NCBI RefSeq assembly: GCF_003696365.1
Contig: NZ_RFFM01000001.1
Coordinates: 1,255,852-1,319,851 of the forward strand
DNA from: Stutzerimonas zhaodongensis
GTDB lineage: Bacteria; Pseudomonadota; Gammaproteobacteria; Pseudomonadales; Pseudomonadaceae
Length of the DNA: 64,000 nt
Direction of reading: 5' to 3'
This document shows positions 1 through 64,000 of the stretch, piece after piece. The notes beneath the pieces were generated by a model. The model had not been told where the DNA came from and searched no databases. It saw only the letters and a list, made by a program, of their open reading frames with translations. Numbering within the stretch: position 1 is the first letter of the stretch; each line of letters begins with the position of its first letter. The position numbers and the translations under genes were made by a program.

Positions 1-393
1 GAAGAAGATTTCCAGTACCTGCTCGATTGGCTGACTGAGGCGCAGCTGGACCGTGTCGGCTGCTTCCAGTACTCACCCGTCGAAGGTGCGCCGGCAGAGG
101 CGATGGATCTTGAGGCGGTGCCTGACGATATCAAGCAGGATCGTTGGGATCGCTTCATGGCACACCAACAAGCTATCAGCGCCGCCCGACTGGAGCGCAA
201 GATCGGCCAGGAGATCGAGGTGCTCATCGATGAGGTTGACGAGGATGGTGCCATCGGTCGCTCCTACTCCGATGCGCCGGAAATCGACGGCATGGTCTAT
301 GTGGACAGCGAGCAGCCGCTGCAACCGGGGGACAAGGTGTGGGTTCGGGTGACCAATTCTGATGAGTACGATCTTTGGGCCGAGGTCATCTGA
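1..393 (+). CDS. rimO: Ribosomal protein S12 methylthiotransferase RimO, 3' part only
   Basis: The reading frame is open from the first base and ends at TGA 391-393, giving about the last 130 residues. RimO is a radical-SAM enzyme that methylthiolates an aspartate of ribosomal protein S12. The catalytic radical-SAM core lies outside the window. What remains is the end of the core (FQYSPVEGA) followed by the C-terminal TRAM domain, with the typical segments [26 protein letters not shown] and [10 protein letters not shown] at the end. A Rho-independent terminator follows 20 bp after the stop. The identity rests on this conserved tail; the related MiaB is less likely because the [10 protein letters not shown] ending is RimO-like. 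Confidence 0.9.
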
Positions 394-412
394 CACTCTG
401 CCCAGTTCGTCG

Positions 413-438
413 AAGCCCCGCCACAGCGGGGCTTTTTT
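413..438 (+). terminator. Rho-independent terminator after rimO
   Basis: A perfect 9-bp stem AAGCCCCGC / GCGGGGCTT with a CACA loop runs straight into a run of T. It sits 20 bp after the rimO stop and separates it from the next unit. Confidence 0.92.
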
Positions 439-637
439 ATGGCCGCATGCATCGAAGCGGCACCACTTAAGCAATGGCCATCTGCTTGCATCAATTTGAA
501 GCACTGTCGGATCGGTCAGGTTTTTTTCGAATCAAGTCCGGGCATGAATTGCTATACCGGTCAGCATAGGCAATCGCTGGCGAATGCAAACCCTTGAAAT
601 AACACAATAAAAACGAAGAATCCGCCACAGTAGCAGT

Positions 638-654
638 GTGGCTCAGGATTTGCT
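638..654 (+). promoter_or_regulatory. Candidate sigma-54 (-24/-12) promoter of the Tsx-like gene
   Basis: GTGGCTCAGGATTTGCT fits the RpoN consensus YTGGCACG-N4-TTGCW. GG is at 640-641 and GC at 652-653, the required 11-bp register, and TGGC, the following C and TTGCT are all present. The predicted start is near 665, leaving a leader of about 56 nt to the ATG at 721. The other 394-720 sequence contains the rimO terminator and an AT-rich stretch with no gene. Two further matches occur in the same region at 4105 and 11774, which strengthens the call. Confidence 0.6.
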
Positions 655-667
655 TAGTCCGACTCAG

Positions 668-683
668 CTGACCGTTCGGCCAA
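668..683 (+). promoter_or_regulatory. Candidate RutR-type operator in the Tsx leader
   Basis: CTGACCGTTCGGCCAA is an imperfect palindrome. It agrees at 10 of 14 defined positions with TTGACCA-NN-TGGTCAA, the known E. coli RutR box. It lies just downstream of the predicted sigma-54 start, where a bound repressor would block transcription. A RutR-like regulator gene begins at 1725. The match is imperfect and untested. Confidence 0.4.
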
Positions 684-720
684 GAAATAAAAGACATGAT
701 GCAAACAACAGGAGCTACCC

Positions 721-1527
721 ATGAACCCCCTATTGACCACCGCTGCACTTACGGGCGGCCTGCTACTGGCGGCCCAAGCCGGCGCGGCACCCATGCTCTG
801 GCAGAACAATAGCCTGACCTATTTGTACGGTAAGGATTTCAAAGTCGATCCGGACACCCAGCACACCTTGACCTTCGAGCACGCAAGCGGCTGGACCTAT
901 GGTGACGTCTTCTTGTTCGTCGACTACAAGTGGAACGAAAGCCAGGACAACAGCGACGCTGCCCGCACCTACTACGGTGAATTCAGTCCACGCTTGTCGC
1001 TCAGCAAGACCACTGGCACCGATATCTCGTTCGGCCCGGTCACCGATGTGCTCATTGGCTTCACCTACGAGCGCGGCGAGGACAGGGTGCAGAATTATCT
1101 GCTCGGTCCGGCTGTAGATCTGGCTGTCCCGGGCTTTGACCGTTTAGCCATCAACACCTCTTACCGCAAGCCTGACGGCATCCGTAACAAGGCGTCAGGA
1201 CAGTGGCAGATCACCCCGACCTGGGCGATCACCATACCGGTTGGCAGCTCCGACATCCTCTTCGACGGCTACATCGACTGGGTCGTCAACGATGCCGGCA
1301 ATAAGGACTCGGACGATTACCAGTCCAAGAACCTGCATATCAACCCGCAGATCAAGTACGACCTGGGCAAGGCGGTCTATCAGAAAGCCGGTCAGCTCTA
1401 CGTAGGTATCGAGTACGACTATTGGTCCAACAAATACGGCATCAAGGATGGCGGATTCGTCAGTAAGAACTTCGTGGGGTCAACCGACCAGAGCGCCTGG
1501 AACGCTATCGTGAAGGTGCATTTCTAA
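721..1527 (+). CDS. Tsx-like nucleoside-specific outer-membrane channel
   Basis: A 268-residue outer-membrane protein of the Tsx/OmpK channel family (Channel_Tsx). The N-terminus has a signal peptide ending near AQAGA-AP. The mature part starts with the family's WQNNSLTYLYGKDF-like segment and continues as alternating amphipathic strands (FEHASGWTYGDVFLFVDY), ending with aromatic F (VKVHF) as outer-membrane barrels do. Family members let nucleosides cross the outer membrane. ACAGGAG at 708-714 is a good ribosome-binding site for this ATG. It stands alone behind its own predicted sigma-54 promoter, just before a RutR-like regulator and upstream of a BMP-type nucleoside importer. The substrate is inferred from family and neighbours. 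Confidence 0.85.
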   Translation: MNPLLTTAALTGGLLLAAQAGAAPMLWQNNSLTYLYGKDFKVDPDTQHTLTFEHASGWTYGDVFLFVDYKWNESQDNSDAARTYYGEFSPRLSLSKTTGTDISFGPVTDVLIGFTYERGEDRVQNYLLGPAVDLAVPGFDRLAINTSYRKPDGIRNKASGQWQITPTWAITIPVGSSDILFDGYIDWVVNDAGNKDSDDYQSKNLHINPQIKYDLGKAVYQKAGQLYVGIEYDYWSNKYGIKDGGFVSKNFVGSTDQSAWNAIVKVHF

Positions 1528-1724
1528 CAGGCGAGTCAGCCCAGCGCCGGGGGACAGCGTCACCAAGCTGATGGCGCTGTTGCTTGACACTGTGCCGCAT
1601 CGTCTCGTCGCCACTGATACAAATTCTGATCCGCACCGATCGCAGTAAAGATGCGCAAAAGCCGGCATGGGCTAGCATTGAACAAGCGCATCGGGCGTGA
1701 TGCGCGCGCACAGGAGACGGACCT

Positions 1725-2390
1725 ATGACCACTTTCGATGCCACGCTTGCCCAAGCATCCGCCGATGACAGACGTACCGGTCGTATTCGTCAGAAGAATG
1801 AGGAGCTGATCCTCTCGGCCGCCGCGCAAGAGTTCGCCCACCACGGCTACAAGGGCACAAGCATGAACGCCATTGCTCTTCGCGCAGGGCTGCCTAAAGC
1901 CAATCTTCACTACTACTTCACCAACAAGCTCGGGCTATATGTCGAGGTCATGCGGCATATCCTCGAGCTCTGGGACAATGCGTTCGACAACCTCACCGAG
2001 GACGACGACCCCGCTACTGCATTGGCAGGCTACATTCGCACCAAGATGGAGTTCTCCCGCAAGCAACCTCAGGCTTCCAAGATTTTCGCAATGGAAGTGA
2101 TCAGTGGTTGCGAGTGCCTGTCCGCCCACTTCAACGAAGACTATCGCGAGTGGTTCCGTGGTCGCGCCGCCGTTTTCCAGGCATGGATTGATGCAGGCAA
2201 GATGGACCCCATCGACCCCATGCACCTGATCTTCCTGATCTGGAGTAGCACCCAGCATTACGCCGACTTCTCCGATCAGATACGCCGTATCACGGGCCAG
2301 CGCCGGGTCAAGAAAGATGATTTCGAACGCGGCACCGAAACGCTGATACGCGTGATTCTGAAGGGTTGCGGCCTGACCCCGCCTCGCTGA
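1725..2390 (+). CDS. RutR-like TetR-family transcriptional regulator
   Basis: 221 residues. The N-terminal TetR helix-turn-helix spans about residues 22-70 (ILSAAAQEFAHHGYKGTSMN, then LPKANLHYYFTNKLGLY). The rest resembles the RutR/YcdC C-terminal ligand domain, with FAMEVISGC, the WIDAGKMDPIDPMHLIFLIW stretch and a final ETLIRVILKG. RutR in E. coli binds uracil/thymine and controls pyrimidine catabolism; relatives control purine and pyrimidine uptake genes. AGGAGACGG upstream of the ATG serves as ribosome-binding site. RutR-like palindromes occur at three neighbouring promoters, which makes this protein their probable regulator. The ligand is unknown: uracil, thymine or a purine base are all possible. 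Confidence 0.85.
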   Translation: MTTFDATLAQASADDRRTGRIRQKNEELILSAAAQEFAHHGYKGTSMNAIALRAGLPKANLHYYFTNKLGLYVEVMRHILELWDNAFDNLTEDDDPATALAGYIRTKMEFSRKQPQASKIFAMEVISGCECLSAHFNEDYREWFRGRAAVFQAWIDAGKMDPIDPMHLIFLIWSSTQHYADFSDQIRRITGQRRVKKDDFERGTETLIRVILKGCGLTPPR

Positions 2391-2493
2391 CCCGGCAATC
2401 GCCTCCTCGGCGGTTCGATGCTTCAATTATGAGCTGGCGCCCTGAGCGTCCTTTCCGGCTCTCGTAGCAAAGTGCGTCGGTGCCAGCGCATGT

Positions 2494-2619
2494 TCAAACC
2501 CGCGCCGCGCAAAGCAGGTAATTGATCAGCTGCTCGGAGACGTAGCGGCCGCGCTGCACGACCGCCTTCGGATATCGGCACAGAGCCAGAATCAGGCAAG
2601 CCCGCGGCAGGATTGACAT
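2494..2619 (-). CDS. Possible 41-residue ORF in the regulator-SDR gap
   Basis: The 309-bp gap 2391-2699 holds no recognised gene. On the minus strand a 41-codon frame from ATG 2619 encodes a hydrophobic start (LILALC) followed by a basic stretch (RYPKAVVQRGRY) and EQLINYLL. The composition looks protein-like rather than random, but there is no convincing ribosome-binding site and I recognise no family. It may be a remnant of a decayed gene. Confidence 0.2.
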   Translation of the reverse strand: MSILPRACLILALCRYPKAVVQRGRYVSEQLINYLLCAARV

Positions 2620-2699
2620 AACGCCGCACCCTGCCCTCTGCCTAGCATTGATTTCACGGCGCATGAGCGCCGACCGATGAACAAGCGGAGGACCTGAAC

Positions 2700-3437
2700 A
2701 TGTCGAACATCGAAGGAAAAATCGTACTCATCACAGGCGCCAGCAGCGGTATCGGCGAAGCAACGGCGCGCCTGCTGGCCGCCAAAGGCGCCACGGTAGT
2801 ACTGGGCGCAAGACGCCTGGAGCGGCTTGAACAGCTCGCCGCCAGTATTACCGAAGCGGGGGGACGTGCGGCCTGTCGCGCGCTGGACGTCACCAATTGC
2901 GATGATACCCAAGCCTTTGTCGACTTCGCCGAGCAACGATTCGGTCGCATCGACGTGATCATCAACAATGCCGGCGTAATGCCCCTTTCGCGGCTCGACG
3001 CCCTGAAGGTCGAGGAGTGGAATCGGATGATCGACGTGAACATCCGTGGCGTGTTGCATGGCATCGCAGCCGGACTGCCACTGATGCAGCGTCAGCGCTC
3101 GGGACAATTCATCAATATCGCCTCCATCGGCGCTTACGCAGTCAGCCCTACCGCCGCCGTCTACTGCGCCACCAAGTACGCGGTACGTGCCATTTCCGAA
3201 GGGCTGCGCCAGGAGGTTGGTGGCGATATTCGCGTCACGCTGGTATCGCCCGGTGTCACCGAATCGGAACTGGCTGAAAGTATCTCCGATGAAGGCGCAC
3301 GATCAGCCATGGATGACTTCCGCCGCATCGCCATCCCAGCCGATGCCATTGCTCGCGCGATCGCATACGCCGTCGAGCAACCGGCTGATGTCGATGTCAG
3401 CGAACTGGTGGTACGTCCGACCGCCAGCCCCTATTGA
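2700..3437 (+). CDS. SDR-family NAD(P)-dependent oxidoreductase
   Basis: 245 residues, a classical short-chain dehydrogenase. Cofactor motif TGASSGIG at 12-19, NNAG at 89-92, catalytic Ser142, Tyr155 and Lys159 (YCATK), and PGV after the last core strand. Arg residues following beta-2 (GARRLERL) point to NADP(H) preference. GGAGG lies 10 bp before the ATG. The next gene starts 11 bp after the stop, so the two form an operon with a carboxymuconolactone-decarboxylase-family protein. The substrate cannot be read from the sequence. Its place between a RutR-like regulator and a nucleoside importer may be incidental. Confidence 0.9.
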   Translation: MSNIEGKIVLITGASSGIGEATARLLAAKGATVVLGARRLERLEQLAASITEAGGRAACRALDVTNCDDTQAFVDFAEQRFGRIDVIINNAGVMPLSRLDALKVEEWNRMIDVNIRGVLHGIAAGLPLMQRQRSGQFINIASIGAYAVSPTAAVYCATKYAVRAISEGLRQEVGGDIRVTLVSPGVTESELAESISDEGARSAMDDFRRIAIPADAIARAIAYAVEQPADVDVSELVVRPTASPY

Positions 3438-3447
3438 GGACTCCGCG

Positions 3448-3900
3448 ATGAGGCTTTTCACTGGAAACACGTTAAGCGCAGCCTGCCTTGGGCTGATTGG
3501 ATCACTGACATTCGCCTCGCTGGAAGCGGTCGGCAACGAGCGCCACGCGCGCGGCGTCGAGGTCATGGATCACTTGTCTGGCGGTGCTGGTCAACCTGTC
3601 CTCGAAGCGCTGCGCGAGGACTATCCGTTTCTCGCCGACGGCATTACCGAGTACGCCCTGGGCGATGTCTGGGGGCGCAGCGGTCTGGACGATCGCACTC
3701 GCCAGCTCGCCGTGGTCGCCGCGTTCGCCGCGCAGGGCAATCTGCCTTACATGCAGGTTCACGCCGGCTACGCGCTGCGCCTTGGCGTCACCCGCGATGA
3801 GCTTAAGGAAGTGGTGTACCTGACCACAGTCACCGCCGGCTTCCCTCGCGCGATCGATGCGGCGCAGGCGCTGCGCGAGGTGGCGGATCCCGAACGATAG
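3448..3900 (+). CDS. Carboxymuconolactone-decarboxylase-family protein with signal-like N-terminus
   Basis: 150 residues from the ATG at 3448, which follows the SDR stop by 10 bp; the frame is open further upstream but only inside the SDR. The first 25 residues (MRLFTGNTLSAACLGLIGSL...) form a hydrophobic leader that could be a secretion signal or anchor. The body has the CMD fold pattern: YALGDVWGRSGLDDRTRQLA, then HAGYALRLGVTRDELKEV and a terminal AIDAAQALREV. No CXXC pair of the AhpD type is present, so peroxidase activity is unlikely. CMD relatives without the catalytic cysteines include gamma-lactone decarboxylases and many uncharacterised proteins. Reaction unknown. Confidence 0.8.
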   Translation: MRLFTGNTLSAACLGLIGSLTFASLEAVGNERHARGVEVMDHLSGGAGQPVLEALREDYPFLADGITEYALGDVWGRSGLDDRTRQLAVVAAFAAQGNLPYMQVHAGYALRLGVTRDELKEVVYLTTVTAGFPRAIDAAQALREVADPER

Positions 3901-4096
3901 CGCGCTGCTAAAGCTCGCTGCTCGGAGAGCAGCCGATCAGCGAGCCCTGCGCCATTCAACCCATTCTTGCTCCGCCCCAGACCGGTGCAAGACGGCTCGA
4001 CGCCACCAACGCCGGCACCAATTCGAAGCACTGGCAACTCCCGACCCTTTTTGGGCATGACTCTCTAACTCCCGGTCAAACGCCCGCAGCGGAATC

Positions 4097-4112
4097 CTGA
4101 CTGTCTGGCCAG
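4097..4112 (+). promoter_or_regulatory. Candidate RutR-type operator at the ABC operon promoter
   Basis: CTGACTGTCTGGCCAG agrees at 9 of 14 defined positions with the E. coli RutR box and has the same half-site spacing. It overlaps the -24 element of the sigma-54 promoter that follows. This is the weakest of the three sites taken alone; its position relative to the promoter is the same as at 11766. Confidence 0.3.
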
Positions 4113-4121
4113 CTTTTTGCT
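4105..4121 (+). promoter_or_regulatory. Candidate sigma-54 promoter of the nucleoside ABC operon
   Basis: CTGGCCAGCTTTTTGCT matches YTGGCACG-N4-TTGCW, with GG at 4107-4108 and GC at 4119-4120. Apart from one base, the first 16 positions are identical to the element at 11774 before the cognate binding-protein gene. The predicted start is near 4132, 25 nt before the ATG at 4157. The rest of 3901-4104 holds no gene. Confidence 0.7.
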
Positions 4122-4156
4122 ATTCACTCGGACATGAATACCCAGCGGACACCCTC

Positions 4157-5701
4157 ATGCCCGATACAGCCACTCCACGTCTGCAGCTGACCGGTATCAC
4201 CAAGCGATACCCGGGCTGCCTGGCCAACGACCATATCGACCTTAGCATTCACGCAGGAGAGATCCACGCCCTGCTTGGTGAGAACGGTGCTGGGAAGAGC
4301 ACCCTGATGAAAATCATCTACGGGGTGACTCAGCCCGACGCCGGAGAGATTCGCTGGGAAGGCGAGCCGGTGATCATGCGTGACCCGGCATACGCTCGTG
4401 ATCGCGGGATCGGAATGGTGTTCCAGCACTTCTCGTTGTTCGAAACCCTGAGCATTGCGGAGAACGTTGCCCTGGCGCTGGGTGCCGATGCCGGGACGCC
4501 AAGGCAGCTGGAGTCGAAAATTCGGGAGGTGTCGCAGCGCTACGGCATGCCGCTAGAGCCGCATCGCCTGGTCCACAGCCTCTCGATCGGCGAGCGCCAA
4601 CGAGTGGAAATCGTCCGCTGCCTGATGCAAGACATCAAGCTGCTGATTCTCGACGAGCCCACATCCGTGCTCACACCACAGGAAGCCGACGATCTGTTCG
4701 TGGTGCTACGCCGGCTGGCTGCAGAGGGCTGCAGCGTCCTGTTCATCAGCCACAAGCTGAACGAGGTACGCGCACTTTGTGAAAACGCAACGGTGCTGCG
4801 TGGCGGGAAAGTCTCGGGCGAGTGCGTACCGGCTGAATGCACGGACATGGATCTGGCGCGACTGATGGTTGGCGATGCCGAGGGGCTTGAGGCCGAGTAC
4901 CCGAAAGCCAGCGGTGGTGCGCCGTTCCTGCGGATCGAGGCGCTGTCCTGGCGCAACGACGATCCGTTCGGTGTATCGCTAGAAGACCTGATGCTGGAGG
5001 TACGAGCCGGGGAAATTGTCGGTATCGCCGGGGTCGCGGGCAACGGGCAGGACGAGCTGCTCGCGCTGCTCTGCGGAGAACACCGACTTCCCCGTGAGCA
5101 AGGTCCGCGCATCCGCTTCCTCGAATCACCTGTAGCCCATCTGCCGCCGGACACCCGTCGCCGCCTAGGGATGACCTTCGTCCCGGCGGAGCGGCTGGGG
5201 CACGGCGCGGTTCCAGAAATGAGTCTGGCCGATAACGCTTTGCTGACAGGCTTTCAACAGGAGGGGATGGTCAGCAGTGGGCTGATTCGCCATGGTCGAG
5301 TCGAGGCGTTCGCCCGGCGCATCATCGACACCTTTGCGGTCAAGGCGCCCGGCACCCATACCACCGCACGCAGCCTCTCGGGAGGTAATCTGCAGAAATT
5401 CATCCTCGGTCGCGAGATCCTGCAGCAACCGAAACTGCTGATCGCCGCGCACCCGACCTGGGGTGTTGACGTCGGCGCAGCGGCCGCAATTCACCGCGCG
5501 CTGATCGAGCTGCGCGATGCAGGCACCGCCATCCTGGTGATTTCCGAAGACCTAGAGGAGTTGTTCCAGATCAGCGACCGGATCGCTGCGCTTAGCCACG
5601 GCCGTCTATCTTCGCTGCAGTCGACAGCTCATACCACCGCGACTGATGTCGGACGCTGGATGGCAGGACAGTTCGATCACACCACGCCTACCGCCGCCTG
5701 A
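4157..5701 (+). CDS. BMP-type nucleoside ABC importer, tandem ATP-binding protein
   Basis: 514 residues with two fused ATPase domains, as in simple-sugar and nucleoside importers (NupA/NupO/RnsB type). Domain 1 has Walker A GENGAGKST at 41-49, signature LSIGERQRVE and Walker B LLILDEPTSVLTP. Domain 2 has the usual degenerate Walker A (GVAGNGQDEL) and the signature LSGGNLQKFILGRE. The second Walker B region reads AAHPTWGVDVGAA, where family members more often show QPTRGLDVGA, so the Arg is replaced by Trp. It powers uptake by the two permeases that follow. The ribosome-binding site is weak. The stop codon is followed 10 bp later by the first permease. Confidence 0.9.
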   Translation: MPDTATPRLQLTGITKRYPGCLANDHIDLSIHAGEIHALLGENGAGKSTLMKIIYGVTQPDAGEIRWEGEPVIMRDPAYARDRGIGMVFQHFSLFETLSIAENVALALGADAGTPRQLESKIREVSQRYGMPLEPHRLVHSLSIGERQRVEIVRCLMQDIKLLILDEPTSVLTPQEADDLFVVLRRLAAEGCSVLFISHKLNEVRALCENATVLRGGKVSGECVPAECTDMDLARLMVGDAEGLEAEYPKASGGAPFLRIEALSWRNDDPFGVSLEDLMLEVRAGEIVGIAGVAGNGQDELLALLCGEHRLPREQGPRIRFLESPVAHLPPDTRRRLGMTFVPAERLGHGAVPEMSLADNALLTGFQQEGMVSSGLIRHGRVEAFARRIIDTFAVKAPGTHTTARSLSGGNLQKFILGREILQQPKLLIAAHPTWGVDVGAAAAIHRALIELRDAGTAILVISEDLEELFQISDRIAALSHGRLSSLQSTAHTTATDVGRWMAGQFDHTTPTAA

Positions 5702-5711
5702 GAGCCCCATC

Positions 5712-6818
5712 ATGCTGTTATCCCTCGAACCACGCGGCTACGAATCACGCGCGATGCTCTGGGTGTCGCCAGTGCTCGCCGCCCTGCTGACCCTGATCAG
5801 TGGCGCGCTGCTCTTCGCCGCGCTGGGCCACCCGCCTCTGGAAACCCTGCGAGTGCTGTTGATCGACCCCGTCAGTGACCTTTACGGGGTGTCTGAACTG
5901 CTGGTCAAGGCACTGCCGATCCTGCTCTGCGCCCTGGGGCTGGCCGTGGTCTACAGCGCTCGGATCTGGAATATCGGCGCTGAAGGCCAGTTGCTCATTG
6001 GCGCCCTGGCGGGCAGCGCTGTGGCCGTCCACATCATCGAATGGGATTCGCGTTGGGCGCTGGTGCTCAGCCTGCTCATCGGCACGCTCGGCGGTGCAGC
6101 CTGGGCCGGCCTCTGCGCTTGGCTGCGCACGCAGTTCAATGCCAATGAAATCCTGACCAGCATCATGCTCAACTACATCGCGTTGAATCTACTGCTGTTC
6201 GCGGTGCACGGGCCGTTGAAAGATCCGGAGGGTTTCAACTTCCCCGAGTCGGCCATGTTTGGTGACGCCACGCGGCTGCCACAGTTGTTCGAGGACCTGC
6301 GCGTGCATGGCGGCTTCTACTTCGCGCTACTGGCGCTGGTGGTGGTATGGGTGTTGTTGCAGAAGAGCTTTCTTGGTTTTCAGATCAAGGTGCTTGGTCT
6401 CGACAAACGCGCGGCAGGCTTCGTCGGCTTCCGCGAGAAAGGGCTGATCTGGATTGCGCTGCTGATCAGCGGAGCGCTGGCGGGGCTCGCCGGAGTTGCG
6501 GAGGTCGTCGGCCCTATCGGCCAGCTGGTACCTCAGGTTTCACCCGGTTATGGCTACGCCGCGATCACCGTCGCCTTCCTCGGCCGCCTCAATCCCGTCG
6601 GTATCGTTTGCGCCAGCTTGCTCATGGCCCTGCTCTATCTGGGCGGTGAGAACGCTCAGATGGCTGCCAACTTGCCTCAGTCCATCACCCAGCTGTTCCA
6701 GGGCATGGTGCTGTTCTTTCTGCTGGCCTGCGACGTGCTGATTCTCTATCGACCGCGCCTCAAGACGTGGACTCGTAGAACACAAGCTCCGGTGCTCCGT
6801 CCAGAGGCCACGGCGTGA
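5712..6818 (+). CDS. BMP-type nucleoside ABC importer, permease 1
   Basis: 368 residues from the ATG at 5712; the frame continues upstream but only inside the ATPase gene. It belongs to the BPD_transp_2 permease family with about ten hydrophobic segments, beginning MLWVSPVLAALLTLISGALL. Family signatures are WNIGAEGQLLIGALAGSA near residue 90, ANEILTSIMLNYIALNLLLF near 155, and the cytoplasmic GFREKGLIWIALLISGALAG stretch. The length is typical for the larger subunit of the NupB/NupP pair. Second gene of the operon driven by the predicted sigma-54 promoter at 4105. Confidence 0.9.
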   Translation: MLLSLEPRGYESRAMLWVSPVLAALLTLISGALLFAALGHPPLETLRVLLIDPVSDLYGVSELLVKALPILLCALGLAVVYSARIWNIGAEGQLLIGALAGSAVAVHIIEWDSRWALVLSLLIGTLGGAAWAGLCAWLRTQFNANEILTSIMLNYIALNLLLFAVHGPLKDPEGFNFPESAMFGDATRLPQLFEDLRVHGGFYFALLALVVVWVLLQKSFLGFQIKVLGLDKRAAGFVGFREKGLIWIALLISGALAGLAGVAEVVGPIGQLVPQVSPGYGYAAITVAFLGRLNPVGIVCASLLMALLYLGGENAQMAANLPQSITQLFQGMVLFFLLACDVLILYRPRLKTWTRRTQAPVLRPEATA

Positions 6819-6873
6819 TCACTCTCCCCTGTTCTTCTCAACGGTTGCTGCGCGCAGCTCGAGGCTTGCTTTG

Positions 6874-7800
6874 ATGGATATCGATCTGCTGACTAATATC
6901 TTTTACGCCATGGTCCGTACAGGTACGCCGCTGCTGCTGGTGGCGCTCGGCGAGCTGGTCTGCGAAAAGTCTGGCGTCCTCAACCTGGGTCAGGAAGGCA
7001 TGATGCTGTTTGGCGCGGTAGCGGGATTCATCGCCGCCTTCGCCACCGGCAGCCTCTGGCTTGGCGTGGTTTTCGCGTGTCTGGGCGGCATGCTCCTGTC
7101 GCAGCTGTTCGCACTGGTCGCGCTGGGCTTCAATGCCAATCAGGTCGCTACCGGCCTGGCGCTGACCATCTTTGGCGTCGGCCTCTCCTCGTTCATCGGG
7201 GCGGGTTGGGTCGGCAAACCGCTTGCCGGCTTCGAGCCGATCGCAATCCCGTTTCTCAGCGATATCCCTCTGATCGGCCGCATGCTCTTCGCCCAGGACC
7301 TGCTGGTCTACCTGTCCTTTGCGCTTTTCGCCCTGGTTGCCTGGGTGCTGTTGAAAAGCCGCATCGGGCTGATCATCCAGGCGGTAGGCGAAAATCCCAA
7401 CGCCGCCAGCGCCATGGGCCTGCCGGTATTGCGGGTTCGCGCGCTGGCAGTGCTTTTCGGCGGCGCCATGGCCGGGTTGGCTGGGGGTTATCTGTCGCTC
7501 GCTTACACCCCGATGTGGGCAGAGAACATGACCGCGGGGCGCGGCTGGATCGCCCTGGCTCTGGTGGTCTTCGCCAGCTGGCGTGTGGGCAGAGTGCTGC
7601 TCGGGGCCTACCTGTTCGGGCTTGCAAGCATCCTGCATCTGGTTGCCCAAGGGATAGGCCTGTCGATCCCCGGCAACTTGCTGGCGATGCTCCCGTACGT
7701 GGCGACCATCGTCGTGCTGGTGTTGCTGTCACGCGACGCGATTCGCACCCGCCTGTACGCACCGGTATCGCTCGGACAACCCTGGAAAGCCGGCCATTGA
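6874..7800 (+). CDS. BMP-type nucleoside ABC importer, permease 2
   Basis: 308 residues. I start at ATG 6874; the codon before it, TTG 6871, is also possible. It is the shorter permease (NupC/NupQ type) with the family motif SGVLNLGQEGMMLFGAVAGF near residue 30, FNANQVATGLALTIFG near 88 and GENPNAASAMGLPVLRVRAL near 170. It has about eight to ten membrane segments. It is the third and last gene of the operon, ending at a hairpin that separates it from the convergent P-type ATPase. The binding protein expected for this importer is not adjacent but lies at 11840. Confidence 0.9.
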   Translation: MDIDLLTNIFYAMVRTGTPLLLVALGELVCEKSGVLNLGQEGMMLFGAVAGFIAAFATGSLWLGVVFACLGGMLLSQLFALVALGFNANQVATGLALTIFGVGLSSFIGAGWVGKPLAGFEPIAIPFLSDIPLIGRMLFAQDLLVYLSFALFALVAWVLLKSRIGLIIQAVGENPNAASAMGLPVLRVRALAVLFGGAMAGLAGGYLSLAYTPMWAENMTAGRGWIALALVVFASWRVGRVLLGAYLFGLASILHLVAQGIGLSIPGNLLAMLPYVATIVVLVLLSRDAIRTRLYAPVSLGQPWKAGH

Positions 7801-7807
7801 TCGGCAT

Positions 7808-7838
7808 CGAAAGCGGAGACTGCAGGGTTCCGCTTTCG
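7808..7838. terminator. Hairpin between convergent permease and P-type ATPase genes
   Basis: CGAAAGCGGA and TCCGCTTTCG form a perfect 10-bp stem with an 11-nt loop, 8 bp after the permease stop. No strong T run follows on either strand, so it may act as a bidirectional terminator or RNA-stability element. Confidence 0.55.
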
Positions 7839-7860
7839 CCGCCTGGCTCTCGTACAGCTG

Positions 7861-10578
7861 TCAGGACGGGCCGAGGCCCAGCCGACGGAGCAGCATTTTT
7901 TCAATTTCCAGAATGACCAGCACCGCTACGCCTGCAAGCACCACGAATATGCCGGTGCTCAGAGGCAGCGCCTCGGAGGCGAACAGCGACTGCATGAATG
8001 GCGCGTAAGTGAACAGCAACTGCAGTGCGAACACACCGAACACGGCCATCAGCACGCGCGGCGTACCCTTCACACCCTCCAGGGTAAACGAGGGCGACTT
8101 CAGGTAGCGCACGCTGAAGAGATAGAACACTTCCATGCAGACCAGTGTATTGACGGCTACGGTACGCGCCGCCTCCACCGTCGCGCCCTGGGAAAGCATC
8201 CACTGGTACATGCCGAAGATGCCAGCCAGGAACAGCGCCGAGACAAAGAAGATCCGCCAGATCACGAACCGCGACAGCATAGGTTCGTCCGGCCGTCGCG
8301 GTGGACGCTGCATCACATCCGCTTCGGTAGGCTCGAACGCCAGTACCATCGCCAGCGCGACCGAGCTGACCATGTTGACCCATAGCACCTGTACGGGAGT
8401 GATCGGCAACGCGATGCCGAGCAGCACGGCAAGGAGCAGCGAAAGTGACTCACCTCCGTTGATGGGCAGCAGGAAAGTCACGGTCTTGCGCAGGTTGTCG
8501 TAGACAGTGCGGCCCTCTTCCACGGCATGCGCAATCGATGCGAAGTTGTCGTCCGCCAGAACTATCGAACCCGCCTGCTTGGCCGCCTCGGTTCCCTTCA
8601 TGCCCATGGCCACGCCCACATCGGCCTGCTTCAGTGCTGGTGCGTCGTTGACGCCGTCGCCAGTCATGGCGACTACTTCACCATTGGCCTGTAGCGCACG
8701 CACCAGGCGCAGCTTGTGCTCAGGACTGGCGCGCGCGAACACTCGGGCTTCGGCAACCGCCTGGCGCATGGCCGCTTCGTCCATCTGCTCCAACTCGGGG
8801 CCGGTAATCGCCTTGACGTCATCACCCATTCCGAGCTGCCTGGCGATGGCACTGGCCGTCACACCGTGGTCGCCAGTGATCATCACTACCCGGATGCCAG
8901 CAGCGCCGCACTGTGCCACCGCGCGTATCGCCTCCTCACGTGGCGGATCGATGATGGCGACCAGCCCGAGCAAAGTGAGCTCGCTGGCGACGTCTTCATG
9001 CCCAAGCATGTCCTTGCCGTTGGGCAGGCGGCGCCGAGCAAGCGCGAGAACGCGACGACCTGCTTGCGCCTGAGCCTCGACGTGCGCGTGCCACCGCGCA
9101 GGTTCCAGAGCGAGCTCCTCACCGTCCGCCATAAGCTGATGCGAGCACATGCTCAGGATGCGTTCTGGCGCGCCCTTGACCAACACTTCGCTGCCACCGT
9201 CAGTCGTGTGCAGCGTCGCCATGAAGCGATGCTCGGACTCGAAGGGGATGACATCCAGCCGCGGACGATCGACCTTCAAGCTCGCCGGCGACAGTCCTGC
9301 CTTCATCGCCAGGGTCAGTAACGCCCCCTCGGTCGGGTCGCCTGCCAACGTCCACATCTGGTCCGTCTCGTGCAAACTGGCGTCGTTGCATAGGGCAGCT
9401 GCTTCCATCAAGCCGAGAAACGCCACCGAGCGCTCTAGCAATGCAACCGGCTCGATTGCCACGCCTTCGAACACCAGCGCTCCCTGCGGCGCGTAACCGG
9501 CGCCTTCGACCACCAGTGATTGACCCGCGCAGATCACCTCCTGCACCGTCATCTCATTGCGTGTAAGGGTGCCGGTCTTATCGGAGCAGATCACCGTCAC
9601 CGAACCCAGGGTCTCCACCGCTGGCAGCCGCCGGATCACCGCGTTGCGCGTCGCCATCCGCTGCACGCCGATGGCCAGCGTGATAGTCATGATGGCCGGC
9701 AGCCCTTCCGGAATTGCCGCTACCGCAAGTCCTACGGCGGCAATGAACATCTCGCCCGCGCCCATGCCGCGTATCAGCGTCCCGAACAGAAAAAGTATCG
9801 CGCTGGTCGCGAGGATCACCATCGTCAGAACGCGGCCGAATTCTTCCATTTTGCGCAGCAGCGGCGTGGTGCCCTGCTCGACCGACTCCAGCATGCGACC
9901 TATCCGACCAATCTCGGTTGCCGCCCCGGTAGCGACGACCACTGCGCGTGCTTGCCCTTGGGTCACCAGCGTACCGGCGTAGCCCATGCAGACGCGGTCA
10001 CCGATAGGCGCGTCATCGGCCACCGCCTCGACCTGCTTGTCTACCGGAACGGATTCGCCAGTGAGCGCCGCCTCGTCGATGCGAAGGTTGCGTGCCTGTA
10101 GTAATCGCACGTCCGCAGGCAGGCTGTCGCCGGAAGCCAGCAGCACCACATCGCCGGGTACCAGCTCGGCGGCATCGATGTCCTGCTGACGTCCATCACG
10201 CAACACCACCGCATGTGGAGCGAGCAGGTGGCGGATCGCCTGTAGCGCTTTCTCCGCCTTGCCTTCCTGCACAAAACCGATGGCGACGTTGAGCACCACC
10301 ACGGCCAGGATCACGAAGGTATCTACCCAATGCCCCATCAATGCGGTCACCAGTGCAGCAGCGATGAGCACATAGAGCAGCACGTTGTTCAGGTGACGCA
10401 TCAGTCGTTGCAACACGCTCGCGGGTTTCGCTTCGTCGAGACGGTTTGGGCCGTACCGGTAGAGACGCTCCTGCACCTGCTCGTGGGTCAAACCGGTGTT
10501 CGAGGTCTCAAGCTCACGCAACGCCTCGTCAGCCTGGCGCGCATGCCAGCGATTGGTTTGTGATTGCTGTTCGGGCAT
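7861..10578 (-). CDS. P2-type cation-transporting ATPase (SERCA/Ca2+-like)
   Basis: 905 residues from ATG 10578, preceded by a strong AGGGGGG ribosome-binding site; an upstream in-frame extension of 18 codons is less likely. N-terminal cation-ATPase domain, TGES at 173-176 (actuator), phosphorylation site DKTGT at 333-337, GDGVNDAP and a C-terminal membrane domain. The fourth membrane helix carries PEGLP at 290-294 (AAIPEGLPAI), as in P2A calcium pumps. Heavy-metal pumps have CPC or SPC at this position, so those are excluded. The ion is probably Ca2+ or a related cation, inferred from this motif only. It runs opposite to the flanking nucleoside genes and separates the importer from its binding protein. 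Confidence 0.88.
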   Translation of the reverse strand: MPEQQSQTNRWHARQADEALRELETSNTGLTHEQVQERLYRYGPNRLDEAKPASVLQRLMRHLNNVLLYVLIAAALVTALMGHWVDTFVILAVVVLNVAIGFVQEGKAEKALQAIRHLLAPHAVVLRDGRQQDIDAAELVPGDVVLLASGDSLPADVRLLQARNLRIDEAALTGESVPVDKQVEAVADDAPIGDRVCMGYAGTLVTQGQARAVVVATGAATEIGRIGRMLESVEQGTTPLLRKMEEFGRVLTMVILATSAILFLFGTLIRGMGAGEMFIAAVGLAVAAIPEGLPAIMTITLAIGVQRMATRNAVIRRLPAVETLGSVTVICSDKTGTLTRNEMTVQEVICAGQSLVVEGAGYAPQGALVFEGVAIEPVALLERSVAFLGLMEAAALCNDASLHETDQMWTLAGDPTEGALLTLAMKAGLSPASLKVDRPRLDVIPFESEHRFMATLHTTDGGSEVLVKGAPERILSMCSHQLMADGEELALEPARWHAHVEAQAQAGRRVLALARRRLPNGKDMLGHEDVASELTLLGLVAIIDPPREEAIRAVAQCGAAGIRVVMITGDHGVTASAIARQLGMGDDVKAITGPELEQMDEAAMRQAVAEARVFARASPEHKLRLVRALQANGEVVAMTGDGVNDAPALKQADVGVAMGMKGTEAAKQAGSIVLADDNFASIAHAVEEGRTVYDNLRKTVTFLLPINGGESLSLLLAVLLGIALPITPVQVLWVNMVSSVALAMVLAFEPTEADVMQRPPRRPDEPMLSRFVIWRIFFVSALFLAGIFGMYQWMLSQGATVEAARTVAVNTLVCMEVFYLFSVRYLKSPSFTLEGVKGTPRVLMAVFGVFALQLLFTYAPFMQSLFASEALPLSTGIFVVLAGVAVLVILEIEKMLLRRLGLGPS

Positions 10579-10781
10579 TGGATCCCCCTGATCATGATTC
10601 GCTGATGCCAAATGCGACAAAGCCGTTGCCACATGAGAGCCGAATAAGGATCAACATAGCCATCGCGGGGACATGCATTGCAACACAGATGCAGCGGTGG
10701 AATGTCGCACTGGCACGCCCCACCTCAATGTCGCGGCACCGCGCTATGCTTGATCGCCAATCCCACACTCAAGGATCTCTC

Positions 10782-11462
10782 ATGCAAAAAACCGTACTTG
10801 TCGTTGGCGCTTCCCGTGGTCTGGGCCTCGGCCTGGCCAAGCAGTTTTCCAACGAGGGCTGGCAGGTGATTGCCACGATACGTAATCCGCAACAGTCGGA
10901 TGCGCTCAAGCAAATCCCGCAGGTACGTGTAGAAACCCTCGACATGACCGATGCGCAGAGCATCGAAGCGCTTGGCAAGCGCCTGGCAGGCATGCGACTG
11001 GATGTGCTGTTCGTCAATGCCGGCGTTGCCGGGCCGCAAAACAAGCCGGCCACCGAGGTCAACGAAACGGAGGTTGGGCAGCTGTTCTTCACCAACGCCG
11101 TCGCGCCGCTGCGGCTGGCCAAACAGCTGCTGCCAATGGTCAATGCCGAGCGAGGCGCCATCGTTTTCATGAGCTCCATCCTGGGCAGCGTGGAAACCGG
11201 ACCTGGCATGGGCATGTCGCTCTATGGCGCAAGCAAGGCTGCACTCAATCATATGACTCGCACATTCGTGTCGGAGCTGGGCGAGACCGGGCTCACCATA
11301 TTGTCCATGCACCCGGGTTGGGTGAAGACCGACATGGGGGGTGATGAAGCTCCGTTGGATGTCGAGACCAGTACACGCGGTATGGTCGGACAGGTTACCA
11401 AGGCGCTGGGCCGTGGTGGTCATCACTACCTCGACTACAAAGGCGATCACTTGCCCTGGTGA
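10782..11462 (+). CDS. SDR-family oxidoreductase (C-factor-like)
   Basis: 226 residues from ATG 10782 with AAGGA 7-12 bp before it. Cofactor motif GASRGLGLG at 9-17, NAG at 79-81, Ser131/Ser132, Tyr148 and Lys152 (YGASK), then HPGWVKTDMGG. The short form and the closing HHYLDYKGDHLPW resemble the SDR subgroup that includes Myxococcus C-factor-like proteins. It is transcribed divergently from the P-type ATPase across about 200 bp. The substrate is unknown, and nothing links it functionally to the nucleoside genes except position. Confidence 0.88.
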   Translation: MQKTVLVVGASRGLGLGLAKQFSNEGWQVIATIRNPQQSDALKQIPQVRVETLDMTDAQSIEALGKRLAGMRLDVLFVNAGVAGPQNKPATEVNETEVGQLFFTNAVAPLRLAKQLLPMVNAERGAIVFMSSILGSVETGPGMGMSLYGASKAALNHMTRTFVSELGETGLTILSMHPGWVKTDMGGDEAPLDVETSTRGMVGQVTKALGRGGHHYLDYKGDHLPW

Positions 11463-11673
11463 TTCGCCATCCAGACGCGGCGTCGTTCGTTGCCTTCGCA
11501 GCCTCTGGTGCTGCGTTGGTCCTGATACGTTCAGCCGTATCTGACTGGCCCCCATCGTCTTGTCTCACCGCTGCCGCATTTGTCCCGCATGCAATGAGCG
11601 TGTTGCGGACCGTCCATCGTTGAATACCGCGCGCCCAACCGCCCTCATCGCCCCAGACTGCCGCACCGCCCTA

Positions 11674-11697
11674 GTGCGCAGGCAACGCGCTGCGCAC
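11674..11697. promoter_or_regulatory. Inverted repeat upstream of the BMP-gene promoter
   Basis: GTGCGCA-N10-TGCGCAC is a perfect 7-bp inverted repeat located about 80-100 bp upstream of the -24 element. That is a usual distance for an enhancer-binding activator of sigma-54 promoters. It is not a good NtrC consensus site (TGCACCA-N3-TGGTGCA), so the binder is unknown. It lies in the gene-free stretch 11463-11839. Confidence 0.3.
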
Positions 11698-11765
11698 CAC
11701 TTGTGTTCCAGAAAGGCACGCGCACTTACTCATCGTTGCCAAGTATCGCGTGCCCATACGGCGAA

Positions 11766-11781
11766 CTGTCCAACTGGTCAG
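11766..11781 (+). promoter_or_regulatory. Candidate RutR-type operator at the BMP-gene promoter
   Basis: CTGTCCAACTGGTCAG is a near-perfect palindrome (six of seven positions symmetric). It agrees with TTGACCA-NN-TGGTCAA at 11 of 14 defined positions, the best of the three sites. It overlaps the -24 element of the sigma-54 promoter, so binding would exclude the polymerase. Confidence 0.5.
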
Positions 11782-11790
11782 CTTTTTGCA
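11774..11790 (+). promoter_or_regulatory. Candidate sigma-54 promoter of the BMP binding-protein gene
   Basis: CTGGTCAGCTTTTTGCA fits YTGGCACG-N4-TTGCW, with GG at 11776-11777 and GC at 11788-11789. The predicted start is near 11801, 39 nt before the ATG. Its first 16 bases differ by only one from the element at 4105 before the importer operon, which argues for common control. Confidence 0.7.
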
Positions 11791-11839
11791 ATCTGGCAAG
11801 CAGCCGCTACGGCGTATGACACACAGGAGCGTCATCCAC

Positions 11840-12931
11840 ATGCAGAACAAACCACGGAGCACCTTGCTGCGCAGCCTCGTCGCCGCCATCGGCTTCACCA
11901 CCGCATTGTCCACCGGCGCTGCCATCGCGGCCGATCCGTTGAAAGTCGGCTTCGTATACGTCGGCCCGATTGGTGACCACGGCTGGACCTATCAGCACGA
12001 AATGGGTCGTCAGTACTTGGAAAAAGAGCTCGGTGATCAGGTCAAAACGACCTTCGTGGAGAACGTAGCCGAAGGCGCCGATGCCGAGCGGGTGATTCGC
12101 AACATGGCCAAGGGGGGCTATGACCTGATCTTCACCACATCCTTCGGTTACATGAACCCGACGCTCAAGGTTGCTAAACAATTCCCCAAGGTGACCTTCG
12201 AGCACGCTACTGGCTACAAGCAGGACAAGAACCTCGGCACCTATCTGTCCCGATCGTATGAAGGACGTTATGTAGGCGGCTTTCTCGCAGCGAAGATGAC
12301 CAAGAGCAAGAAGATCGGCTACATCGCATCCTTCCCGATACCCGAGGTCATCCGCGATATCAATGCCATTCAGCTGGCACTGGACAAGTACAACCCCGGC
12401 ACCGAGATCAAGGTGGTGTGGGTGAATTCCTGGTTCGACCCAGGCAAGGAAGCCGATGCGGCCAACGCGCTGATCGATCAAGGTGTCGATGTGGTCTTCC
12501 AGCACACCGACAGCCCGGCACCGATCCAGGCGGCCGAGCGACGTGGCGTTTACTCCGTTGGTTACGCATCCGACATGGCTCATTTCGGCCCGAAAGCTGT
12601 GCTGACCTCCATTGTCAACGATTGGGGGCCGCACTATGCCCAGTCGGCAAAAGGCGTGATCGAGGGTACCTGGAAGCCACAGGACTTCTGGGGCGGCCTG
12701 GCAGAAGAAACCATCAGCCTACCGATCAGTGACCTGGTACCGGCTGACGTGAAAACAGAGGCAGAACAGATCATCGCCGGCATCCGCAGCGGCGAGTTCC
12801 ATCCGTTCACGGGTCCCATCATGGATCAGTCCGGCGCCGTCCGCATTGCTGAAGGCGCAACCGCCAGCAACGCTGAACTGGCCTCAATGGATTACTACGT
12901 AAACGGCCTCAAAGCCGAACTGCCGAAGTAA
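11840..12931 (+). CDS. BMP-family nucleoside-binding periplasmic protein (PnrA/Med type)
   Basis: 363 residues from ATG 11840, which has ACAGGAG 9 bp upstream; the frame is open 30 codons further but without a ribosome-binding site. A signal peptide with basic start and hydrophobic core ends at TGAAIA-ADPL. The mature protein shows the BMP fold: LKVGFVYVGPIGDHGWTYQH, NMAKGGYDLIFTTSFGYM, FEHATGYK and VGFLAAKMTKSKKIGY-like segments. BMP proteins capture nucleosides in the periplasm for tandem-ATPase importers. The matching importer is the operon 4157-7800, 4 kb away and sharing the same promoter type. Confidence 0.9.
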   Translation: MQNKPRSTLLRSLVAAIGFTTALSTGAAIAADPLKVGFVYVGPIGDHGWTYQHEMGRQYLEKELGDQVKTTFVENVAEGADAERVIRNMAKGGYDLIFTTSFGYMNPTLKVAKQFPKVTFEHATGYKQDKNLGTYLSRSYEGRYVGGFLAAKMTKSKKIGYIASFPIPEVIRDINAIQLALDKYNPGTEIKVVWVNSWFDPGKEADAANALIDQGVDVVFQHTDSPAPIQAAERRGVYSVGYASDMAHFGPKAVLTSIVNDWGPHYAQSAKGVIEGTWKPQDFWGGLAEETISLPISDLVPADVKTEAEQIIAGIRSGEFHPFTGPIMDQSGAVRIAEGATASNAELASMDYYVNGLKAELPK

Positions 12932-12951
12932 GGCGTCCGGCAGCTTTGCAA

Positions 12952-12973
12952 GCCGCGCCGATGCAGGCGCGGC
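12952..12973 (+). other. GC-rich hairpin between the BMP gene and the oxygenase
   Basis: GCCGCGCC and GGCGCGGC form a perfect 8-bp stem with a 6-nt loop, 20 bp after the BMP stop. No T run follows, so partial termination or 3'-end stabilisation of the BMP message is more likely than full termination. Confidence 0.5.
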
Positions 12974-13081
12974 GTCAGGTATTGCCGCACCGTCCCTCGC
13001 TCTGAGGACCGTAGGCAGGGGGCCAAGCCCCAACGGCTGCCGGTACGAGAAGACCGCAGCGATCATTCCCCGGAGTCACCC

Positions 13082-14053
13082 ATGAATACGCTCCCCATCA
13101 TCGACATCGCGCCGCTCTTCGCCTCGGAGGAGACAGGCTGGCACGAAGTCGCCCGACAGATCGACACGGCATGCCGTGACTGGGGTTTTTTCTACATTCG
13201 CAATCATCCGATCAGCGCCGAGCGCATCGCTCAGCTGAAGGACGCTGCAGAACGGTTCTTCGGCTTGCCGGTCGAGCAGAAACTGCAGATCGATATCACC
13301 AAAAGCACGCATCACCGGGGATACGGCGCCGTTGCGACTGAACAGCTCGATCCAGCCAAGCCAAGCGACCTCAAGGAAACCTTCGACATGGGTTTCCACA
13401 TGCCGCACGACCACCCTGACGTATTGGCCGGAAAACCGCTGCGCGGCCCCAACCGCCACCCCGATATCGAGGGCTGGCCCACCCTGTTCGAGCAGCATTA
13501 TCAAGACATGCATTCGCTTGCCTGCACCTTGCTGCGAGCGCTGGCCGACGCGCTCGGCGTCGAATCTGCCTTTTTCGATGAGCGTTTCATCGAGCCCATC
13601 AGCGTATTCCGCATGATCCATTACCCGCCGCGTCAGACGGCTACGTCCCCGGAGCAACAAGGAGCTGGCGCTCATACCGACTATGGCTGCATCACCCTGC
13701 TCTATCAGGACGAAGCCGGCGGGCTGCAGGTTCAGAATGTGCGTGGTGAATGGATCGATGCGCCGCCAATCGAGGGAACCTTCGTGGTCAACATCGGCGA
13801 CATGATGGCGCGCTGGAGCAATGATCGGTACAAGTCCACACCGCACCGGGTGATCAGCCCTCTGGGTGTCGATCGCTATTCGATGCCATTCTTCGCTGAG
13901 CCGAATCCCGACACGCTCATCAGTTGCCTGCCCGGCTGTCAGGACGAAGCCAATCGGCCCAAGTATCCGGACACCACATGTAGCGCCTATATGCTTTCGC
14001 GTTTCGCTGAAACCTACGCCTACCGCCGGGAGGCGCCAGCCGCAGCGAGCTGA
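13082..14053 (+). CDS. 2-oxoglutarate/Fe(II) oxygenase, isopenicillin-N-synthase family
   Basis: 323 residues. The N-terminal DIOX_N part starts LPIIDIAPLF; the jelly-roll part follows. Iron ligands are His198 and Asp200 (AHTDYGCITLL) and His255 (STPHRV); the 2-oxoglutarate-binding R-x-S is Arg265-Tyr266-Ser267. All key residues are intact. CGGAG lies 7-11 bp upstream of the ATG. It follows the BMP gene by 150 bp with no strong terminator, so it is probably co-transcribed. Characterised relatives hydroxylate diverse small molecules; fungal thymine 7-hydroxylase belongs to this broad group. Oxidation of an imported base or nucleoside is therefore an attractive inference, not a demonstrated function. 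Confidence 0.87.
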   Translation: MNTLPIIDIAPLFASEETGWHEVARQIDTACRDWGFFYIRNHPISAERIAQLKDAAERFFGLPVEQKLQIDITKSTHHRGYGAVATEQLDPAKPSDLKETFDMGFHMPHDHPDVLAGKPLRGPNRHPDIEGWPTLFEQHYQDMHSLACTLLRALADALGVESAFFDERFIEPISVFRMIHYPPRQTATSPEQQGAGAHTDYGCITLLYQDEAGGLQVQNVRGEWIDAPPIEGTFVVNIGDMMARWSNDRYKSTPHRVISPLGVDRYSMPFFAEPNPDTLISCLPGCQDEANRPKYPDTTCSAYMLSRFAETYAYRREAPAAAS

Positions 14054-14180
14054 GCTTGCCCTGCGTTAGAAACTCGATGGGATCAAGTATCCCGCTGCAC
14101 ATGGCCGCATTGGTTATAGCGAACGAAACCGGCGGGTGAAGTGCTTGCCCGCCAGCTCGTGCCGCTGCAGCGCTGGCGCA

Positions 14181-15857
14181 TCAGGCTCGCTGTGGTTGCT
14201 TGCGCACCGGCGAGCCATTGGCGACGTAATAGGCAGCGGTGCTGCGTGGCAACGGTTGCCGACCACGGATGTGGTCAGCAATTTTCTCGGCGATCATGAT
14301 GGTGGTGGCGTTGAGGTTGCCGGTGATGATCTGCGGCATGATCGACGCATCCACTACACGCAAGCCTTCAACGCCGTGCACGCGGCCCTGCCCATCCACC
14401 ACCGCCATATCGTCCGTGCCCATCTTGCAGGAGCAGGATGGGTGATATGCCGTCTCGGCGTGTTCACGGACGAAGGCGTCGAGGTCTGCATCGCTCTGCG
14501 CATCCGCTCCCGGGCTCAGCTCCTTGCCACGGAAGGGGTCTAGCGCCGGCTGATTGATGATCTCCCGCGTCAGGCGTATGCCATCACGAAACTCCTCCCA
14601 GTCCTGTTCGTGGGACATGTAGTTGAACAGGATGCTGGGATCGACTTTAGGGTCCGTCGAACGAATCTGGATCCTTCCGCGGCTCGGCGAGCGCATCGAC
14701 CCAACATGCGCCTGAAAGCTGTGGCCGTCATGAGCGTTACTGCCGTTATAGCTGACCGCCACCGGCAGGAAGTGAAACTGGATATTCGGCCACTCGAACG
14801 CTTCACGGCTGCGAATGAAGCCGCCGGCTTCGAACTGGTTGCTGGCGCCGACCCCGGAGCCAAGAAAAAGCCATTCAGCGCCGATGGCCGGCTGGTTCCA
14901 CCACTTGAGGGCCGGATATAGCGAAACCGGCTGCTTGCACTCGTACTGCAGATACATTTCCAGATGGTCCTGCAGGTTCTGCCCAACACCAGGCAGATCA
15001 TGGACAACCTGAATACCCAATCCCTTGAGCAGTGGCGCCGGGCCAATACCAGAACGTTGCAGCACCTGCGGCGAGGCGATGGCGCCGCCGCATAACAGTA
15101 CTTCACGCCGTGCCCGAGCCGTGGTCGGCTGTTCACGGCCACGCAGATATTTCACGCCGATGGCACGCTTGCCTTCGAACAACACACGGTCGGTCACGGC
15201 ATGGGTAACGATGGTCAGGTTCGGACGATCCTTGGCCTGGTCAAGGTAACCACGTGCAGTGCTGGCACGACGCCCATTCGGCGTGACGGTGCGGTCCATC
15301 GGACCGAAGCCTTCCTGCTGGTAACCATTGAGGTCATCGGTCTTGGGATAACCGGCCTGAACCCCAGCCTCGACCATTGCATTGAACAGCACGTTATTGC
15401 CGGGCTTGGGCGTGGCCACGCTGACCGGCCCATCGCCGCCGTGATAATCGTTAGGGCCGATATCGCGAGTTTCGGCCTTGCGGAAGTAGGGCAAGCAATC
15501 CAGATAAGACCAGTCATCGAGGCCGGGCATCGTCGCCCAGTTGTCGTAGTCCATCGCATTACCGCGGATGTAGCACATGCCATTGATCAATGACGACCCG
15601 CCCAATCCCTTGCCGCGCCCACAATCCATGCGGCGGTTGTTCATGTGCGGTTCAGGATCTGTTTTATAAGCCCAGTTATAGCGGGTGCCCTGCAGCGGAT
15701 ATGCCAGCGCCGCTGGCATCTGGGTGCGGAAATCCAGCCGATAGTCCGGGCCGCCCGCCTCCAGCAGCAATACGCTGACCTCGGCGTCCTCGGTCAGGCG
15801 TGCAGCCAGCGTGTTCCCAGCAGAACCGGCACCGATAATGATGTAGTCGTATTCCAT
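14181..15857 (-). CDS. betA: Choline dehydrogenase
   Basis: 558 residues, a GMC-family FAD oxidoreductase. N-terminal ADP-binding motif [13 protein letters not shown] begins at residue 9. The GMC signature segment [19 protein letters not shown] lies near residue 80. Catalytic His is in the [10 protein letters not shown] region, and the C-terminal conserved segment is [16 protein letters not shown]. It oxidises choline to betaine aldehyde at the membrane. It is the last gene of a betT-betB-betA series on the minus strand and lies 59 bp after betB. Its C-terminus faces the oxygenase gene across 127 bp in which GGCGGG/CCCGCC at 14131-14153 can pair. Confidence 0.93.
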
Positions 15858-15916
15858 GAATCCTCCTGTTGCCCGGGCGAGCAGCTGTGTTGCGCGCCCG
15901 GACCTGCTCGATCGCT

Positions 15917-17389
15917 CTAAAAAACCGAAGCGAACTCGCCCAGTTCCACTTGCACGGATTTCAACCGCGTGTAGTGCGCCAGCGACGAGATACCGTTCTC
16001 GCGGCCGATTCCGGATTGCTTGTAGCCACCGACGGGCATCTGCGCGGCGGACTCACCCCAGGTATTGATCCAACAGATCCCAGCTTCCATCTGATGGATG
16101 ATGCGGTGCGCGCGGACCAGATCACGTGTCACGACACCGGCGGCGAGCCCATAGTCGGTATCGTTGGCGCGGCGGACTGCCTCGTCCTCATCGTCGTAGG
16201 CCAGCAGGCTGAGCACCGGCCCGAAGATTTCTTCGCGGGCGATGATCATGTCGTCGGTGCAGTCGCTGAAGATTGTCGGCGCGATGTAGGCGCCCCGGCC
16301 GAACTCGCCGCTGGTGACACGCTCGCCACCACACAGCAGTCGCGCACCCTGCGCCTTGCCCTTGGCGATATAACCGAGCACGTTCTGCATGTGCGCGAAG
16401 CTGACCATAGGACCGAAGGTGGTCCGCTCATCCTGCGGGTCACCCATACGAATGCGTTCTACCCGCTCCAGCAGCCTGGCTTCGAACTCGCCCATCAAAG
16501 CGCGCGGTACGAATACGCGGGTACCGTTGGTGCAGACCTGGCCGGAGCTGAAGAAATTGGCCATCACAGCGATATCTGCAGCCCGGTCCAGGTCTGCATC
16601 GTCGCAAACGATCAGCGGCGACTTGCCGCCCAACTCCATGGTTACGTCCTTCAACGAAGAGCTCGCCGCGCCGGCCATGACCTTCTTGCCAGTCGTCACG
16701 CCGCCTGTGAAGGAGACCTTGACGATGCGTGGATGCTCGGTAAGCAGCGCGCCGATCTCAGCGCCCGTGCCAGTCAGTACGTTGAACACACCCGCCGGCA
16801 AACCAGCCTCGGTAAAGATCTCGGCAAGCTTGAGCGCACTCAGCGAGGTCACTTCGCTGGGCTTGAAGATCATCGCATTGCCGGCAGCCAGCGCCGGCGC
16901 GGCTTTCCACAACGCAATCTGGATCGGGTAGTTCCAGGCCCCTATACCTGCGACCACGCCCAAGGGTTCTCTCCGGGTATAGACGAAGCTGGTGTCCCGC
17001 AGCGGGATTTGCTCCCCTTCGATGGCCGGCGCTAGGCCCGCGTAGTACTCCAGCACATCGGCGCCGGTAACGATATCGACGCTGCGTGTTTCCATCAGCG
17101 GCTTGCCGGTGTCGAGCGTTTCCAGCAGCGCCAGCTCGTCGTTACGCTCACGGAGCAGGTCGACGGCCTTGCGCAATACACGCGACCGCTCCATGGCGGT
17201 CATCGCGGCCCAGATCTTCTGGCCTTTTTCTGCGCTGACGACTGCTCGTTCAAGATCAGCCGCGGAGGCTTGAGCGACCTCTGCGAGCACTTCGCCGTTG
17301 GCCGGGTTGATGCTCTCGAAGAACTTCCCGCCGCTCGCATCGACGTAGGTGCCGTCTATATAGAGTTGTTGCCGCGGATAACGGGCCAT
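15917..17389 (-). CDS. betB: Betaine aldehyde dehydrogenase
   Basis: 490 residues, NAD(P)-dependent aldehyde dehydrogenase. It starts [18 protein letters not shown], as BetB proteins do. Motifs in order: [19 protein letters not shown] (cofactor side), [10 protein letters not shown], catalytic Glu in MELGGKSPL, catalytic Cys in [24 protein letters not shown], and the C-terminal [11 protein letters not shown]. It converts betaine aldehyde to glycine betaine, using the product of BetA. Other pseudomonads usually have the repressor gene betI directly before betB; here only 100 bp separate betB from betT. Confidence 0.93.
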
Positions 17390-17489
17390 TTCATACCTCT
17401 TGCAATGTCCAGGCAGCGGAGACCTCGTGGGTCACCGCTGATGTGTGGAAATGCCATGGCCGGGCCGGTAGGCCCGTCATGGCCAGGAG

Positions 17490-19556
17490 TCAGCTGACGC
17501 CAGGGGCGCCCGGCTCGGACGCGCCATCAGCCAAGGTGCCTTTCTCGCGCTGCAGATGCAGAAACTGCATGTGGTGTTCGTAGTGGTCGAGGATGTCCTC
17601 GATCAGCTGACGGCGCGAGTAGCCCATCAGGTCGTAACCCAGGCTACCCTGGCGCAGATGCACCTCGAGTCGGTAGTAATGCGCACTGCTGCTCTGCGTG
17701 CGCACAGCGAATGACGGCATCGAGCTGCGCACCGGCCAGATCTGATAGGTGAAATCCATCTCGCTGCCCAGGTTGACGTTGAGGATCAGATGCTCATTGC
17801 CTGCCTCACCTTCGATGATTTCCACCGGCACGCCTTTCTCGCCAAGCGCTTTCTGGATCTCTTCCATGGCTGGCTTGCACACCTCTTTGAGGTAGCGGCG
17901 GATCTGCGACAGGCTGGGGAAACTCATGGCACGCGAAAGCCGCTGACTCCAGTTCATGTGCGCGTGCTCCAGCGTCGCGCGCCCCGACAGCTGGCCCGAC
18001 AGGCTCTTCTGGTAACTGTCCGTCATCACCCCTTCCACATGCAGGGCCTTGAACAACCCGACCATCATGAACAGGAGGACGATGGAGAACGGCAAGCCCA
18101 TGATGACGACCGTGCCCTGTAGCGCAGTGAGCCCGCCGGCTATCAGCAGTGCCAGTGTCAACACGCCGATGATTGCCGCCCAGAGTATGCGCATCCAGAC
18201 TGGCGCATCGCTGTTGGCATCTTTGAGGATGGAGGTGAAGTTGGACAGGACGAGCGAACCCGAGTCGCCCGATGTCACGAAAAACACGATGGCCAGAATG
18301 GTCGCCACTGCTGTGGTGAGCCCCGCCCAGGGCAGGCTCTGCAGGAACAGATAGATCGAGGATCCAGGGTTGGCTATCGCTTCAGCGCCGAACTCGACTG
18401 CGCCATCCATGACCATGTCGATAGCGCTGTTACCCATGATCGACATCCAGGCCATCATGAATGCCAAGGGCAGTAATAACGTACCCACGACGAATTCACG
18501 AATGGTCCGGCCGCGCGAGATACGCGCCAGGAACAAGCCAACGAATGGCCCCCACGCAATCCACCAGGCCCAGAAGAACACTGTCCAGGCGTTCAACCAG
18601 TCGGTGGGTTGATCGTAGGCGTAGGTATCGAACGACAAACTGATGAAGTTGGAAAAATAATCGCCAATGTTCATCACCAGCGCATTCAGCAGAAAGGTCG
18701 TCTGCCCGGCGAAGAGCACGAACAACAACAGGCCCACGGCCAACAGCATGTTGAATTCCGATAGCCGGCGAATCCCACGCTCCACGCCGGTCGCGGCTGA
18801 TATCGCCGAGAACACTACGATCAGCACCACCAGTACGGCCTGAGTCACAGTGCCCTCTGGTACGCCGAAGATGTAATTGAGCCCGAAGTTCAGCTGGATG
18901 ATGCCGATGCCAAGGCTGGTCGCGATACCGAAGACTGTGCCGAGTACTGCTGCAGTGTCGACGGTGTGCCCGATCGGCCCGTAGATTTTCTTGCCGAAAA
19001 TCGGATACAGCGATGAACGAATCGACAGCGGCAAACCCTGGCGGTAACTGAAATAGGCCAAGGACATGCCGACAAGCGTATACACGCCCCAGCCAGACAG
19101 GCCCCAATGCAGAAAGGTAAGTTCCATGGCGTGGCGGGCGGCCTGCACGGTGCCACCCTCGCCCACTGGCGGTTCGAGGAATTGGGTGATGGGTTCTGCG
19201 ATGCAGAAAAACAGCAGGTCGATCCCGATACCCGCCGAAAACAGCATTGCCGCCCAAGTCACGACGTTGAATTCAGGCTTGGAGTGATCAGGGCCAAGCC
19301 TGATCTTGCCGTAGCGACTGGTGGCGATAACGACCACGAAGAGAAGGTATATCAGTACGGCCAGAAAGTAGAACCAACCGAAAGTGTTGGATATCCAGCC
19401 AAGCACAGCGTTAATCACGACCAGCGATGAGTCGGTAAAGAACATCGTCCATATCGCGAACACCACGATGGCGATGGCGGAACTGTAGAAAACAACCGGA
19501 TTGATGCGGTCCGGCGATGTATCAGTGCCATTGGGTGAGAGCTCAGCCTCGTTCAT
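17490..19556 (-). CDS. betT: BCCT-family choline transporter
   Basis: 688 residues with twelve membrane segments in the first 510 residues and a long cytoplasmic C-terminal domain (about 515-688), the size and layout of E. coli BetT rather than the shorter BCCT forms. The BCCT signature is seen in VFFWAWWIAWGPFVGLFLAR followed by ISRGRTIREF, and LTFLHWGLSGWGVYTLVG near residue 150. It carries choline into the cell for BetA and BetB. AGGAGAA stands before the ATG. A 41-bp inverted repeat lies 57 bp upstream of the start. Confidence 0.9.
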   Translation of the reverse strand: MNEAELSPNGTDTSPDRINPVVFYSSAIAIVVFAIWTMFFTDSSLVVINAVLGWISNTFGWFYFLAVLIYLLFVVVIATSRYGKIRLGPDHSKPEFNVVTWAAMLFSAGIGIDLLFFCIAEPITQFLEPPVGEGGTVQAARHAMELTFLHWGLSGWGVYTLVGMSLAYFSYRQGLPLSIRSSLYPIFGKKIYGPIGHTVDTAAVLGTVFGIATSLGIGIIQLNFGLNYIFGVPEGTVTQAVLVVLIVVFSAISAATGVERGIRRLSEFNMLLAVGLLLFVLFAGQTTFLLNALVMNIGDYFSNFISLSFDTYAYDQPTDWLNAWTVFFWAWWIAWGPFVGLFLARISRGRTIREFVVGTLLLPLAFMMAWMSIMGNSAIDMVMDGAVEFGAEAIANPGSSIYLFLQSLPWAGLTTAVATILAIVFFVTSGDSGSLVLSNFTSILKDANSDAPVWMRILWAAIIGVLTLALLIAGGLTALQGTVVIMGLPFSIVLLFMMVGLFKALHVEGVMTDSYQKSLSGQLSGRATLEHAHMNWSQRLSRAMSFPSLSQIRRYLKEVCKPAMEEIQKALGEKGVPVEIIEGEAGNEHLILNVNLGSEMDFTYQIWPVRSSMPSFAVRTQSSSAHYYRLEVHLRQGSLGYDLMGYSRRQLIEDILDHYEHHMQFLHLQREKGTLADGASEPGAPGVS

Positions 19557-19612
19557 CCGTTCTTCTCCTGAACTTTTCTGGCTTATTAGGGCATCGCAAG
19601 GCGATGAGAGCG

Positions 19613-19653
19613 GCAGCGACTATGCGCTGCCAATGTGGCAGCGAAGTCGCTGC
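19613..19653. promoter_or_regulatory. Large inverted repeat upstream of betT
   Basis: The arms 19613-19632 and 19636-19653 pair as GCAGCGACT/AGTCGCTGC plus CGCTGCCA/TGGCAGCG, with ATG opposite T as a bulge and a 3-nt centre. Seventeen pairs in 41 bp is far beyond chance. It lies 57-97 bp before the betT ATG in an otherwise featureless 377-bp stretch (19557-19933), so it may be an operator or a leader hairpin of the choline operon. Confidence 0.6.
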
Positions 19654-19933
19654 ACAAAAGATGGCCATACCAGAGGTGATATGCCGAGTAATGCCGACTG
19701 CGATGCAGATGCGGCGGCGAACCCTGCTACTGCGTAGCCAATTTCAAACGTAGCTCATATTCCAAAAAAGGGCGGGCATCATACTCGAATACGCTCAACT
19801 TTGCAGACCAAGCCTTGCTCAGACCTTCATCAGCAGGAAACGTTTCGAGATACATGCATGGCGCCATACAAGCATTGAAGCCCTATAAGCGCGCTTTGGT
19901 TAAGATGCGACTTTCAGAACCCAAGCAGCGGCC

Positions 19934-20632
19934 ATGACTCATACCGTTTCCCCAGTTGGCTATATGCGCTCCTGCTTCAAGGAGAAATTCGCCATACCGA
20001 GACAACCTCATCTAGCGCCAGCGGCGCGCGGCATGCTGGAGCTGATTCCTCCATTCGACCAGGCCCACGCGCTGGATGGACTGGAACAGGTCAGTCATGT
20101 CTGGCTGCTGTTTCTGTTTCACCAGGCGCTTGAGGCCGAACCGCGCCTGCGCGTGCGACCACCGCGGCTGGGTGGGAACACAATGGTGGGGGTATTCGCA
20201 ACTCGCTCGACACATCGCCCAAATGGCATCGGGCAGTCTGTCGTCAGACTCGAGCGGATCGAACCTGGCCGCCTTTACCTGTCTGGTATTGACTTGCTCG
20301 ATGGCACACCGGTTATCGACATCAAGCCTTATGTGCCTTACGCCGACGCCATCACAGATGCCCATAACGGGCTGGCTGAGGGCGCACCGAAACGCATTGA
20401 AGTGCAGTGGACGGAAACCAGCCTGTACCAGGCCCGCAGCGAAGCGGCGCGGCTGAATGAGCCGCTGCACGCCCTCATCGAGCAATGCCTGGCGCAGGAC
20501 CCACGGCCGGCCTATCAGACACCCTCACCGGAGCGACGCTATGGCACTCGGTTATGGGATGTAGATGTACGCTGGCACTACACCAATCTGACGACCATTA
20601 CCGTGCTGGAAGTGGTCAGGGCGGAAAGCTAG
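19934..20632 (+). CDS. trmO: tRNA (t6A37)-N6-methyltransferase TrmO
   Basis: 232 residues, TrmO/YaeB family (UPF0066). The N-terminal beta-barrel domain has PVGYMRSCFKEKFAIPRQP, then the SAM-binding segment VGVFATRSTHRPNGIGQSVV near residue 85 and DIKPYVPYADA near 137. The C-terminal part carries the DPRPAY motif typical of this family. It methylates the N6 of threonylcarbamoyl-adenosine in tRNA-Thr. Single gene, facing the acylase across a hairpin. Confidence 0.92.
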   Translation: MTHTVSPVGYMRSCFKEKFAIPRQPHLAPAARGMLELIPPFDQAHALDGLEQVSHVWLLFLFHQALEAEPRLRVRPPRLGGNTMVGVFATRSTHRPNGIGQSVVRLERIEPGRLYLSGIDLLDGTPVIDIKPYVPYADAITDAHNGLAEGAPKRIEVQWTETSLYQARSEAARLNEPLHALIEQCLAQDPRPAYQTPSPERRYGTRLWDVDVRWHYTNLTTITVLEVVRAES

Positions 20633-20652
20633 AGGGCTGGCGAAGCCTGGAC

Positions 20653-20681
20653 CTGCGCCGCACATGCTGCAGGCGGCGCAG
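20653..20681. terminator. Hairpin between convergent trmO and acylase genes
   Basis: CTGCGCCGC and GCGGCGCAG form a perfect 9-bp stem with an 11-nt loop, lying in the 56-bp gap between two converging genes. No T run follows; a bidirectional role is inferred from position. Confidence 0.5.
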
Positions 20682-20688
20682 ATCCACA

Positions 20689-23226
20689 TTACGGCGTTGC
20701 GGGGGTGAGCAGCAGGCGCTGGGTACCGTAGACCTTATCCAAGTTTTCAGACTTGAAGGGGAAGCTCATATACCCACCTTTCAGCCAGGCTTCGATGCCA
20801 TCAGCGTAATGCGGGCTGGCAGGGTTGCCGGACTGGCCGGAGCTATTGAGCCCGATCATTGGCTCATCGCGTCCGAAGTCGACGATGATGCGCATCGCAG
20901 GTACCAACCAGGTGTCGAAACTGTCCCCCCAGCGGTAGGCGGCCACGTTGAGGGTGCTGTGATCACCACCGGCGGCAATGGGACCGCGGTCCAGGTAATT
21001 GCTGATGGTATTGATGCCGGCTCGCTGGCTGGCTGCCATGTAAGGTGCCAGCTGCGTAGTGCCGGTTTTCCAGCTGTAGGTATGCAAGCGCCCCCAGCTC
21101 CACGCGTTGCGATCAACACCCTGTGCAGCTTCCATGCGGGCGACTGCAGCCGCAAGGGATCGCGCCAGGATCGCGGGCTTGTCTTCCTGCTGAGGCGTGC
21201 GTTGATCGTTCCAGAAGGGGCTGTCGTCACGCCCTAACAAGTGGTCCGCCTGGGCTGAATAGGAGGAGTTGGCTGTCTCGACCAGAGCTTTCCACGCAGC
21301 GCTGCTCTCCGGCCCCAGCTCGTCGAGAAATATCTGGCGCGCCGATTCCATCAGAAAGGCTTCGTAAAGCGCTGCATCGGATGAGTCGGCTGCGAGCTTG
21401 CCGTCGAAGCTCAGTAGCCGAGAAAGCGCTTCGCGCGCCCTGCTTCGTTCAGGCTCGGCCAGCGAATCGATGGCCGACTTCAGTGGGCCAGACATTCCTG
21501 GCGCCTGAAGCATGGTCTGCAGCTTGGCGGCGAAAGTTGTCGTCTGGTCGTACTGCATCGCTATGACACTGCGCGTGTCGTGCCTGCCCTGAGCCAGCAG
21601 TTGGGCGATGCGCTCGGCTCGCTCCGGGTAATACCATGAATTGGAGAGCTGCATGCCATAACCCTTCGCAACGGTGCGTTCGTTAGCCGTCGCCAACCAG
21701 CCCTTGCCCGGATCCTGATCGTAGGGATGCAGCATGGGATCTGCATAACCGTCCCAGTCGTAACGGCCATCCCAGCCCGGAGAAGGCATCAGGCCCAGTC
21801 CTGCGCGGCGATTGGGATAACGCCCGGTGACTTGCCACCCCGTCCCGTTCTGGTCGGCAAACACGACGTTCAGCGCCGCTGCCCGAATGTCTCGGGTCGC
21901 TTCGAACGCCTGATCGACCGATTGCGCGCGGGTCAGATCGAAGAAGGCGTCCAATGTCTGGTCCCCATCCAACGCCGCGGTTTTCAGCGCCAAGCCGTAG
22001 CCACTGCTCAGCTGCAAGGGCTGCAGAGGATGCTTGCGCTCACCAAGGACGCTATTGAGCAGCGGCCCGTTTCGCGTCTCGTAGACCGTTTCACGGATCG
22101 GTCGCTCGCCCTTTATGATGAAGGTTTCGTGGCGTTCGCGGGCCGGCAGCCATTTGCCATCGGCAAGATATTGCAGGCGACCACCTTCGCGACGCACCTG
22201 TTCGAGGTACACATCCTGCGTATCGCCCATGACCATGGTCATGCCCCAGCCGAGCTTGCCATTGAAGCCTGCTACCACGGCTGGCACGCCGGCGATCGTT
22301 ACCCCTGCGGCCTGGAATTTCGGCGAGCGGATCTGCACGAAATTCCAGTAAGAAGGCATGGATAACGGAAGGTGCGTGTCGTTTGCCATCAACGGCTTTC
22401 CACTGCGGGTGTTGCTGCCGGAGATCGCCCAGTTGTTGGAGGCAGCGACACCCAGCATGTTCAGCGAAGCGACCTGCGAGGCTGCCGCATCAACCGCCGC
22501 GAGCCCCGGAATGTCACCGCCCAGCTTCAGACCCTTGAGCTTGTCAGCCTCTGCGAACGGCAGCGACTCGTCCGGGTAGGTGGGTAGCAGCCAAGGGAGC
22601 CTGTCGCTGCCAACTTTCTGCGCAAGCACCAGTGCTGCCAGCTCTTCCTGAAGATTGACCGCCAGCCCGAAGTTGAGCAGGCAGAAAACCAGGACCGAAT
22701 CTTCTGCCTTCCAGTACTCGGGCGTATATCCGGCTGCGGCCAGGTCCATCGGCAACTTGTCCCGATGGCGGAACATGTAGGCATTGACCCCTCGAGCGTA
22801 GACCTCGAAGAAGCGCTTGAGTCGCGGCGAGCTGTCGCGGTACAGCACGGCTGCGCTTTGCCGCAGATTTGCGGCGCGCATGAATCGGTCTATTTCCAGA
22901 ACGCCGGGCCCGGCCATCTCGGCCAGACGCCCCTCTGCCATCAGCCGCATACTGACCATCTGACTCAAACGGTCGGTTGCGTGAATGTACCCCAACCCGA
23001 ACAGCGCATCGTGAAAGGTGGCTGTCTCGATCAAAGGCATACCGAGCGAGTTGCGCCGGATGCTAACGCTCTTGTCCAGCCCCGTGATGGCCTGAACACC
23101 TTGCGCGGGCGGCAGGCTGTCGCTGTAGCGACTGTCCAGATAAGCCTGACAGCCAGTGAGACCGCTAGCCGCCAAAGCAGCGCCGAGCGTCAGACGAACC
23201 AGAACAAACGACAGGCGCAGAGACAT
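20689..23226 (-). CDS. quiP: QuiP-like penicillin acylase-family N-acylhomoserine-lactone acylase, predicted lipoprotein
   Basis: 845 residues from ATG 23226, with TAAGGAG upstream; the frame is open 59 codons further but without a start signal. Ntn-hydrolase of the penicillin amidase family, made as a precursor that cleaves itself before a serine. The motif [10 protein letters not shown] places the nucleophile at Ser263. The alpha part includes [12 protein letters not shown] and [14 protein letters not shown], close to what I recall for P. aeruginosa QuiP (847 residues). The leader ends in LTGC with Cys26, a lipobox, so the enzyme may be membrane-anchored rather than freely periplasmic. Acylated homoserine lactones are the known QuiP substrates; a general amide substrate cannot be excluded. 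Confidence 0.8.
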
Positions 23227-23296
23227 CAACGGCTCCTTACAGGCAGGGCAGTACGAAAACAGAGGATAGATGGTGTGGCGCGTTGTGCCGCCTTGC

Positions 23297-23761
23297 TCAG
23301 GCGGCTTCGCTGTTCTTCGGCAGTACTTCGTCCAGCAACCAGCGTGCGGAACGACGCGCCTCAGCCTTGTGCTGCAGTTCCAGCGCGCTGAAGTTGGCCT
23401 CATGCCGGCGGCGCTCGGTTTTATCCAGCGCCTTCCAGGCTGAGTGTGTCGGTACCTGCTCGGTGGCCTCGAACAACAACTGAAAGACCTGGCAGCGAGG
23501 ATCCTGACCCAGGTTCGAATCGTAATTGTCGAGCAGCACCTTGATTCGAATCGCGCCTTCGATCAGAGGTACCTGCTCTTGCAGCAAGCTGCCGGCAAGG
23601 ACCCGCAGGTCAGCTGCCAGAGCGGCATGCTGCTGAGCCTGCTGGTCCGCCAGCTGGCGCTCTCTGCCCCAGACCCGCCGCCACAGATACAACGCGTAAC
23701 CGGCCAGTGCCGCTATCAGCAGCAGGCCGGTCAAGAGTAATGTGATGGCAAGGGGCGTCAT
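23297..23761 (-). CDS. DUF2489-type membrane-anchored protein
   Basis: 154 residues from ATG 23761, 7 bp after the stop of the SEC-C gene. One N-terminal membrane helix ([20 protein letters not shown]) is followed by a short coiled-coil-like stretch ([20 protein letters not shown]) and a soluble domain with [12 protein letters not shown], as in DUF2489 proteins. No catalytic motif is apparent. Four genes (lipoprotein, SEC-C, this one, acylase) lie close together on the minus strand. Function unknown. Confidence 0.7.
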
Positions 23762-23768
23762 ACTCGGC

Positions 23769-23960
23769 TCAGGCTCCGTGGCACTTCTTGAACTTCTTAT
23801 GGCTGCCGCACGGGCAGGGATCGTTACGACCCACATCCTTTAGCGGGTTTCGAACCGGGTCATGACTATGGTTGCAATGTGGACCATGCACATGGCCATG
23901 ATGGTCATGGTCGTGATCATGGTTGCAATCGGGACCGTGCACGTGAGCTTCCTGATTCAT
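23769..23960 (-). CDS. His-rich SEC-C zinc-binding small protein
   Basis: 63 residues. The N-terminal half is a histidine-rich tract with two copies of HVHGPxCNHxH. The C-terminal half is a SEC-C motif, [19 protein letters not shown], which binds zinc in the SecA tail and many other proteins. Eight bases separate it from the next gene, so it belongs to the small operon. The His tract could store or deliver metal. The same [11 protein letters not shown] sequence ends an unrelated protein at 41498-41785. Role unknown. Confidence 0.8.
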
Positions 23961-23968
23961 CGGTACTG

Positions 23969-24466
23969 CTACTCCGGGATAAAGTTGCCGGGGATTATCT
24001 CGCCATTGGTGGAGATGTGCACGCGCCGACCCAGCATTAGGCCCGTTTTCAACTCTCCATCCAGACGATAGGCAATGGGCCGGTCCGGCTTTTCAAGCAA
24101 TCGAACGATGTACTTCATGTGCTTCCAGAGATTGGTATGGATCGGCACTTCGTAATATTCGAAGCTTTTGCCTGCCACCGTCGTCCAGCCACTGGACTCC
24201 CCGCTCGCCAACTCGATGTCATTGAGGTGGACGGTATAGAGCAGGCCGCGCACAGGCAGGCTCTGCTCATTCGGGTTGTCGATGCGAAAACGCAGCATGA
24301 ACTGCTGCTCGAGAAGTCTTGCCTTGATGATCTCGACGTCCTTGAGTTGAACGCGAGGGTCCTGGAAGTCACTACTGAACCAGGTTGAGCAGCCCACGAG
24401 GCCGGACAGCAGGCTCAATAAAACCACAGCTCTGAATGTTCTTCTTATAGGTGCGTGGCAAAGCAT
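23969..24466 (-). CDS. LEA14-like predicted lipoprotein
   Basis: 165 residues from ATG 24466, with TGGAG at good spacing; an upstream in-frame start exists but adds an unlikely leader. The N-terminus is basic then hydrophobic and ends in a lipobox LVGC at Cys26. The remainder is a single immunoglobulin-like LEA type-2 (WHy) domain: [37 protein letters not shown] and [15 protein letters not shown]. Such proteins are thought to protect against desiccation or stress; no function is shown for this one. First gene of the minus-strand group ending with the acylase. Confidence 0.75.
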
Positions 24467-24661
24467 TCCGGTACTCCATAGGACGCCCAAGTGTAGCAAG
24501 CAGCGAATCGCCTGCAATGGATGTTTGGCGAAATTAGCAGCCACCTGCTACGTCTTTGCTACCACTACCATACCGTTGTTGCGAACCGGTGCCCAATACG
24601 GTCACTGACATCGCGCCTTCCAATGCCGCACGACACCTTCCAAATTAGCTTGCCGGTCAAA

Positions 24662-26412
<1,751 letters not shown>

Positions 26413-26428
26413 ATAAGTGAGCGAGTCC

Positions 26429-26953
26429 TTAATCTAGCGTTGCGCTCGACCAATCCGGGCATGCAGCTTCGCCGATATAAACGGCGCAACCGGTAGGCAC
26501 CAGATCGAACAGATCGAGCAAGTCAGCATTGCGCAATCTGACGCAGCCGTGTGAGAGCGGCACACCCATGGGTTCTGAATCAGGCGTGCCGTGTAGATAG
26601 ATGTAGCGGCGGAAGGTATCGACATCCCCCAGGCGGTTGTATCCGGGTTCAGAGCCGCTGAGCCAGAGGATACGGGTAAGAATCCAGTCGCGCCCCGGGT
26701 GTTGTTCGTGCAACACGGGTGTCCAGACCTCGCCCGTCCAACGCCGGCCTCGCAATACCGCGCCAAATGGCAGACCATCACCTATGCGCGCCCGTACCCG
26801 ATGGGCGCCACGCGGCGTGCACCCGGAACCATTACGTTCGCCTGCGCCGTTGCGAGCGGTCGACACAGGCATCCTGACCCGAAGTCGGGAGCCCACGAAG
26901 CCGTAGAGCATCTGGTCAGCGATAGATATGTGGAGAAAATCGAGTGTGGTCAT
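26429..26953 (-). CDS. L,D-transpeptidase (YkuD) family protein
   Basis: 174 residues from ATG 26953. The YkuD domain occupies nearly the whole protein, with YIYLHGTPDSEPMG and the catalytic SHGCVRLRN motif (Cys nucleophile, His base). There is no clear signal peptide, and the N-terminus MTTLDFLHISIADQMLYGF begins straight in the domain. Secretion is therefore doubtful from sequence alone. Family members cross-link or trim peptidoglycan stem peptides; its linkage to nagZ supports a cell-wall role. Confidence 0.82.
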   Translation of the reverse strand: MTTLDFLHISIADQMLYGFVGSRLRVRMPVSTARNGAGERNGSGCTPRGAHRVRARIGDGLPFGAVLRGRRWTGEVWTPVLHEQHPGRDWILTRILWLSGSEPGYNRLGDVDTFRRYIYLHGTPDSEPMGVPLSHGCVRLRNADLLDLFDLVPTGCAVYIGEAACPDWSSATLD

Positions 26954-26992
26954 GGGCGGCAAGCTTAGCCGATCAGTCCCTGACCGTGCACC

Positions 26993-27700
26993 CTAGCCCT
27001 TGGCCGGCATGGCGAGTGCGTTACGCCGAGCGATCGGATGGGCCTGGGCCAGGTTTGGATCGGCTACACCTGAGTCCGCCCGCATGCCCGCTGCCAGAAA
27101 AGGAACCATCATGCGCATGACCTGCTCGATCGAAGTCCGTGCGCCAAAGTCATTTTCTGCAATGGCACGCAGCGCCTTGATACCAGACATGCTGAACGCG
27201 GCGGCCCCGAGCATGAAATGTACGCGCCAGAACAGCTCGATCGGCGGAATAGCAGGTGCGGCTTCGTGTACGCGTTGCATGTAGCGGCGGAACACCTTGC
27301 CATACATGTCTTCGAGATAGCGCCGCAAGTGGCCCTGGCTTTGGCTGAAGGACAGCCCCAGTAGACGCATGAAAATCGACAGGTCATTGCCGCTGCGGGG
27401 AGTAACCGCTAGCGCTTGCTCGACAAGGATCTCGAGCAGCTCTTCAAGATTTTCTTTCCTGTCCGACTGGGCTTCACGCCGGTCCAGCTCACGCTCGAGA
27501 CTCATGCAGAACGGGCCCAGGAATCGCGAGAACACAGCTTGAATGAGAGCCTTCTTGGAGCCGAAGTGATAGTTCACAGCTGCGAGATTGACGCCAGCCT
27601 TGCTGGTGATCAGGCGAAGCGAAGTTTCGGCGAAGCCTTTCTCAGCGAACAGTTGTTCCGCTGCATCAAGAATACGCTCCACTGTTTCCGACTGCGCCAT
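26993..27700 (-). CDS. psrA: TetR-family regulator PsrA
   Basis: 235 residues. TetR helix-turn-helix at about 8-55 ([20 protein letters not shown], then [20 protein letters not shown]). The C-terminal ligand domain and its position beside lexA match PsrA of pseudomonads. PsrA responds to long-chain fatty acids, represses the fadBA beta-oxidation operon and itself, and activates rpoS. A perfect PsrA palindrome lies 28 bp upstream of this start at 27728-27741, and fadBA is present in this window at 34115-37455. lexA is divergent. Confidence 0.92.
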
Positions 27701-27725
27701 GCCCCCTCCCCCGACGAACGACTGT

Positions 27726-27743
27726 TTGAAACTTACGTTTCAA
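27726..27743. promoter_or_regulatory. PsrA operator
   Basis: TTGAAACTTACGTTTCAA contains GAAAC-N4-GTTTC, an exact match to the published PsrA box (G/C)AAAC-N2-4-GTTT(G/C), with symmetry extended to 18 bp. It sits between psrA and lexA, nearer psrA, so autoregulation is expected. Confidence 0.88.
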
Positions 27744-27851
27744 CCCCTGGCAAGTCAATAAAGAAAGCGTCCGAGGAACTTTCCAAGCATATAAAGCTTG
27801 CCCGAACGCCCACCAACCTTCAACGAAACAACGATTGCCAAGCACAAGGCA

Positions 27852-27867
27852 CTGTATATAATCCCAG
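27852..27867 (+). promoter_or_regulatory. SOS box 1 of lexA-sulA
   Basis: CTGTATATAATCCCAG is an imperfect LexA box; the right arm is CCAG instead of ACAG. It lies 29 bp before the lexA ATG, beside a perfect second box. Confidence 0.75.
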
Positions 27868-27870
27868 TCA

Positions 27871-27886
27871 CTGTATAAAAGAACAG
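27871..27886 (+). promoter_or_regulatory. SOS box 2 of lexA-sulA
   Basis: CTGTATAAAAGAACAG is a perfect CTGT-N8-ACAG LexA box, 10 bp before the lexA start codon. Two adjacent boxes are the expected arrangement for autoregulated lexA. Confidence 0.93.
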
Positions 27887-27895
27887 AGACCACCC

Positions 27896-28504
27896 ATGAT
27901 CAAGCTGACCCCCCGCCAGTCAGAAATTCTTGCCTTCATCAAGAGAAGCCTTGAAGACAACGGTTATCCGCCGACGCGGGCCGAAATTGCTCAGGAGCTG
28001 GGTTTCAAGTCGCCCAACGCTGCCGAGGAACACCTCAAAGCCCTGTCCCGCAAGGGCGCTATCGAGATGACGCCAGGCGCCTCACGGGGAATACGCATTC
28101 CGGGGTTCGAGCCAGCTGCCGAAGAGAGCGGTCTGCCTGTGATTGGTCGCGTAGCTGCTGGCGCGCCAATTCTAGCGCAACAGCATGTCGAAACATCCTG
28201 CCAGATTGATCCTTCATTTTTTCAGCCAAAGGCCGATTACCTATTGCGTGTGCAGGGTATGAGCATGAAAGACATCGGCATTTTCGATGGCGATCTCTTG
28301 GCTGTTCACACCACACGGGAAGCGCGTAACGGGCAAATCGTAGTAGCCCGCATCGACGATGAAGTCACGGTTAAACGCTTCAAGCGCGAAGGCAGCAAGG
28401 TGTGGCTGCTGGCAGAGAACACCGAGTTTGCACCAATCGAGGTCGATCTCGAGCAACAGGAACTGGTTATCGAAGGTTTGAGCGTCGGCGTGATTCGTCG
28501 ATAA
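27896..28504 (+). CDS. lexA: LexA repressor of the SOS response
   Basis: 202 residues from ATG 27896; upstream in-frame codons lie across the SOS boxes and are not translated. Winged helix N-terminal domain ([35 protein letters not shown]), self-cleavage site at Ala88-Gly89 (RVAAGAPI), catalytic Ser123 (GMSMKD) and Lys160 (VKRFK). All catalytic residues are intact. It represses itself and sulA until RecA filaments trigger cleavage. sulA follows 10 bp after the stop. Confidence 0.97.
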
Positions 28505-28514
28505 GGAGAGGTTC

Positions 28515-28991
28515 ATGCAGTATCAACCCCAACCCACCGCTGGCAAGCCGCCGCAGCTCTCTCTATTCGAGGGGCTGATCGCACACCGTCGAACGCCGTT
28601 TGGGGATGTCATACCTGCGCCCAAGCCTGCCGACGATCGTCTCAGTGAAATGACCCTGAGCGGCAGCGGTGATCATTGCCGCCTGTTACTCGCCCCTATC
28701 CTCAGAGACCTCAGCGAGGCAGCAGACACACGCTGGTTGACCTTGATAGCTCCGCCTCCAGCGCTCTCGCAGAGCTGGCTGCGGGAGACCGGATTCAACC
28801 GTGATCGCATTCTGTTGCTGCAAGCTCGAGAAACCCAGGGTGCACTCGAATTGGCATGCAAAGCACTGGTGTCAGGGTGCAGCCACACCGTGATTACCTG
28901 GTTTCCGCGTCTCGATAAAGCCAGTCGCTTGAAGCTGCGTGTGGCAGCAGCTCAAGGCAATGCGCAAAGCCTGAACATACGACTGGGCTGA
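28515..28991 (+). CDS. sulA: SOS cell-division inhibitor SulA
   Basis: 158 residues, second gene of the lexA operon with AGGAGAGG 7 bp before the ATG. The core resembles the RecA-like SulA fold: RWLTLIAPPPALSQSWLRE, INRDRILLLQ-like NRDRILLLQARETQGALELA, and SGCSHTVITWFPRL. SulA blocks FtsZ polymerisation during DNA damage. The position after lexA is the normal pseudomonad arrangement. Confidence 0.92.
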   Translation: MQYQPQPTAGKPPQLSLFEGLIAHRRTPFGDVIPAPKPADDRLSEMTLSGSGDHCRLLLAPILRDLSEAADTRWLTLIAPPPALSQSWLRETGFNRDRILLLQARETQGALELACKALVSGCSHTVITWFPRLDKASRLKLRVAAAQGNAQSLNIRLG

Positions 28992-29043
28992 CCGCTGATA
29001 TCACCGGCATATGGATGTGCCGAAAGCCCTTCCCGAAGCGCGC

Positions 29044-29280
29044 TCAATGCAACGTTTGCGGCCCCTCTTCATCTCGCTCGAATTCCCCCTCTGACACGCG
29101 CCCTGCCATCTGCACGCCTATATTGAACATCGCCTTGGCGATTTCGACGTGCTGACCCTGCAGAAAAGTCTTGGCGTCATCGGAAAATCCCAGTGTCACC
29201 AACACGCCTTCATCCTCAGCGCGACGCAGCACGATGGTGCCGTCGGGTAGCTCGACGATTTCCAGAAAAGACGTTGGCAT
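29044..29280 (-). CDS. Conserved small protein next to sulA
   Basis: 78 residues from ATG 29280 with GGGGAG 7-12 bp upstream. It starts MPTSFLEIVELPDGTIVLRR and has a C-terminal acidic stretch (GEFERDEEGPQTLH). There is no signal peptide or membrane segment. A gene of this size lies in the same place in P. aeruginosa (PA3009, by memory). Function unknown; it converges on sulA, and the two stops are about 50 bp apart. Confidence 0.7.
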   Translation of the reverse strand: MPTSFLEIVELPDGTIVLRRAEDEGVLVTLGFSDDAKTFLQGQHVEIAKAMFNIGVQMAGRVSEGEFERDEEGPQTLH

Positions 29281-29434
29281 GTATCTGCTCCCCGTGAAAC
29301 GGCGCATTGTACCAGTCGACCAACCTCTCGGCAGCCCTCGGATTCGTAGCGGGTCGCGCAGATAGCAGGAATCTGATGCTTCTGAGCGCGCAGGCACAGT
29401 AGGATGGCCCGCCTGTAAGACGAACCTAGCCCAG

Positions 29435-30274
29435 ATGACCCTAAGAACGCTGTTGCTAACCATGTTGGCCATGCTCGCCTTCGCGGGCAATTCCCTGCTA
29501 TGCCGGGTGGCGCTGCGTGAAAGCCAAATCGACCCAGCCAGCTTCACAGCATTGCGCCTGGCCGCTGGCGCTCTGGTGTTGTGGCTGCTACTGCTCATTC
29601 GCCGCCAGCATGCCAAGGGATCTGGCAACTGGTTCGGCGCAATTGCGCTGTTCGGTTACGCAGCCGCTTTTTCCTATGCTTACGTAGAACTCGATGCAGG
29701 TGCCGGCGCCCTGCTGCTCTTCGGTGCAGTGCAGTTGAGCATGGTTTCATGGGGCCTCATACAAGGTGAGCGCCTGAGCCGACTGCAGATCGGGGGCATG
29801 ATCATGGCAGCAGGCGGACTAACCGCTCTGCTGGTGCCGGGTACGAGTACACCTTCGGCCTCATCCTCGCTATTGATGGTAATCGCCGGGAGTGCTTGGG
29901 GAGCTTACTCGCTGCTCGGAAAAAGAACGCCCGACCCACTGGCGGCAACCGCAGGAAACTTCATTCGTACTTTGCCGATGGTAGCAGTGTTATGCCTGAT
30001 AGCCTGGAACGATGCGGAGTGGGACAAAGCTGGCGTCATCTATGCGCTACTCTCCGGTGGCTTGGCCTCTGGAATTGGTTATGCCATCTGGTACGCCGCG
30101 ATTCCAGGCCTTGCAGCGGTTCAAGCAGCAAGTGTGCAGCTGAGCGTCCCGCTCATCACTACGCTAGGTGGGATCTTGCTGTTGGGCGAAGCCATGACCG
30201 GCAGATTGCTCGCAGCTGGCTTGGCAATCCTGGGCGGCATCATATTGGTGTTGCGTTTCAAGTCTCGCACTTGA
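29435..30274 (+). CDS. DMT-superfamily (EamA) transporter
   Basis: 279 residues with ten hydrophobic segments in two EamA repeats of five; for example LLLTMLAMLAFAGNSLLCRV opens repeat 1 and LLMVIAGSAWGAYSLLGK opens repeat 2. Members export amino acids, nucleosides or metabolites; the substrate is not readable here. It stands alone and interrupts the otherwise PA3004-PA3014-like gene order, so it may be an insertion specific to this lineage. Confidence 0.88.
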   Translation: MTLRTLLLTMLAMLAFAGNSLLCRVALRESQIDPASFTALRLAAGALVLWLLLLIRRQHAKGSGNWFGAIALFGYAAAFSYAYVELDAGAGALLLFGAVQLSMVSWGLIQGERLSRLQIGGMIMAAGGLTALLVPGTSTPSASSSLLMVIAGSAWGAYSLLGKRTPDPLAATAGNFIRTLPMVAVLCLIAWNDAEWDKAGVIYALLSGGLASGIGYAIWYAAIPGLAAVQAASVQLSVPLITTLGGILLLGEAMTGRLLAAGLAILGGIILVLRFKSRT

Positions 30275-30310
30275 AGGTGCGCCCGATCGCATAGTCACCT
30301 GAACAAGTAT

Positions 30311-30829
30311 TCACCACTCGGTAAGTGACTCGCGAAAGCGCAGCGCAAGCTCTTTGAGGTTGCGCCGCCAGGACTCAACCTCATCACGCCCCAACGCCGG
30401 TATCTCCTCCCCCACGCTAACCGCTTCAATCAAGGGCATGGTTGGGTCCGTCTTTGCCTTTAGCGGCGCTCGTGGCGGCTCGAACAAACCGCCATTGGCC
30501 TTGAGCAGCTGTGCCAGCCAGGTTTCCGAGTGCTCGGCCATTTCGATCAGCTCTGCCAACTCGGGGCTCGGTGAAGAGCTTTGTGCAGAGCGCACCAACA
30601 GAAGTTCTGCGCGCGGCGCGGCAGCGTCGGGCAGCCGATAGTAGCCGGCAATCTCATGGCAGAGACTCAGCAACGCACCATAGAGATGGAAAATGCTCGC
30701 CTCGCGCTCCGCCTGGATTAGACCTGGTGCGTTCATGGCGCCTTTTTCTTCAGCTCTACGCCAGTTCTCGAGGGCAAGCCCAGCAAAGTAGATTTTCTGG
30801 TTCGTTCGGGTGTAGAGCTCGTGAGCCAT
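30311..30829 (-). CDS. DUF6586-type conserved protein
   Basis: 172 residues, mostly helical and soluble. It begins MAHELYTRTNQKIYFAGLAL and contains IFHLYGALLSLCHEIAGYYR, conserved in pseudomonads as the gene downstream of topA. No catalytic motif. It lies 53 bp after the topA stop on the same strand and may be co-transcribed with it. Function unknown. Confidence 0.75.
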   Translation of the reverse strand: MAHELYTRTNQKIYFAGLALENWRRAEEKGAMNAPGLIQAEREASIFHLYGALLSLCHEIAGYYRLPDAAAPRAELLLVRSAQSSSPSPELAELIEMAEHSETWLAQLLKANGGLFEPPRAPLKAKTDPTMPLIEAVSVGEEIPALGRDEVESWRRNLKELALRFRESLTEW

Positions 30830-30882
30830 GACGCACCTCTCCCAAGGGTTGAAACGCTACAGGTTGAGCCTGCCGCTAAGGC

Positions 30883-33495
30883 CTATTTACCGGTGCTCTT
30901 GTCTTCGATCTTCCACTTTCCGCCATCGAAGAATGCCTTCCAGCCAGTAGGCTTGCCGTTGACCTCTGTCTGAACATACTGCTCCTTGGTCTTGCGGCTG
31001 AACCTGATGACAGCAGGACGGCCTTCATTGTCCTTCTGCGGTGCGCTCAGCAGGAAGTGATACTTCGGATCAATCTCATCCTTGTGGGGAAGCAGCTCTT
31101 TGACCAAGGGCGCACGAGTTTCGCGATTCTTCGGAAACTGGCTCGCAGCCAGGAACAAGCCGGAGGCGCCGTCTCGGAGTACATAAGTGTCGTCCACTTT
31201 TTCGCATTTGAGCTCAGGCATCTTCACGGCATCCATTTTTGGCGGTGCCGCCTCGCCGCTGCGAAGCAATTTACGCGTGTTCTTGCACTCGGCATTGGTG
31301 CAGCCAAAGAACTTGCCGAAGCGACCGGTCTTGAGCTGCATTTCACTTCCGCACTTATCGCACTCGAGACTCGGCCCCTCGTAGCCTTTGATGCGGTACT
31401 GACCTTCCTCGATCTCGTAGCCGGTGCAATCCGGGTTGTTGCCGCAGATGTGCAATTTATGGGTCTCATCGAGGAGATAAGCGTCCATTGCCGTGCTGCA
31501 AATCGAACAGCGATGCTTACCCAGCAGAACACGTGATTCCGACTCACCTTCGTCATCCGCGGCGATCTCATCGCCCGGAATGAGATTAACCGTTGATTTG
31601 CAACGTTCCTTTGGCGGCAGGCTGTAGCCAGAGCAGCCAAGGAAGACACCGGTAGAGGCCGTGCGAATCATCATCGGGCGACCGCAAACCTTGCACGGGA
31701 TATCCGTCGGGGTTGGCTGATTGGCGCGCATTCCGTTCTCGCTGGCCTCGGCGACCTCAAGCTTCTTCTTGAAGTCCCCATAGAACTCGTCGAGTACGTG
31801 CTTCCACTCACGTTCACCTTGGGCGACGTCGTCGAGGTTCTCCTCCATGCCGGCCGTGAAGCCGTAATCCATGAGGTTGTTGAAGCTTTCCGAGAGGCGT
31901 TCGGTAACGATATCTCCCATCTTCTCTGAGTAGAACCGGCGGTTATGCAGCGAGACATATCCTCGGTCCTGAATCGTGGAGATGATTGCCGCATAGGTAG
32001 AAGGTCGCCCAATGCCGCGCTTTTCCATCTCCTTGACCAGGCTCGCTTCGGAGAAGCGAGCCGGTGGCTTGGTGAAATGCTGACTCGGGTCGAGCTTGAT
32101 CAGCTTCATCCCGTCGCCCTTGTTCATATCAGGCAGCACGTCGTCTTCACCGCTCTTGCTCTGCTGCGGCATGACCTTGGTGTAACCGTCGAACTTGAGA
32201 ATGCGGCCTTTGGCACGAAGCTCGAAATTGCCAGCGGTAACCGTCACGCTTGTGGACAGATACTGGGCGGGCGGCATCTGGCACGCGACGAACTGACGCC
32301 AGATAAGGTCATAGAGACGCTCGGCGTCGCGCTCCATGCCAGACAGCTGAGCGGGACGAAGATTGACGTCGGAAGGACGAATCGCTTCGTGCGCCTCCTG
32401 AGCGCCCTCTTTGCTGGAATAGAAGTTTGGCTTTTCCGGCAGGTACTTGTTGCCGAACTCATCCTCGATGAAACCACGGACCATGGTCAGGGCATCAGCC
32501 GACAGATTGGTCGAGTCGGTACGCATGTAAGTGATGTAGCCCGCCTCGTACAGACGCTGCGCCATCATCATGGTCTTTTTCACGCCGAAGCCGAGGCGGT
32601 TGCTTGCAGCCTGTTGCAGGGTCGAGGTGATGAACGGCGCCGACGGCTTGCTGCTGGTCGGCTTGTCTTCGCGCTTGCTAACGCTGTAGCTCGAATCCTT
32701 GAGTTGCTCAAGTGCAGCCATCGCATGGGACTGATTGAGCGGCTTGAAGGCTTCGCCGTTTTCACGGGCGACCTCGAAGCGAACCGTGGCGTTGTCCGCC
32801 GTGGCGAGGTCTGCGTGCACCTCCCAATATTCCTCTGGCACGAAGGCACGGATTTCCCGTTCGCGCTCGACCACCAGCTTCACGGCGACAGATTGAACAC
32901 GGCCGGCAGACAAGCCGCGGGCAATCTTCGCCCAAAGCAGCGGGGAAACCATGTAGCCCACCACACGATCGAGAAAGCGACGAGCCTGTTGAGCGTTGAC
33001 CCGGTTGATATCTAGATCACCCGGCTTGGAAAAAGCCTCTTGAATGGCCTTCTTGGTGATTTCGTTGAACACCACACGCTTGTAGCGGCTATCGTCGCCA
33101 CCAATGGACTCACGCAGATGCCATGCGATGGCCTCCCCCTCTCTATCCAAGTCGGTCGCGAGATAGATGGTATCGGCTTCCTTGGCCAGGCGACGAAGTT
33201 CATCGATGACCTTTTCCTTGCCGGGCAGGATCTCGTACTTGGCCTTCCAACCGTGCTCTGGGTCGATGCCCATCCGCGTGAAAAGCTGACGCTTGGCTTT
33301 CTCCTTCGGCGAGAGCGCAGGGGCTTCTGCCGATGCGGCCTTGCCGCGCTTGACCGGCTCCTTGTTGGCAGAGCCGCTGGTGGGAAGGTCGCGGATGTGG
33401 CCGATACTCGACTTCACCACGTATTGGTTGCCCAAATACTTGTTGATTGTCTTGGCCTTGGCCGGTGATTCCACGATGACCAGCGATTTACCCAT
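30883..33495 (-). CDS. topA: DNA topoisomerase I
   Basis: 870 residues, type IA topoisomerase. TOPRIM domain with VESPAKA at 8-14 and the metal-binding DLDREGEA (Asp115, Asp117, Glu119), catalytic Tyr323 in ITYMRTDS. The C-terminus carries zinc-ribbon repeats with Cys pairs ([26 protein letters not shown]) and a basic tail. It relaxes negative supercoils. The 311-bp stretch upstream (33496-33806) contains no gene and holds the promoter; it includes the palindrome CTATATATAG near 33750. The AGGA nearest the ATG is rather far (about 13 bp). Confidence 0.97.
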
Positions 33496-33806
33496 GGAGA
33501 GGAGAGTTCCTGAATCGAGAGGTGAACTGAGAAATTTAGATGGTAGCTGCAGTGTCGCGAACGACGTCAGCCTGCCAAAACTAGAGAAGCAATGCAGCGA
33601 ATTCCAGCACTGCCGAAGGGGCGAACGCTCACGCCAACTTCTTTGAACTCGCTGCTATATCCGATGACCACCATGCGGCCCGGTGGGTTTTCAACGTCCG
33701 AAACCGAGCGGCATTGCCTGTACTCTGTCCGAAAAGCACCGCTATATATAGTGGCGACAGAGCTGAGGTCAAGCGCAAGGGTTAAGCCAATACGCCCGAA
33801 GGAGCC

Positions 33807-34034
33807 TCAAAATCGGCTCGGTTCCGCTTCGATCAGAGCAAAACGGGGAAGCGTTTCGCCGTCGACTTCCACCGTCTCGGTGAACATCGACAATGGCCGA
33901 ACCCATAGACCGAAATCCCCATACAGCGCCTGATAGAACACTACCGGTTCTTCGGTTTCGGAATGCATGGCGACGGCATACACCCTATATTCTGGCCCTT
34001 TATAGTGACGATAGCGGCCTGGGGTAACCTGCAT
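33807..34034 (-). CDS. DUF1653 domain protein
   Basis: 75 residues from ATG 34034, the usual start of this family (GRYRHYKGPEYRVYAVAMHSE begins at residue 6). The rest, ETEEPVVFYQALYGDFGLWV and RPLSMF, completes the single DUF1653 domain. A longer in-frame start at 34085 would run into the fadA terminator. Function unknown; it sits between fadA and topA as in P. aeruginosa. Confidence 0.82.
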   Translation of the reverse strand: MQVTPGRYRHYKGPEYRVYAVAMHSETEEPVVFYQALYGDFGLWVRPLSMFTETVEVDGETLPRFALIEAEPSRF

Positions 34035-34062
34035 CGGATAGGTCTCCAAAAAACATTGCATC

Positions 34063-34098
34063 TCTGAAAATGAAAACCGGGGCACGTGGCCCCGGTTT
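34063..34098 (-). terminator. Rho-independent terminator of fadBA
   Basis: Read on the minus strand, a perfect 10-bp stem AAACCGGGGC / GCCCCGGTTT (34074-34098) is followed by TTTTCATTTTC. It lies 17 bp after the fadA stop. Confidence 0.9.
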
Positions 34099-34114
34099 CC
34101 GTGTCACGAACAGC

Positions 34115-37500
<3,386 letters not shown>

Positions 37501-37895
37501 TCATCGGCCTGAAGACCGTCACCGTTCCCGGTGAAACGACACCCACCGACACGATAAACCGGGCTGACGGCATTTGCGTGGCAAACGCTCGATTCATACG
37601 CCCGTTTGATTTGGGTGAGCACACCTTCATGGAAAAGCGATCCATTGTCAATCAGCTGACTGATCACACCAGGCGGCTCACTGGCAATCAGAGCGGTAAG
37701 CCTAGCCAAGGCCGGCCACACTGCAGTGGAGACCGCATGTATTTCATCGGTGGGCATTCACGCAGTTAATGCGTTGATGGGGCCAATGAACACCTACCGC
37801 AAGGATCGTCACAGACGGGTTTGCAACAGTACACTCAGTGCAGCCGCCCATTTTCGTACCGCTGCGCCAGTCGCGGCGGCGCTCAGGAGTTATAA

Positions 37896-39929
37896 ATGTC
37901 TGCCCCGATTGCTCGAGTGGATGCTGGTGTCGATCTGTACAAATGGATGGAAAACCGTGATGCACCTGAGGTCATCGACTACCTCAAAGCCGAGAATGCT
38001 TATCTGGACGACCAATTGGCCGAGCAGGCAGAGCTCCGTGAAAAGCTGTTTCAGGAGATCAAGGGCCGCATCAGGGAAACCGACCTTTCACTGCCCTCCC
38101 CCTGGGGTGGGTGGCTCTACTACCAACGCACCACCGCCGGCGATGAGTACCCACGCCACTATCGCTGCCCACGGCCAGCGGACGGTTCGTTCACAGTGGT
38201 TGAGACCGCCGAACAGCTGCTGCTCGACCCCAATGAACTGGCAGCTGGAAAATTTCTGTCTCTGGGCGCGTTCAGCGTCAGCCAGGACCATAGCAAACTG
38301 GCCTACAGCCTCGACACGCAGGGCGACGAGATCTATCAACTGTTCGTCAAGGACTTGCAAACCGGCGACGTGATTGCCCTGCCTTTCGAAGATTGCGACG
38401 GGAGCATGACCTGGGCCAACGACAATCGAACACTGTTCTTCGGCGAACTCGACGAAACCCATCGGCCGCACAAGATCTACCGCCACCGCCTGGGCGACAG
38501 CGATCGCGCCGAGGTCTATCACGACCCGGATGGTCGCTATTTCGTGCACTGCTACCGGGCCAGCTCCGAACGTCAGCTAGTGATTCTCTCCAACAGCAAG
38601 ACGACCAGCGAAGCCTGGGTGCTGTCAGCGGATCGACCCGATGGCGACTGGATTTGCCTTGCGCCGCGCCAGGAAGAGCATGAGTACTACCCGGACCATG
38701 GCTTGCTAGATGGTCAGTGGAGCTGGCTGATCCGCAGCAACCAGGCCGGAATCAACTTCGCGCTTTACCATGCACCTGAGCGCGCGCCACAGCGAGATCA
38801 GTGGCAAGAGCTGATTGGCCATAGCGCGTCAGTGATGCTCGAGGATGTAAGCCTCAATGCAGGCGCCATCACGTTGAGCCTGCGTGAAGCAGGGCTTCCG
38901 ATCATCGAGGTTCGCCCCGCAGCGGGATTCCACTACCGCGTGCAGCTGCCCGATGCAGCCTACAGTCTGCACGTTCACAACACACTTGAGTTTCACAGCC
39001 CGGTAATTCGTCTACGGTATGAAGCCTTGAACCGGCCTGCTCAGATTCGCCAATTGAACCTGGCCGATGGCGAGCAGACGGTTCTCAAGGAAACGCCGGT
39101 GGAGGGCCCCTTCGATGCCGATGCCTACGAAAGCCGTCGTATCTGGGCGACAACCGCCGACGGTACCCAAGTGCCGATCAGCCTGGTGGGGCGCCGCGAG
39201 CTGCTGGGAAAACCGTCACCGCTTTATCTTAACGGTTACGGCGCGTATGGCCACAGCCTCGACCCCTGGTTTTCCCATGCGCGGCTGTCACTGTTGGACC
39301 GCGGATTCATATTTGCCATCGCCCATGTACGAGGGGGCGGTGATCTTGGCGAGGCCTGGTATCGCGCCGGGAAGCTGGAGCACAAGGCGAACACCTTCAC
39401 CGACTTCATCGCTTGCGCCGAGAAGCTCATCGCCGACGGCTATACCGAGCCGGGTCGACTCGCCATCAGTGGTGGCAGCGCCGGCGGACTGCTGATCGGG
39501 GCGGTCTTGAATCAGCGGCCTGAGCTGTTTGGCGCCGCAATTGCTGAAGTGCCCTTCGTCGATGTGCTGAACACGATGCTCAACGCTGACCTGCCACTAA
39601 CGGTCACCGAATACGATGAATGGGGCGATCCTAACCAGCCAGACGTTCATGCACGAATAAAAGCTTACGCCCCTTATGAAAACGTTAGAGATCAACCGTA
39701 CCCGGCTATTCTCGCCGTAGCCGGCTACAACGACAGCCGCGTGCAGTACTGGGAAGCGGCCAAGTGGGTGGCCAAGTTGCGCGCCCACAAAACCGACGAC
39801 AACCTGCTACTGCTCAAAACTGAATTCGGTGCCGGGCACGGCGGCATGAGCGGACGTTACCAGGCGCTCAAGGACGTAGCTCTTGAATATGCGTTCGTCC
39901 TTAAAGTGTTCGAAATGGCTGCTCGCTAA
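37896..39929 (+). CDS. ptrB: Oligopeptidase B-type S9 serine peptidase
   Basis: 677 residues with CAGGAG before the ATG. N-terminal seven-bladed propeller (about 70-400) followed by an alpha/beta-hydrolase domain. The catalytic Ser528 is in SGGSAGGLL, and the C-terminal GAGHGGMSGR carries the His. Just before the Ser region, ARVRGGGDLGEAWY-like HVRGGGDLGEAWYRAGKLEH is the S9A segment. No signal peptide, so cytoplasmic. Oligopeptidase B cuts short peptides after Arg or Lys. It is transcribed divergently from fadBA across 440 bp without another gene. Confidence 0.88.
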   Translation: MSAPIARVDAGVDLYKWMENRDAPEVIDYLKAENAYLDDQLAEQAELREKLFQEIKGRIRETDLSLPSPWGGWLYYQRTTAGDEYPRHYRCPRPADGSFTVVETAEQLLLDPNELAAGKFLSLGAFSVSQDHSKLAYSLDTQGDEIYQLFVKDLQTGDVIALPFEDCDGSMTWANDNRTLFFGELDETHRPHKIYRHRLGDSDRAEVYHDPDGRYFVHCYRASSERQLVILSNSKTTSEAWVLSADRPDGDWICLAPRQEEHEYYPDHGLLDGQWSWLIRSNQAGINFALYHAPERAPQRDQWQELIGHSASVMLEDVSLNAGAITLSLREAGLPIIEVRPAAGFHYRVQLPDAAYSLHVHNTLEFHSPVIRLRYEALNRPAQIRQLNLADGEQTVLKETPVEGPFDADAYESRRIWATTADGTQVPISLVGRRELLGKPSPLYLNGYGAYGHSLDPWFSHARLSLLDRGFIFAIAHVRGGGDLGEAWYRAGKLEHKANTFTDFIACAEKLIADGYTEPGRLAISGGSAGGLLIGAVLNQRPELFGAAIAEVPFVDVLNTMLNADLPLTVTEYDEWGDPNQPDVHARIKAYAPYENVRDQPYPAILAVAGYNDSRVQYWEAAKWVAKLRAHKTDDNLLLLKTEFGAGHGGMSGRYQALKDVALEYAFVLKVFEMAAR

Positions 39930-40052
39930 CGTTGTCGACCGGGGCGGGCTCCGTCAGCCCTGACTCTGATCCTGGGCTTTACCGACTTGTGGTTGGAACA
40001 GGTTCAACGCGCCAGGGTCATCTATCACACCATCGTCTTGGAGTGATTACAC

Positions 40053-40409
40053 ATGAACAAATCTGACAAGGCTTCACAAAACGTGCACGGCTGGGAACGC
40101 GCAGCCTCGATCGCCGGCGGCTTGTACTTCCTTGGTAAGGGACTCAGCCGCGGAGGTTTGGGCGGGCTGATTCAGTTGGGCATGGGTGGCATGGCATTAG
40201 CTCGGGGCGTAACCGGTCACTGCGAAGCGAAACGCGTGCTCTGCGATGTAAATGAGCAAACCAAGATGGCCGAAGGGAACTCGCGCAGCATGCCTCTGGA
40301 ACGCAGTGAAGCTGACGATGCTCGCATGAAGGCCAACGCGCAGGCGGCCACAGGGACGGCGACCGTTACGGGTAACGACTCACTCGCCAACCCGCCAGCG
40401 GGTGTCTGA
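40053..40409 (+). CDS. DUF2892-like small membrane protein
   Basis: 118 residues. The first half has the inner-membrane pattern of DUF2892/YgaP tail proteins: VHGWERAASIAGGLYFLGKG, then GGLGGLIQLGMGGMALARG-V, and a Cys in TGHCEAKRVL. The second half is hydrophilic and of low complexity (AQAATGTATVTGNDSLANPP). Ribosome-binding site is weak (TTGGAG 12 bp upstream). Function unknown. Confidence 0.7.
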   Translation: MNKSDKASQNVHGWERAASIAGGLYFLGKGLSRGGLGGLIQLGMGGMALARGVTGHCEAKRVLCDVNEQTKMAEGNSRSMPLERSEADDARMKANAQAATGTATVTGNDSLANPPAGV

Positions 40410-40418
40410 GTTCAAGGT

Positions 40419-40445
40419 GGCGCGCGATCGAGGCGCGCCTCTTTG
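40419..40445. terminator. Hairpin between DUF2892-like gene and astE
   Basis: GGCGCGC and GCGCGCC form a perfect 7-bp stem around GATCGAG-type loop bases, followed by TCTCTTT on the plus strand, 10 bp after the stop at 40409. Confidence 0.6.
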
Positions 40446-40500
40446 CCCGTTGATCATCGCCTGAGTTTGGCTCCAGATCCGAGCCTCCAGAACCAAGCGG

Positions 40501-41526
40501 TTAATCTAGCGGCACCACGATGAGACCGGCGCGTTCGCCGATCGCCACATCCATCATTGGAAACAGGATTCGAGCATCTCGCTCCTCCACCACCCAGCTC
40601 AGACCATTCTCATCCTCCGCCAAGAGCATGCCGGGTGGAATTGGCGTGAAGTTCTCGATATCTGCAGGCAGAAGCAGCGAAAAGTGCTCGCTGTACTTGA
40701 CGATCTCCCGGGCCAAACGGAACTTCATCAAAGAGCCAGACTGACCAATGCGAACAGGCTCGACAGCCTCTATCCAATCCCGCGCAGCCTGGAGAAGCTC
40801 GTCAAGACAGGCCGGCCAAGTGTCATCAGGCGCCTCAGCCACTTCGAGAGTGAAGGCTTCTGCTTGGTGACGAGCCGCGGTATGTGCGCTGAACGTCCCC
40901 GATGGTTTATGTTGTAACAGCAACCCGTCCACCGCAGCCTGCTCAAGACGCCTCAAGCTCTCTGACGTTATCTCGCGACCTGGCACCCACGGGCTTATCG
41001 CGAACTGAGGCAGCTTGGAGGCGCGCATGGCCGAGTGCAGATCGTAGTGCCAGCGGCGCCGATCCGGCTCATCAAAGAAGGCTGCAACCAGGGCTTCGAG
41101 TTCAGAGGCGCGGCGGGCTTCATCGCTCTCCCCCCCTGCGTGCTTGCCACAGAACAGACGATTCAGATCCTGGCCAACCCGCCGCACCCCTTGCCGCATG
41201 GCGGGCGGATTACAGAACATCAACAGCAATCGAGCACGCGGGTGAACCTCGCCGCGTCCGATGGCCTTTATCAGGCTGTCGAGAAGCTTGATCGGGACGA
41301 CTTCACAGCCATGCACCCCGGCTGAGAGCACCAGATCGAGCCCTTTATCCTGCCCTTGGGGCGGCGACACCTGCATGACACCTTCGGCCAGCCATTCCAA
41401 CTTGGCGCCACTGGCGCTGAACTGGATTTTTTCGTCCGGCTCGCGCCCGCTCAGCGTTAGCTCCAACAGCTGAGCGAGCACCGGGATGCAACGACGGTCA
41501 GTGGTCGTGATTGCAGTCAGGTCCAT
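40501..41526 (-). CDS. astE: Succinylglutamate desuccinylase
   Basis: 341 residues from ATG 41526 (MDLTAI); ATG 41532 two codons earlier is equally possible. Zinc-carboxypeptidase-like fold with metal ligands in AGVHGCEVVPI (His, Glu) and WHYDLHSAM (His), QDLNRLF and the C-terminal EVAEAPDD region. It hydrolyses N-succinylglutamate in the last step of the arginine succinyltransferase pathway. The start overlaps the 3' end of the preceding gene by about 29 bp, within the codons for that gene's His-rich tail, and no clear ribosome-binding site is present, so translational coupling is likely. Confidence 0.88.
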   Translation of the reverse strand: MDLTAITTTDRRCIPVLAQLLELTLSGREPDEKIQFSASGAKLEWLAEGVMQVSPPQGQDKGLDLVLSAGVHGCEVVPIKLLDSLIKAIGRGEVHPRARLLLMFCNPPAMRQGVRRVGQDLNRLFCGKHAGGESDEARRASELEALVAAFFDEPDRRRWHYDLHSAMRASKLPQFAISPWVPGREITSESLRRLEQAAVDGLLLQHKPSGTFSAHTAARHQAEAFTLEVAEAPDDTWPACLDELLQAARDWIEAVEPVRIGQSGSLMKFRLAREIVKYSEHFSLLLPADIENFTPIPPGMLLAEDENGLSWVVEERDARILFPMMDVAIGERAGLIVVPLD

Positions 41527-41785
41527 GGACATGATCGTCGTCGGTCGCCTCAACCGGCTCCATCTCAAGCTCGAGGCTGACCAGATTGGTTGCCAGTGGA
41601 CGAAGCAGCAGGTTGGCGTACTCGGTGTCCCCGTCTTCCACATCCACGCCGATCATTAGCTGGTTGTTTCCGACTTGCTGAATCCAGACTTCCCGCCCCT
41701 GCCACATCACGGCAAAACGGGTGCAGGACGTCTCAAGCTGTGTGCCATCCACGTCTTCCAGGATCAGTTGCAGGCTGTCGCTCAT
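41498..41785 (-). CDS. Small acidic protein with His/Cys metal-binding tail
   Basis: 95 residues from ATG 41785, preceded by GAGAG. The body (QLETSCTRFAVMWQGREVWI, NNQLMIGVDVEDGDTEYANL) looks like one small beta-rich domain. It ends with [11 protein letters not shown], which can bind metal and is identical to a stretch of the SEC-C protein at 23769-23960. It lies 58 bp after the aruC stop and overlaps astE, so it is part of that operon. A small gene in this place occurs in P. aeruginosa between arginine-pathway genes, by memory. Function unknown; a link to the zinc enzyme AstE is conceivable. Confidence 0.7.
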   Translation of the reverse strand: MSDSLQLILEDVDGTQLETSCTRFAVMWQGREVWIQQVGNNQLMIGVDVEDGDTEYANLLLRPLATNLVSLELEMEPVEATDDDHVHGPDCNHDH

Positions 41786-41843
41786 AGTTACACTCTCGAA
41801 TAAAGTTGAGGCAGGAATCGACTCCTGCCAGAACACGCCTTAC

Positions 41844-43136
<1,293 letters not shown>

Positions 43137-43182
43137 TTAAACGCAGCTTCAGCAGGTTTGGGTACGCTGCCGAAAATTCTCT

Positions 43183-43878
43183 TCAGGAGACGACAGAGTG
43201 CTGCTGGTCCAGCAGTATCGCCTGATCCAGCGTTTCGAGCAGGCCCTTGCGCGCCTTGAGCTTGGTGTTCTTGTGGGCGGTCATATTGATCTTCTTCAGC
43301 TGCTGCGCGGTTGCCTTGGCGACTTCCATCAACTCTTCGGGCTGGACGATCTTGTCGATGAACCCGGCGTCGCGCGCATCCTGAGGATTGAAGATCTCAC
43401 CATTGATCACTGAGCGATGGAACGCCGGTTTGGTCAACCGATCCCGGGCGACCTCAATGCCCGAATGGTGCATCGTCATGCCGATCAGCACTTCGTTGAG
43501 GCCGATATTGAACGGACCTTCCACCCCGATCCGATAGTCAGCGGACAGCAAGAGGAAGGCACCCTTGGCAATTGCGTGGCCAGGGCATGCAACGATGATC
43601 GGAAATGGGTGCGCAAGCATCCGCCGGGTGAAGGTCGAACCCGTGGTTACCAATGCGATGGCATTTTCAGGACTGGAGGTCATCACCTTTAGGTCGTAAC
43701 CACCAGAGAGGATTCCAGGCTGGCCGGTGATGATAATGACGGCACGGTCCTTTTCCGCCCGATCGAACGCATCATTTAGCGCGTCGAACACAGTCGGTGA
43801 CAAGGCGTTGACCTTGCCATTATTGAGAGTCAGCGTGGCGATGCCGTCTTCGAGTTCGTAGGAAACCAGATCACTCAT
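43183..43878 (-). CDS. Crotonase/enoyl-CoA hydratase-family protein
   Basis: 231 residues. One crotonase domain: ATLTLNNGKVNALSP, the oxyanion-hole region GQPGILSGGYDLKVM, then PIIVACPGHAIAKGAFLLLS-ADYRIG and LNEVLIGM. A Glu in LNEV is where crotonases often place a catalytic acid. It is shorter than standard enoyl-CoA hydratases (about 257) and could have another activity on acyl-CoA. Single gene with its own terminator. Substrate unknown. Confidence 0.85.
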   Translation of the reverse strand: MSDLVSYELEDGIATLTLNNGKVNALSPTVFDALNDAFDRAEKDRAVIIITGQPGILSGGYDLKVMTSSPENAIALVTTGSTFTRRMLAHPFPIIVACPGHAIAKGAFLLLSADYRIGVEGPFNIGLNEVLIGMTMHHSGIEVARDRLTKPAFHRSVINGEIFNPQDARDAGFIDKIVQPEELMEVAKATAQQLKKINMTAHKNTKLKARKGLLETLDQAILLDQQHSVVS

Positions 43879-44008
43879 GACGATTATTCCTTGTTAAAAG
43901 TCCGCAGACGTTACTTAGCAAGGCTCACAAGGTAAAGCGTCATGGCTGACTGACAAGTCATGCATGCTGCGACGCTCCATCAAAGCAGACGTCATCCAGC
44001 ATGGACGG

Positions 44009-45313
44009 TCAGCTTTCTGTGTACTCTGGCTCGAGTTCGAGCACTGCGAGCAGCTCTGGATGCATGATTGTCTGTAGCTGCGGATCGGCAATGAATAACC
44101 CGTGTGCACCATCGGGAATTCCGCTGCTGATCCGATAAGGCGTTCCGTCAGCGTCGACCGTGAGCTGGGAAAGGTCCAGGTAGCGCGCTTCGCAGGGATT
44201 CTTGTTCGCGTCCCGAAGAACGACCACTTTGGGGCGCAGATGCAGCTGAGGATGTTTTTCCAACACCAAACCCACTTCGCCCGTATGCAGCTCTACCAAC
44301 GTGCCCACCGGGAACACGCCGAGCCAGCGTATGAATTCTTGCACCAGCGCATCATCGAATTGCTGCCCGGCACTGCTACGAAGTACATCGTAAGCAGCTT
44401 GAATCGGCCGTGCGTTGTCATAGGAACGATGGCTGGTGATTGCATCGAATGCATCGACGATGGTGATAACTCGGGTTGTGAACGGGATTTGGTAGTCATC
44501 CAGTCCCAACGGGTAGCCTTTGCCATCCAGCCGCTCGTGGTGTCCATGCGCGGCCTGCACTGCCGCCGCAGGAATGTCGTCCTGGCCTCGGAGCGCCTCA
44601 TACCCAAAGGTGGGGTGCAGCTTGATGTGGCGAAACTCTTCCTCGGTCAGCTTGCCTGGCTTGTTCAGGACAGCCGGGTCGATCTTCATCTTGCCTACGT
44701 CATGCAGCAGACCGGCGATACCGAGCGTCTCGATCTTATCGTCCGACAAACCAAGGTGTGTCCCGAAGCCCATCGCCAAAATAGAGACGGAAAGGCAGTG
44801 AAGGCTGGTGTAAAGGTCCTGCGATTTTAGCCGTGTTAGCCAGAGCATCGCACTTTCATTGCGCAACATGCTCTCTAGGTTTCGCTTAACCAAAGCCTGA
44901 CAGGCTTTGGTATCGATGGCCCGTCCCTGCTGAACGTCGAGGAGAACCTGATCCAGGACTAATGTGCTGCTGCGATAGGCTTCACGCGCCTCCTGCACTT
45001 CCAGCGAGAGCGGTATTCGGGTCATCTTGCGGGTGACGCGCAGCGGGGTCGCAGACGGTAAGATCATCTGCCCCTGGTCGACCAAGACCCGGCGGGTGTC
45101 ATCAACGAATACATAGTCGCAGCGCTCGCGAACTGCCTGGATATGCTCGAGCTTCAACAGGGGGAACCCCTGAAACAGAAAATCGGTCTGACGCCACGGC
45201 CGATCCAGCTCGCAGATATACATGCCGAGCTCCAGATGGCTGACATGCAGGCGACGCTTTGTCGCAACCTCGACGACGTTGGGTCGCTTGCGCTTGCTTT
45301 TGAATAACTTCAT
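44009..45313 (-). CDS. HD-GYP-domain cyclic-di-GMP phosphodiesterase
   Basis: 434 residues. N-terminal DUF3391 (about 10-140), common in front of this domain, followed by HD-GYP. The metal site has AGLLHDVGKMKIDP, and the GYP part reads HHERLDGKGYPLGL. Both signature motifs are intact, so an active c-di-GMP hydrolase is likely. Soluble; no membrane segment. It is a single gene whose upstream 230 bp contain no other gene before the tRNA. In pseudomonads such proteins influence motility and biofilm. Confidence 0.9.
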   Translation of the reverse strand: MKLFKSKRKRPNVVEVATKRRLHVSHLELGMYICELDRPWRQTDFLFQGFPLLKLEHIQAVRERCDYVFVDDTRRVLVDQGQMILPSATPLRVTRKMTRIPLSLEVQEAREAYRSSTLVLDQVLLDVQQGRAIDTKACQALVKRNLESMLRNESAMLWLTRLKSQDLYTSLHCLSVSILAMGFGTHLGLSDDKIETLGIAGLLHDVGKMKIDPAVLNKPGKLTEEEFRHIKLHPTFGYEALRGQDDIPAAAVQAAHGHHERLDGKGYPLGLDDYQIPFTTRVITIVDAFDAITSHRSYDNARPIQAAYDVLRSSAGQQFDDALVQEFIRWLGVFPVGTLVELHTGEVGLVLEKHPQLHLRPKVVVLRDANKNPCEARYLDLSQLTVDADGTPYRISSGIPDGAHGLFIADPQLQTIMHPELLAVLELEPEYTES

Positions 45314-45543
45314 AAAAGCCTTTCCTGGCTCTTCATATTCACTATGCTCAGCTGCGGGACCGCAGGATTCGATGCCAATAGCCCTATGAACCTTAGAGCA
45401 ACATAAGGTTCATCGCCAACGACCACTTTGCCAGTACCCGAACAGCCGCTTAAGCGCATGAAAAAACTAAAAAACTTTTTGCCATACTGAAACTGTTCGG
45501 CTACATTAGCGCGCCTCGACGGACATCAAGCCCGTCGAGACCC

Positions 45544-45633
45544 GGTGAGGTGTCCGAGCGGTTGAAGGAGCACGCCTGGAAAGTGTGTATACGAGAAATC
45601 GTATCGTGGGTTCGAATCCCACCCTCACCGCCA
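45544..45633 (+). tRNA. tRNA-Ser (anticodon GGA)
   Basis: A 90-nt tRNA with long variable arm. Acceptor arm GGTGAGG pairs with CCTCACC, the anticodon stem is CACGC/GTGTG with loop CTGGAAA (GGA at 45578-45580), T-arm GTGGGTTCGAATCCCAC, and CCA is encoded at 45631-45633. It reads UCC and UCU serine codons. Confidence 0.97.
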
Positions 45634-45641
45634 GATCGAAC

Positions 45642-45673
45642 ACAAGGCCCCGTTTATCGGGGCCTTGTCGTTT
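45642..45673 (+). terminator. Terminator after tRNA-Ser
   Basis: ACAAGGCCCCG and CGGGGCCTTGT form a perfect 11-bp stem with a TTTAT loop, followed by CGTTT. It is nine bases after the tRNA CCA end. Confidence 0.9.
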
Positions 45674-46169
45674 GCGGGTTGCGATACGGCCATAGTCAGC
45701 CTTGAGCTCCTGTATCACCACCCTGCATATACATCGCCTCGACTGTTTCGATTCGACCCGCCATGCGCGATCCGCGAGCACGGCGTTTCCAATCGAGCCA
45801 ACATCGATTGACCACACGATGGCTTTGCAGTCATTGCCGAAGCTGCTCTTCGTACTTCGAGCGCGTACTGACAAGTGGTCACAGCCCAGTTCGCGAACCT
45901 GCCCAAGCCACGCTTGCTAATGCCAAAGCCAGAGAGGCCGACCGTTTCGCAGTGATGGCCCGTAGTAGCCATCCCGGTAAAAGAACATGTCGCCAACCTG
46001 GAAGTCAGTCAACGCGCTTCACTCGCCCCCAGGCATGCAAGGCATACCTTCGATCCTTTGGTCTGCATATTGCTTGACTCAAACCAGACAAGTACGAGGG
46101 CCGCTTCTCCGCCGCCATACATTCCGGTGCCGGAGGCAAAGCGTTATAACAATCAACAAGGCCGCCATC
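45674..46169. other. About 500 bp without a recognised gene
   Basis: Between the tRNA terminator and the next genes, no frame on either strand shows a known family or a good start. One minus-strand frame here (45715-45996) is moderately long but has no ribosome-binding site. It may be decayed sequence beside the tRNA gene. I saw no repeat of the tRNA 3' end that would mark an integration site. Confidence 0.4.
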
Positions 46170-46265
46170 ATGTTCAAAGAGAAAAAGATCAGACAGGCTA
46201 CGATGATCCTTTTGGCCACAACGATAATACTGGTCCTTCCGAATCTGACCCGTCTTTTCAGTTGA
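46170..46265 (+). CDS. Possible single-span membrane microprotein upstream of rhodanese
   Basis: A 31-residue frame from ATG 46170, with AAGG 11 bp upstream. It has a basic start (MFKEKKIRQ), one strongly hydrophobic stretch (MILLATTIILVLPNL) and a short tail. The stop is 7 bp before the rhodanese ATG, close enough for an operon and translational coupling. Basic-in topology with a single helix is typical of small membrane proteins. Family not recognised. Confidence 0.4.
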   Translation: MFKEKKIRQATMILLATTIILVLPNLTRLFS

Positions 46266-46272
46266 GATCATC

Positions 46273-46647
46273 ATGAAGAAAACGCGCGCAGGCATGTATC
46301 GCTTCACTCCCCTGCTACTCGCCACAGCAGTGACCGCAAATGCTGGCGACATCGACAAGCCTGCAGCCCTCTCGGCCCTGCAGGAGTCCAACAGCGTATT
46401 GATCGATGTACGCACGGAGCAGGAACATGCCGAAGGTGCCCTTCCCGGCGCCAAGCGGATCGAGACAGCAGAGCTCTCTGAGCGTATTGGCTCCGTCGCA
46501 CCTGACAAGGATGCGCCAATCGTTTTGTACTGTCGCAGCGGAAGGCGTTCATCGGCTGCTCAGGATCTGCTTCAGGAGCTGGGCTACAGCAGGGTCATCA
46601 ATGCGGGTGCTTATGATGATCTGAAAACAGTCGTGCAGTATCCCTGA
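46273..46647 (+). CDS. Periplasmic rhodanese-domain protein (PspE-like)
   Basis: 124 residues. Signal peptide MKKTRAGMYRFTPLLLATAV with probable cleavage after TANA. One rhodanese domain follows: SVLIDVRTEQEHAEGALPGA near residue 40 and the active-site loop YCRSGRRSSAA with Cys as nucleophile. The loop resembles PspE and GlpE. It probably transfers sulfane sulfur in the periplasm. Start and spacing relative to the upstream microprotein suggest co-translation. Confidence 0.88.
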   Translation: MKKTRAGMYRFTPLLLATAVTANAGDIDKPAALSALQESNSVLIDVRTEQEHAEGALPGAKRIETAELSERIGSVAPDKDAPIVLYCRSGRRSSAAQDLLQELGYSRVINAGAYDDLKTVVQYP

Positions 46648-46783
46648 CCAGTTTACGCTCAGCGTCATCTCCACCTCGTTTCGCCTTCCCTTCGATTTGC
46701 GGGAACTAATGCGCGGCCGTGGCTACTGAAAAAGGACCCACAGCTTCAGCGCCTGGTTGCGCATGCCCGGAGGAAACGAATTG

Positions 46784-47905
46784 ATGAATTGGGATGTGAT
46801 GTTGAACGAAGGCCTTTGGATCAACATCGCCATAATCGCCGGCGTCACCATAGCCAGCTATCTCGTGTTGCAGACCGTTGTGCGAATCGTCACCAATCGA
46901 TTGCGCAAACTGGCTAAGGGATCCAGAAGCGGTTTCGTCGGTATTGCCGCTGAAATGCTCAGCCGCACCAGCCACATCCTCCTGATCGCGTTGTCATTGC
47001 TGGTTGCACTGAAGGTTGTGCAACTACCGGAGCGCTGGGAATCGGCGATGTCCCATGGCTGGTTCATCGCTCTGGCATTTCAAATCGCGCTTTGGCTTGA
47101 TACAGGCGTACGCCTGTGGATGGATAGCCTGACCCATGACGGCAAGACGCGTAACCCGGTAACGACTACGATCATCGGCATCATGGTGCGCATCGTTGTA
47201 TGGACGATGATGCTGCTATCGGTCCTCGCCAACCTCGGCGTCGACATTACCGCAATGGTCGCCAGCCTTGGCGTCGGCGGTATCGCTATTGCCCTGGCCG
47301 TCCAGACGCTGCTCAGTGATGTGTTCGCCTCACTGTCCATCGGCGTGGACAAGCCGTTCGAGATCGGCGACTTCGTAGTATTCGGTGAGGTCGCGGGCAA
47401 CATCGAGCACATCGGCCTGAAGACCACACGCATCCGCGCGCTCAGCGGCGAGCAGATCGTCTGTGCAAATGCCGATCTGCTCAAGCAGACCTTGCATAAC
47501 TACAAGCGCATGAATACGCGCCGCATCGTCTTCAAGTTCGGTATCACCTATAACACCCCTTCCGAGAAGGTGCGCGAGGTTGCGGCACTGGTGAGGCAGA
47601 TCATTGATGGGGTAGAGAACGCCAAATTCGACCGCGCGCATTTCCTTGCATTCGATGACAGCCAGCTGACCTTCGAGGTCGTCTACATCATGCAAGTCTC
47701 GGACTACAACAAGTACATGGATGCGCAGCAGGAGATCAACCTGCAGCTGCTTGACGGCATACGCGGCATGGGCGTGCAATTCGCTTTCCCTACTCGCAGC
47801 GTAGAATTCATCGGAGGAAGTTTCCCCGAACTGACCGTCGCCGGTGTACCGAAGGAAAAGCCTGCCGCCAATCAGGACTCACCAGCCGCCCTCCCAACTG
47901 CGTGA
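46784..47905 (+). CDS. MscS-family mechanosensitive channel
   Basis: 373 residues from ATG 46784, with AGGA at a fair distance upstream. Several N-terminal hydrophobic segments are followed by the pore helix region TAMVASLGVGGIAIALAVQT near residue 155, whose Gly/Ala pattern is the MscS TM3 signature, and the beta domain with DKPFEIGDFVVFGEVAGNIE. The C-terminal vestibule part completes the protein. It opens on osmotic downshift. Length places it in the YbdG/YbiO range rather than small MscS (286). Confidence 0.9.
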   Translation: MNWDVMLNEGLWINIAIIAGVTIASYLVLQTVVRIVTNRLRKLAKGSRSGFVGIAAEMLSRTSHILLIALSLLVALKVVQLPERWESAMSHGWFIALAFQIALWLDTGVRLWMDSLTHDGKTRNPVTTTIIGIMVRIVVWTMMLLSVLANLGVDITAMVASLGVGGIAIALAVQTLLSDVFASLSIGVDKPFEIGDFVVFGEVAGNIEHIGLKTTRIRALSGEQIVCANADLLKQTLHNYKRMNTRRIVFKFGITYNTPSEKVREVAALVRQIIDGVENAKFDRAHFLAFDDSQLTFEVVYIMQVSDYNKYMDAQQEINLQLLDGIRGMGVQFAFPTRSVEFIGGSFPELTVAGVPKEKPAANQDSPAALPTA

Positions 47906-47915
47906 AGGCATCGCG

Positions 47916-47938
47916 CGGCGGCCCACAACAGGCCGCCG
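47916..47938. terminator. Hairpin between convergent mscS-type and acsA genes
   Basis: CGGCGGCC and GGCCGCCG form a perfect 8-bp stem with a 7-nt loop, in the 39-bp gap between the two stop codons. No T run; a shared terminator is inferred from position. Confidence 0.55.
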
Positions 47939-47944
47939 TCGTGT

Positions 47945-49903
47945 TCATCCCTGCGCGCGCATCCGTTTATGGATATCGATCAATTGCGGAACGACCCCCG
48001 GATCGGCGAGGGTCGAGATGTCGCCCAATTGATCAAACTCGTCAGTCGCAATCTTGCGCAGGATGCGGCGCATGATCTTGCCGGACCGCGTTTTCGGTAA
48101 GCCGGGCGCCCACTGAATCACATCTGGCACGGCGATGGGGCCAATCTCCTTACGTACCCACTGCTGGAGCTCCTGGCGCAGTTGATCAGATGGTTCTTCG
48201 CCCGCCACCAAGGTCACATACACGTAGATGCCCTGGCCCTTGAGCGAATGAGGTACTCCAACTACCGCCGCTTCGGCCACCTTCCGATGAGCGACCATGG
48301 CACTCTCTATTTCCGCGGTGCCCATGCGATGGCCAGAGACGTTGAGTACGTCGTCTACCCGCCCGGTGATCCAGTAGTAGCCGTCTTCGTCGCGCCGCGC
48401 GCCATCACCGGTGAAGTACATGCCACGGAACGTCTTGAAGTAGGTGTCGACGAAGCGGTCGTGGTCACGATAGATGCTGCGCATCTGACCCGGCCAGGAA
48501 TCGAGGATAACCAGATTGCCTTCAGTCGCGCCCTCGAGCAGATTACCCAGGTTGTCCACCAGACCCGGCACCACACCAAAGAAAGGCCGTGTGGCTGAGC
48601 CGGGTTTCAACGCAGTCGCGCCTGGCAGCGGTGTGATCAGAATGCCGCCCGTCTCGGTTTGCCACCAGGTATCGACGATCGGACAGCGCGATTTCCCCAC
48701 CGTCTCGTAATACCAGTGCCAAGCCTCAGGGTTGATCGGTTCGCCGACACTGCCGAGCAGCCGCAGGCTCGAACCATCGGCGCCCTCCATCGCCGCCGCA
48801 CCTTCAGCCATCATCGCGCGGATCGCCGTGGGCGCGGTGTAGAGGATATTTACCTTGTGCTTGTCGATGATGCTGGCGATACGGGTGACATCCGGATGGT
48901 TGGGGACACCCTCGTACATCAGTGTCGTCGCGCCGTTGGCCAAGGGCCCGTAGACCAGGTAGCTATGGCCAGTGATCCAGCCCACATCGGCGGTACACCA
49001 ATAGACCTCGCCAGCCCGGTAGTCGAAGACCCGCTCGTGGGTGAGCGCCGCGTATAGCAGGTAGCCGCCAGAGGTATGCAGCACGCCCTTGGGCTTTCCG
49101 GTAGAACCGGATGTATAGAGGATGAATAACGGTTCTTCAGCCCCCATTTCCTTCGGCGCGCAGACATCCCCCGCGACCCGCATCAGATCCTCGTACCAGA
49201 TATCGCGATGCTGATTCCACTTGATGTCACCGCCAGTACGCCGCACCACAATGATCTTCTGAACGCAGCCGGTCTGCGGGTTGGTCAGGGCCTCGTCGAC
49301 ATTGGCCTTGAGCGGCACAGTCTTACCACCGCGCAAACCTTCGTCGGCCGTTATCACCACTTTGGAACTGCCGTCGATAATACGCCCGGCGAGCGCCTCG
49401 GGCGAAAAGCCACCGAACACTACCGAATGAATGGCACCAATACGCGCACAGGCGAGCATCGCCACGGCCACCTCGGGAATCATCGGCATGTAGATGGTTA
49501 CCACATCTCCACGGTGCACATCTTGCCCACGAAGGGCATTAGCGAATTTGCTCACTTCATGGTGCAGTTCACGATAGGTGATGCGGCGATGCTCGGAAGG
49601 GTCATCGCCTTCCCAGATGATCGCCACCTCATCGCCGCGCTGTTCCAGATGGCGGTCCAGGCAATTGGAGGAGACATTTAGCGTACCGTCGGCGAACCAT
49701 TTGATGTCGACGTGATGATCGTCAAAGGAGGTCTGCTTGACGCGCGTAAAGGGTTTTATCCAATCGAGGCGCGAGGCCTGCTCGCGCCAGAAGCCGTCAG
49801 GGTTGACCACTGACTGCTGATACATGGCCTTATAAGCGGCCTCGTCAGTCAACGACCGGGCGGCCACTTCAGGATTCACGGGATACAGTGACGCAGCGCT
49901 CAT
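47945..49903 (-). CDS. acsA: Acetyl-CoA synthetase (acetate-CoA ligase)
   Basis: 652 residues from ATG 49903, chosen because GAGG lies 8 bp before it; the ATG at 49909 would be too near. AMP-forming ligase: [19 protein letters not shown] near residue 265 (P-loop), [11 protein letters not shown]-like [35 protein letters not shown], and the acetylatable Lys in [15 protein letters not shown] near 605. It activates acetate to acetyl-CoA. It lies next to the TRAP/LysR/CoA-transferase group, an arrangement resembling PA0877-PA0887 of P. aeruginosa (by memory). Confidence 0.96.
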
Positions 49904-50149
49904 GGTCATTACCTCACTCGTCGGTCTCGTTATTGTTTGAATAACCCCTGTCTTACAGGCGAACCATACGAATCCAAACCAAGCGCCTGGCAGACTTAAT
50001 ATTCGAGCTACGCCGGGCCGCAGTGTTCCGGCGCGCGACCGGCCGTCTCCAAAAGAGCATAGACCCTTCACCGGATGTGTACTTCCCGTTAGAAGGCTGT
50101 CGAAACACTACCGGCGCACCAAGCCCGCCACGCCAGATCAGCCTCACTG

Positions 50150-51490
50150 ATGTCAGCCCCCTCGAACACCATTTACCGTCTCGTCAAGAGAGTTTCGGAA
50201 AGCATCGCCTTCTATCCGGCGCTGATTACGAGCCTCTACGCCATGCTTGCAGCTGGGATGCTCGCCTTCGAGGCGACTTCATTGGCTGCGTCGATACGTG
50301 GTTATTTCCCGTCCGGCCTGACCGATACCGACACGGGCCGGGAGATTCTCGGCACGTTGATCACCAGTATCGTCTCGCTGACCGTCTTCAGCTTCTCCAT
50401 GGTAATGGTCGTACTCAACGGCGCAGCCGCCAGACTGACGCCTCGCGTCCTTCCGGGGCTGATCAGCGACACCCGTAACCGGGTGATCCTCGGCATTTAC
50501 CTGGGGAGCACGCTCTACTATCTGCTGCTGATCAGCACCATCAACAAGAGCCACCCGAACGATCTCCCCTCGACCGGACTGCTACTCGCTTTACTGATGG
50601 GCATTTTCAGCCTGGCGATGTTCGTGGTGTTCATCCGCTCTGTTTCGCAATCGATTCAGGTCGACTGGGTGCTGAGCCAGCTCTATAGCGGCGCATGCGC
50701 GACGCTGGACAAACGCAAGAAACGTCTCGCCAGCGCAGGCGCGATGCCAGATGATCAGGACTGGTGGTGTTTGCCAGCAGCCAAGCCTGGCTACCTGCGT
50801 GCGGTGAACGAGCGACGCTTGGGCGAACTGTTGAGCACGCGCAGCCTGAAGGCCGTGGTGCAGGTGGAGCCGGGCTTCTTTCTGGTAGTGGGCCATCCAC
50901 TGATCCGTTTCAGCCAGCCTTTGAGCGAAGACGATCAGGCGAGGGCGAGCGACTGTTTCGACTTCCACAATAACGAATTTGCCAGCGCTAACGTCTCATA
51001 TGGCATGCGGCAAATCTCTGAAATCGCCGTCAAGGCGATCAGCCCGGCAATCAACGACCCAGGCACTGCCATGCGGGCGATCAACCTGATCAGCGTGCTG
51101 CTGCAGCGCCTGGGCGGGGTCCCACCATTCGATGTCGGCTGTTTCGACCAAGGCCAACCGCGCTTGTACTACCCGCAGTTAGCCATGCAACGGATGCTGG
51201 AAATGGTGATCGCTCCAATTCGGGTCTATGCCAGTCAGGATCCGCTAGTAATGATCACGCTGCTGCAATGCATGAAGAACGCCATCCTCGACAGTCCAAG
51301 CGAAGAACAGATAGCTGCCATCCATGAGGAGATCCGGGCCTTGCGCGATCAGGCAGACGCCCATGTGGAGAACTGGCGGGACCGGCAGGCAGTGAACGAT
51401 GCACTTCAGAGGCTGTTAAAGCTGGAAGGAAGAAAGCATCCATGCGTGCAGTTGTTGCCAATCGAAAGCAAAAGCCTGGTGCCTGACTGA
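50150..51490 (+). CDS. DUF2254 membrane protein
   Basis: 446 residues. Four hydrophobic segments in the first 165 residues (LITSLYAMLAAGMLAFEATS, LGTLITSIVSLTVFSFSMVM, YLGSTLYYLLLISTI, LLLALLMGIFSLAMFVVFI), then a soluble domain with QISEIAVKAISPAINDPGTA near residue 290, the signature of DUF2254. No catalytic residues known. Single gene, convergent with the TRAP protein. Function unknown. Confidence 0.85.
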   Translation: MSAPSNTIYRLVKRVSESIAFYPALITSLYAMLAAGMLAFEATSLAASIRGYFPSGLTDTDTGREILGTLITSIVSLTVFSFSMVMVVLNGAAARLTPRVLPGLISDTRNRVILGIYLGSTLYYLLLISTINKSHPNDLPSTGLLLALLMGIFSLAMFVVFIRSVSQSIQVDWVLSQLYSGACATLDKRKKRLASAGAMPDDQDWWCLPAAKPGYLRAVNERRLGELLSTRSLKAVVQVEPGFFLVVGHPLIRFSQPLSEDDQARASDCFDFHNNEFASANVSYGMRQISEIAVKAISPAINDPGTAMRAINLISVLLQRLGGVPPFDVGCFDQGQPRLYYPQLAMQRMLEMVIAPIRVYASQDPLVMITLLQCMKNAILDSPSEEQIAAIHEEIRALRDQADAHVENWRDRQAVNDALQRLLKLEGRKHPCVQLLPIESKSLVPD

Positions 51491-51542
51491 TTCAAACTGC
51501 CGCTCAGCCTTTTAAGCCTGACACGGCAGGTGAAAGCCTCGA

Positions 51543-52580
<1,038 letters not shown>

Positions 52581-52648
52581 CTAGGACGACTCTACTCTGC
52601 GGTTCTTTATCGCCGACATTCATATTTGACCAACCAGGGCTTCGCCTC

Positions 52649-53590
52649 TTACGAAGGCTTCGATGCAAACCGGTCGCTTTCCGTAGCCCTGTAACCACTG
52701 CCTTCGCGGGCGGTGAGATGATCGAGCATTTGCCGCGCAGTCACCGACAGGCTCTCAAGGTTGCGCACACCCAGCTTCAGTTCCCGCAGGGCCCATGGAT
52801 CCGTCAGTGGCACGATCGCCACATCCAGTGCCGGCAAATAGTTACGGACCACCTGCTCGGGGAGTACACCAATTCCCATGCCTGTATGAATCATGCGACA
52901 GATCGCTTCAAAGCTGCGCACCTGAATGCGCAGCCTTAGCGGCGTACCCACCTGCTGCGCGGACTGCTGCAACAGCGCGTGAAGCGAAGCATCCTGCTGC
53001 AGCCCGATGAAGTCGAAACCGGCAGCATCTCGTAGGGCTATGTCGCTGTGATTGGCCAGTGGATGGTCTCGCGGCGTCACAAGCACCAGTCTGTCCTCGC
53101 GATAGCTAAACACCTGTAGGTCGTCGGCTGGCATATGCCCAGCGAAGATACCGATATCGGTCAGCCCTTCACGCAACGCTCGTAACGTGTCACTGCTGAC
53201 CCGCTCCTCGAGGTCGATCTTCACCTCAGGATGCAAGCGAGCGAAGTCGCTAAGATCCTCAGGGAGGAACTCGATTACCGCCGAAGTGTTGGCGTGGATG
53301 CGGACGTGGCCCTTCACGCCCTGGCTGAATTCGCTGAGATCGGCATCCATCTGTTGCAGGCCATCGAGCAGATTACGAGCGTGATGCAACAGCGCGTGAC
53401 CGGCAGGCGATAACTCAACACCCTTGGGCTGGCGATACAACAGGTTCACGCCCAGCTGGCTTTCCAGATCGCTGATGCGCTTGCTCACTGCCGCAAGCGC
53501 CAAGTGCTCACGTTCGGCGGCCCGGGTAAGGCTGCGTTCGTCGGCAACAGCCACGAACAGGCGCAGGGTTACGAAATCGACACGCAGCAT
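52649..53590 (-). CDS. LysR-family transcriptional regulator
   Basis: 313 residues from ATG 53590. N-terminal winged helix-turn-helix (LRLFVAVADERSLTRAAERE, LALAAVSKRISDLESQLGVN) and a LysR substrate-binding domain from about residue 90. It is divergent from the CoA-transferase gene with about 175 bp between the two start codons, the usual arrangement for a LysR regulator of its neighbour. The inducer is unknown; a dicarboxylate or CoA precursor is a reasonable guess. Confidence 0.9.
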   Translation of the reverse strand: MLRVDFVTLRLFVAVADERSLTRAAEREHLALAAVSKRISDLESQLGVNLLYRQPKGVELSPAGHALLHHARNLLDGLQQMDADLSEFSQGVKGHVRIHANTSAVIEFLPEDLSDFARLHPEVKIDLEERVSSDTLRALREGLTDIGIFAGHMPADDLQVFSYREDRLVLVTPRDHPLANHSDIALRDAAGFDFIGLQQDASLHALLQQSAQQVGTPLRLRIQVRSFEAICRMIHTGMGIGVLPEQVVRNYLPALDVAIVPLTDPWALRELKLGVRNLESLSVTARQMLDHLTAREGSGYRATESDRFASKPS

Positions 53591-53765
53591 AATTGACTCT
53601 CGTATTCGCAGATGACGAACCGAGGACAATAAACCGGCCAGGGCTAAAAGGCATCACCCGCCATCCTTCGTGCTTTACGAAACCAACCTTTGCTATTCGG
53701 TAATTGTCCGCAGCGATCCGGTCGGTCATCCTGCACACATGAATCGACCCGCCACAGGTGTAGCG

Positions 53766-54968
53766 ATGAGTGAACAGAATGGGGCCGGCCTGCCACTGCA
53801 AGGTCTGAAGGTCATCGAGATGGGCCAGCTGATTGCCGGACCCTTCGCAAGCAAAATGCTCGGCGAATTCGGTGCGGAAGTAGTCAAGATCGAACCGCCG
53901 GGCGTCGGTGACCCGCTGCGCAAATGGCGCAAACTCAAGGACGGCACCTCGCTCTGGTGGCACGTGCAGTCACGCAACAAACAGTCGGTAACGCTAGACC
54001 TGAAGGAACCCGAAGGCCAGCAGATCGTCCGCCAGCTGGTCGCCGAAGCGGACGTGTTGGTGGAAAACTTTCGCCCTGGCACGCTTGAAGGCTGGGGGCT
54101 GGGCTGGGACGAGCTGTCGAAGCTCAACCCACGCCTGATCATGTTGCGCATCTCCGGCTACGGTCAAACCGGACCTTACCGCGACCTCCCAGGCTTCGGC
54201 GTAATCGGTGAAGCCATGGGCGGCCTGCGGCACCTGTCCGGATACCCGGGCCAGCCTCCGGTACGCGTGGGTGTAAGCATCGGCGATTCGCTGTCATCGC
54301 TATATGGCGTCATCGGTGTTCTGCTCGCCCTGCAAGAGCGCAACCGCAGCGGCATTGGCCAGGAAATCGATGTGGCGCTGTACGAATCCGTGTTCGCGAT
54401 GATGGAAAGCCTGGTGCCTGAGTACGATGCTTTCGACTATGTCCGCGAGCCGGCCGGCAGTGCCCTTCCAGGAATCACGCCATCGAACTCCTACCTATGC
54501 AGCGATGGTGCCTATGTGCTGATCGCCGGCAATGGCGACAGTATCTACAAGCGTTTGATGATGCTGATGGGCCGCCAGGATCTGGCCGACGATCCGCGCT
54601 TCGCCCATAACGATGGCCGCGCCTTACATGCCGAGCTGATAGACACGGCTATTGGTGAATGGACCGTTCAACATAGTCGCGATGACGTCATTGAGGCGCT
54701 GAAAGCAGCGCGCGTCCCGGCCGGCTACCCCTACACCGCCGCCGATATCGTCAAGGACCCGCACTACCTGGCCCGGCAGATGATCGAGCAGGTGCAGACT
54801 TTCGCCGGCCCGCTCAAGGTGCCGGGCGTGCTTCCCAAACTCAGTCGTACACCCGGGCGTATCGGCGCTGGAGGCCCGAAACTGGGCGAGCATACCGAGG
54901 ATGTTTTGGCGGGGCTTGGCCTGACCGAAGCGCAAGTCAGGGGGTTGCGTGAACGCGGGGTCATCTAA
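53766..54968 (+). CDS. CaiB/BaiF-type CoA-transferase
   Basis: 400 residues from ATG 53766; an ATG nine codons earlier (53739) is possible. Class-III CoA-transferase: LKVIEMGQLIAGPFASKMLG near residue 15, ADVLVENFRPGTLEGWGLGW near 96, and the catalytic Asp at 174 in SIGDSLSSLYG. Such enzymes move CoA from succinyl-CoA or another donor to a carboxylate. The next gene is an HMG-CoA-lyase-like enzyme, and the two would activate and cleave a 3-hydroxy carboxylic acid. Regulated probably by the divergent LysR protein. Confidence 0.9.
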   Translation: MSEQNGAGLPLQGLKVIEMGQLIAGPFASKMLGEFGAEVVKIEPPGVGDPLRKWRKLKDGTSLWWHVQSRNKQSVTLDLKEPEGQQIVRQLVAEADVLVENFRPGTLEGWGLGWDELSKLNPRLIMLRISGYGQTGPYRDLPGFGVIGEAMGGLRHLSGYPGQPPVRVGVSIGDSLSSLYGVIGVLLALQERNRSGIGQEIDVALYESVFAMMESLVPEYDAFDYVREPAGSALPGITPSNSYLCSDGAYVLIAGNGDSIYKRLMMLMGRQDLADDPRFAHNDGRALHAELIDTAIGEWTVQHSRDDVIEALKAARVPAGYPYTAADIVKDPHYLARQMIEQVQTFAGPLKVPGVLPKLSRTPGRIGAGGPKLGEHTEDVLAGLGLTEAQVRGLRERGVI

Positions 54969-55091
54969 GCGACCGCGGCCATCGTAGGGTGGGCTTCACC
55001 CCACGTTTCAGTATTTCTGCGATCCCCCTTCACGGCGCTGTCGCCTTTTATCACGCTCCAACAAGCAGCGCTTTCACGAACGGAGATACCC

Positions 55092-56018
55092 ATGACTAAA
55101 CGCCTCTACATCCAGGACGTCGCCACCCGCGACGGCTTTCAGATCGAAGCGAACTTCATTCCCACCGAAGACAAAATCGCCTTGATCGATCGTCTCTCCG
55201 AAACAGGGCTCGCCAAGATCGAAGTCACCTCCTTCACTTCGCCAAAGGCCATCCCAAATTTGCGGGATGCCGAAGAAGTTATGCGCGGCATTCGCCGAGT
55301 TCCGGGTGTCGTATACACCGTACTGGTACCCAATGTGAAAGGCTGCGAGCGCGCCCTAGCTTGCGATGTGGATGAGGTCAATCTGGTGATGTCCGCCAGC
55401 GACACCCATGGCCTGGCCAACCTGCGAATGACGCCAGAGCAATCGCTACTGCAGTTTGGCGAAATAATCGAAGTCACTCGAGGCACTGATGTTTTCATCA
55501 ATGCCTCGCTGTCCACCGCATTCGGTTGCCCGTTCGAGGGCGAGGTCTCCGATACGCGAATCCATGAACTGATACAGCGCCTAGTCGAGATTGGCGTGCA
55601 AGGCATTACCCTCTGCGACACCACGGGCATGGCCGACCCGGCACAGGTCGAACGGCTATGCCGGCACGCAAAGAACCACTGGCCCGACGCAGTGTTCACC
55701 GCGCACTTCCACAACACACGGGGCATGGGCCTGGCCAACGCCCTGGCCGCGCTGAACGCCGGTATCGACCGCTTCGACGCCTCGCTTGGCGGCCTCGGCG
55801 GCTGCCCCTACGCACCCGGTGCCAGTGGCAACATCTGCACAGAGGATTTGGTACACATGTTCCAGCGCATGGGTTTGGATACGGGCGTTGATCTGGACAG
55901 GCTGCTTCAATGCGCTGCCAGCCTGCCCGAGCTGGTCGGCCATGAGGTGCCCGGGGCCGTGCTTAAAGCAGGTAAAGCGGACCGCCGTTATCCGAAGCCG
56001 AAGTGGATGGAGGTCTGA
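55092..56018 (+). CDS. HMG-CoA-lyase-family enzyme
   Basis: 308 residues with GGAGA upstream. DRE-TIM aldolase family. Catalytic Arg13-Asp14 (TRDGFQIE), metal-binding HFH in FTAHFHNTRGMGLAN and the active-site Cys in GGCPYAPGASGNICTEDL: all three HMG-CoA lyase signatures are intact. It cleaves 3-hydroxy-3-methylglutaryl-CoA or a related acyl-CoA to acetyl-CoA and a keto acid. It follows the CoA-transferase gene by 123 bp. The substrate acid is inferred only: 3-hydroxy-3-methylglutarate and citramalate are the obvious choices. Confidence 0.88.
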   Translation: MTKRLYIQDVATRDGFQIEANFIPTEDKIALIDRLSETGLAKIEVTSFTSPKAIPNLRDAEEVMRGIRRVPGVVYTVLVPNVKGCERALACDVDEVNLVMSASDTHGLANLRMTPEQSLLQFGEIIEVTRGTDVFINASLSTAFGCPFEGEVSDTRIHELIQRLVEIGVQGITLCDTTGMADPAQVERLCRHAKNHWPDAVFTAHFHNTRGMGLANALAALNAGIDRFDASLGGLGGCPYAPGASGNICTEDLVHMFQRMGLDTGVDLDRLLQCAASLPELVGHEVPGAVLKAGKADRRYPKPKWMEV

Positions 56019-56305
56019 TCTGTCACTGCACTACCGACCCGACAATCAAGCATTGATGTCACGATGGCTAACCCGAAAAGCGTTCTGTTACCGCAGCGAC
56101 TGCATTGAAGCGTCCGCGCGGCCGCCAAGGGCTTGGAGGCTAACGGGTTGCCAACGGTGAGGTGATCCCTGCCGCCCAACCTTTGCCCCGTCATTCCCGC
56201 AACTCAAGCGATCGCGAGCAAGCTCATACCTTCAGTAGCCCTATCGACACGCTAAATACCAAGCGCGCTACTGGAGGCATTCCCCCGACCAAAGCAACTG
56301 GCCCC

Positions 56306-58318
56306 TCACTCAGTCGGGCCCACTCGCCGTTGCTGATAGATTAAGTCGACTATCTCCCCTTCCGGAACGTATCCGCTCACCACTTCGCGCAGCAACATCC
56401 GCACCTGTGGGTAATCATCTTGCTCGACGGCCTTCAGCAGTTTGGCCAATACGCCACGCAATACGTCCCAGGTGAAGTACTCCTCATCGGCACGCATGAT
56501 CATTGGATGCTCAGTGGGGCTCACATTGTCGCCGATCAGCAGCTCCTCATAGAGCTTCTCACCTGGACGCAATCCTGTGAATTCGATCGCGATGTCGCCG
56601 TGCGGGCATTTCTCCGAACGAACGCTTAAGCCAGACAGGTGAATCAGCTTCTCGGCCAATTCGGCAATGCGCACGGGCTGCCCCATATCCAATACGAACA
56701 CATCGCCACCCTGCCCCATGGAGCCCGCCTGGATCACCAACTGCGCCGCCTCGGGGATGGTCATGAAGTAACGGGTGATCTTCGGGTGGGTCACAGTCAC
56801 CGGCCCACCGCTGCGAATCTGCTGATAGAACCGAGGAATCACCGACCCGGACGAGCCCAGCACGTTGCCGAAGCGAACCATGGTGAAGCGGGTCTTGTTG
56901 ACGTGATGCACCGCCCCGTCCGCATTGAACAGCACAGGCGCAGACTCTCTGCTCAGTGCTTGCAGAATCATCTCCGCGACGCGCTTGGTACTGCCCATCA
57001 CATTGGTAGGCCGAACCGCTTTGTCGGTGGAGATCAGCACGAAGTTGGCGACGCCCGCTTGCACAGCGGCTTGGGCCGTATTCATGGTGCCCAGCACGTT
57101 GTTCAGTACGCCCTCGGCGACGTTATGCTCCACCATCGGCACATGCTTGTATGCCGCAGCATGGTAGATAGTCTCCACCTGCCAGGTGCGCATCACGTCC
57201 ACTAGACGATCCGGATTACGAATCGACCCCATAATTGGAACCAGCTTGACGGACAACGAGGCCCGCTCGATCCTCCGCTCCAGTTCCATGTGAATGCTGT
57301 AAAGGTTGAACTCACTGTGCTCGAACAGCAGTAACGCCTTGGGCTTGTTAGACAGGATCTGCCGGCACAGCTCCGAGCCGATCGACCCGCCAGCCCCGGT
57401 CACCATCACCACCTTGCCGCGGATGCACTTCTCAAACAGCGCTTGCTGCGGCGGTACAGCATCGCGGCCTAGCAGGTCGGCGATGTCCACCTCCTGGATG
57501 TCCTCGACCTTAACCCGTCCGCTAGCCAGATCCATGAATCCCGGCACGCTACGCACGTGTAGCGGATAGTTCTCGAGCGTCTCCAAAACCTCACGCCGCC
57601 GTGCACGCGTGGCCGAAGGAATGGCTAGCAGAATCTCGTCGGCGCCCGTCTCATCGATCATCTGCTGGATGTGCCTTGGCGAATAGACGCGGATACCGGC
57701 AATGATTCGATTGGCAAGGTTGGGGTCGTCATCAATAAATGCGATCGGCCTCATCACCCTTCCAAGACGCAGCGCCGCCGCCAGCTGATTACCAGCCGTT
57801 CCGGCGCCATATATGGCTATCCTGGTTAGCGCCATTTCCCGTCGGCTCAAGCCAAGCGGCTGTCCCACAGTGAACCAATCGCCGAGGAAATACTGGCGCA
57901 TCAGCAGCCGCAGGCCTCCGATCATCACAAGGCTCAGCCACCAATAGTTGAATACCATCGAACGGGGTATCAACTTGGGAGCGTCGGATCGCCAATAGAT
58001 AGCCAGCGCCAACAGTAACGTCGAGAGAGTTACAGCCTTGGCTATCGCAACGAGCGCATCATTTCCGAAATAGCGCATGACTGCGCGATACATACCTAAA
58101 CGGATGAAGAATGGGAGCGACAAAAGGGGAGCGATGGCGAATAACCAAGCGTGGCCGCCAAACGGTTCAACAAAATCAGCCTCTCCAAGCCGAATAAAAA
58201 AAGCCAGCCACAGCGAAAGCCAGACCAACAACACATCCGCAGCAACCTGGACCAGGCGCTTCTGCCGTCTAGGTAAACGCACTAAATGCATGCGCAATTT
58301 TTCAGCCAACCTCAACAT
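56306..58318 (-). CDS. wbpM: WbpM-type UDP-GlcNAc 4,6-dehydratase (nucleotide-sugar dehydratase)
   Basis: 670 residues. Four N-terminal membrane helices (about 20-150), then a CoA-binding-like Rossmann domain (RIAIYGAGTAGNQLAAALRL) and the SDR catalytic domain (MVTGAGGSIGSELCRQIL near residue 315). The active site is SxMK-type rather than YxxxK: ISTDKAVRPTNVMGSTKRVA has Met where classical SDRs have Tyr, as in WbpM and FlaA1. It makes UDP-4-keto-6-deoxy sugars for surface polysaccharide. WbpM ends the O-antigen locus in P. aeruginosa; here it is likewise the last gene of a minus-strand polysaccharide cluster. Confidence 0.88.
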   Translation of the reverse strand: MLRLAEKLRMHLVRLPRRQKRLVQVAADVLLVWLSLWLAFFIRLGEADFVEPFGGHAWLFAIAPLLSLPFFIRLGMYRAVMRYFGNDALVAIAKAVTLSTLLLALAIYWRSDAPKLIPRSMVFNYWWLSLVMIGGLRLLMRQYFLGDWFTVGQPLGLSRREMALTRIAIYGAGTAGNQLAAALRLGRVMRPIAFIDDDPNLANRIIAGIRVYSPRHIQQMIDETGADEILLAIPSATRARRREVLETLENYPLHVRSVPGFMDLASGRVKVEDIQEVDIADLLGRDAVPPQQALFEKCIRGKVVMVTGAGGSIGSELCRQILSNKPKALLLFEHSEFNLYSIHMELERRIERASLSVKLVPIMGSIRNPDRLVDVMRTWQVETIYHAAAYKHVPMVEHNVAEGVLNNVLGTMNTAQAAVQAGVANFVLISTDKAVRPTNVMGSTKRVAEMILQALSRESAPVLFNADGAVHHVNKTRFTMVRFGNVLGSSGSVIPRFYQQIRSGGPVTVTHPKITRYFMTIPEAAQLVIQAGSMGQGGDVFVLDMGQPVRIAELAEKLIHLSGLSVRSEKCPHGDIAIEFTGLRPGEKLYEELLIGDNVSPTEHPMIMRADEEYFTWDVLRGVLAKLLKAVEQDDYPQVRMLLREVVSGYVPEGEIVDLIYQQRRVGPTE

Positions 58319-58562
58319 ATAAAAGCCTCAAGTCGCCGGGCTGAAGCTGCTCCAGCAACAAGCCAGTAAGATAGATGCAAATTTTTTGATCAATCAGGTG
58401 GCAGAAAGGGTCAGGAGTGCCGTTAGCTGCGCCGCTGAAGAAGCAAACGCAGAACTCCTCGCCGTACGTCTGCAAGCAGACCAGCACTTTTAGCAATCGT
58501 TTGTTCGGCGGCCCCTTGAAGGTAAACCAGGATCAAAGGCTCATATTCAACATTCATACGCA

Positions 58563-59111
58563 CTACCTAATCCGGTCTCCTGCGCCTCTGCCTGTTACAG
58601 TCATGAAGATGTATTTGAAGTAATCCACCAGCGTTAGGCTCTGGATCATCTTTTGGTCTGTTTCGGCTAACAATGCTGGTGTCGACATATCGATTGCGCT
58701 CACCTGCGCTAGCCCGGTGATCCCCGGGCGAACCTCGAACACCCCGCGTTCGGCGCGATGCTCGGTCAGCTCTACTTGATTGAACAAGCCAGGACGCGGA
58801 CCGACCAGACTCATATCGCCTTTAAGCACATTCCACAACTGGGGCAGTTCGTCCAGTTTGGTCTTGCGCAGAAAACGACCGAACGGAGTTACGGAAGCAC
58901 TGCTGGCAAGATGCGTCGCAACCGAAGCGGTATCTACCTTCATGGTCCGGAACTTGACCAGGGTGAAGGGCTTCTGGTGACGCCCGACACGCACCTGCCG
59001 AAAAACAGGAGAGCCTGTATCGAACAGGCCGATTATCGCCAACGCCAGCAGCACCGGAAAACAGACAATCAAGCCCAGCACCGAAAAGATCAAATCAAAG
59101 ATGCGAATCAA
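58563..59111 (-). CDS. Initiating sugar-phosphate transferase (PglC/WcaJ type)
   Basis: 182 residues, bacterial sugar transferase family. One N-terminal membrane or re-entrant helix (LIFSVLGLIVCFPVLLALAI), then VKFRTMKVD, LDELPQLWNVLKGDMSLVGP and RPGITGLAQVSA. The size equals the minimal PglC form. It transfers a sugar-1-phosphate to undecaprenyl phosphate to start a repeat unit. In P. aeruginosa this place is filled by WbpL, a multi-span GlcNAc-1-P transferase of another family, so this locus uses a different initiation enzyme. It overlaps nothing and lies 4 bp after the epimerase stop. The 244 bp between it and wbpM contain no gene. Confidence 0.9.
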   Translation of the reverse strand: MIRIFDLIFSVLGLIVCFPVLLALAIIGLFDTGSPVFRQVRVGRHQKPFTLVKFRTMKVDTASVATHLASSASVTPFGRFLRKTKLDELPQLWNVLKGDMSLVGPRPGLFNQVELTEHRAERGVFEVRPGITGLAQVSAIDMSTPALLAETDQKMIQSLTLVDYFKYIFMTVTGRGAGDRIR

Positions 59112-59115
59112 ACGT

Positions 59116-60075
59116 TCACCTACCTACGGACGGTTTGAAAGACTCGAAGCAGTACCTGAGCCCCTCTTCTACTGTATATGGTGGCGTCCAACCCAGAAGC
59201 CCGCGCGTCTTGGTGATATCTACCTGCAACGAGCCCAGCAATCGTTGAGCCATCGCCTTTTTTCCAAGCAACGTAGCGCCGATCTGGAGCATGCTTGCGG
59301 GAACACGAACCAGCCGTACAGGCTTGCCCATCGCCTCGGCTACGCACCTCAGCATTTCGGTGGTTGACAGATCTTCATCATCGCTCACAAAAAAGACCTG
59401 ATTAGCCGCTGCCGAGTGGTCGAGACAAAGGATGATTAGATCGACAAGGTTGCCGATGCCCACCAGCGAGCGCTTGTTGTAGACAGCGCCCAGCGGGAGC
59501 GGCACCCCCTTATCCAACAGTTCTATCATGCTGGCAAAGTTGCCCTTTACGCCTGGGCCATATACCAACGGCGGGCGGACGATTACCACCTCCATGCCGG
59601 ATTCGGCCGCCAGCGCCAAAAGACCGTCCTCCGCCTCCCGCTTGGAGACTCCATACGGATCGGCGGGGCGAGGTACATCGTCCGGACGAAAGGGCATGCC
59701 CAGCCGGGTCTGCTCACCCGATACCTTAATAGAGCTGATGAACACGAAGCGGCTTACCCCGGCCTCCGCCGCTTGGCGCGCTAAGTCGAGCGTTGCGAAA
59801 ACGTTGATTCGGCGAAAGGCTTGTAATGGGTCATCGCTAGACTCGTCCATGACATGGACACGAGCAGCTGTATGAACCACGACTTCAACGTCCTGCAATG
59901 GCAAATGCCAGTCCTGAGCTTCGCTCAGATCTCCGCCAAGATGATAGTCGACTCCATCAACACGTGCTGATACAGAACTTCGCGTTGTAGCGACCACGTC
60001 ATGACCTTGTTGCTTCAGCCCCGGCAGCAATGCCGAAGCCAAAAAGCCTGAAGCGCCGGTCACCAGTATGCGCAT
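59116..60075 (-). CDS. NAD-dependent nucleotide-sugar epimerase/dehydratase
   Basis: 319 residues, extended SDR. TGASGFLASALLPGL at residues 6-20 (cofactor), SSIKVSG for the catalytic Ser/Thr, and YGVSKREAEDGL with Tyr and Lys. Similar to WbpV-type C4-epimerases that sit next to the initiating transferase in O-antigen loci. It would supply the sugar used by the following transferase. The exact sugar is not readable. Five bp separate it from the upstream glycosyltransferase. Confidence 0.85.
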   Translation of the reverse strand: MRILVTGASGFLASALLPGLKQQGHDVVATTRSSVSARVDGVDYHLGGDLSEAQDWHLPLQDVEVVVHTAARVHVMDESSDDPLQAFRRINVFATLDLARQAAEAGVSRFVFISSIKVSGEQTRLGMPFRPDDVPRPADPYGVSKREAEDGLLALAAESGMEVVIVRPPLVYGPGVKGNFASMIELLDKGVPLPLGAVYNKRSLVGIGNLVDLIILCLDHSAAANQVFFVSDDEDLSTTEMLRCVAEAMGKPVRLVRVPASMLQIGATLLGKKAMAQRLLGSLQVDITKTRGLLGWTPPYTVEEGLRYCFESFKPSVGR

Positions 60076-60080
60076 GACCG

Positions 60081-61190
60081 CTACACCAGTTCGCGATAGA
60101 GGTCGCCATACGCCGACAGCATCGACTCGGCACGAAACACCCGCTCGAACCGCTGCGCTGCCTTCTCACCCATGCGTGCCGATAGTTCCGGTTCATGGTG
60201 CAAACGCAGCATCGCCTGACGCAGCGCCACATGATCACGTGGCGGCACGACCAAACCGGTCTCATCTGCGACGTTGATGAATGTAGTACCCGTCCCGATC
60301 TCGCAGGATATAAGCGCCTTACCGAACATTGCTCCCTCCAGCAGCGAGATGCCGAAAGCCTCGGACCGAAGATGCGAAGGAAACACGAACGCGTGGCACA
60401 AAGTCAGCAGTGCGGCCTTATCCTCATCTGGAAGGCCCCCAAGCATGTGCAGTTTGCCGAACCCCGAGTCCTGAGCTTGCGCCTGAAGCTTTTGCTCTTC
60501 CAGCCCGGTGCCAACCACCGCAACGGTCATGTCAGTCCCGCGGACAGCCTCAAGCAAATAATTAAGGCCTTTGTAATAGCGCAGCGCGCCGACGAACAGA
60601 AAAAATTTCTCACCCAGACGGCCACGCCAGTAATCAAGCCGTTCAGCGCTGGGAATGGGATAGGTACTGCGGTCCAGCCCGTACGGGATCACGCTGACAC
60701 GGTCGCAATGCCGCTGCAGCACCGGGCTGGTTTCTACATAGTTTGGTGACGCGGCCACGATGCGATCAACGCTACCAAGAAAGCGGTGCATCAACGGTGC
60801 GTAGAGTTTCAGCAAAAGCCTCTGCTTGACCACGTCAGAGTGATAACTGACCACCGACGGCTTACGAACGCGTGCAGCAAAATGCGCGACATCCATGAAT
60901 GGCCACGGGAAATGGTAATGAACCACGTCGGCCTGTTCGGCCAGCTCGGCAAAGTCACCTATCGCGGACCAGGACAAGCCTGTAGAGGCCAAATGCAAAT
61001 CAAGCTTCGAACGGTGTGCAACATGATGGCCGACCGTTTCCCCCCGTGCTGCACCTCTCGGGCTCAGGTAGAGCACTTCGGGCGCGACCCCATAGGCCGC
61101 ACCTCCCTGCGCTAGCTGGAAGATCACCTGCTCGATACCACCCATGGTGTCAGGGCAGTAGGTTTTAAAAAAATGAAGAACCTTGATCAT
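60081..61190 (-). CDS. Glycosyltransferase family 4
   Basis: 369 residues, GT-B fold. N-terminal TMGGIEQVIFQLAQGG near residue 15 and C-terminal EAFGISLLEGAMFGKALIS with the EX7E motif. Its ATG overlaps the TGA of the upstream glycosyltransferase by four bases (ATGA), so the two are translationally coupled. In a gmd/rmd cluster it probably adds rhamnose or mannose residues to the glycan; the linkage is unknown. Confidence 0.87.
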   Translation of the reverse strand: MIKVLHFFKTYCPDTMGGIEQVIFQLAQGGAAYGVAPEVLYLSPRGAARGETVGHHVAHRSKLDLHLASTGLSWSAIGDFAELAEQADVVHYHFPWPFMDVAHFAARVRKPSVVSYHSDVVKQRLLLKLYAPLMHRFLGSVDRIVAASPNYVETSPVLQRHCDRVSVIPYGLDRSTYPIPSAERLDYWRGRLGEKFFLFVGALRYYKGLNYLLEAVRGTDMTVAVVGTGLEEQKLQAQAQDSGFGKLHMLGGLPDEDKAALLTLCHAFVFPSHLRSEAFGISLLEGAMFGKALISCEIGTGTTFINVADETGLVVPPRDHVALRQAMLRLHHEPELSARMGEKAAQRFERVFRAESMLSAYGDLYRELV

Positions 61191-62332
61191 CCAGCGCTCA
61201 GTACCCGTTCATAGACGCTCATGGTCTGCATGGCGCAGCGCTGCCAGGAAAACGAGGCAGCATGCTTCAAACCTTCGGTTATTGCTGTAGCCCGCCAGGA
61301 GTCATCTTCCAAGCCCCGGGCGATTAGGTCGGTAAGCGTATCGATATCCATCGGGTCGCACATCAGCGCGACGCTACCTGCGACTTCCGGTAGCGACGAG
61401 CTGTTGGAACAAACAACCGGCACCCCGGAACTCATTGCCTCCAGCACAGGCATACCGAACCCTTCGTACAACGAAGGGAAGGTAAACAAGCGCGCCCCAG
61501 CAAACAGCAAAGGCAGGTCTTCGCCGGGCACGAAACCAAGGTGTCGAGCCCAACCTTCATCCACTGCACGATCAAGCCGCTCGCGTATGGCATCGTTGCG
61601 CCAGCCCTGGTAGCCCGTGAGCACAAGAGGCCAGCGCTTTTTCAACGAAACCGGCAACCTGCTGTAAGCGTCGAGCAACGTCTCGATATTCTTGCGCGGC
61701 TCCAATGTGCCGACGAACAAGCTATAACCCCCGTACACAAGCCCGTGGCGGTTCAGCGCATCACGCAACGCATCCGCCCCACGTACCCGAAACTCATCGG
61801 AGCTGGCCAACGGCACGGTATGGATGCGCTCGATTGGCCAGGAAAAATAGGCCGCCAGCTCCTGACGCGTGTATTCGGAGTCGGTAATCAACGCATCGGC
61901 ACGTTCCAGCGTCTTACCAAGCTCTTTCTGTAGATACCGTATGCGCTGAGCGGGATGACAGTGCGCCCAGGTGAACGGTGAGAGGTCGTGAAAGGTCGCT
62001 ACGCTCTTGCCAGAGAAAGGCGGAATAAAAAAATTAGTGCCGTGATAAAGCGAATCCGAACAGCCCCGCAACGCACGCGTGCGGAGCAGCGGCATCAGTA
62101 ATCGGTACACCTCGATGGCCAGAGCGCTCTTCTGCACTGCGCGCCTTAAACCATATCCACCATCAGAGGTGTCGCTCGCGCTGGGCAAGCCAGCAACGAA
62201 ACTTGCGCCGGAAAAGTAGCGCAACGTTTCTACCCCCTCAGCCGCTTCAAGCGCACGGGCAAGCTCGTATGTGTAACGGCCAATACCGGTCAGTGGAAAG
62301 CGAACCGGGTCTACAGAGAGAATAACGTTCAT
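61187..62332 (-). CDS. Glycosyltransferase family 4 (mannosyl/rhamnosyl type)
   Basis: 381 residues, GT-B fold. It opens [20 protein letters not shown], a start common in GT4 mannosyl and rhamnosyl transferases, and has [20 protein letters not shown] near residue 205 and [20 protein letters not shown] with the EX7E motif. It follows rmd by 3 bp. Similar proteins act in the D-rhamnose A-band pathway of P. aeruginosa (WbpX, WbpY, WbpZ), but I cannot assign which one this corresponds to. Confidence 0.87.
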
Positions 62333-62335
62333 TGA

Positions 62336-63231
62336 TTAGGCAGCCGCCAGCATCCAGCGCAAGGTATCTTCTAACGAGGGCGTTTCCCAGCTACCAATCA
62401 ACGACCGCAGACGTGTGGCATCGCCGCACAATGTCTTGACCTCATTGGCACGCACGAACGCCGGGTTTACCATTACGTCCATCGAATGCCCCGTTACGGC
62501 TTGGCATATCTCAAGTATCTCGCGCAAAGAATGAGCTTGCCCGGAACAGACGTTGACCGTCTGCCCCAGAGGCTTAACTTCAATTAAGCGACGATAAGCC
62601 TGAACCACGGCCCGCACATCGCTGAAATCACGCCAGACATCCAGGTTGCCCAGTTCGATTTTGGTCGCCTTCCGGCGGAAGTGCGACACAACTTTGGGCA
62701 ATAGAAAATTTTCTGCCTGCCCTACCCCGCTGTAGTTAAAAGGGCGCGCGATAACCAGTGGCAAACGCTCCTGCCACAAAGAGGCCATGTACTCCATGGC
62801 CAGCTTACTAACCGCGTAGTCGTTAGCAGGGACCGGCAGAGTGCCCTCATGGAGGACGCCGCCTGCGCTATTACCGTACACGTAGGCGCTGCCCGCCAGC
62901 AATACGCATTCTGGCTTTCGCTCAGCTGAAGCCAAAGCTTCGAGCAAGTTGCGCGTGCCGATCAAATGCACGCGATAAAACCCGTTCGTATCACCATGGC
63001 CAACAAACGCCAACGCAGCCAGATGCAGCACCACGTCAGGCCGGATCTCAGCTATTGCCTTCCGCGTAGCGGCAGGGTCGGTCAGATCCACCTTATGGTA
63101 GTCAGGCTGATCTGAGGGCTGGCTTCCCAAACCAACCACTTGGTAACCGTGCGACATCAATTCATTGGCCATGTAACGGCCGGTGAACCCACGAATGCCA
63201 GTGATCAGCGCACGTTTAGGTGCGTTACTCA

Positions 63232-63232
<1 letters not shown>
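62336..63232 (-). CDS. rmd: GDP-4-keto-6-deoxy-D-mannose reductase
   Basis: 298 residues, extended SDR. Cofactor motif ALITGIRGFTGRYMA at 8-22, Ser in AGSAYVYGN and YAVSKLAMEY with Tyr and Lys. It reduces the product of Gmd to GDP-D-rhamnose. Its ATG shares one base with the gmd stop (TGATG), so gmd and rmd are coupled. The pairing and order fit the A-band (common polysaccharide antigen) precursor pathway. Confidence 0.9.

Positions 63233-64000
<768 letters not shown>

Follow-up and report, generated by a model that had tools for sequence, protein, structure and literature searches.

Conserved sigma-54-type promoters with predicted RutR-type operators at a putative purine-uptake locus of Stutzerimonas zhaodongensis

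The DNA analysed here (the window) is a 64,000-nt stretch of Stutzerimonas zhaodongensis contig NZ_RFFM01000001.1. It carries, all on the forward strand, a gene for a Tsx-family outer-membrane channel (tsx, 721..1527; Channel_Tsx, PF03502, 46.5 bits, cut-off 27.2), a gene for a RutR-like TetR regulator (1725..2390), an ABC transporter operon encoding an ATPase (4157..5701; ABC_tran, 164 bits) and two permeases (5712..6818 and 6871..7800; BPD_transp_2, 182 and 123 bits), and a gene for a BMP/PnrA-type periplasmic binding protein (11840..12931; Bmp, PF02608, 194.7 bits, cut-off 24.1). The initial annotation had proposed uptake of nucleosides or bases; the solved chains nearest to the binding protein, 3s99 and 6pi5 (atrazine-binding protein), narrow this proposal, and a purine base or a purine nucleoside is the likelier substrate of the importer. 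Assignment to a putative B6 ABC transporter in NCBIfam was rejected, with the binding protein at 71 of 400 bits and the ATPase at 434 of 670, both below the equivalog cut-offs. The regulator has TetR_N (54 bits) and the YcdC-type C-terminal domain TetR_C_3 (PF08362, 185 bits), both above cut-off, and RutR proteins are its best solved relatives; it does not qualify as a RutR equivalog, scoring 199 bits with TIGR03613 against a cut-off of 368. When plasmids were searched with the region around the TetR gene, the five matches listed were all relatives of its SDR gene.

We found the three promoter sites where the initial annotation had placed them: site 1 before tsx (638..654, GTGGCTCAGGATTTGCT), site 2 before the ABC operon (4105..4121, CTGGCCAGCTTTTTGCT) and site 3 before the binding-protein gene (11774..11790, CTGGTCAGCTTTTTGCA), all on the forward strand. 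As had been claimed, GG-N10-GC stands in the correct -24/-12 register in each, and sites 2 and 3 are identical at 15 of their first 16 bases; the predicted starts, at about 665, 4132 and 11801, and their distances of 56, 25 and 39 nt from the respective ATG also agree. The claimed match to YTGGCACG-N4-TTGCW was wrong, with 3, 2 and 3 mismatches at sites 1, 2 and 3. The window contains 9 matches to this consensus with up to two mismatches where 7.9 are expected, so that near-matches are at chance and the consensus is no proof by itself; we therefore turned to a matrix and to footprinting. The -24 words TGGCCA and TGGTCA lie two or three positions off the sigma-54 consensus. With a matrix built from 42 E. 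coli sigma-54 sites, a scoring that the initial annotation had suggested, sites 1, 2 and 3 rank 22nd, 1st and 4th among 127,968 window positions; site 1 is a degenerate copy, the counterparts of which in relatives read TTGGCGCGGCGCTTGCT and similar words. Relatives retain the -24/-12 promoter upstream of 30 of 35 tsx genes, 93 of 93 ATPase genes (GG-N10-GC in every locus) and 102 of 107 binding-protein genes, counts that come from related genomes and are not independent observations. Footprinting in relatives placed all three sites well beyond chance, and the genome has an rpoN gene. Judged by this conservation, the three sites are real elements despite their consensus mismatches, probably sigma-54-type promoters, and the earlier prediction that sigma-54 controls the genes for the channel, the importer and the binding protein has good support.

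Upstream of each promoter, we located sequences resembling the published NtrC dyad consensus TGCACCA-N3-TGGTGCA (TGCACCANNNTGGTGCA), the threshold being 10 matching letters out of 14. One lies before tsx (487..503, TGCATCAATTTGAAGCA; 11/14 letters, shuffle p 0.03), two lie 41 nt apart before the ABC operon (3973..3989, CGCCCCAGACCGGTGCA, 11/14, shuffle p 0.003; and 4014..4030, GGCACCAATTCGAAGCA, 10/14), and one precedes the binding-protein gene (11662..11678, CGCACCGCCCTAGTGCG; 10/14), all on the forward strand; with a best-dyad shuffle p of 0.16 in the window, the last is weak by itself. Across same-genus regions, dyads at this threshold were present at the ABC operon in 26/26 (reversed control 0/26), at the binding-protein gene in 25/27 (control 0/27) and at tsx in 17/17 (control 1/17), far above reversed and shuffled controls in the relatives, so the earlier remark that no NtrC site of good quality was seen does not hold across relatives, where dyads of 10 to 11 letters are conserved. 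A good dyad is missing at some distant loci (present in 54/68 and 46/74). The genome encodes NtrC itself (790 bits, cut-off 559). In another pseudomonad (locus L148), the neighbouring genes encode 8-oxoguanine deaminase and adenosine deaminase, and such purine-catabolic neighbours, together with the NtrC-like dyads, support the nitrogen link that had been suggested.

The same promoters appear to carry a second layer that the initial annotation missed, a RutR-type palindrome, YTGWCC-N4-GGWCAR, which looks like an operator. The window copies are 16-bp palindromes of the TTGACC-N4-GGTCAA type, the letters of which we take to be the RutR consensus, and carry 10 to 12 of the 12 letters of YTGWCC-N4-GGWCAR; the literature yielded nothing usable on these consensus letters, on XdhR or on PydR. 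The palindrome overlaps the -24 element at site 2 (4097..4112, CTGACTGTCTGGCCAG; 10/12) and site 3 (11766..11781, CTGTCCAACTGGTCAG; 12/12), and flanks site 1 on both sides, with an upstream copy abutting the NtrC-like dyad (504..519, CTGTCGGATCGGTCAG; 11/12) and a downstream copy at about +4 to +19 (668..683, CTGACCGTTCGGCCAA), all on the forward strand. The downstream tsx copy, at 10 letters or more, was found in 30/30 promoter-bearing tsx loci (reversed control 0/30; shuffles 22/1500), and of 22 Stutzerimonas-type tsx loci, 20 have the upstream copy, which has no shuffle control of its own, at 135-144 nt before the GG. Among non-identical rows, CTGA is invariant in the ABC-operon operator and the following C is kept in 83 of 84, while the left arm of the binding-protein operator has invariant TG and C, with T in 87 of 92. 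We found no operator before tetR itself.

Genome-wide, the operator with one mismatch gave 81 and 85 matches where the reversed control gave 150 and 147; being rarer than its control, it defines no regulon by its letters alone. Mismatch-free copies occur at four places: site 3; before a gene that on inspection resembles those for guanine/hypoxanthine-type permeases, although NCBIfam gave no match at E 1e-20; within a flagellar hook gene, likewise judged by eye; and before a gene of no evident link. With the consensus fixed beforehand, the palindrome lay within 110 nt of xdhA in 30/30 loci read (reversed control 0; shuffles 11/3000), mostly without a strong sigma-54-like site. The word in which operator and -24 are fused, TGWCYNNNTGGYCANNNNNTTGCW, has 63 matches in 41 genomes of the genus and none in the reversed control of any, and in three genomes a third copy precedes the xanthine dehydrogenase genes xdhA-xdhB. 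A short pattern of this kind, without control matches in 41 genomes, finds promoters of the fused type. We give an even chance to the reading that, in pseudomonads, half of a purine-responsive TetR operator doubles as the -24 of a sigma-54 promoter, with repressor and sigma-54 polymerase competing for the same bases and each compromising its ideal sequence. If so, the repressor would veto formation of the closed complex itself, a step that most sigma-54 promoters leave open, control being exerted through a distant activator.

Taken together, the conserved elements, their spacing, the synteny and the protein families make it fairly probable that each of the three promoters is of the sigma-54 type, with an NtrC-like enhancer driving it and a RutR-like TetR repressor as its gate. 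The enhancer-binding protein would be activated when nitrogen is scarce, and a purine-type ligand would release the repressor, which would have to vacate an operator overlapping the -24 (ABC operon and binding-protein gene) or flanking the promoter (tsx). As nitrogen marks and a repressor-like site occur at the same promoters, expression probably requires both a nitrogen shortage and a released repressor; channel, importer and binding protein would thus be under an AND gate. The RutR-like TetR family, rather than RutR itself, would then be tied to Pseudomonas purine genes for the channel, importer, xanthine permease and xanthine dehydrogenase.

The working repressor at these operators may instead be a paralog, a RutR-like TetR encoded beside a xanthine permease gene and a second tsx gene, or this paralog may share the sites with the window TetR. 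To this tentative reading we assign less than an even chance: the neighbouring permease gene bears the operator CTGACCGATTGAACAG, xdhA has an operator of this kind before it in all 30 loci read, and one genome (G030) has the importer and the operators yet lacks the window-type TetR. Against it, the window TetR gene lies between tsx and the ABC operon, and among 37 genomes of the genus importer and window-type TetR occur together in 25, the importer alone in 2, the TetR alone in 5 and neither in 5 (Fisher p 0.009, not corrected for descent). Against control by a linked RutR-like TetR in general, only 44 of 80 named loci have, within the stretch read, a TetR relative that is 60% or more identical. 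As for the activator, an enhancer-binding protein other than NtrC might drive the promoters, since 15 proteins of the NtrC type in this genome, NtrC itself among them, match the central part of the model, and the dyads mostly combine one good with one poor half-site. We regard this as unlikely, given that the dyads fit the published consensus far above controls and are paired before the ABC operon, and that a search for GAFTGA-type motifs gave no activator gene in the window and three convincing ones in the 80 named loci, all of them over 7 kb away from the gene for the binding protein.

Two simpler readings would dispense with one of the layers. That the sites are TetR operators serving sigma-70 promoters, with the -24/-12 resemblance a by-product, could be argued from TGGYCA being the operator's own and from the chance-level consensus matches, but it is very improbable in view of the TTGC, which lies outside the operator and is invariant in relatives, and of the aligned relatives, in which no conserved -10-like block was found downstream of the promoters. 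Moreover, promoter and operator are separate modules at tsx, for which reason an interpretation of the sites as TetR operators instead of sigma-54 sites was dropped. The converse, sigma-54 promoters whose -24 context yields the palindrome by accident, draws on the overlap at two promoters; it too is very improbable, as the left arm is conserved where sigma-54 makes no demand and the palindrome lies clear of the promoter at tsx and, mostly, from any strong sigma-54-like site before xdhA.

Classical control of sigma-54 promoters acts through a distant activator while the polymerase waits on the DNA. A repressor operator inside the -24 would be a compact second lock, imposing the rule of nitrogen signal AND repressor release. 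A term search of two papers on nitrogen control in Pseudomonas found none of the purine terms sought. Purine catabolism in Burkholderia cenocepacia (xdhAB and a urate oxidase cluster) is described as being under sigma-54 and NtrC (PMC5491218); that account, in its passages on these genes, describes no operator fused to the -24, and uptake by Tsx and a BMP importer is not its subject. The importer families are those of BMP/PnrA-type ABC importers (binding protein, ATPase and permease), but here the binding-protein gene lies about 4 kb away from those of the permeases, as a unit apart that has a promoter of its own. A close parallel is E. coli rutA, which serves base catabolism, and where a sigma-54 site bound in vivo (PMC4591121) and NtrC sites together with a RutR site (PMC10891134) have been described, so that sigma-54, NtrC-type and RutR-type elements likewise share one promoter. 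The window differs in that its operators overlap the -24 or flank the promoter and in that the targets are predicted purine-uptake genes. In E. coli K-12, the RutR-like palindrome of rutA, TTGACCGTTTAGTCCA, recognised by the presumed consensus letters, begins 81 nt before the GG. The genome that contains the window also has a rut operon of its own (locus L201; RutA and RutB above cut-off), which resembles the window in having a pair of NtrC-like dyads, a sigma-54-like site and a palindromic box, GGACC-N4-GGTCC. Unlike the window copies, this box starts upstream of the sigma-54 site, at a distance of 68 nt, an arrangement like that of E. coli, and it departs from YTGWCC-N4-GGWCAR in its outer letters. 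By its sequence elements, the window thus has the same parts as E. coli rutA in a different layout.

The elements at 638-654, 4105-4121 and 11774-11790 (sites 1, 2 and 3; GTGGCTCAGGATTTGCT, CTGGCCAGCTTTTTGCT and CTGGTCAGCTTTTTGCA), all said in the initial annotation to fit YTGGCACG-N4-TTGCW and to head a nucleoside-uptake regulon, differ from that pattern by three, two and three mismatches, respectively, and allowing up to two mismatches it had nine matches in the window versus 7.9 expected. The elements are nevertheless real, though misdescribed in their letters, and their reading as sigma-54 promoters is supported by matrix ranks and by retention of the promoter in relatives. In the matrix scoring that the annotation had proposed, here based on 42 E. 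coli intergenic sites printed in the available text of PMC4591121, sites 1, 2 and 3 ranked 22nd, 1st and 4th among 127,968 window positions; by these ranks, site 1 in the window is weak by itself and sites 2 and 3 are strong. The genome (4.67 Mb, 27 contigs) contains an rpoN gene. Site 1 is followed by a gene for a Tsx-family channel, site 2 by an ABC ATPase gene and then two permease genes, and site 3 by a BMP/PnrA-type binding-protein gene, whose best named relative, 95% identical, is in Stutzerimonas stutzeri.

We found that a GG-N10-GC promoter was kept in 93/93 ATPase loci (26 from the same genus, plus the 67 of 80 named ones in which the stretch covers both the gene and the sequence before it), in 102 of the 107 loci for the binding protein (27 from the same genus, 80 named) and in 30 of 35 tsx loci, figures that involve no preselection, although the rows are related, not independent, and some genomes are present in both the same-genus and named sets. 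It was absent from five binding-protein loci (L132, L133, L134, L139 and L144), in the first four of which the gene begins about 55 nt past the permease gene, and from tsx loci L004, L135, L143, L154 and L160. Elsewhere in the order, loci from other families had no such promoter before the ATPase gene (four, L088-L091) or the binding-protein gene (three, L059-L061). The tsx sites of relatives were near-classic, e.g. TTGGCGCGGCGCTTGCT. With identical rows dropped (28 tsx, 84 ATPase and 92 binding-protein rows left), TTGC was invariant in all three sets, as were the -24 words TGGC (tsx), TGGCCA (ATPase) and TGGTCA (binding protein), with GG and GC preselected throughout and TCA in the binding-protein set, so that these letters are not evidence there.

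The initial annotation saw no good NtrC enhancer, a view that is best corrected, as candidate dyads are conserved upstream in relatives, though weak for site 3 in the window. At a threshold of at least 10 of 14 letters of the NtrC consensus (TGCACCAnnnTGGTGCA, as printed in the available text of PMC8743547), NtrC-like dyads were present in 26/26 same-genus ATPase regions (reversed pattern 0/26, shuffles 39/520), 25/27 binding-protein regions (0/27, 59/540) and all 17 tsx regions read (1/17, 26/340); among named loci the counts were 54/68, 46/74 and 7/8 for ATPase, binding protein and tsx, with 0, 3 and 0 in the reversed controls. In the window, candidate dyads lie at 3973-3989 and 4014-4030 before the ABC operon (best-dyad shuffle p 0.003), where most same-genus loci have a pair about 41 nt apart, at 487-503 before tsx (p 0.03) and, weakly, at 11662-11678 before the binding-protein gene (p 0.16). 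An ntrC gene is also present (790 bits, cut-off 559).

To this picture of sigma-54 and NtrC is added a second, repressor layer, a putative operator missed in the initial annotation. The letters 5' of -24, unspecified by the sigma-54 consensus, match the promoter in conservation: CTGA, then nearly always C, at the ATPase gene, and TG, nearly always T, and C at the binding-protein gene. Together with TGGYCA they form the palindrome YTGWCC-N4-GGWCAR, called RutR-type here from what we take to be the RutR consensus letters. The RutR palindrome of about 16 bp described in the available text of PMC10891134 is of the same kind. At tsx, the palindrome stands apart from -24/-12, beginning 12-16 nt past the C of -12 (30/30 loci with 10 or more of the 12 letters; reversed 0/30, shuffles 22/1500), which argues that promoter and operator are separate modules there; at the ABC operon and binding-protein promoters they appear to be fused. 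A candidate second copy at tsx begins 135-144 nt before GG in 20 of the 22 loci of Stutzerimonas type; L013 has it at -107 and in L021 none was found. In the 8 loci not of this type it is at -21. In the window, the two tsx operators are predicted at 668-683 and 504-519, and the upstream one directly adjoins the NtrC-like dyad.

Across 41 genomes of the genus, exact matches to the fused word TGWCYNNNTGGYCANNNNNTTGCW numbered 63, spread over 31 genomes, and the reversed pattern had none in any. Twenty-six genomes had two copies, the pairs being sites 2 and 3 by their letters; three had three, two had one (G004, 71% complete, and G028, off-target by its letters) and ten had none. In each of G026, G030 and G059 the third copy lay about 307 nt upstream of xdhA-xdhB; xdhA of G026 and xdhB of G059 scored above the xanthine dehydrogenase cut-offs. 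In all 30 loci read from the 38 genomes with a full-length xdhA match, the operator consensus, fixed before being tried on xdhA, had a match of 11 or more letters out of 12 no further than 110 nt from the gene (reversed 0/30, shuffles 11/3000). The fused form was present at three of these loci; at eight more, a separate site exceeded a score of 10 with the sigma-54 matrix, and the remaining 19 had neither, so the putative operator extends beyond the sigma-54 genes. Nearly all loci listed (L238-L267) had a tandem pair of RutR-type palindromes upstream of xdhA, spaced about 22-23 nt, e.g. TTGACTTTTGAGTCAA and TTGACCGAAAAGTCAG.

A RutR-like TetR gene lies in the window at 1725-2390; its product was rejected as RutR (199 bits versus an equivalog cut-off of 368). 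Elsewhere in the genome, a RutR-like gene adjoins a rutA-rutB operon (RutA 722 bits, cut-off 498; contig C27, 66000-82000); near this operon are a second BMP-type importer and a further 2OG-oxygenase-like ORF. A serious rival as the actual repressor is a RutR-like TetR paralog (167 bits) clustered with a xanthine permease and a second tsx-like gene on contig C1 (1780000-1793000), since G030 has kept importer and operators without a window-type TetR; the permease also has an operator, CTGACCGATTGAACAG, upstream, with no good sigma-54 site. Against the paralog, importer and window-type TetR occur together in 25 of 37 genus genomes (importer only in 2, TetR only in 5, neither in 5; Fisher p 0.009, ignoring common descent). 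A RutR-like TetR frame in G008 (C3:84396-85001) has one internal TGA, and no xdhA match was found in that genome. With a TetR relative present in the stretch read at only 44 of 80 named loci, we hold it to be no more than fairly probable, from the sequence comparisons, that sigma-54, an NtrC-like enhancer and a RutR-like repressor together gate the three promoters, and evenly balanced whether half of the operator is the -24 element, with repressor and sigma-54 polymerase competing for the same bases.

Purine bases or nucleosides may be the likeliest importer substrates, judging from the closest solved chains of the binding protein (3s99 and the atrazine-binding protein 6pi5) and from purine-gene neighbours: 8-oxoguanine deaminase and adenosine deaminase genes in L148, another pseudomonad's cluster that was read in detail, and a gene for a xanthine permease close to that of the TetR regulator in L098 and L112. 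The next gene after that for the binding protein, a 2OG-Fe(II) oxygenase (13082-14053), has a relative within 3 kb downstream in 80/80 named loci; it may oxidise a modified base, because among solved chains it is nearest to an ethylene/succinate-forming-type enzyme and to thymine dioxygenase. A large minus-strand gene (7861-10632), a P-type ATPase by eye, separates permease 2 from the gene for the binding protein; in its position an 8-oxoguanine-deaminase-like gene is found in L148 (scanned) and in L098 and L125 (by eye). Look-alikes, also by eye, of choline dehydrogenase, betaine aldehyde dehydrogenase and a BCCT transporter (14181-19556, minus strand) adjoin the purine genes.

A literature search found, among the papers listed, none on this Pseudomonas arrangement, most subscription journals being outside its coverage and absence thus not proven. 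In E. coli, sigma-54, NtrC and RutR meet in one promoter, that of rutA, according to the available text of PMC4591121, PMC10891134 and PMC8743547, and in strain K-12 the palindrome, TTGACCGTTTAGTCCA, has its start 81 nt upstream of GG. The rutA-rutB promoter of the present genome, with a sigma-54-like site, NtrC-like dyads and the box GGACCAGGTGGTCC starting 67 nt upstream (68 nt for the 16-mer), has this E. coli layout, whereas the window promoters have the logic in common with E. coli rutA but differ from it in targets and geometry.
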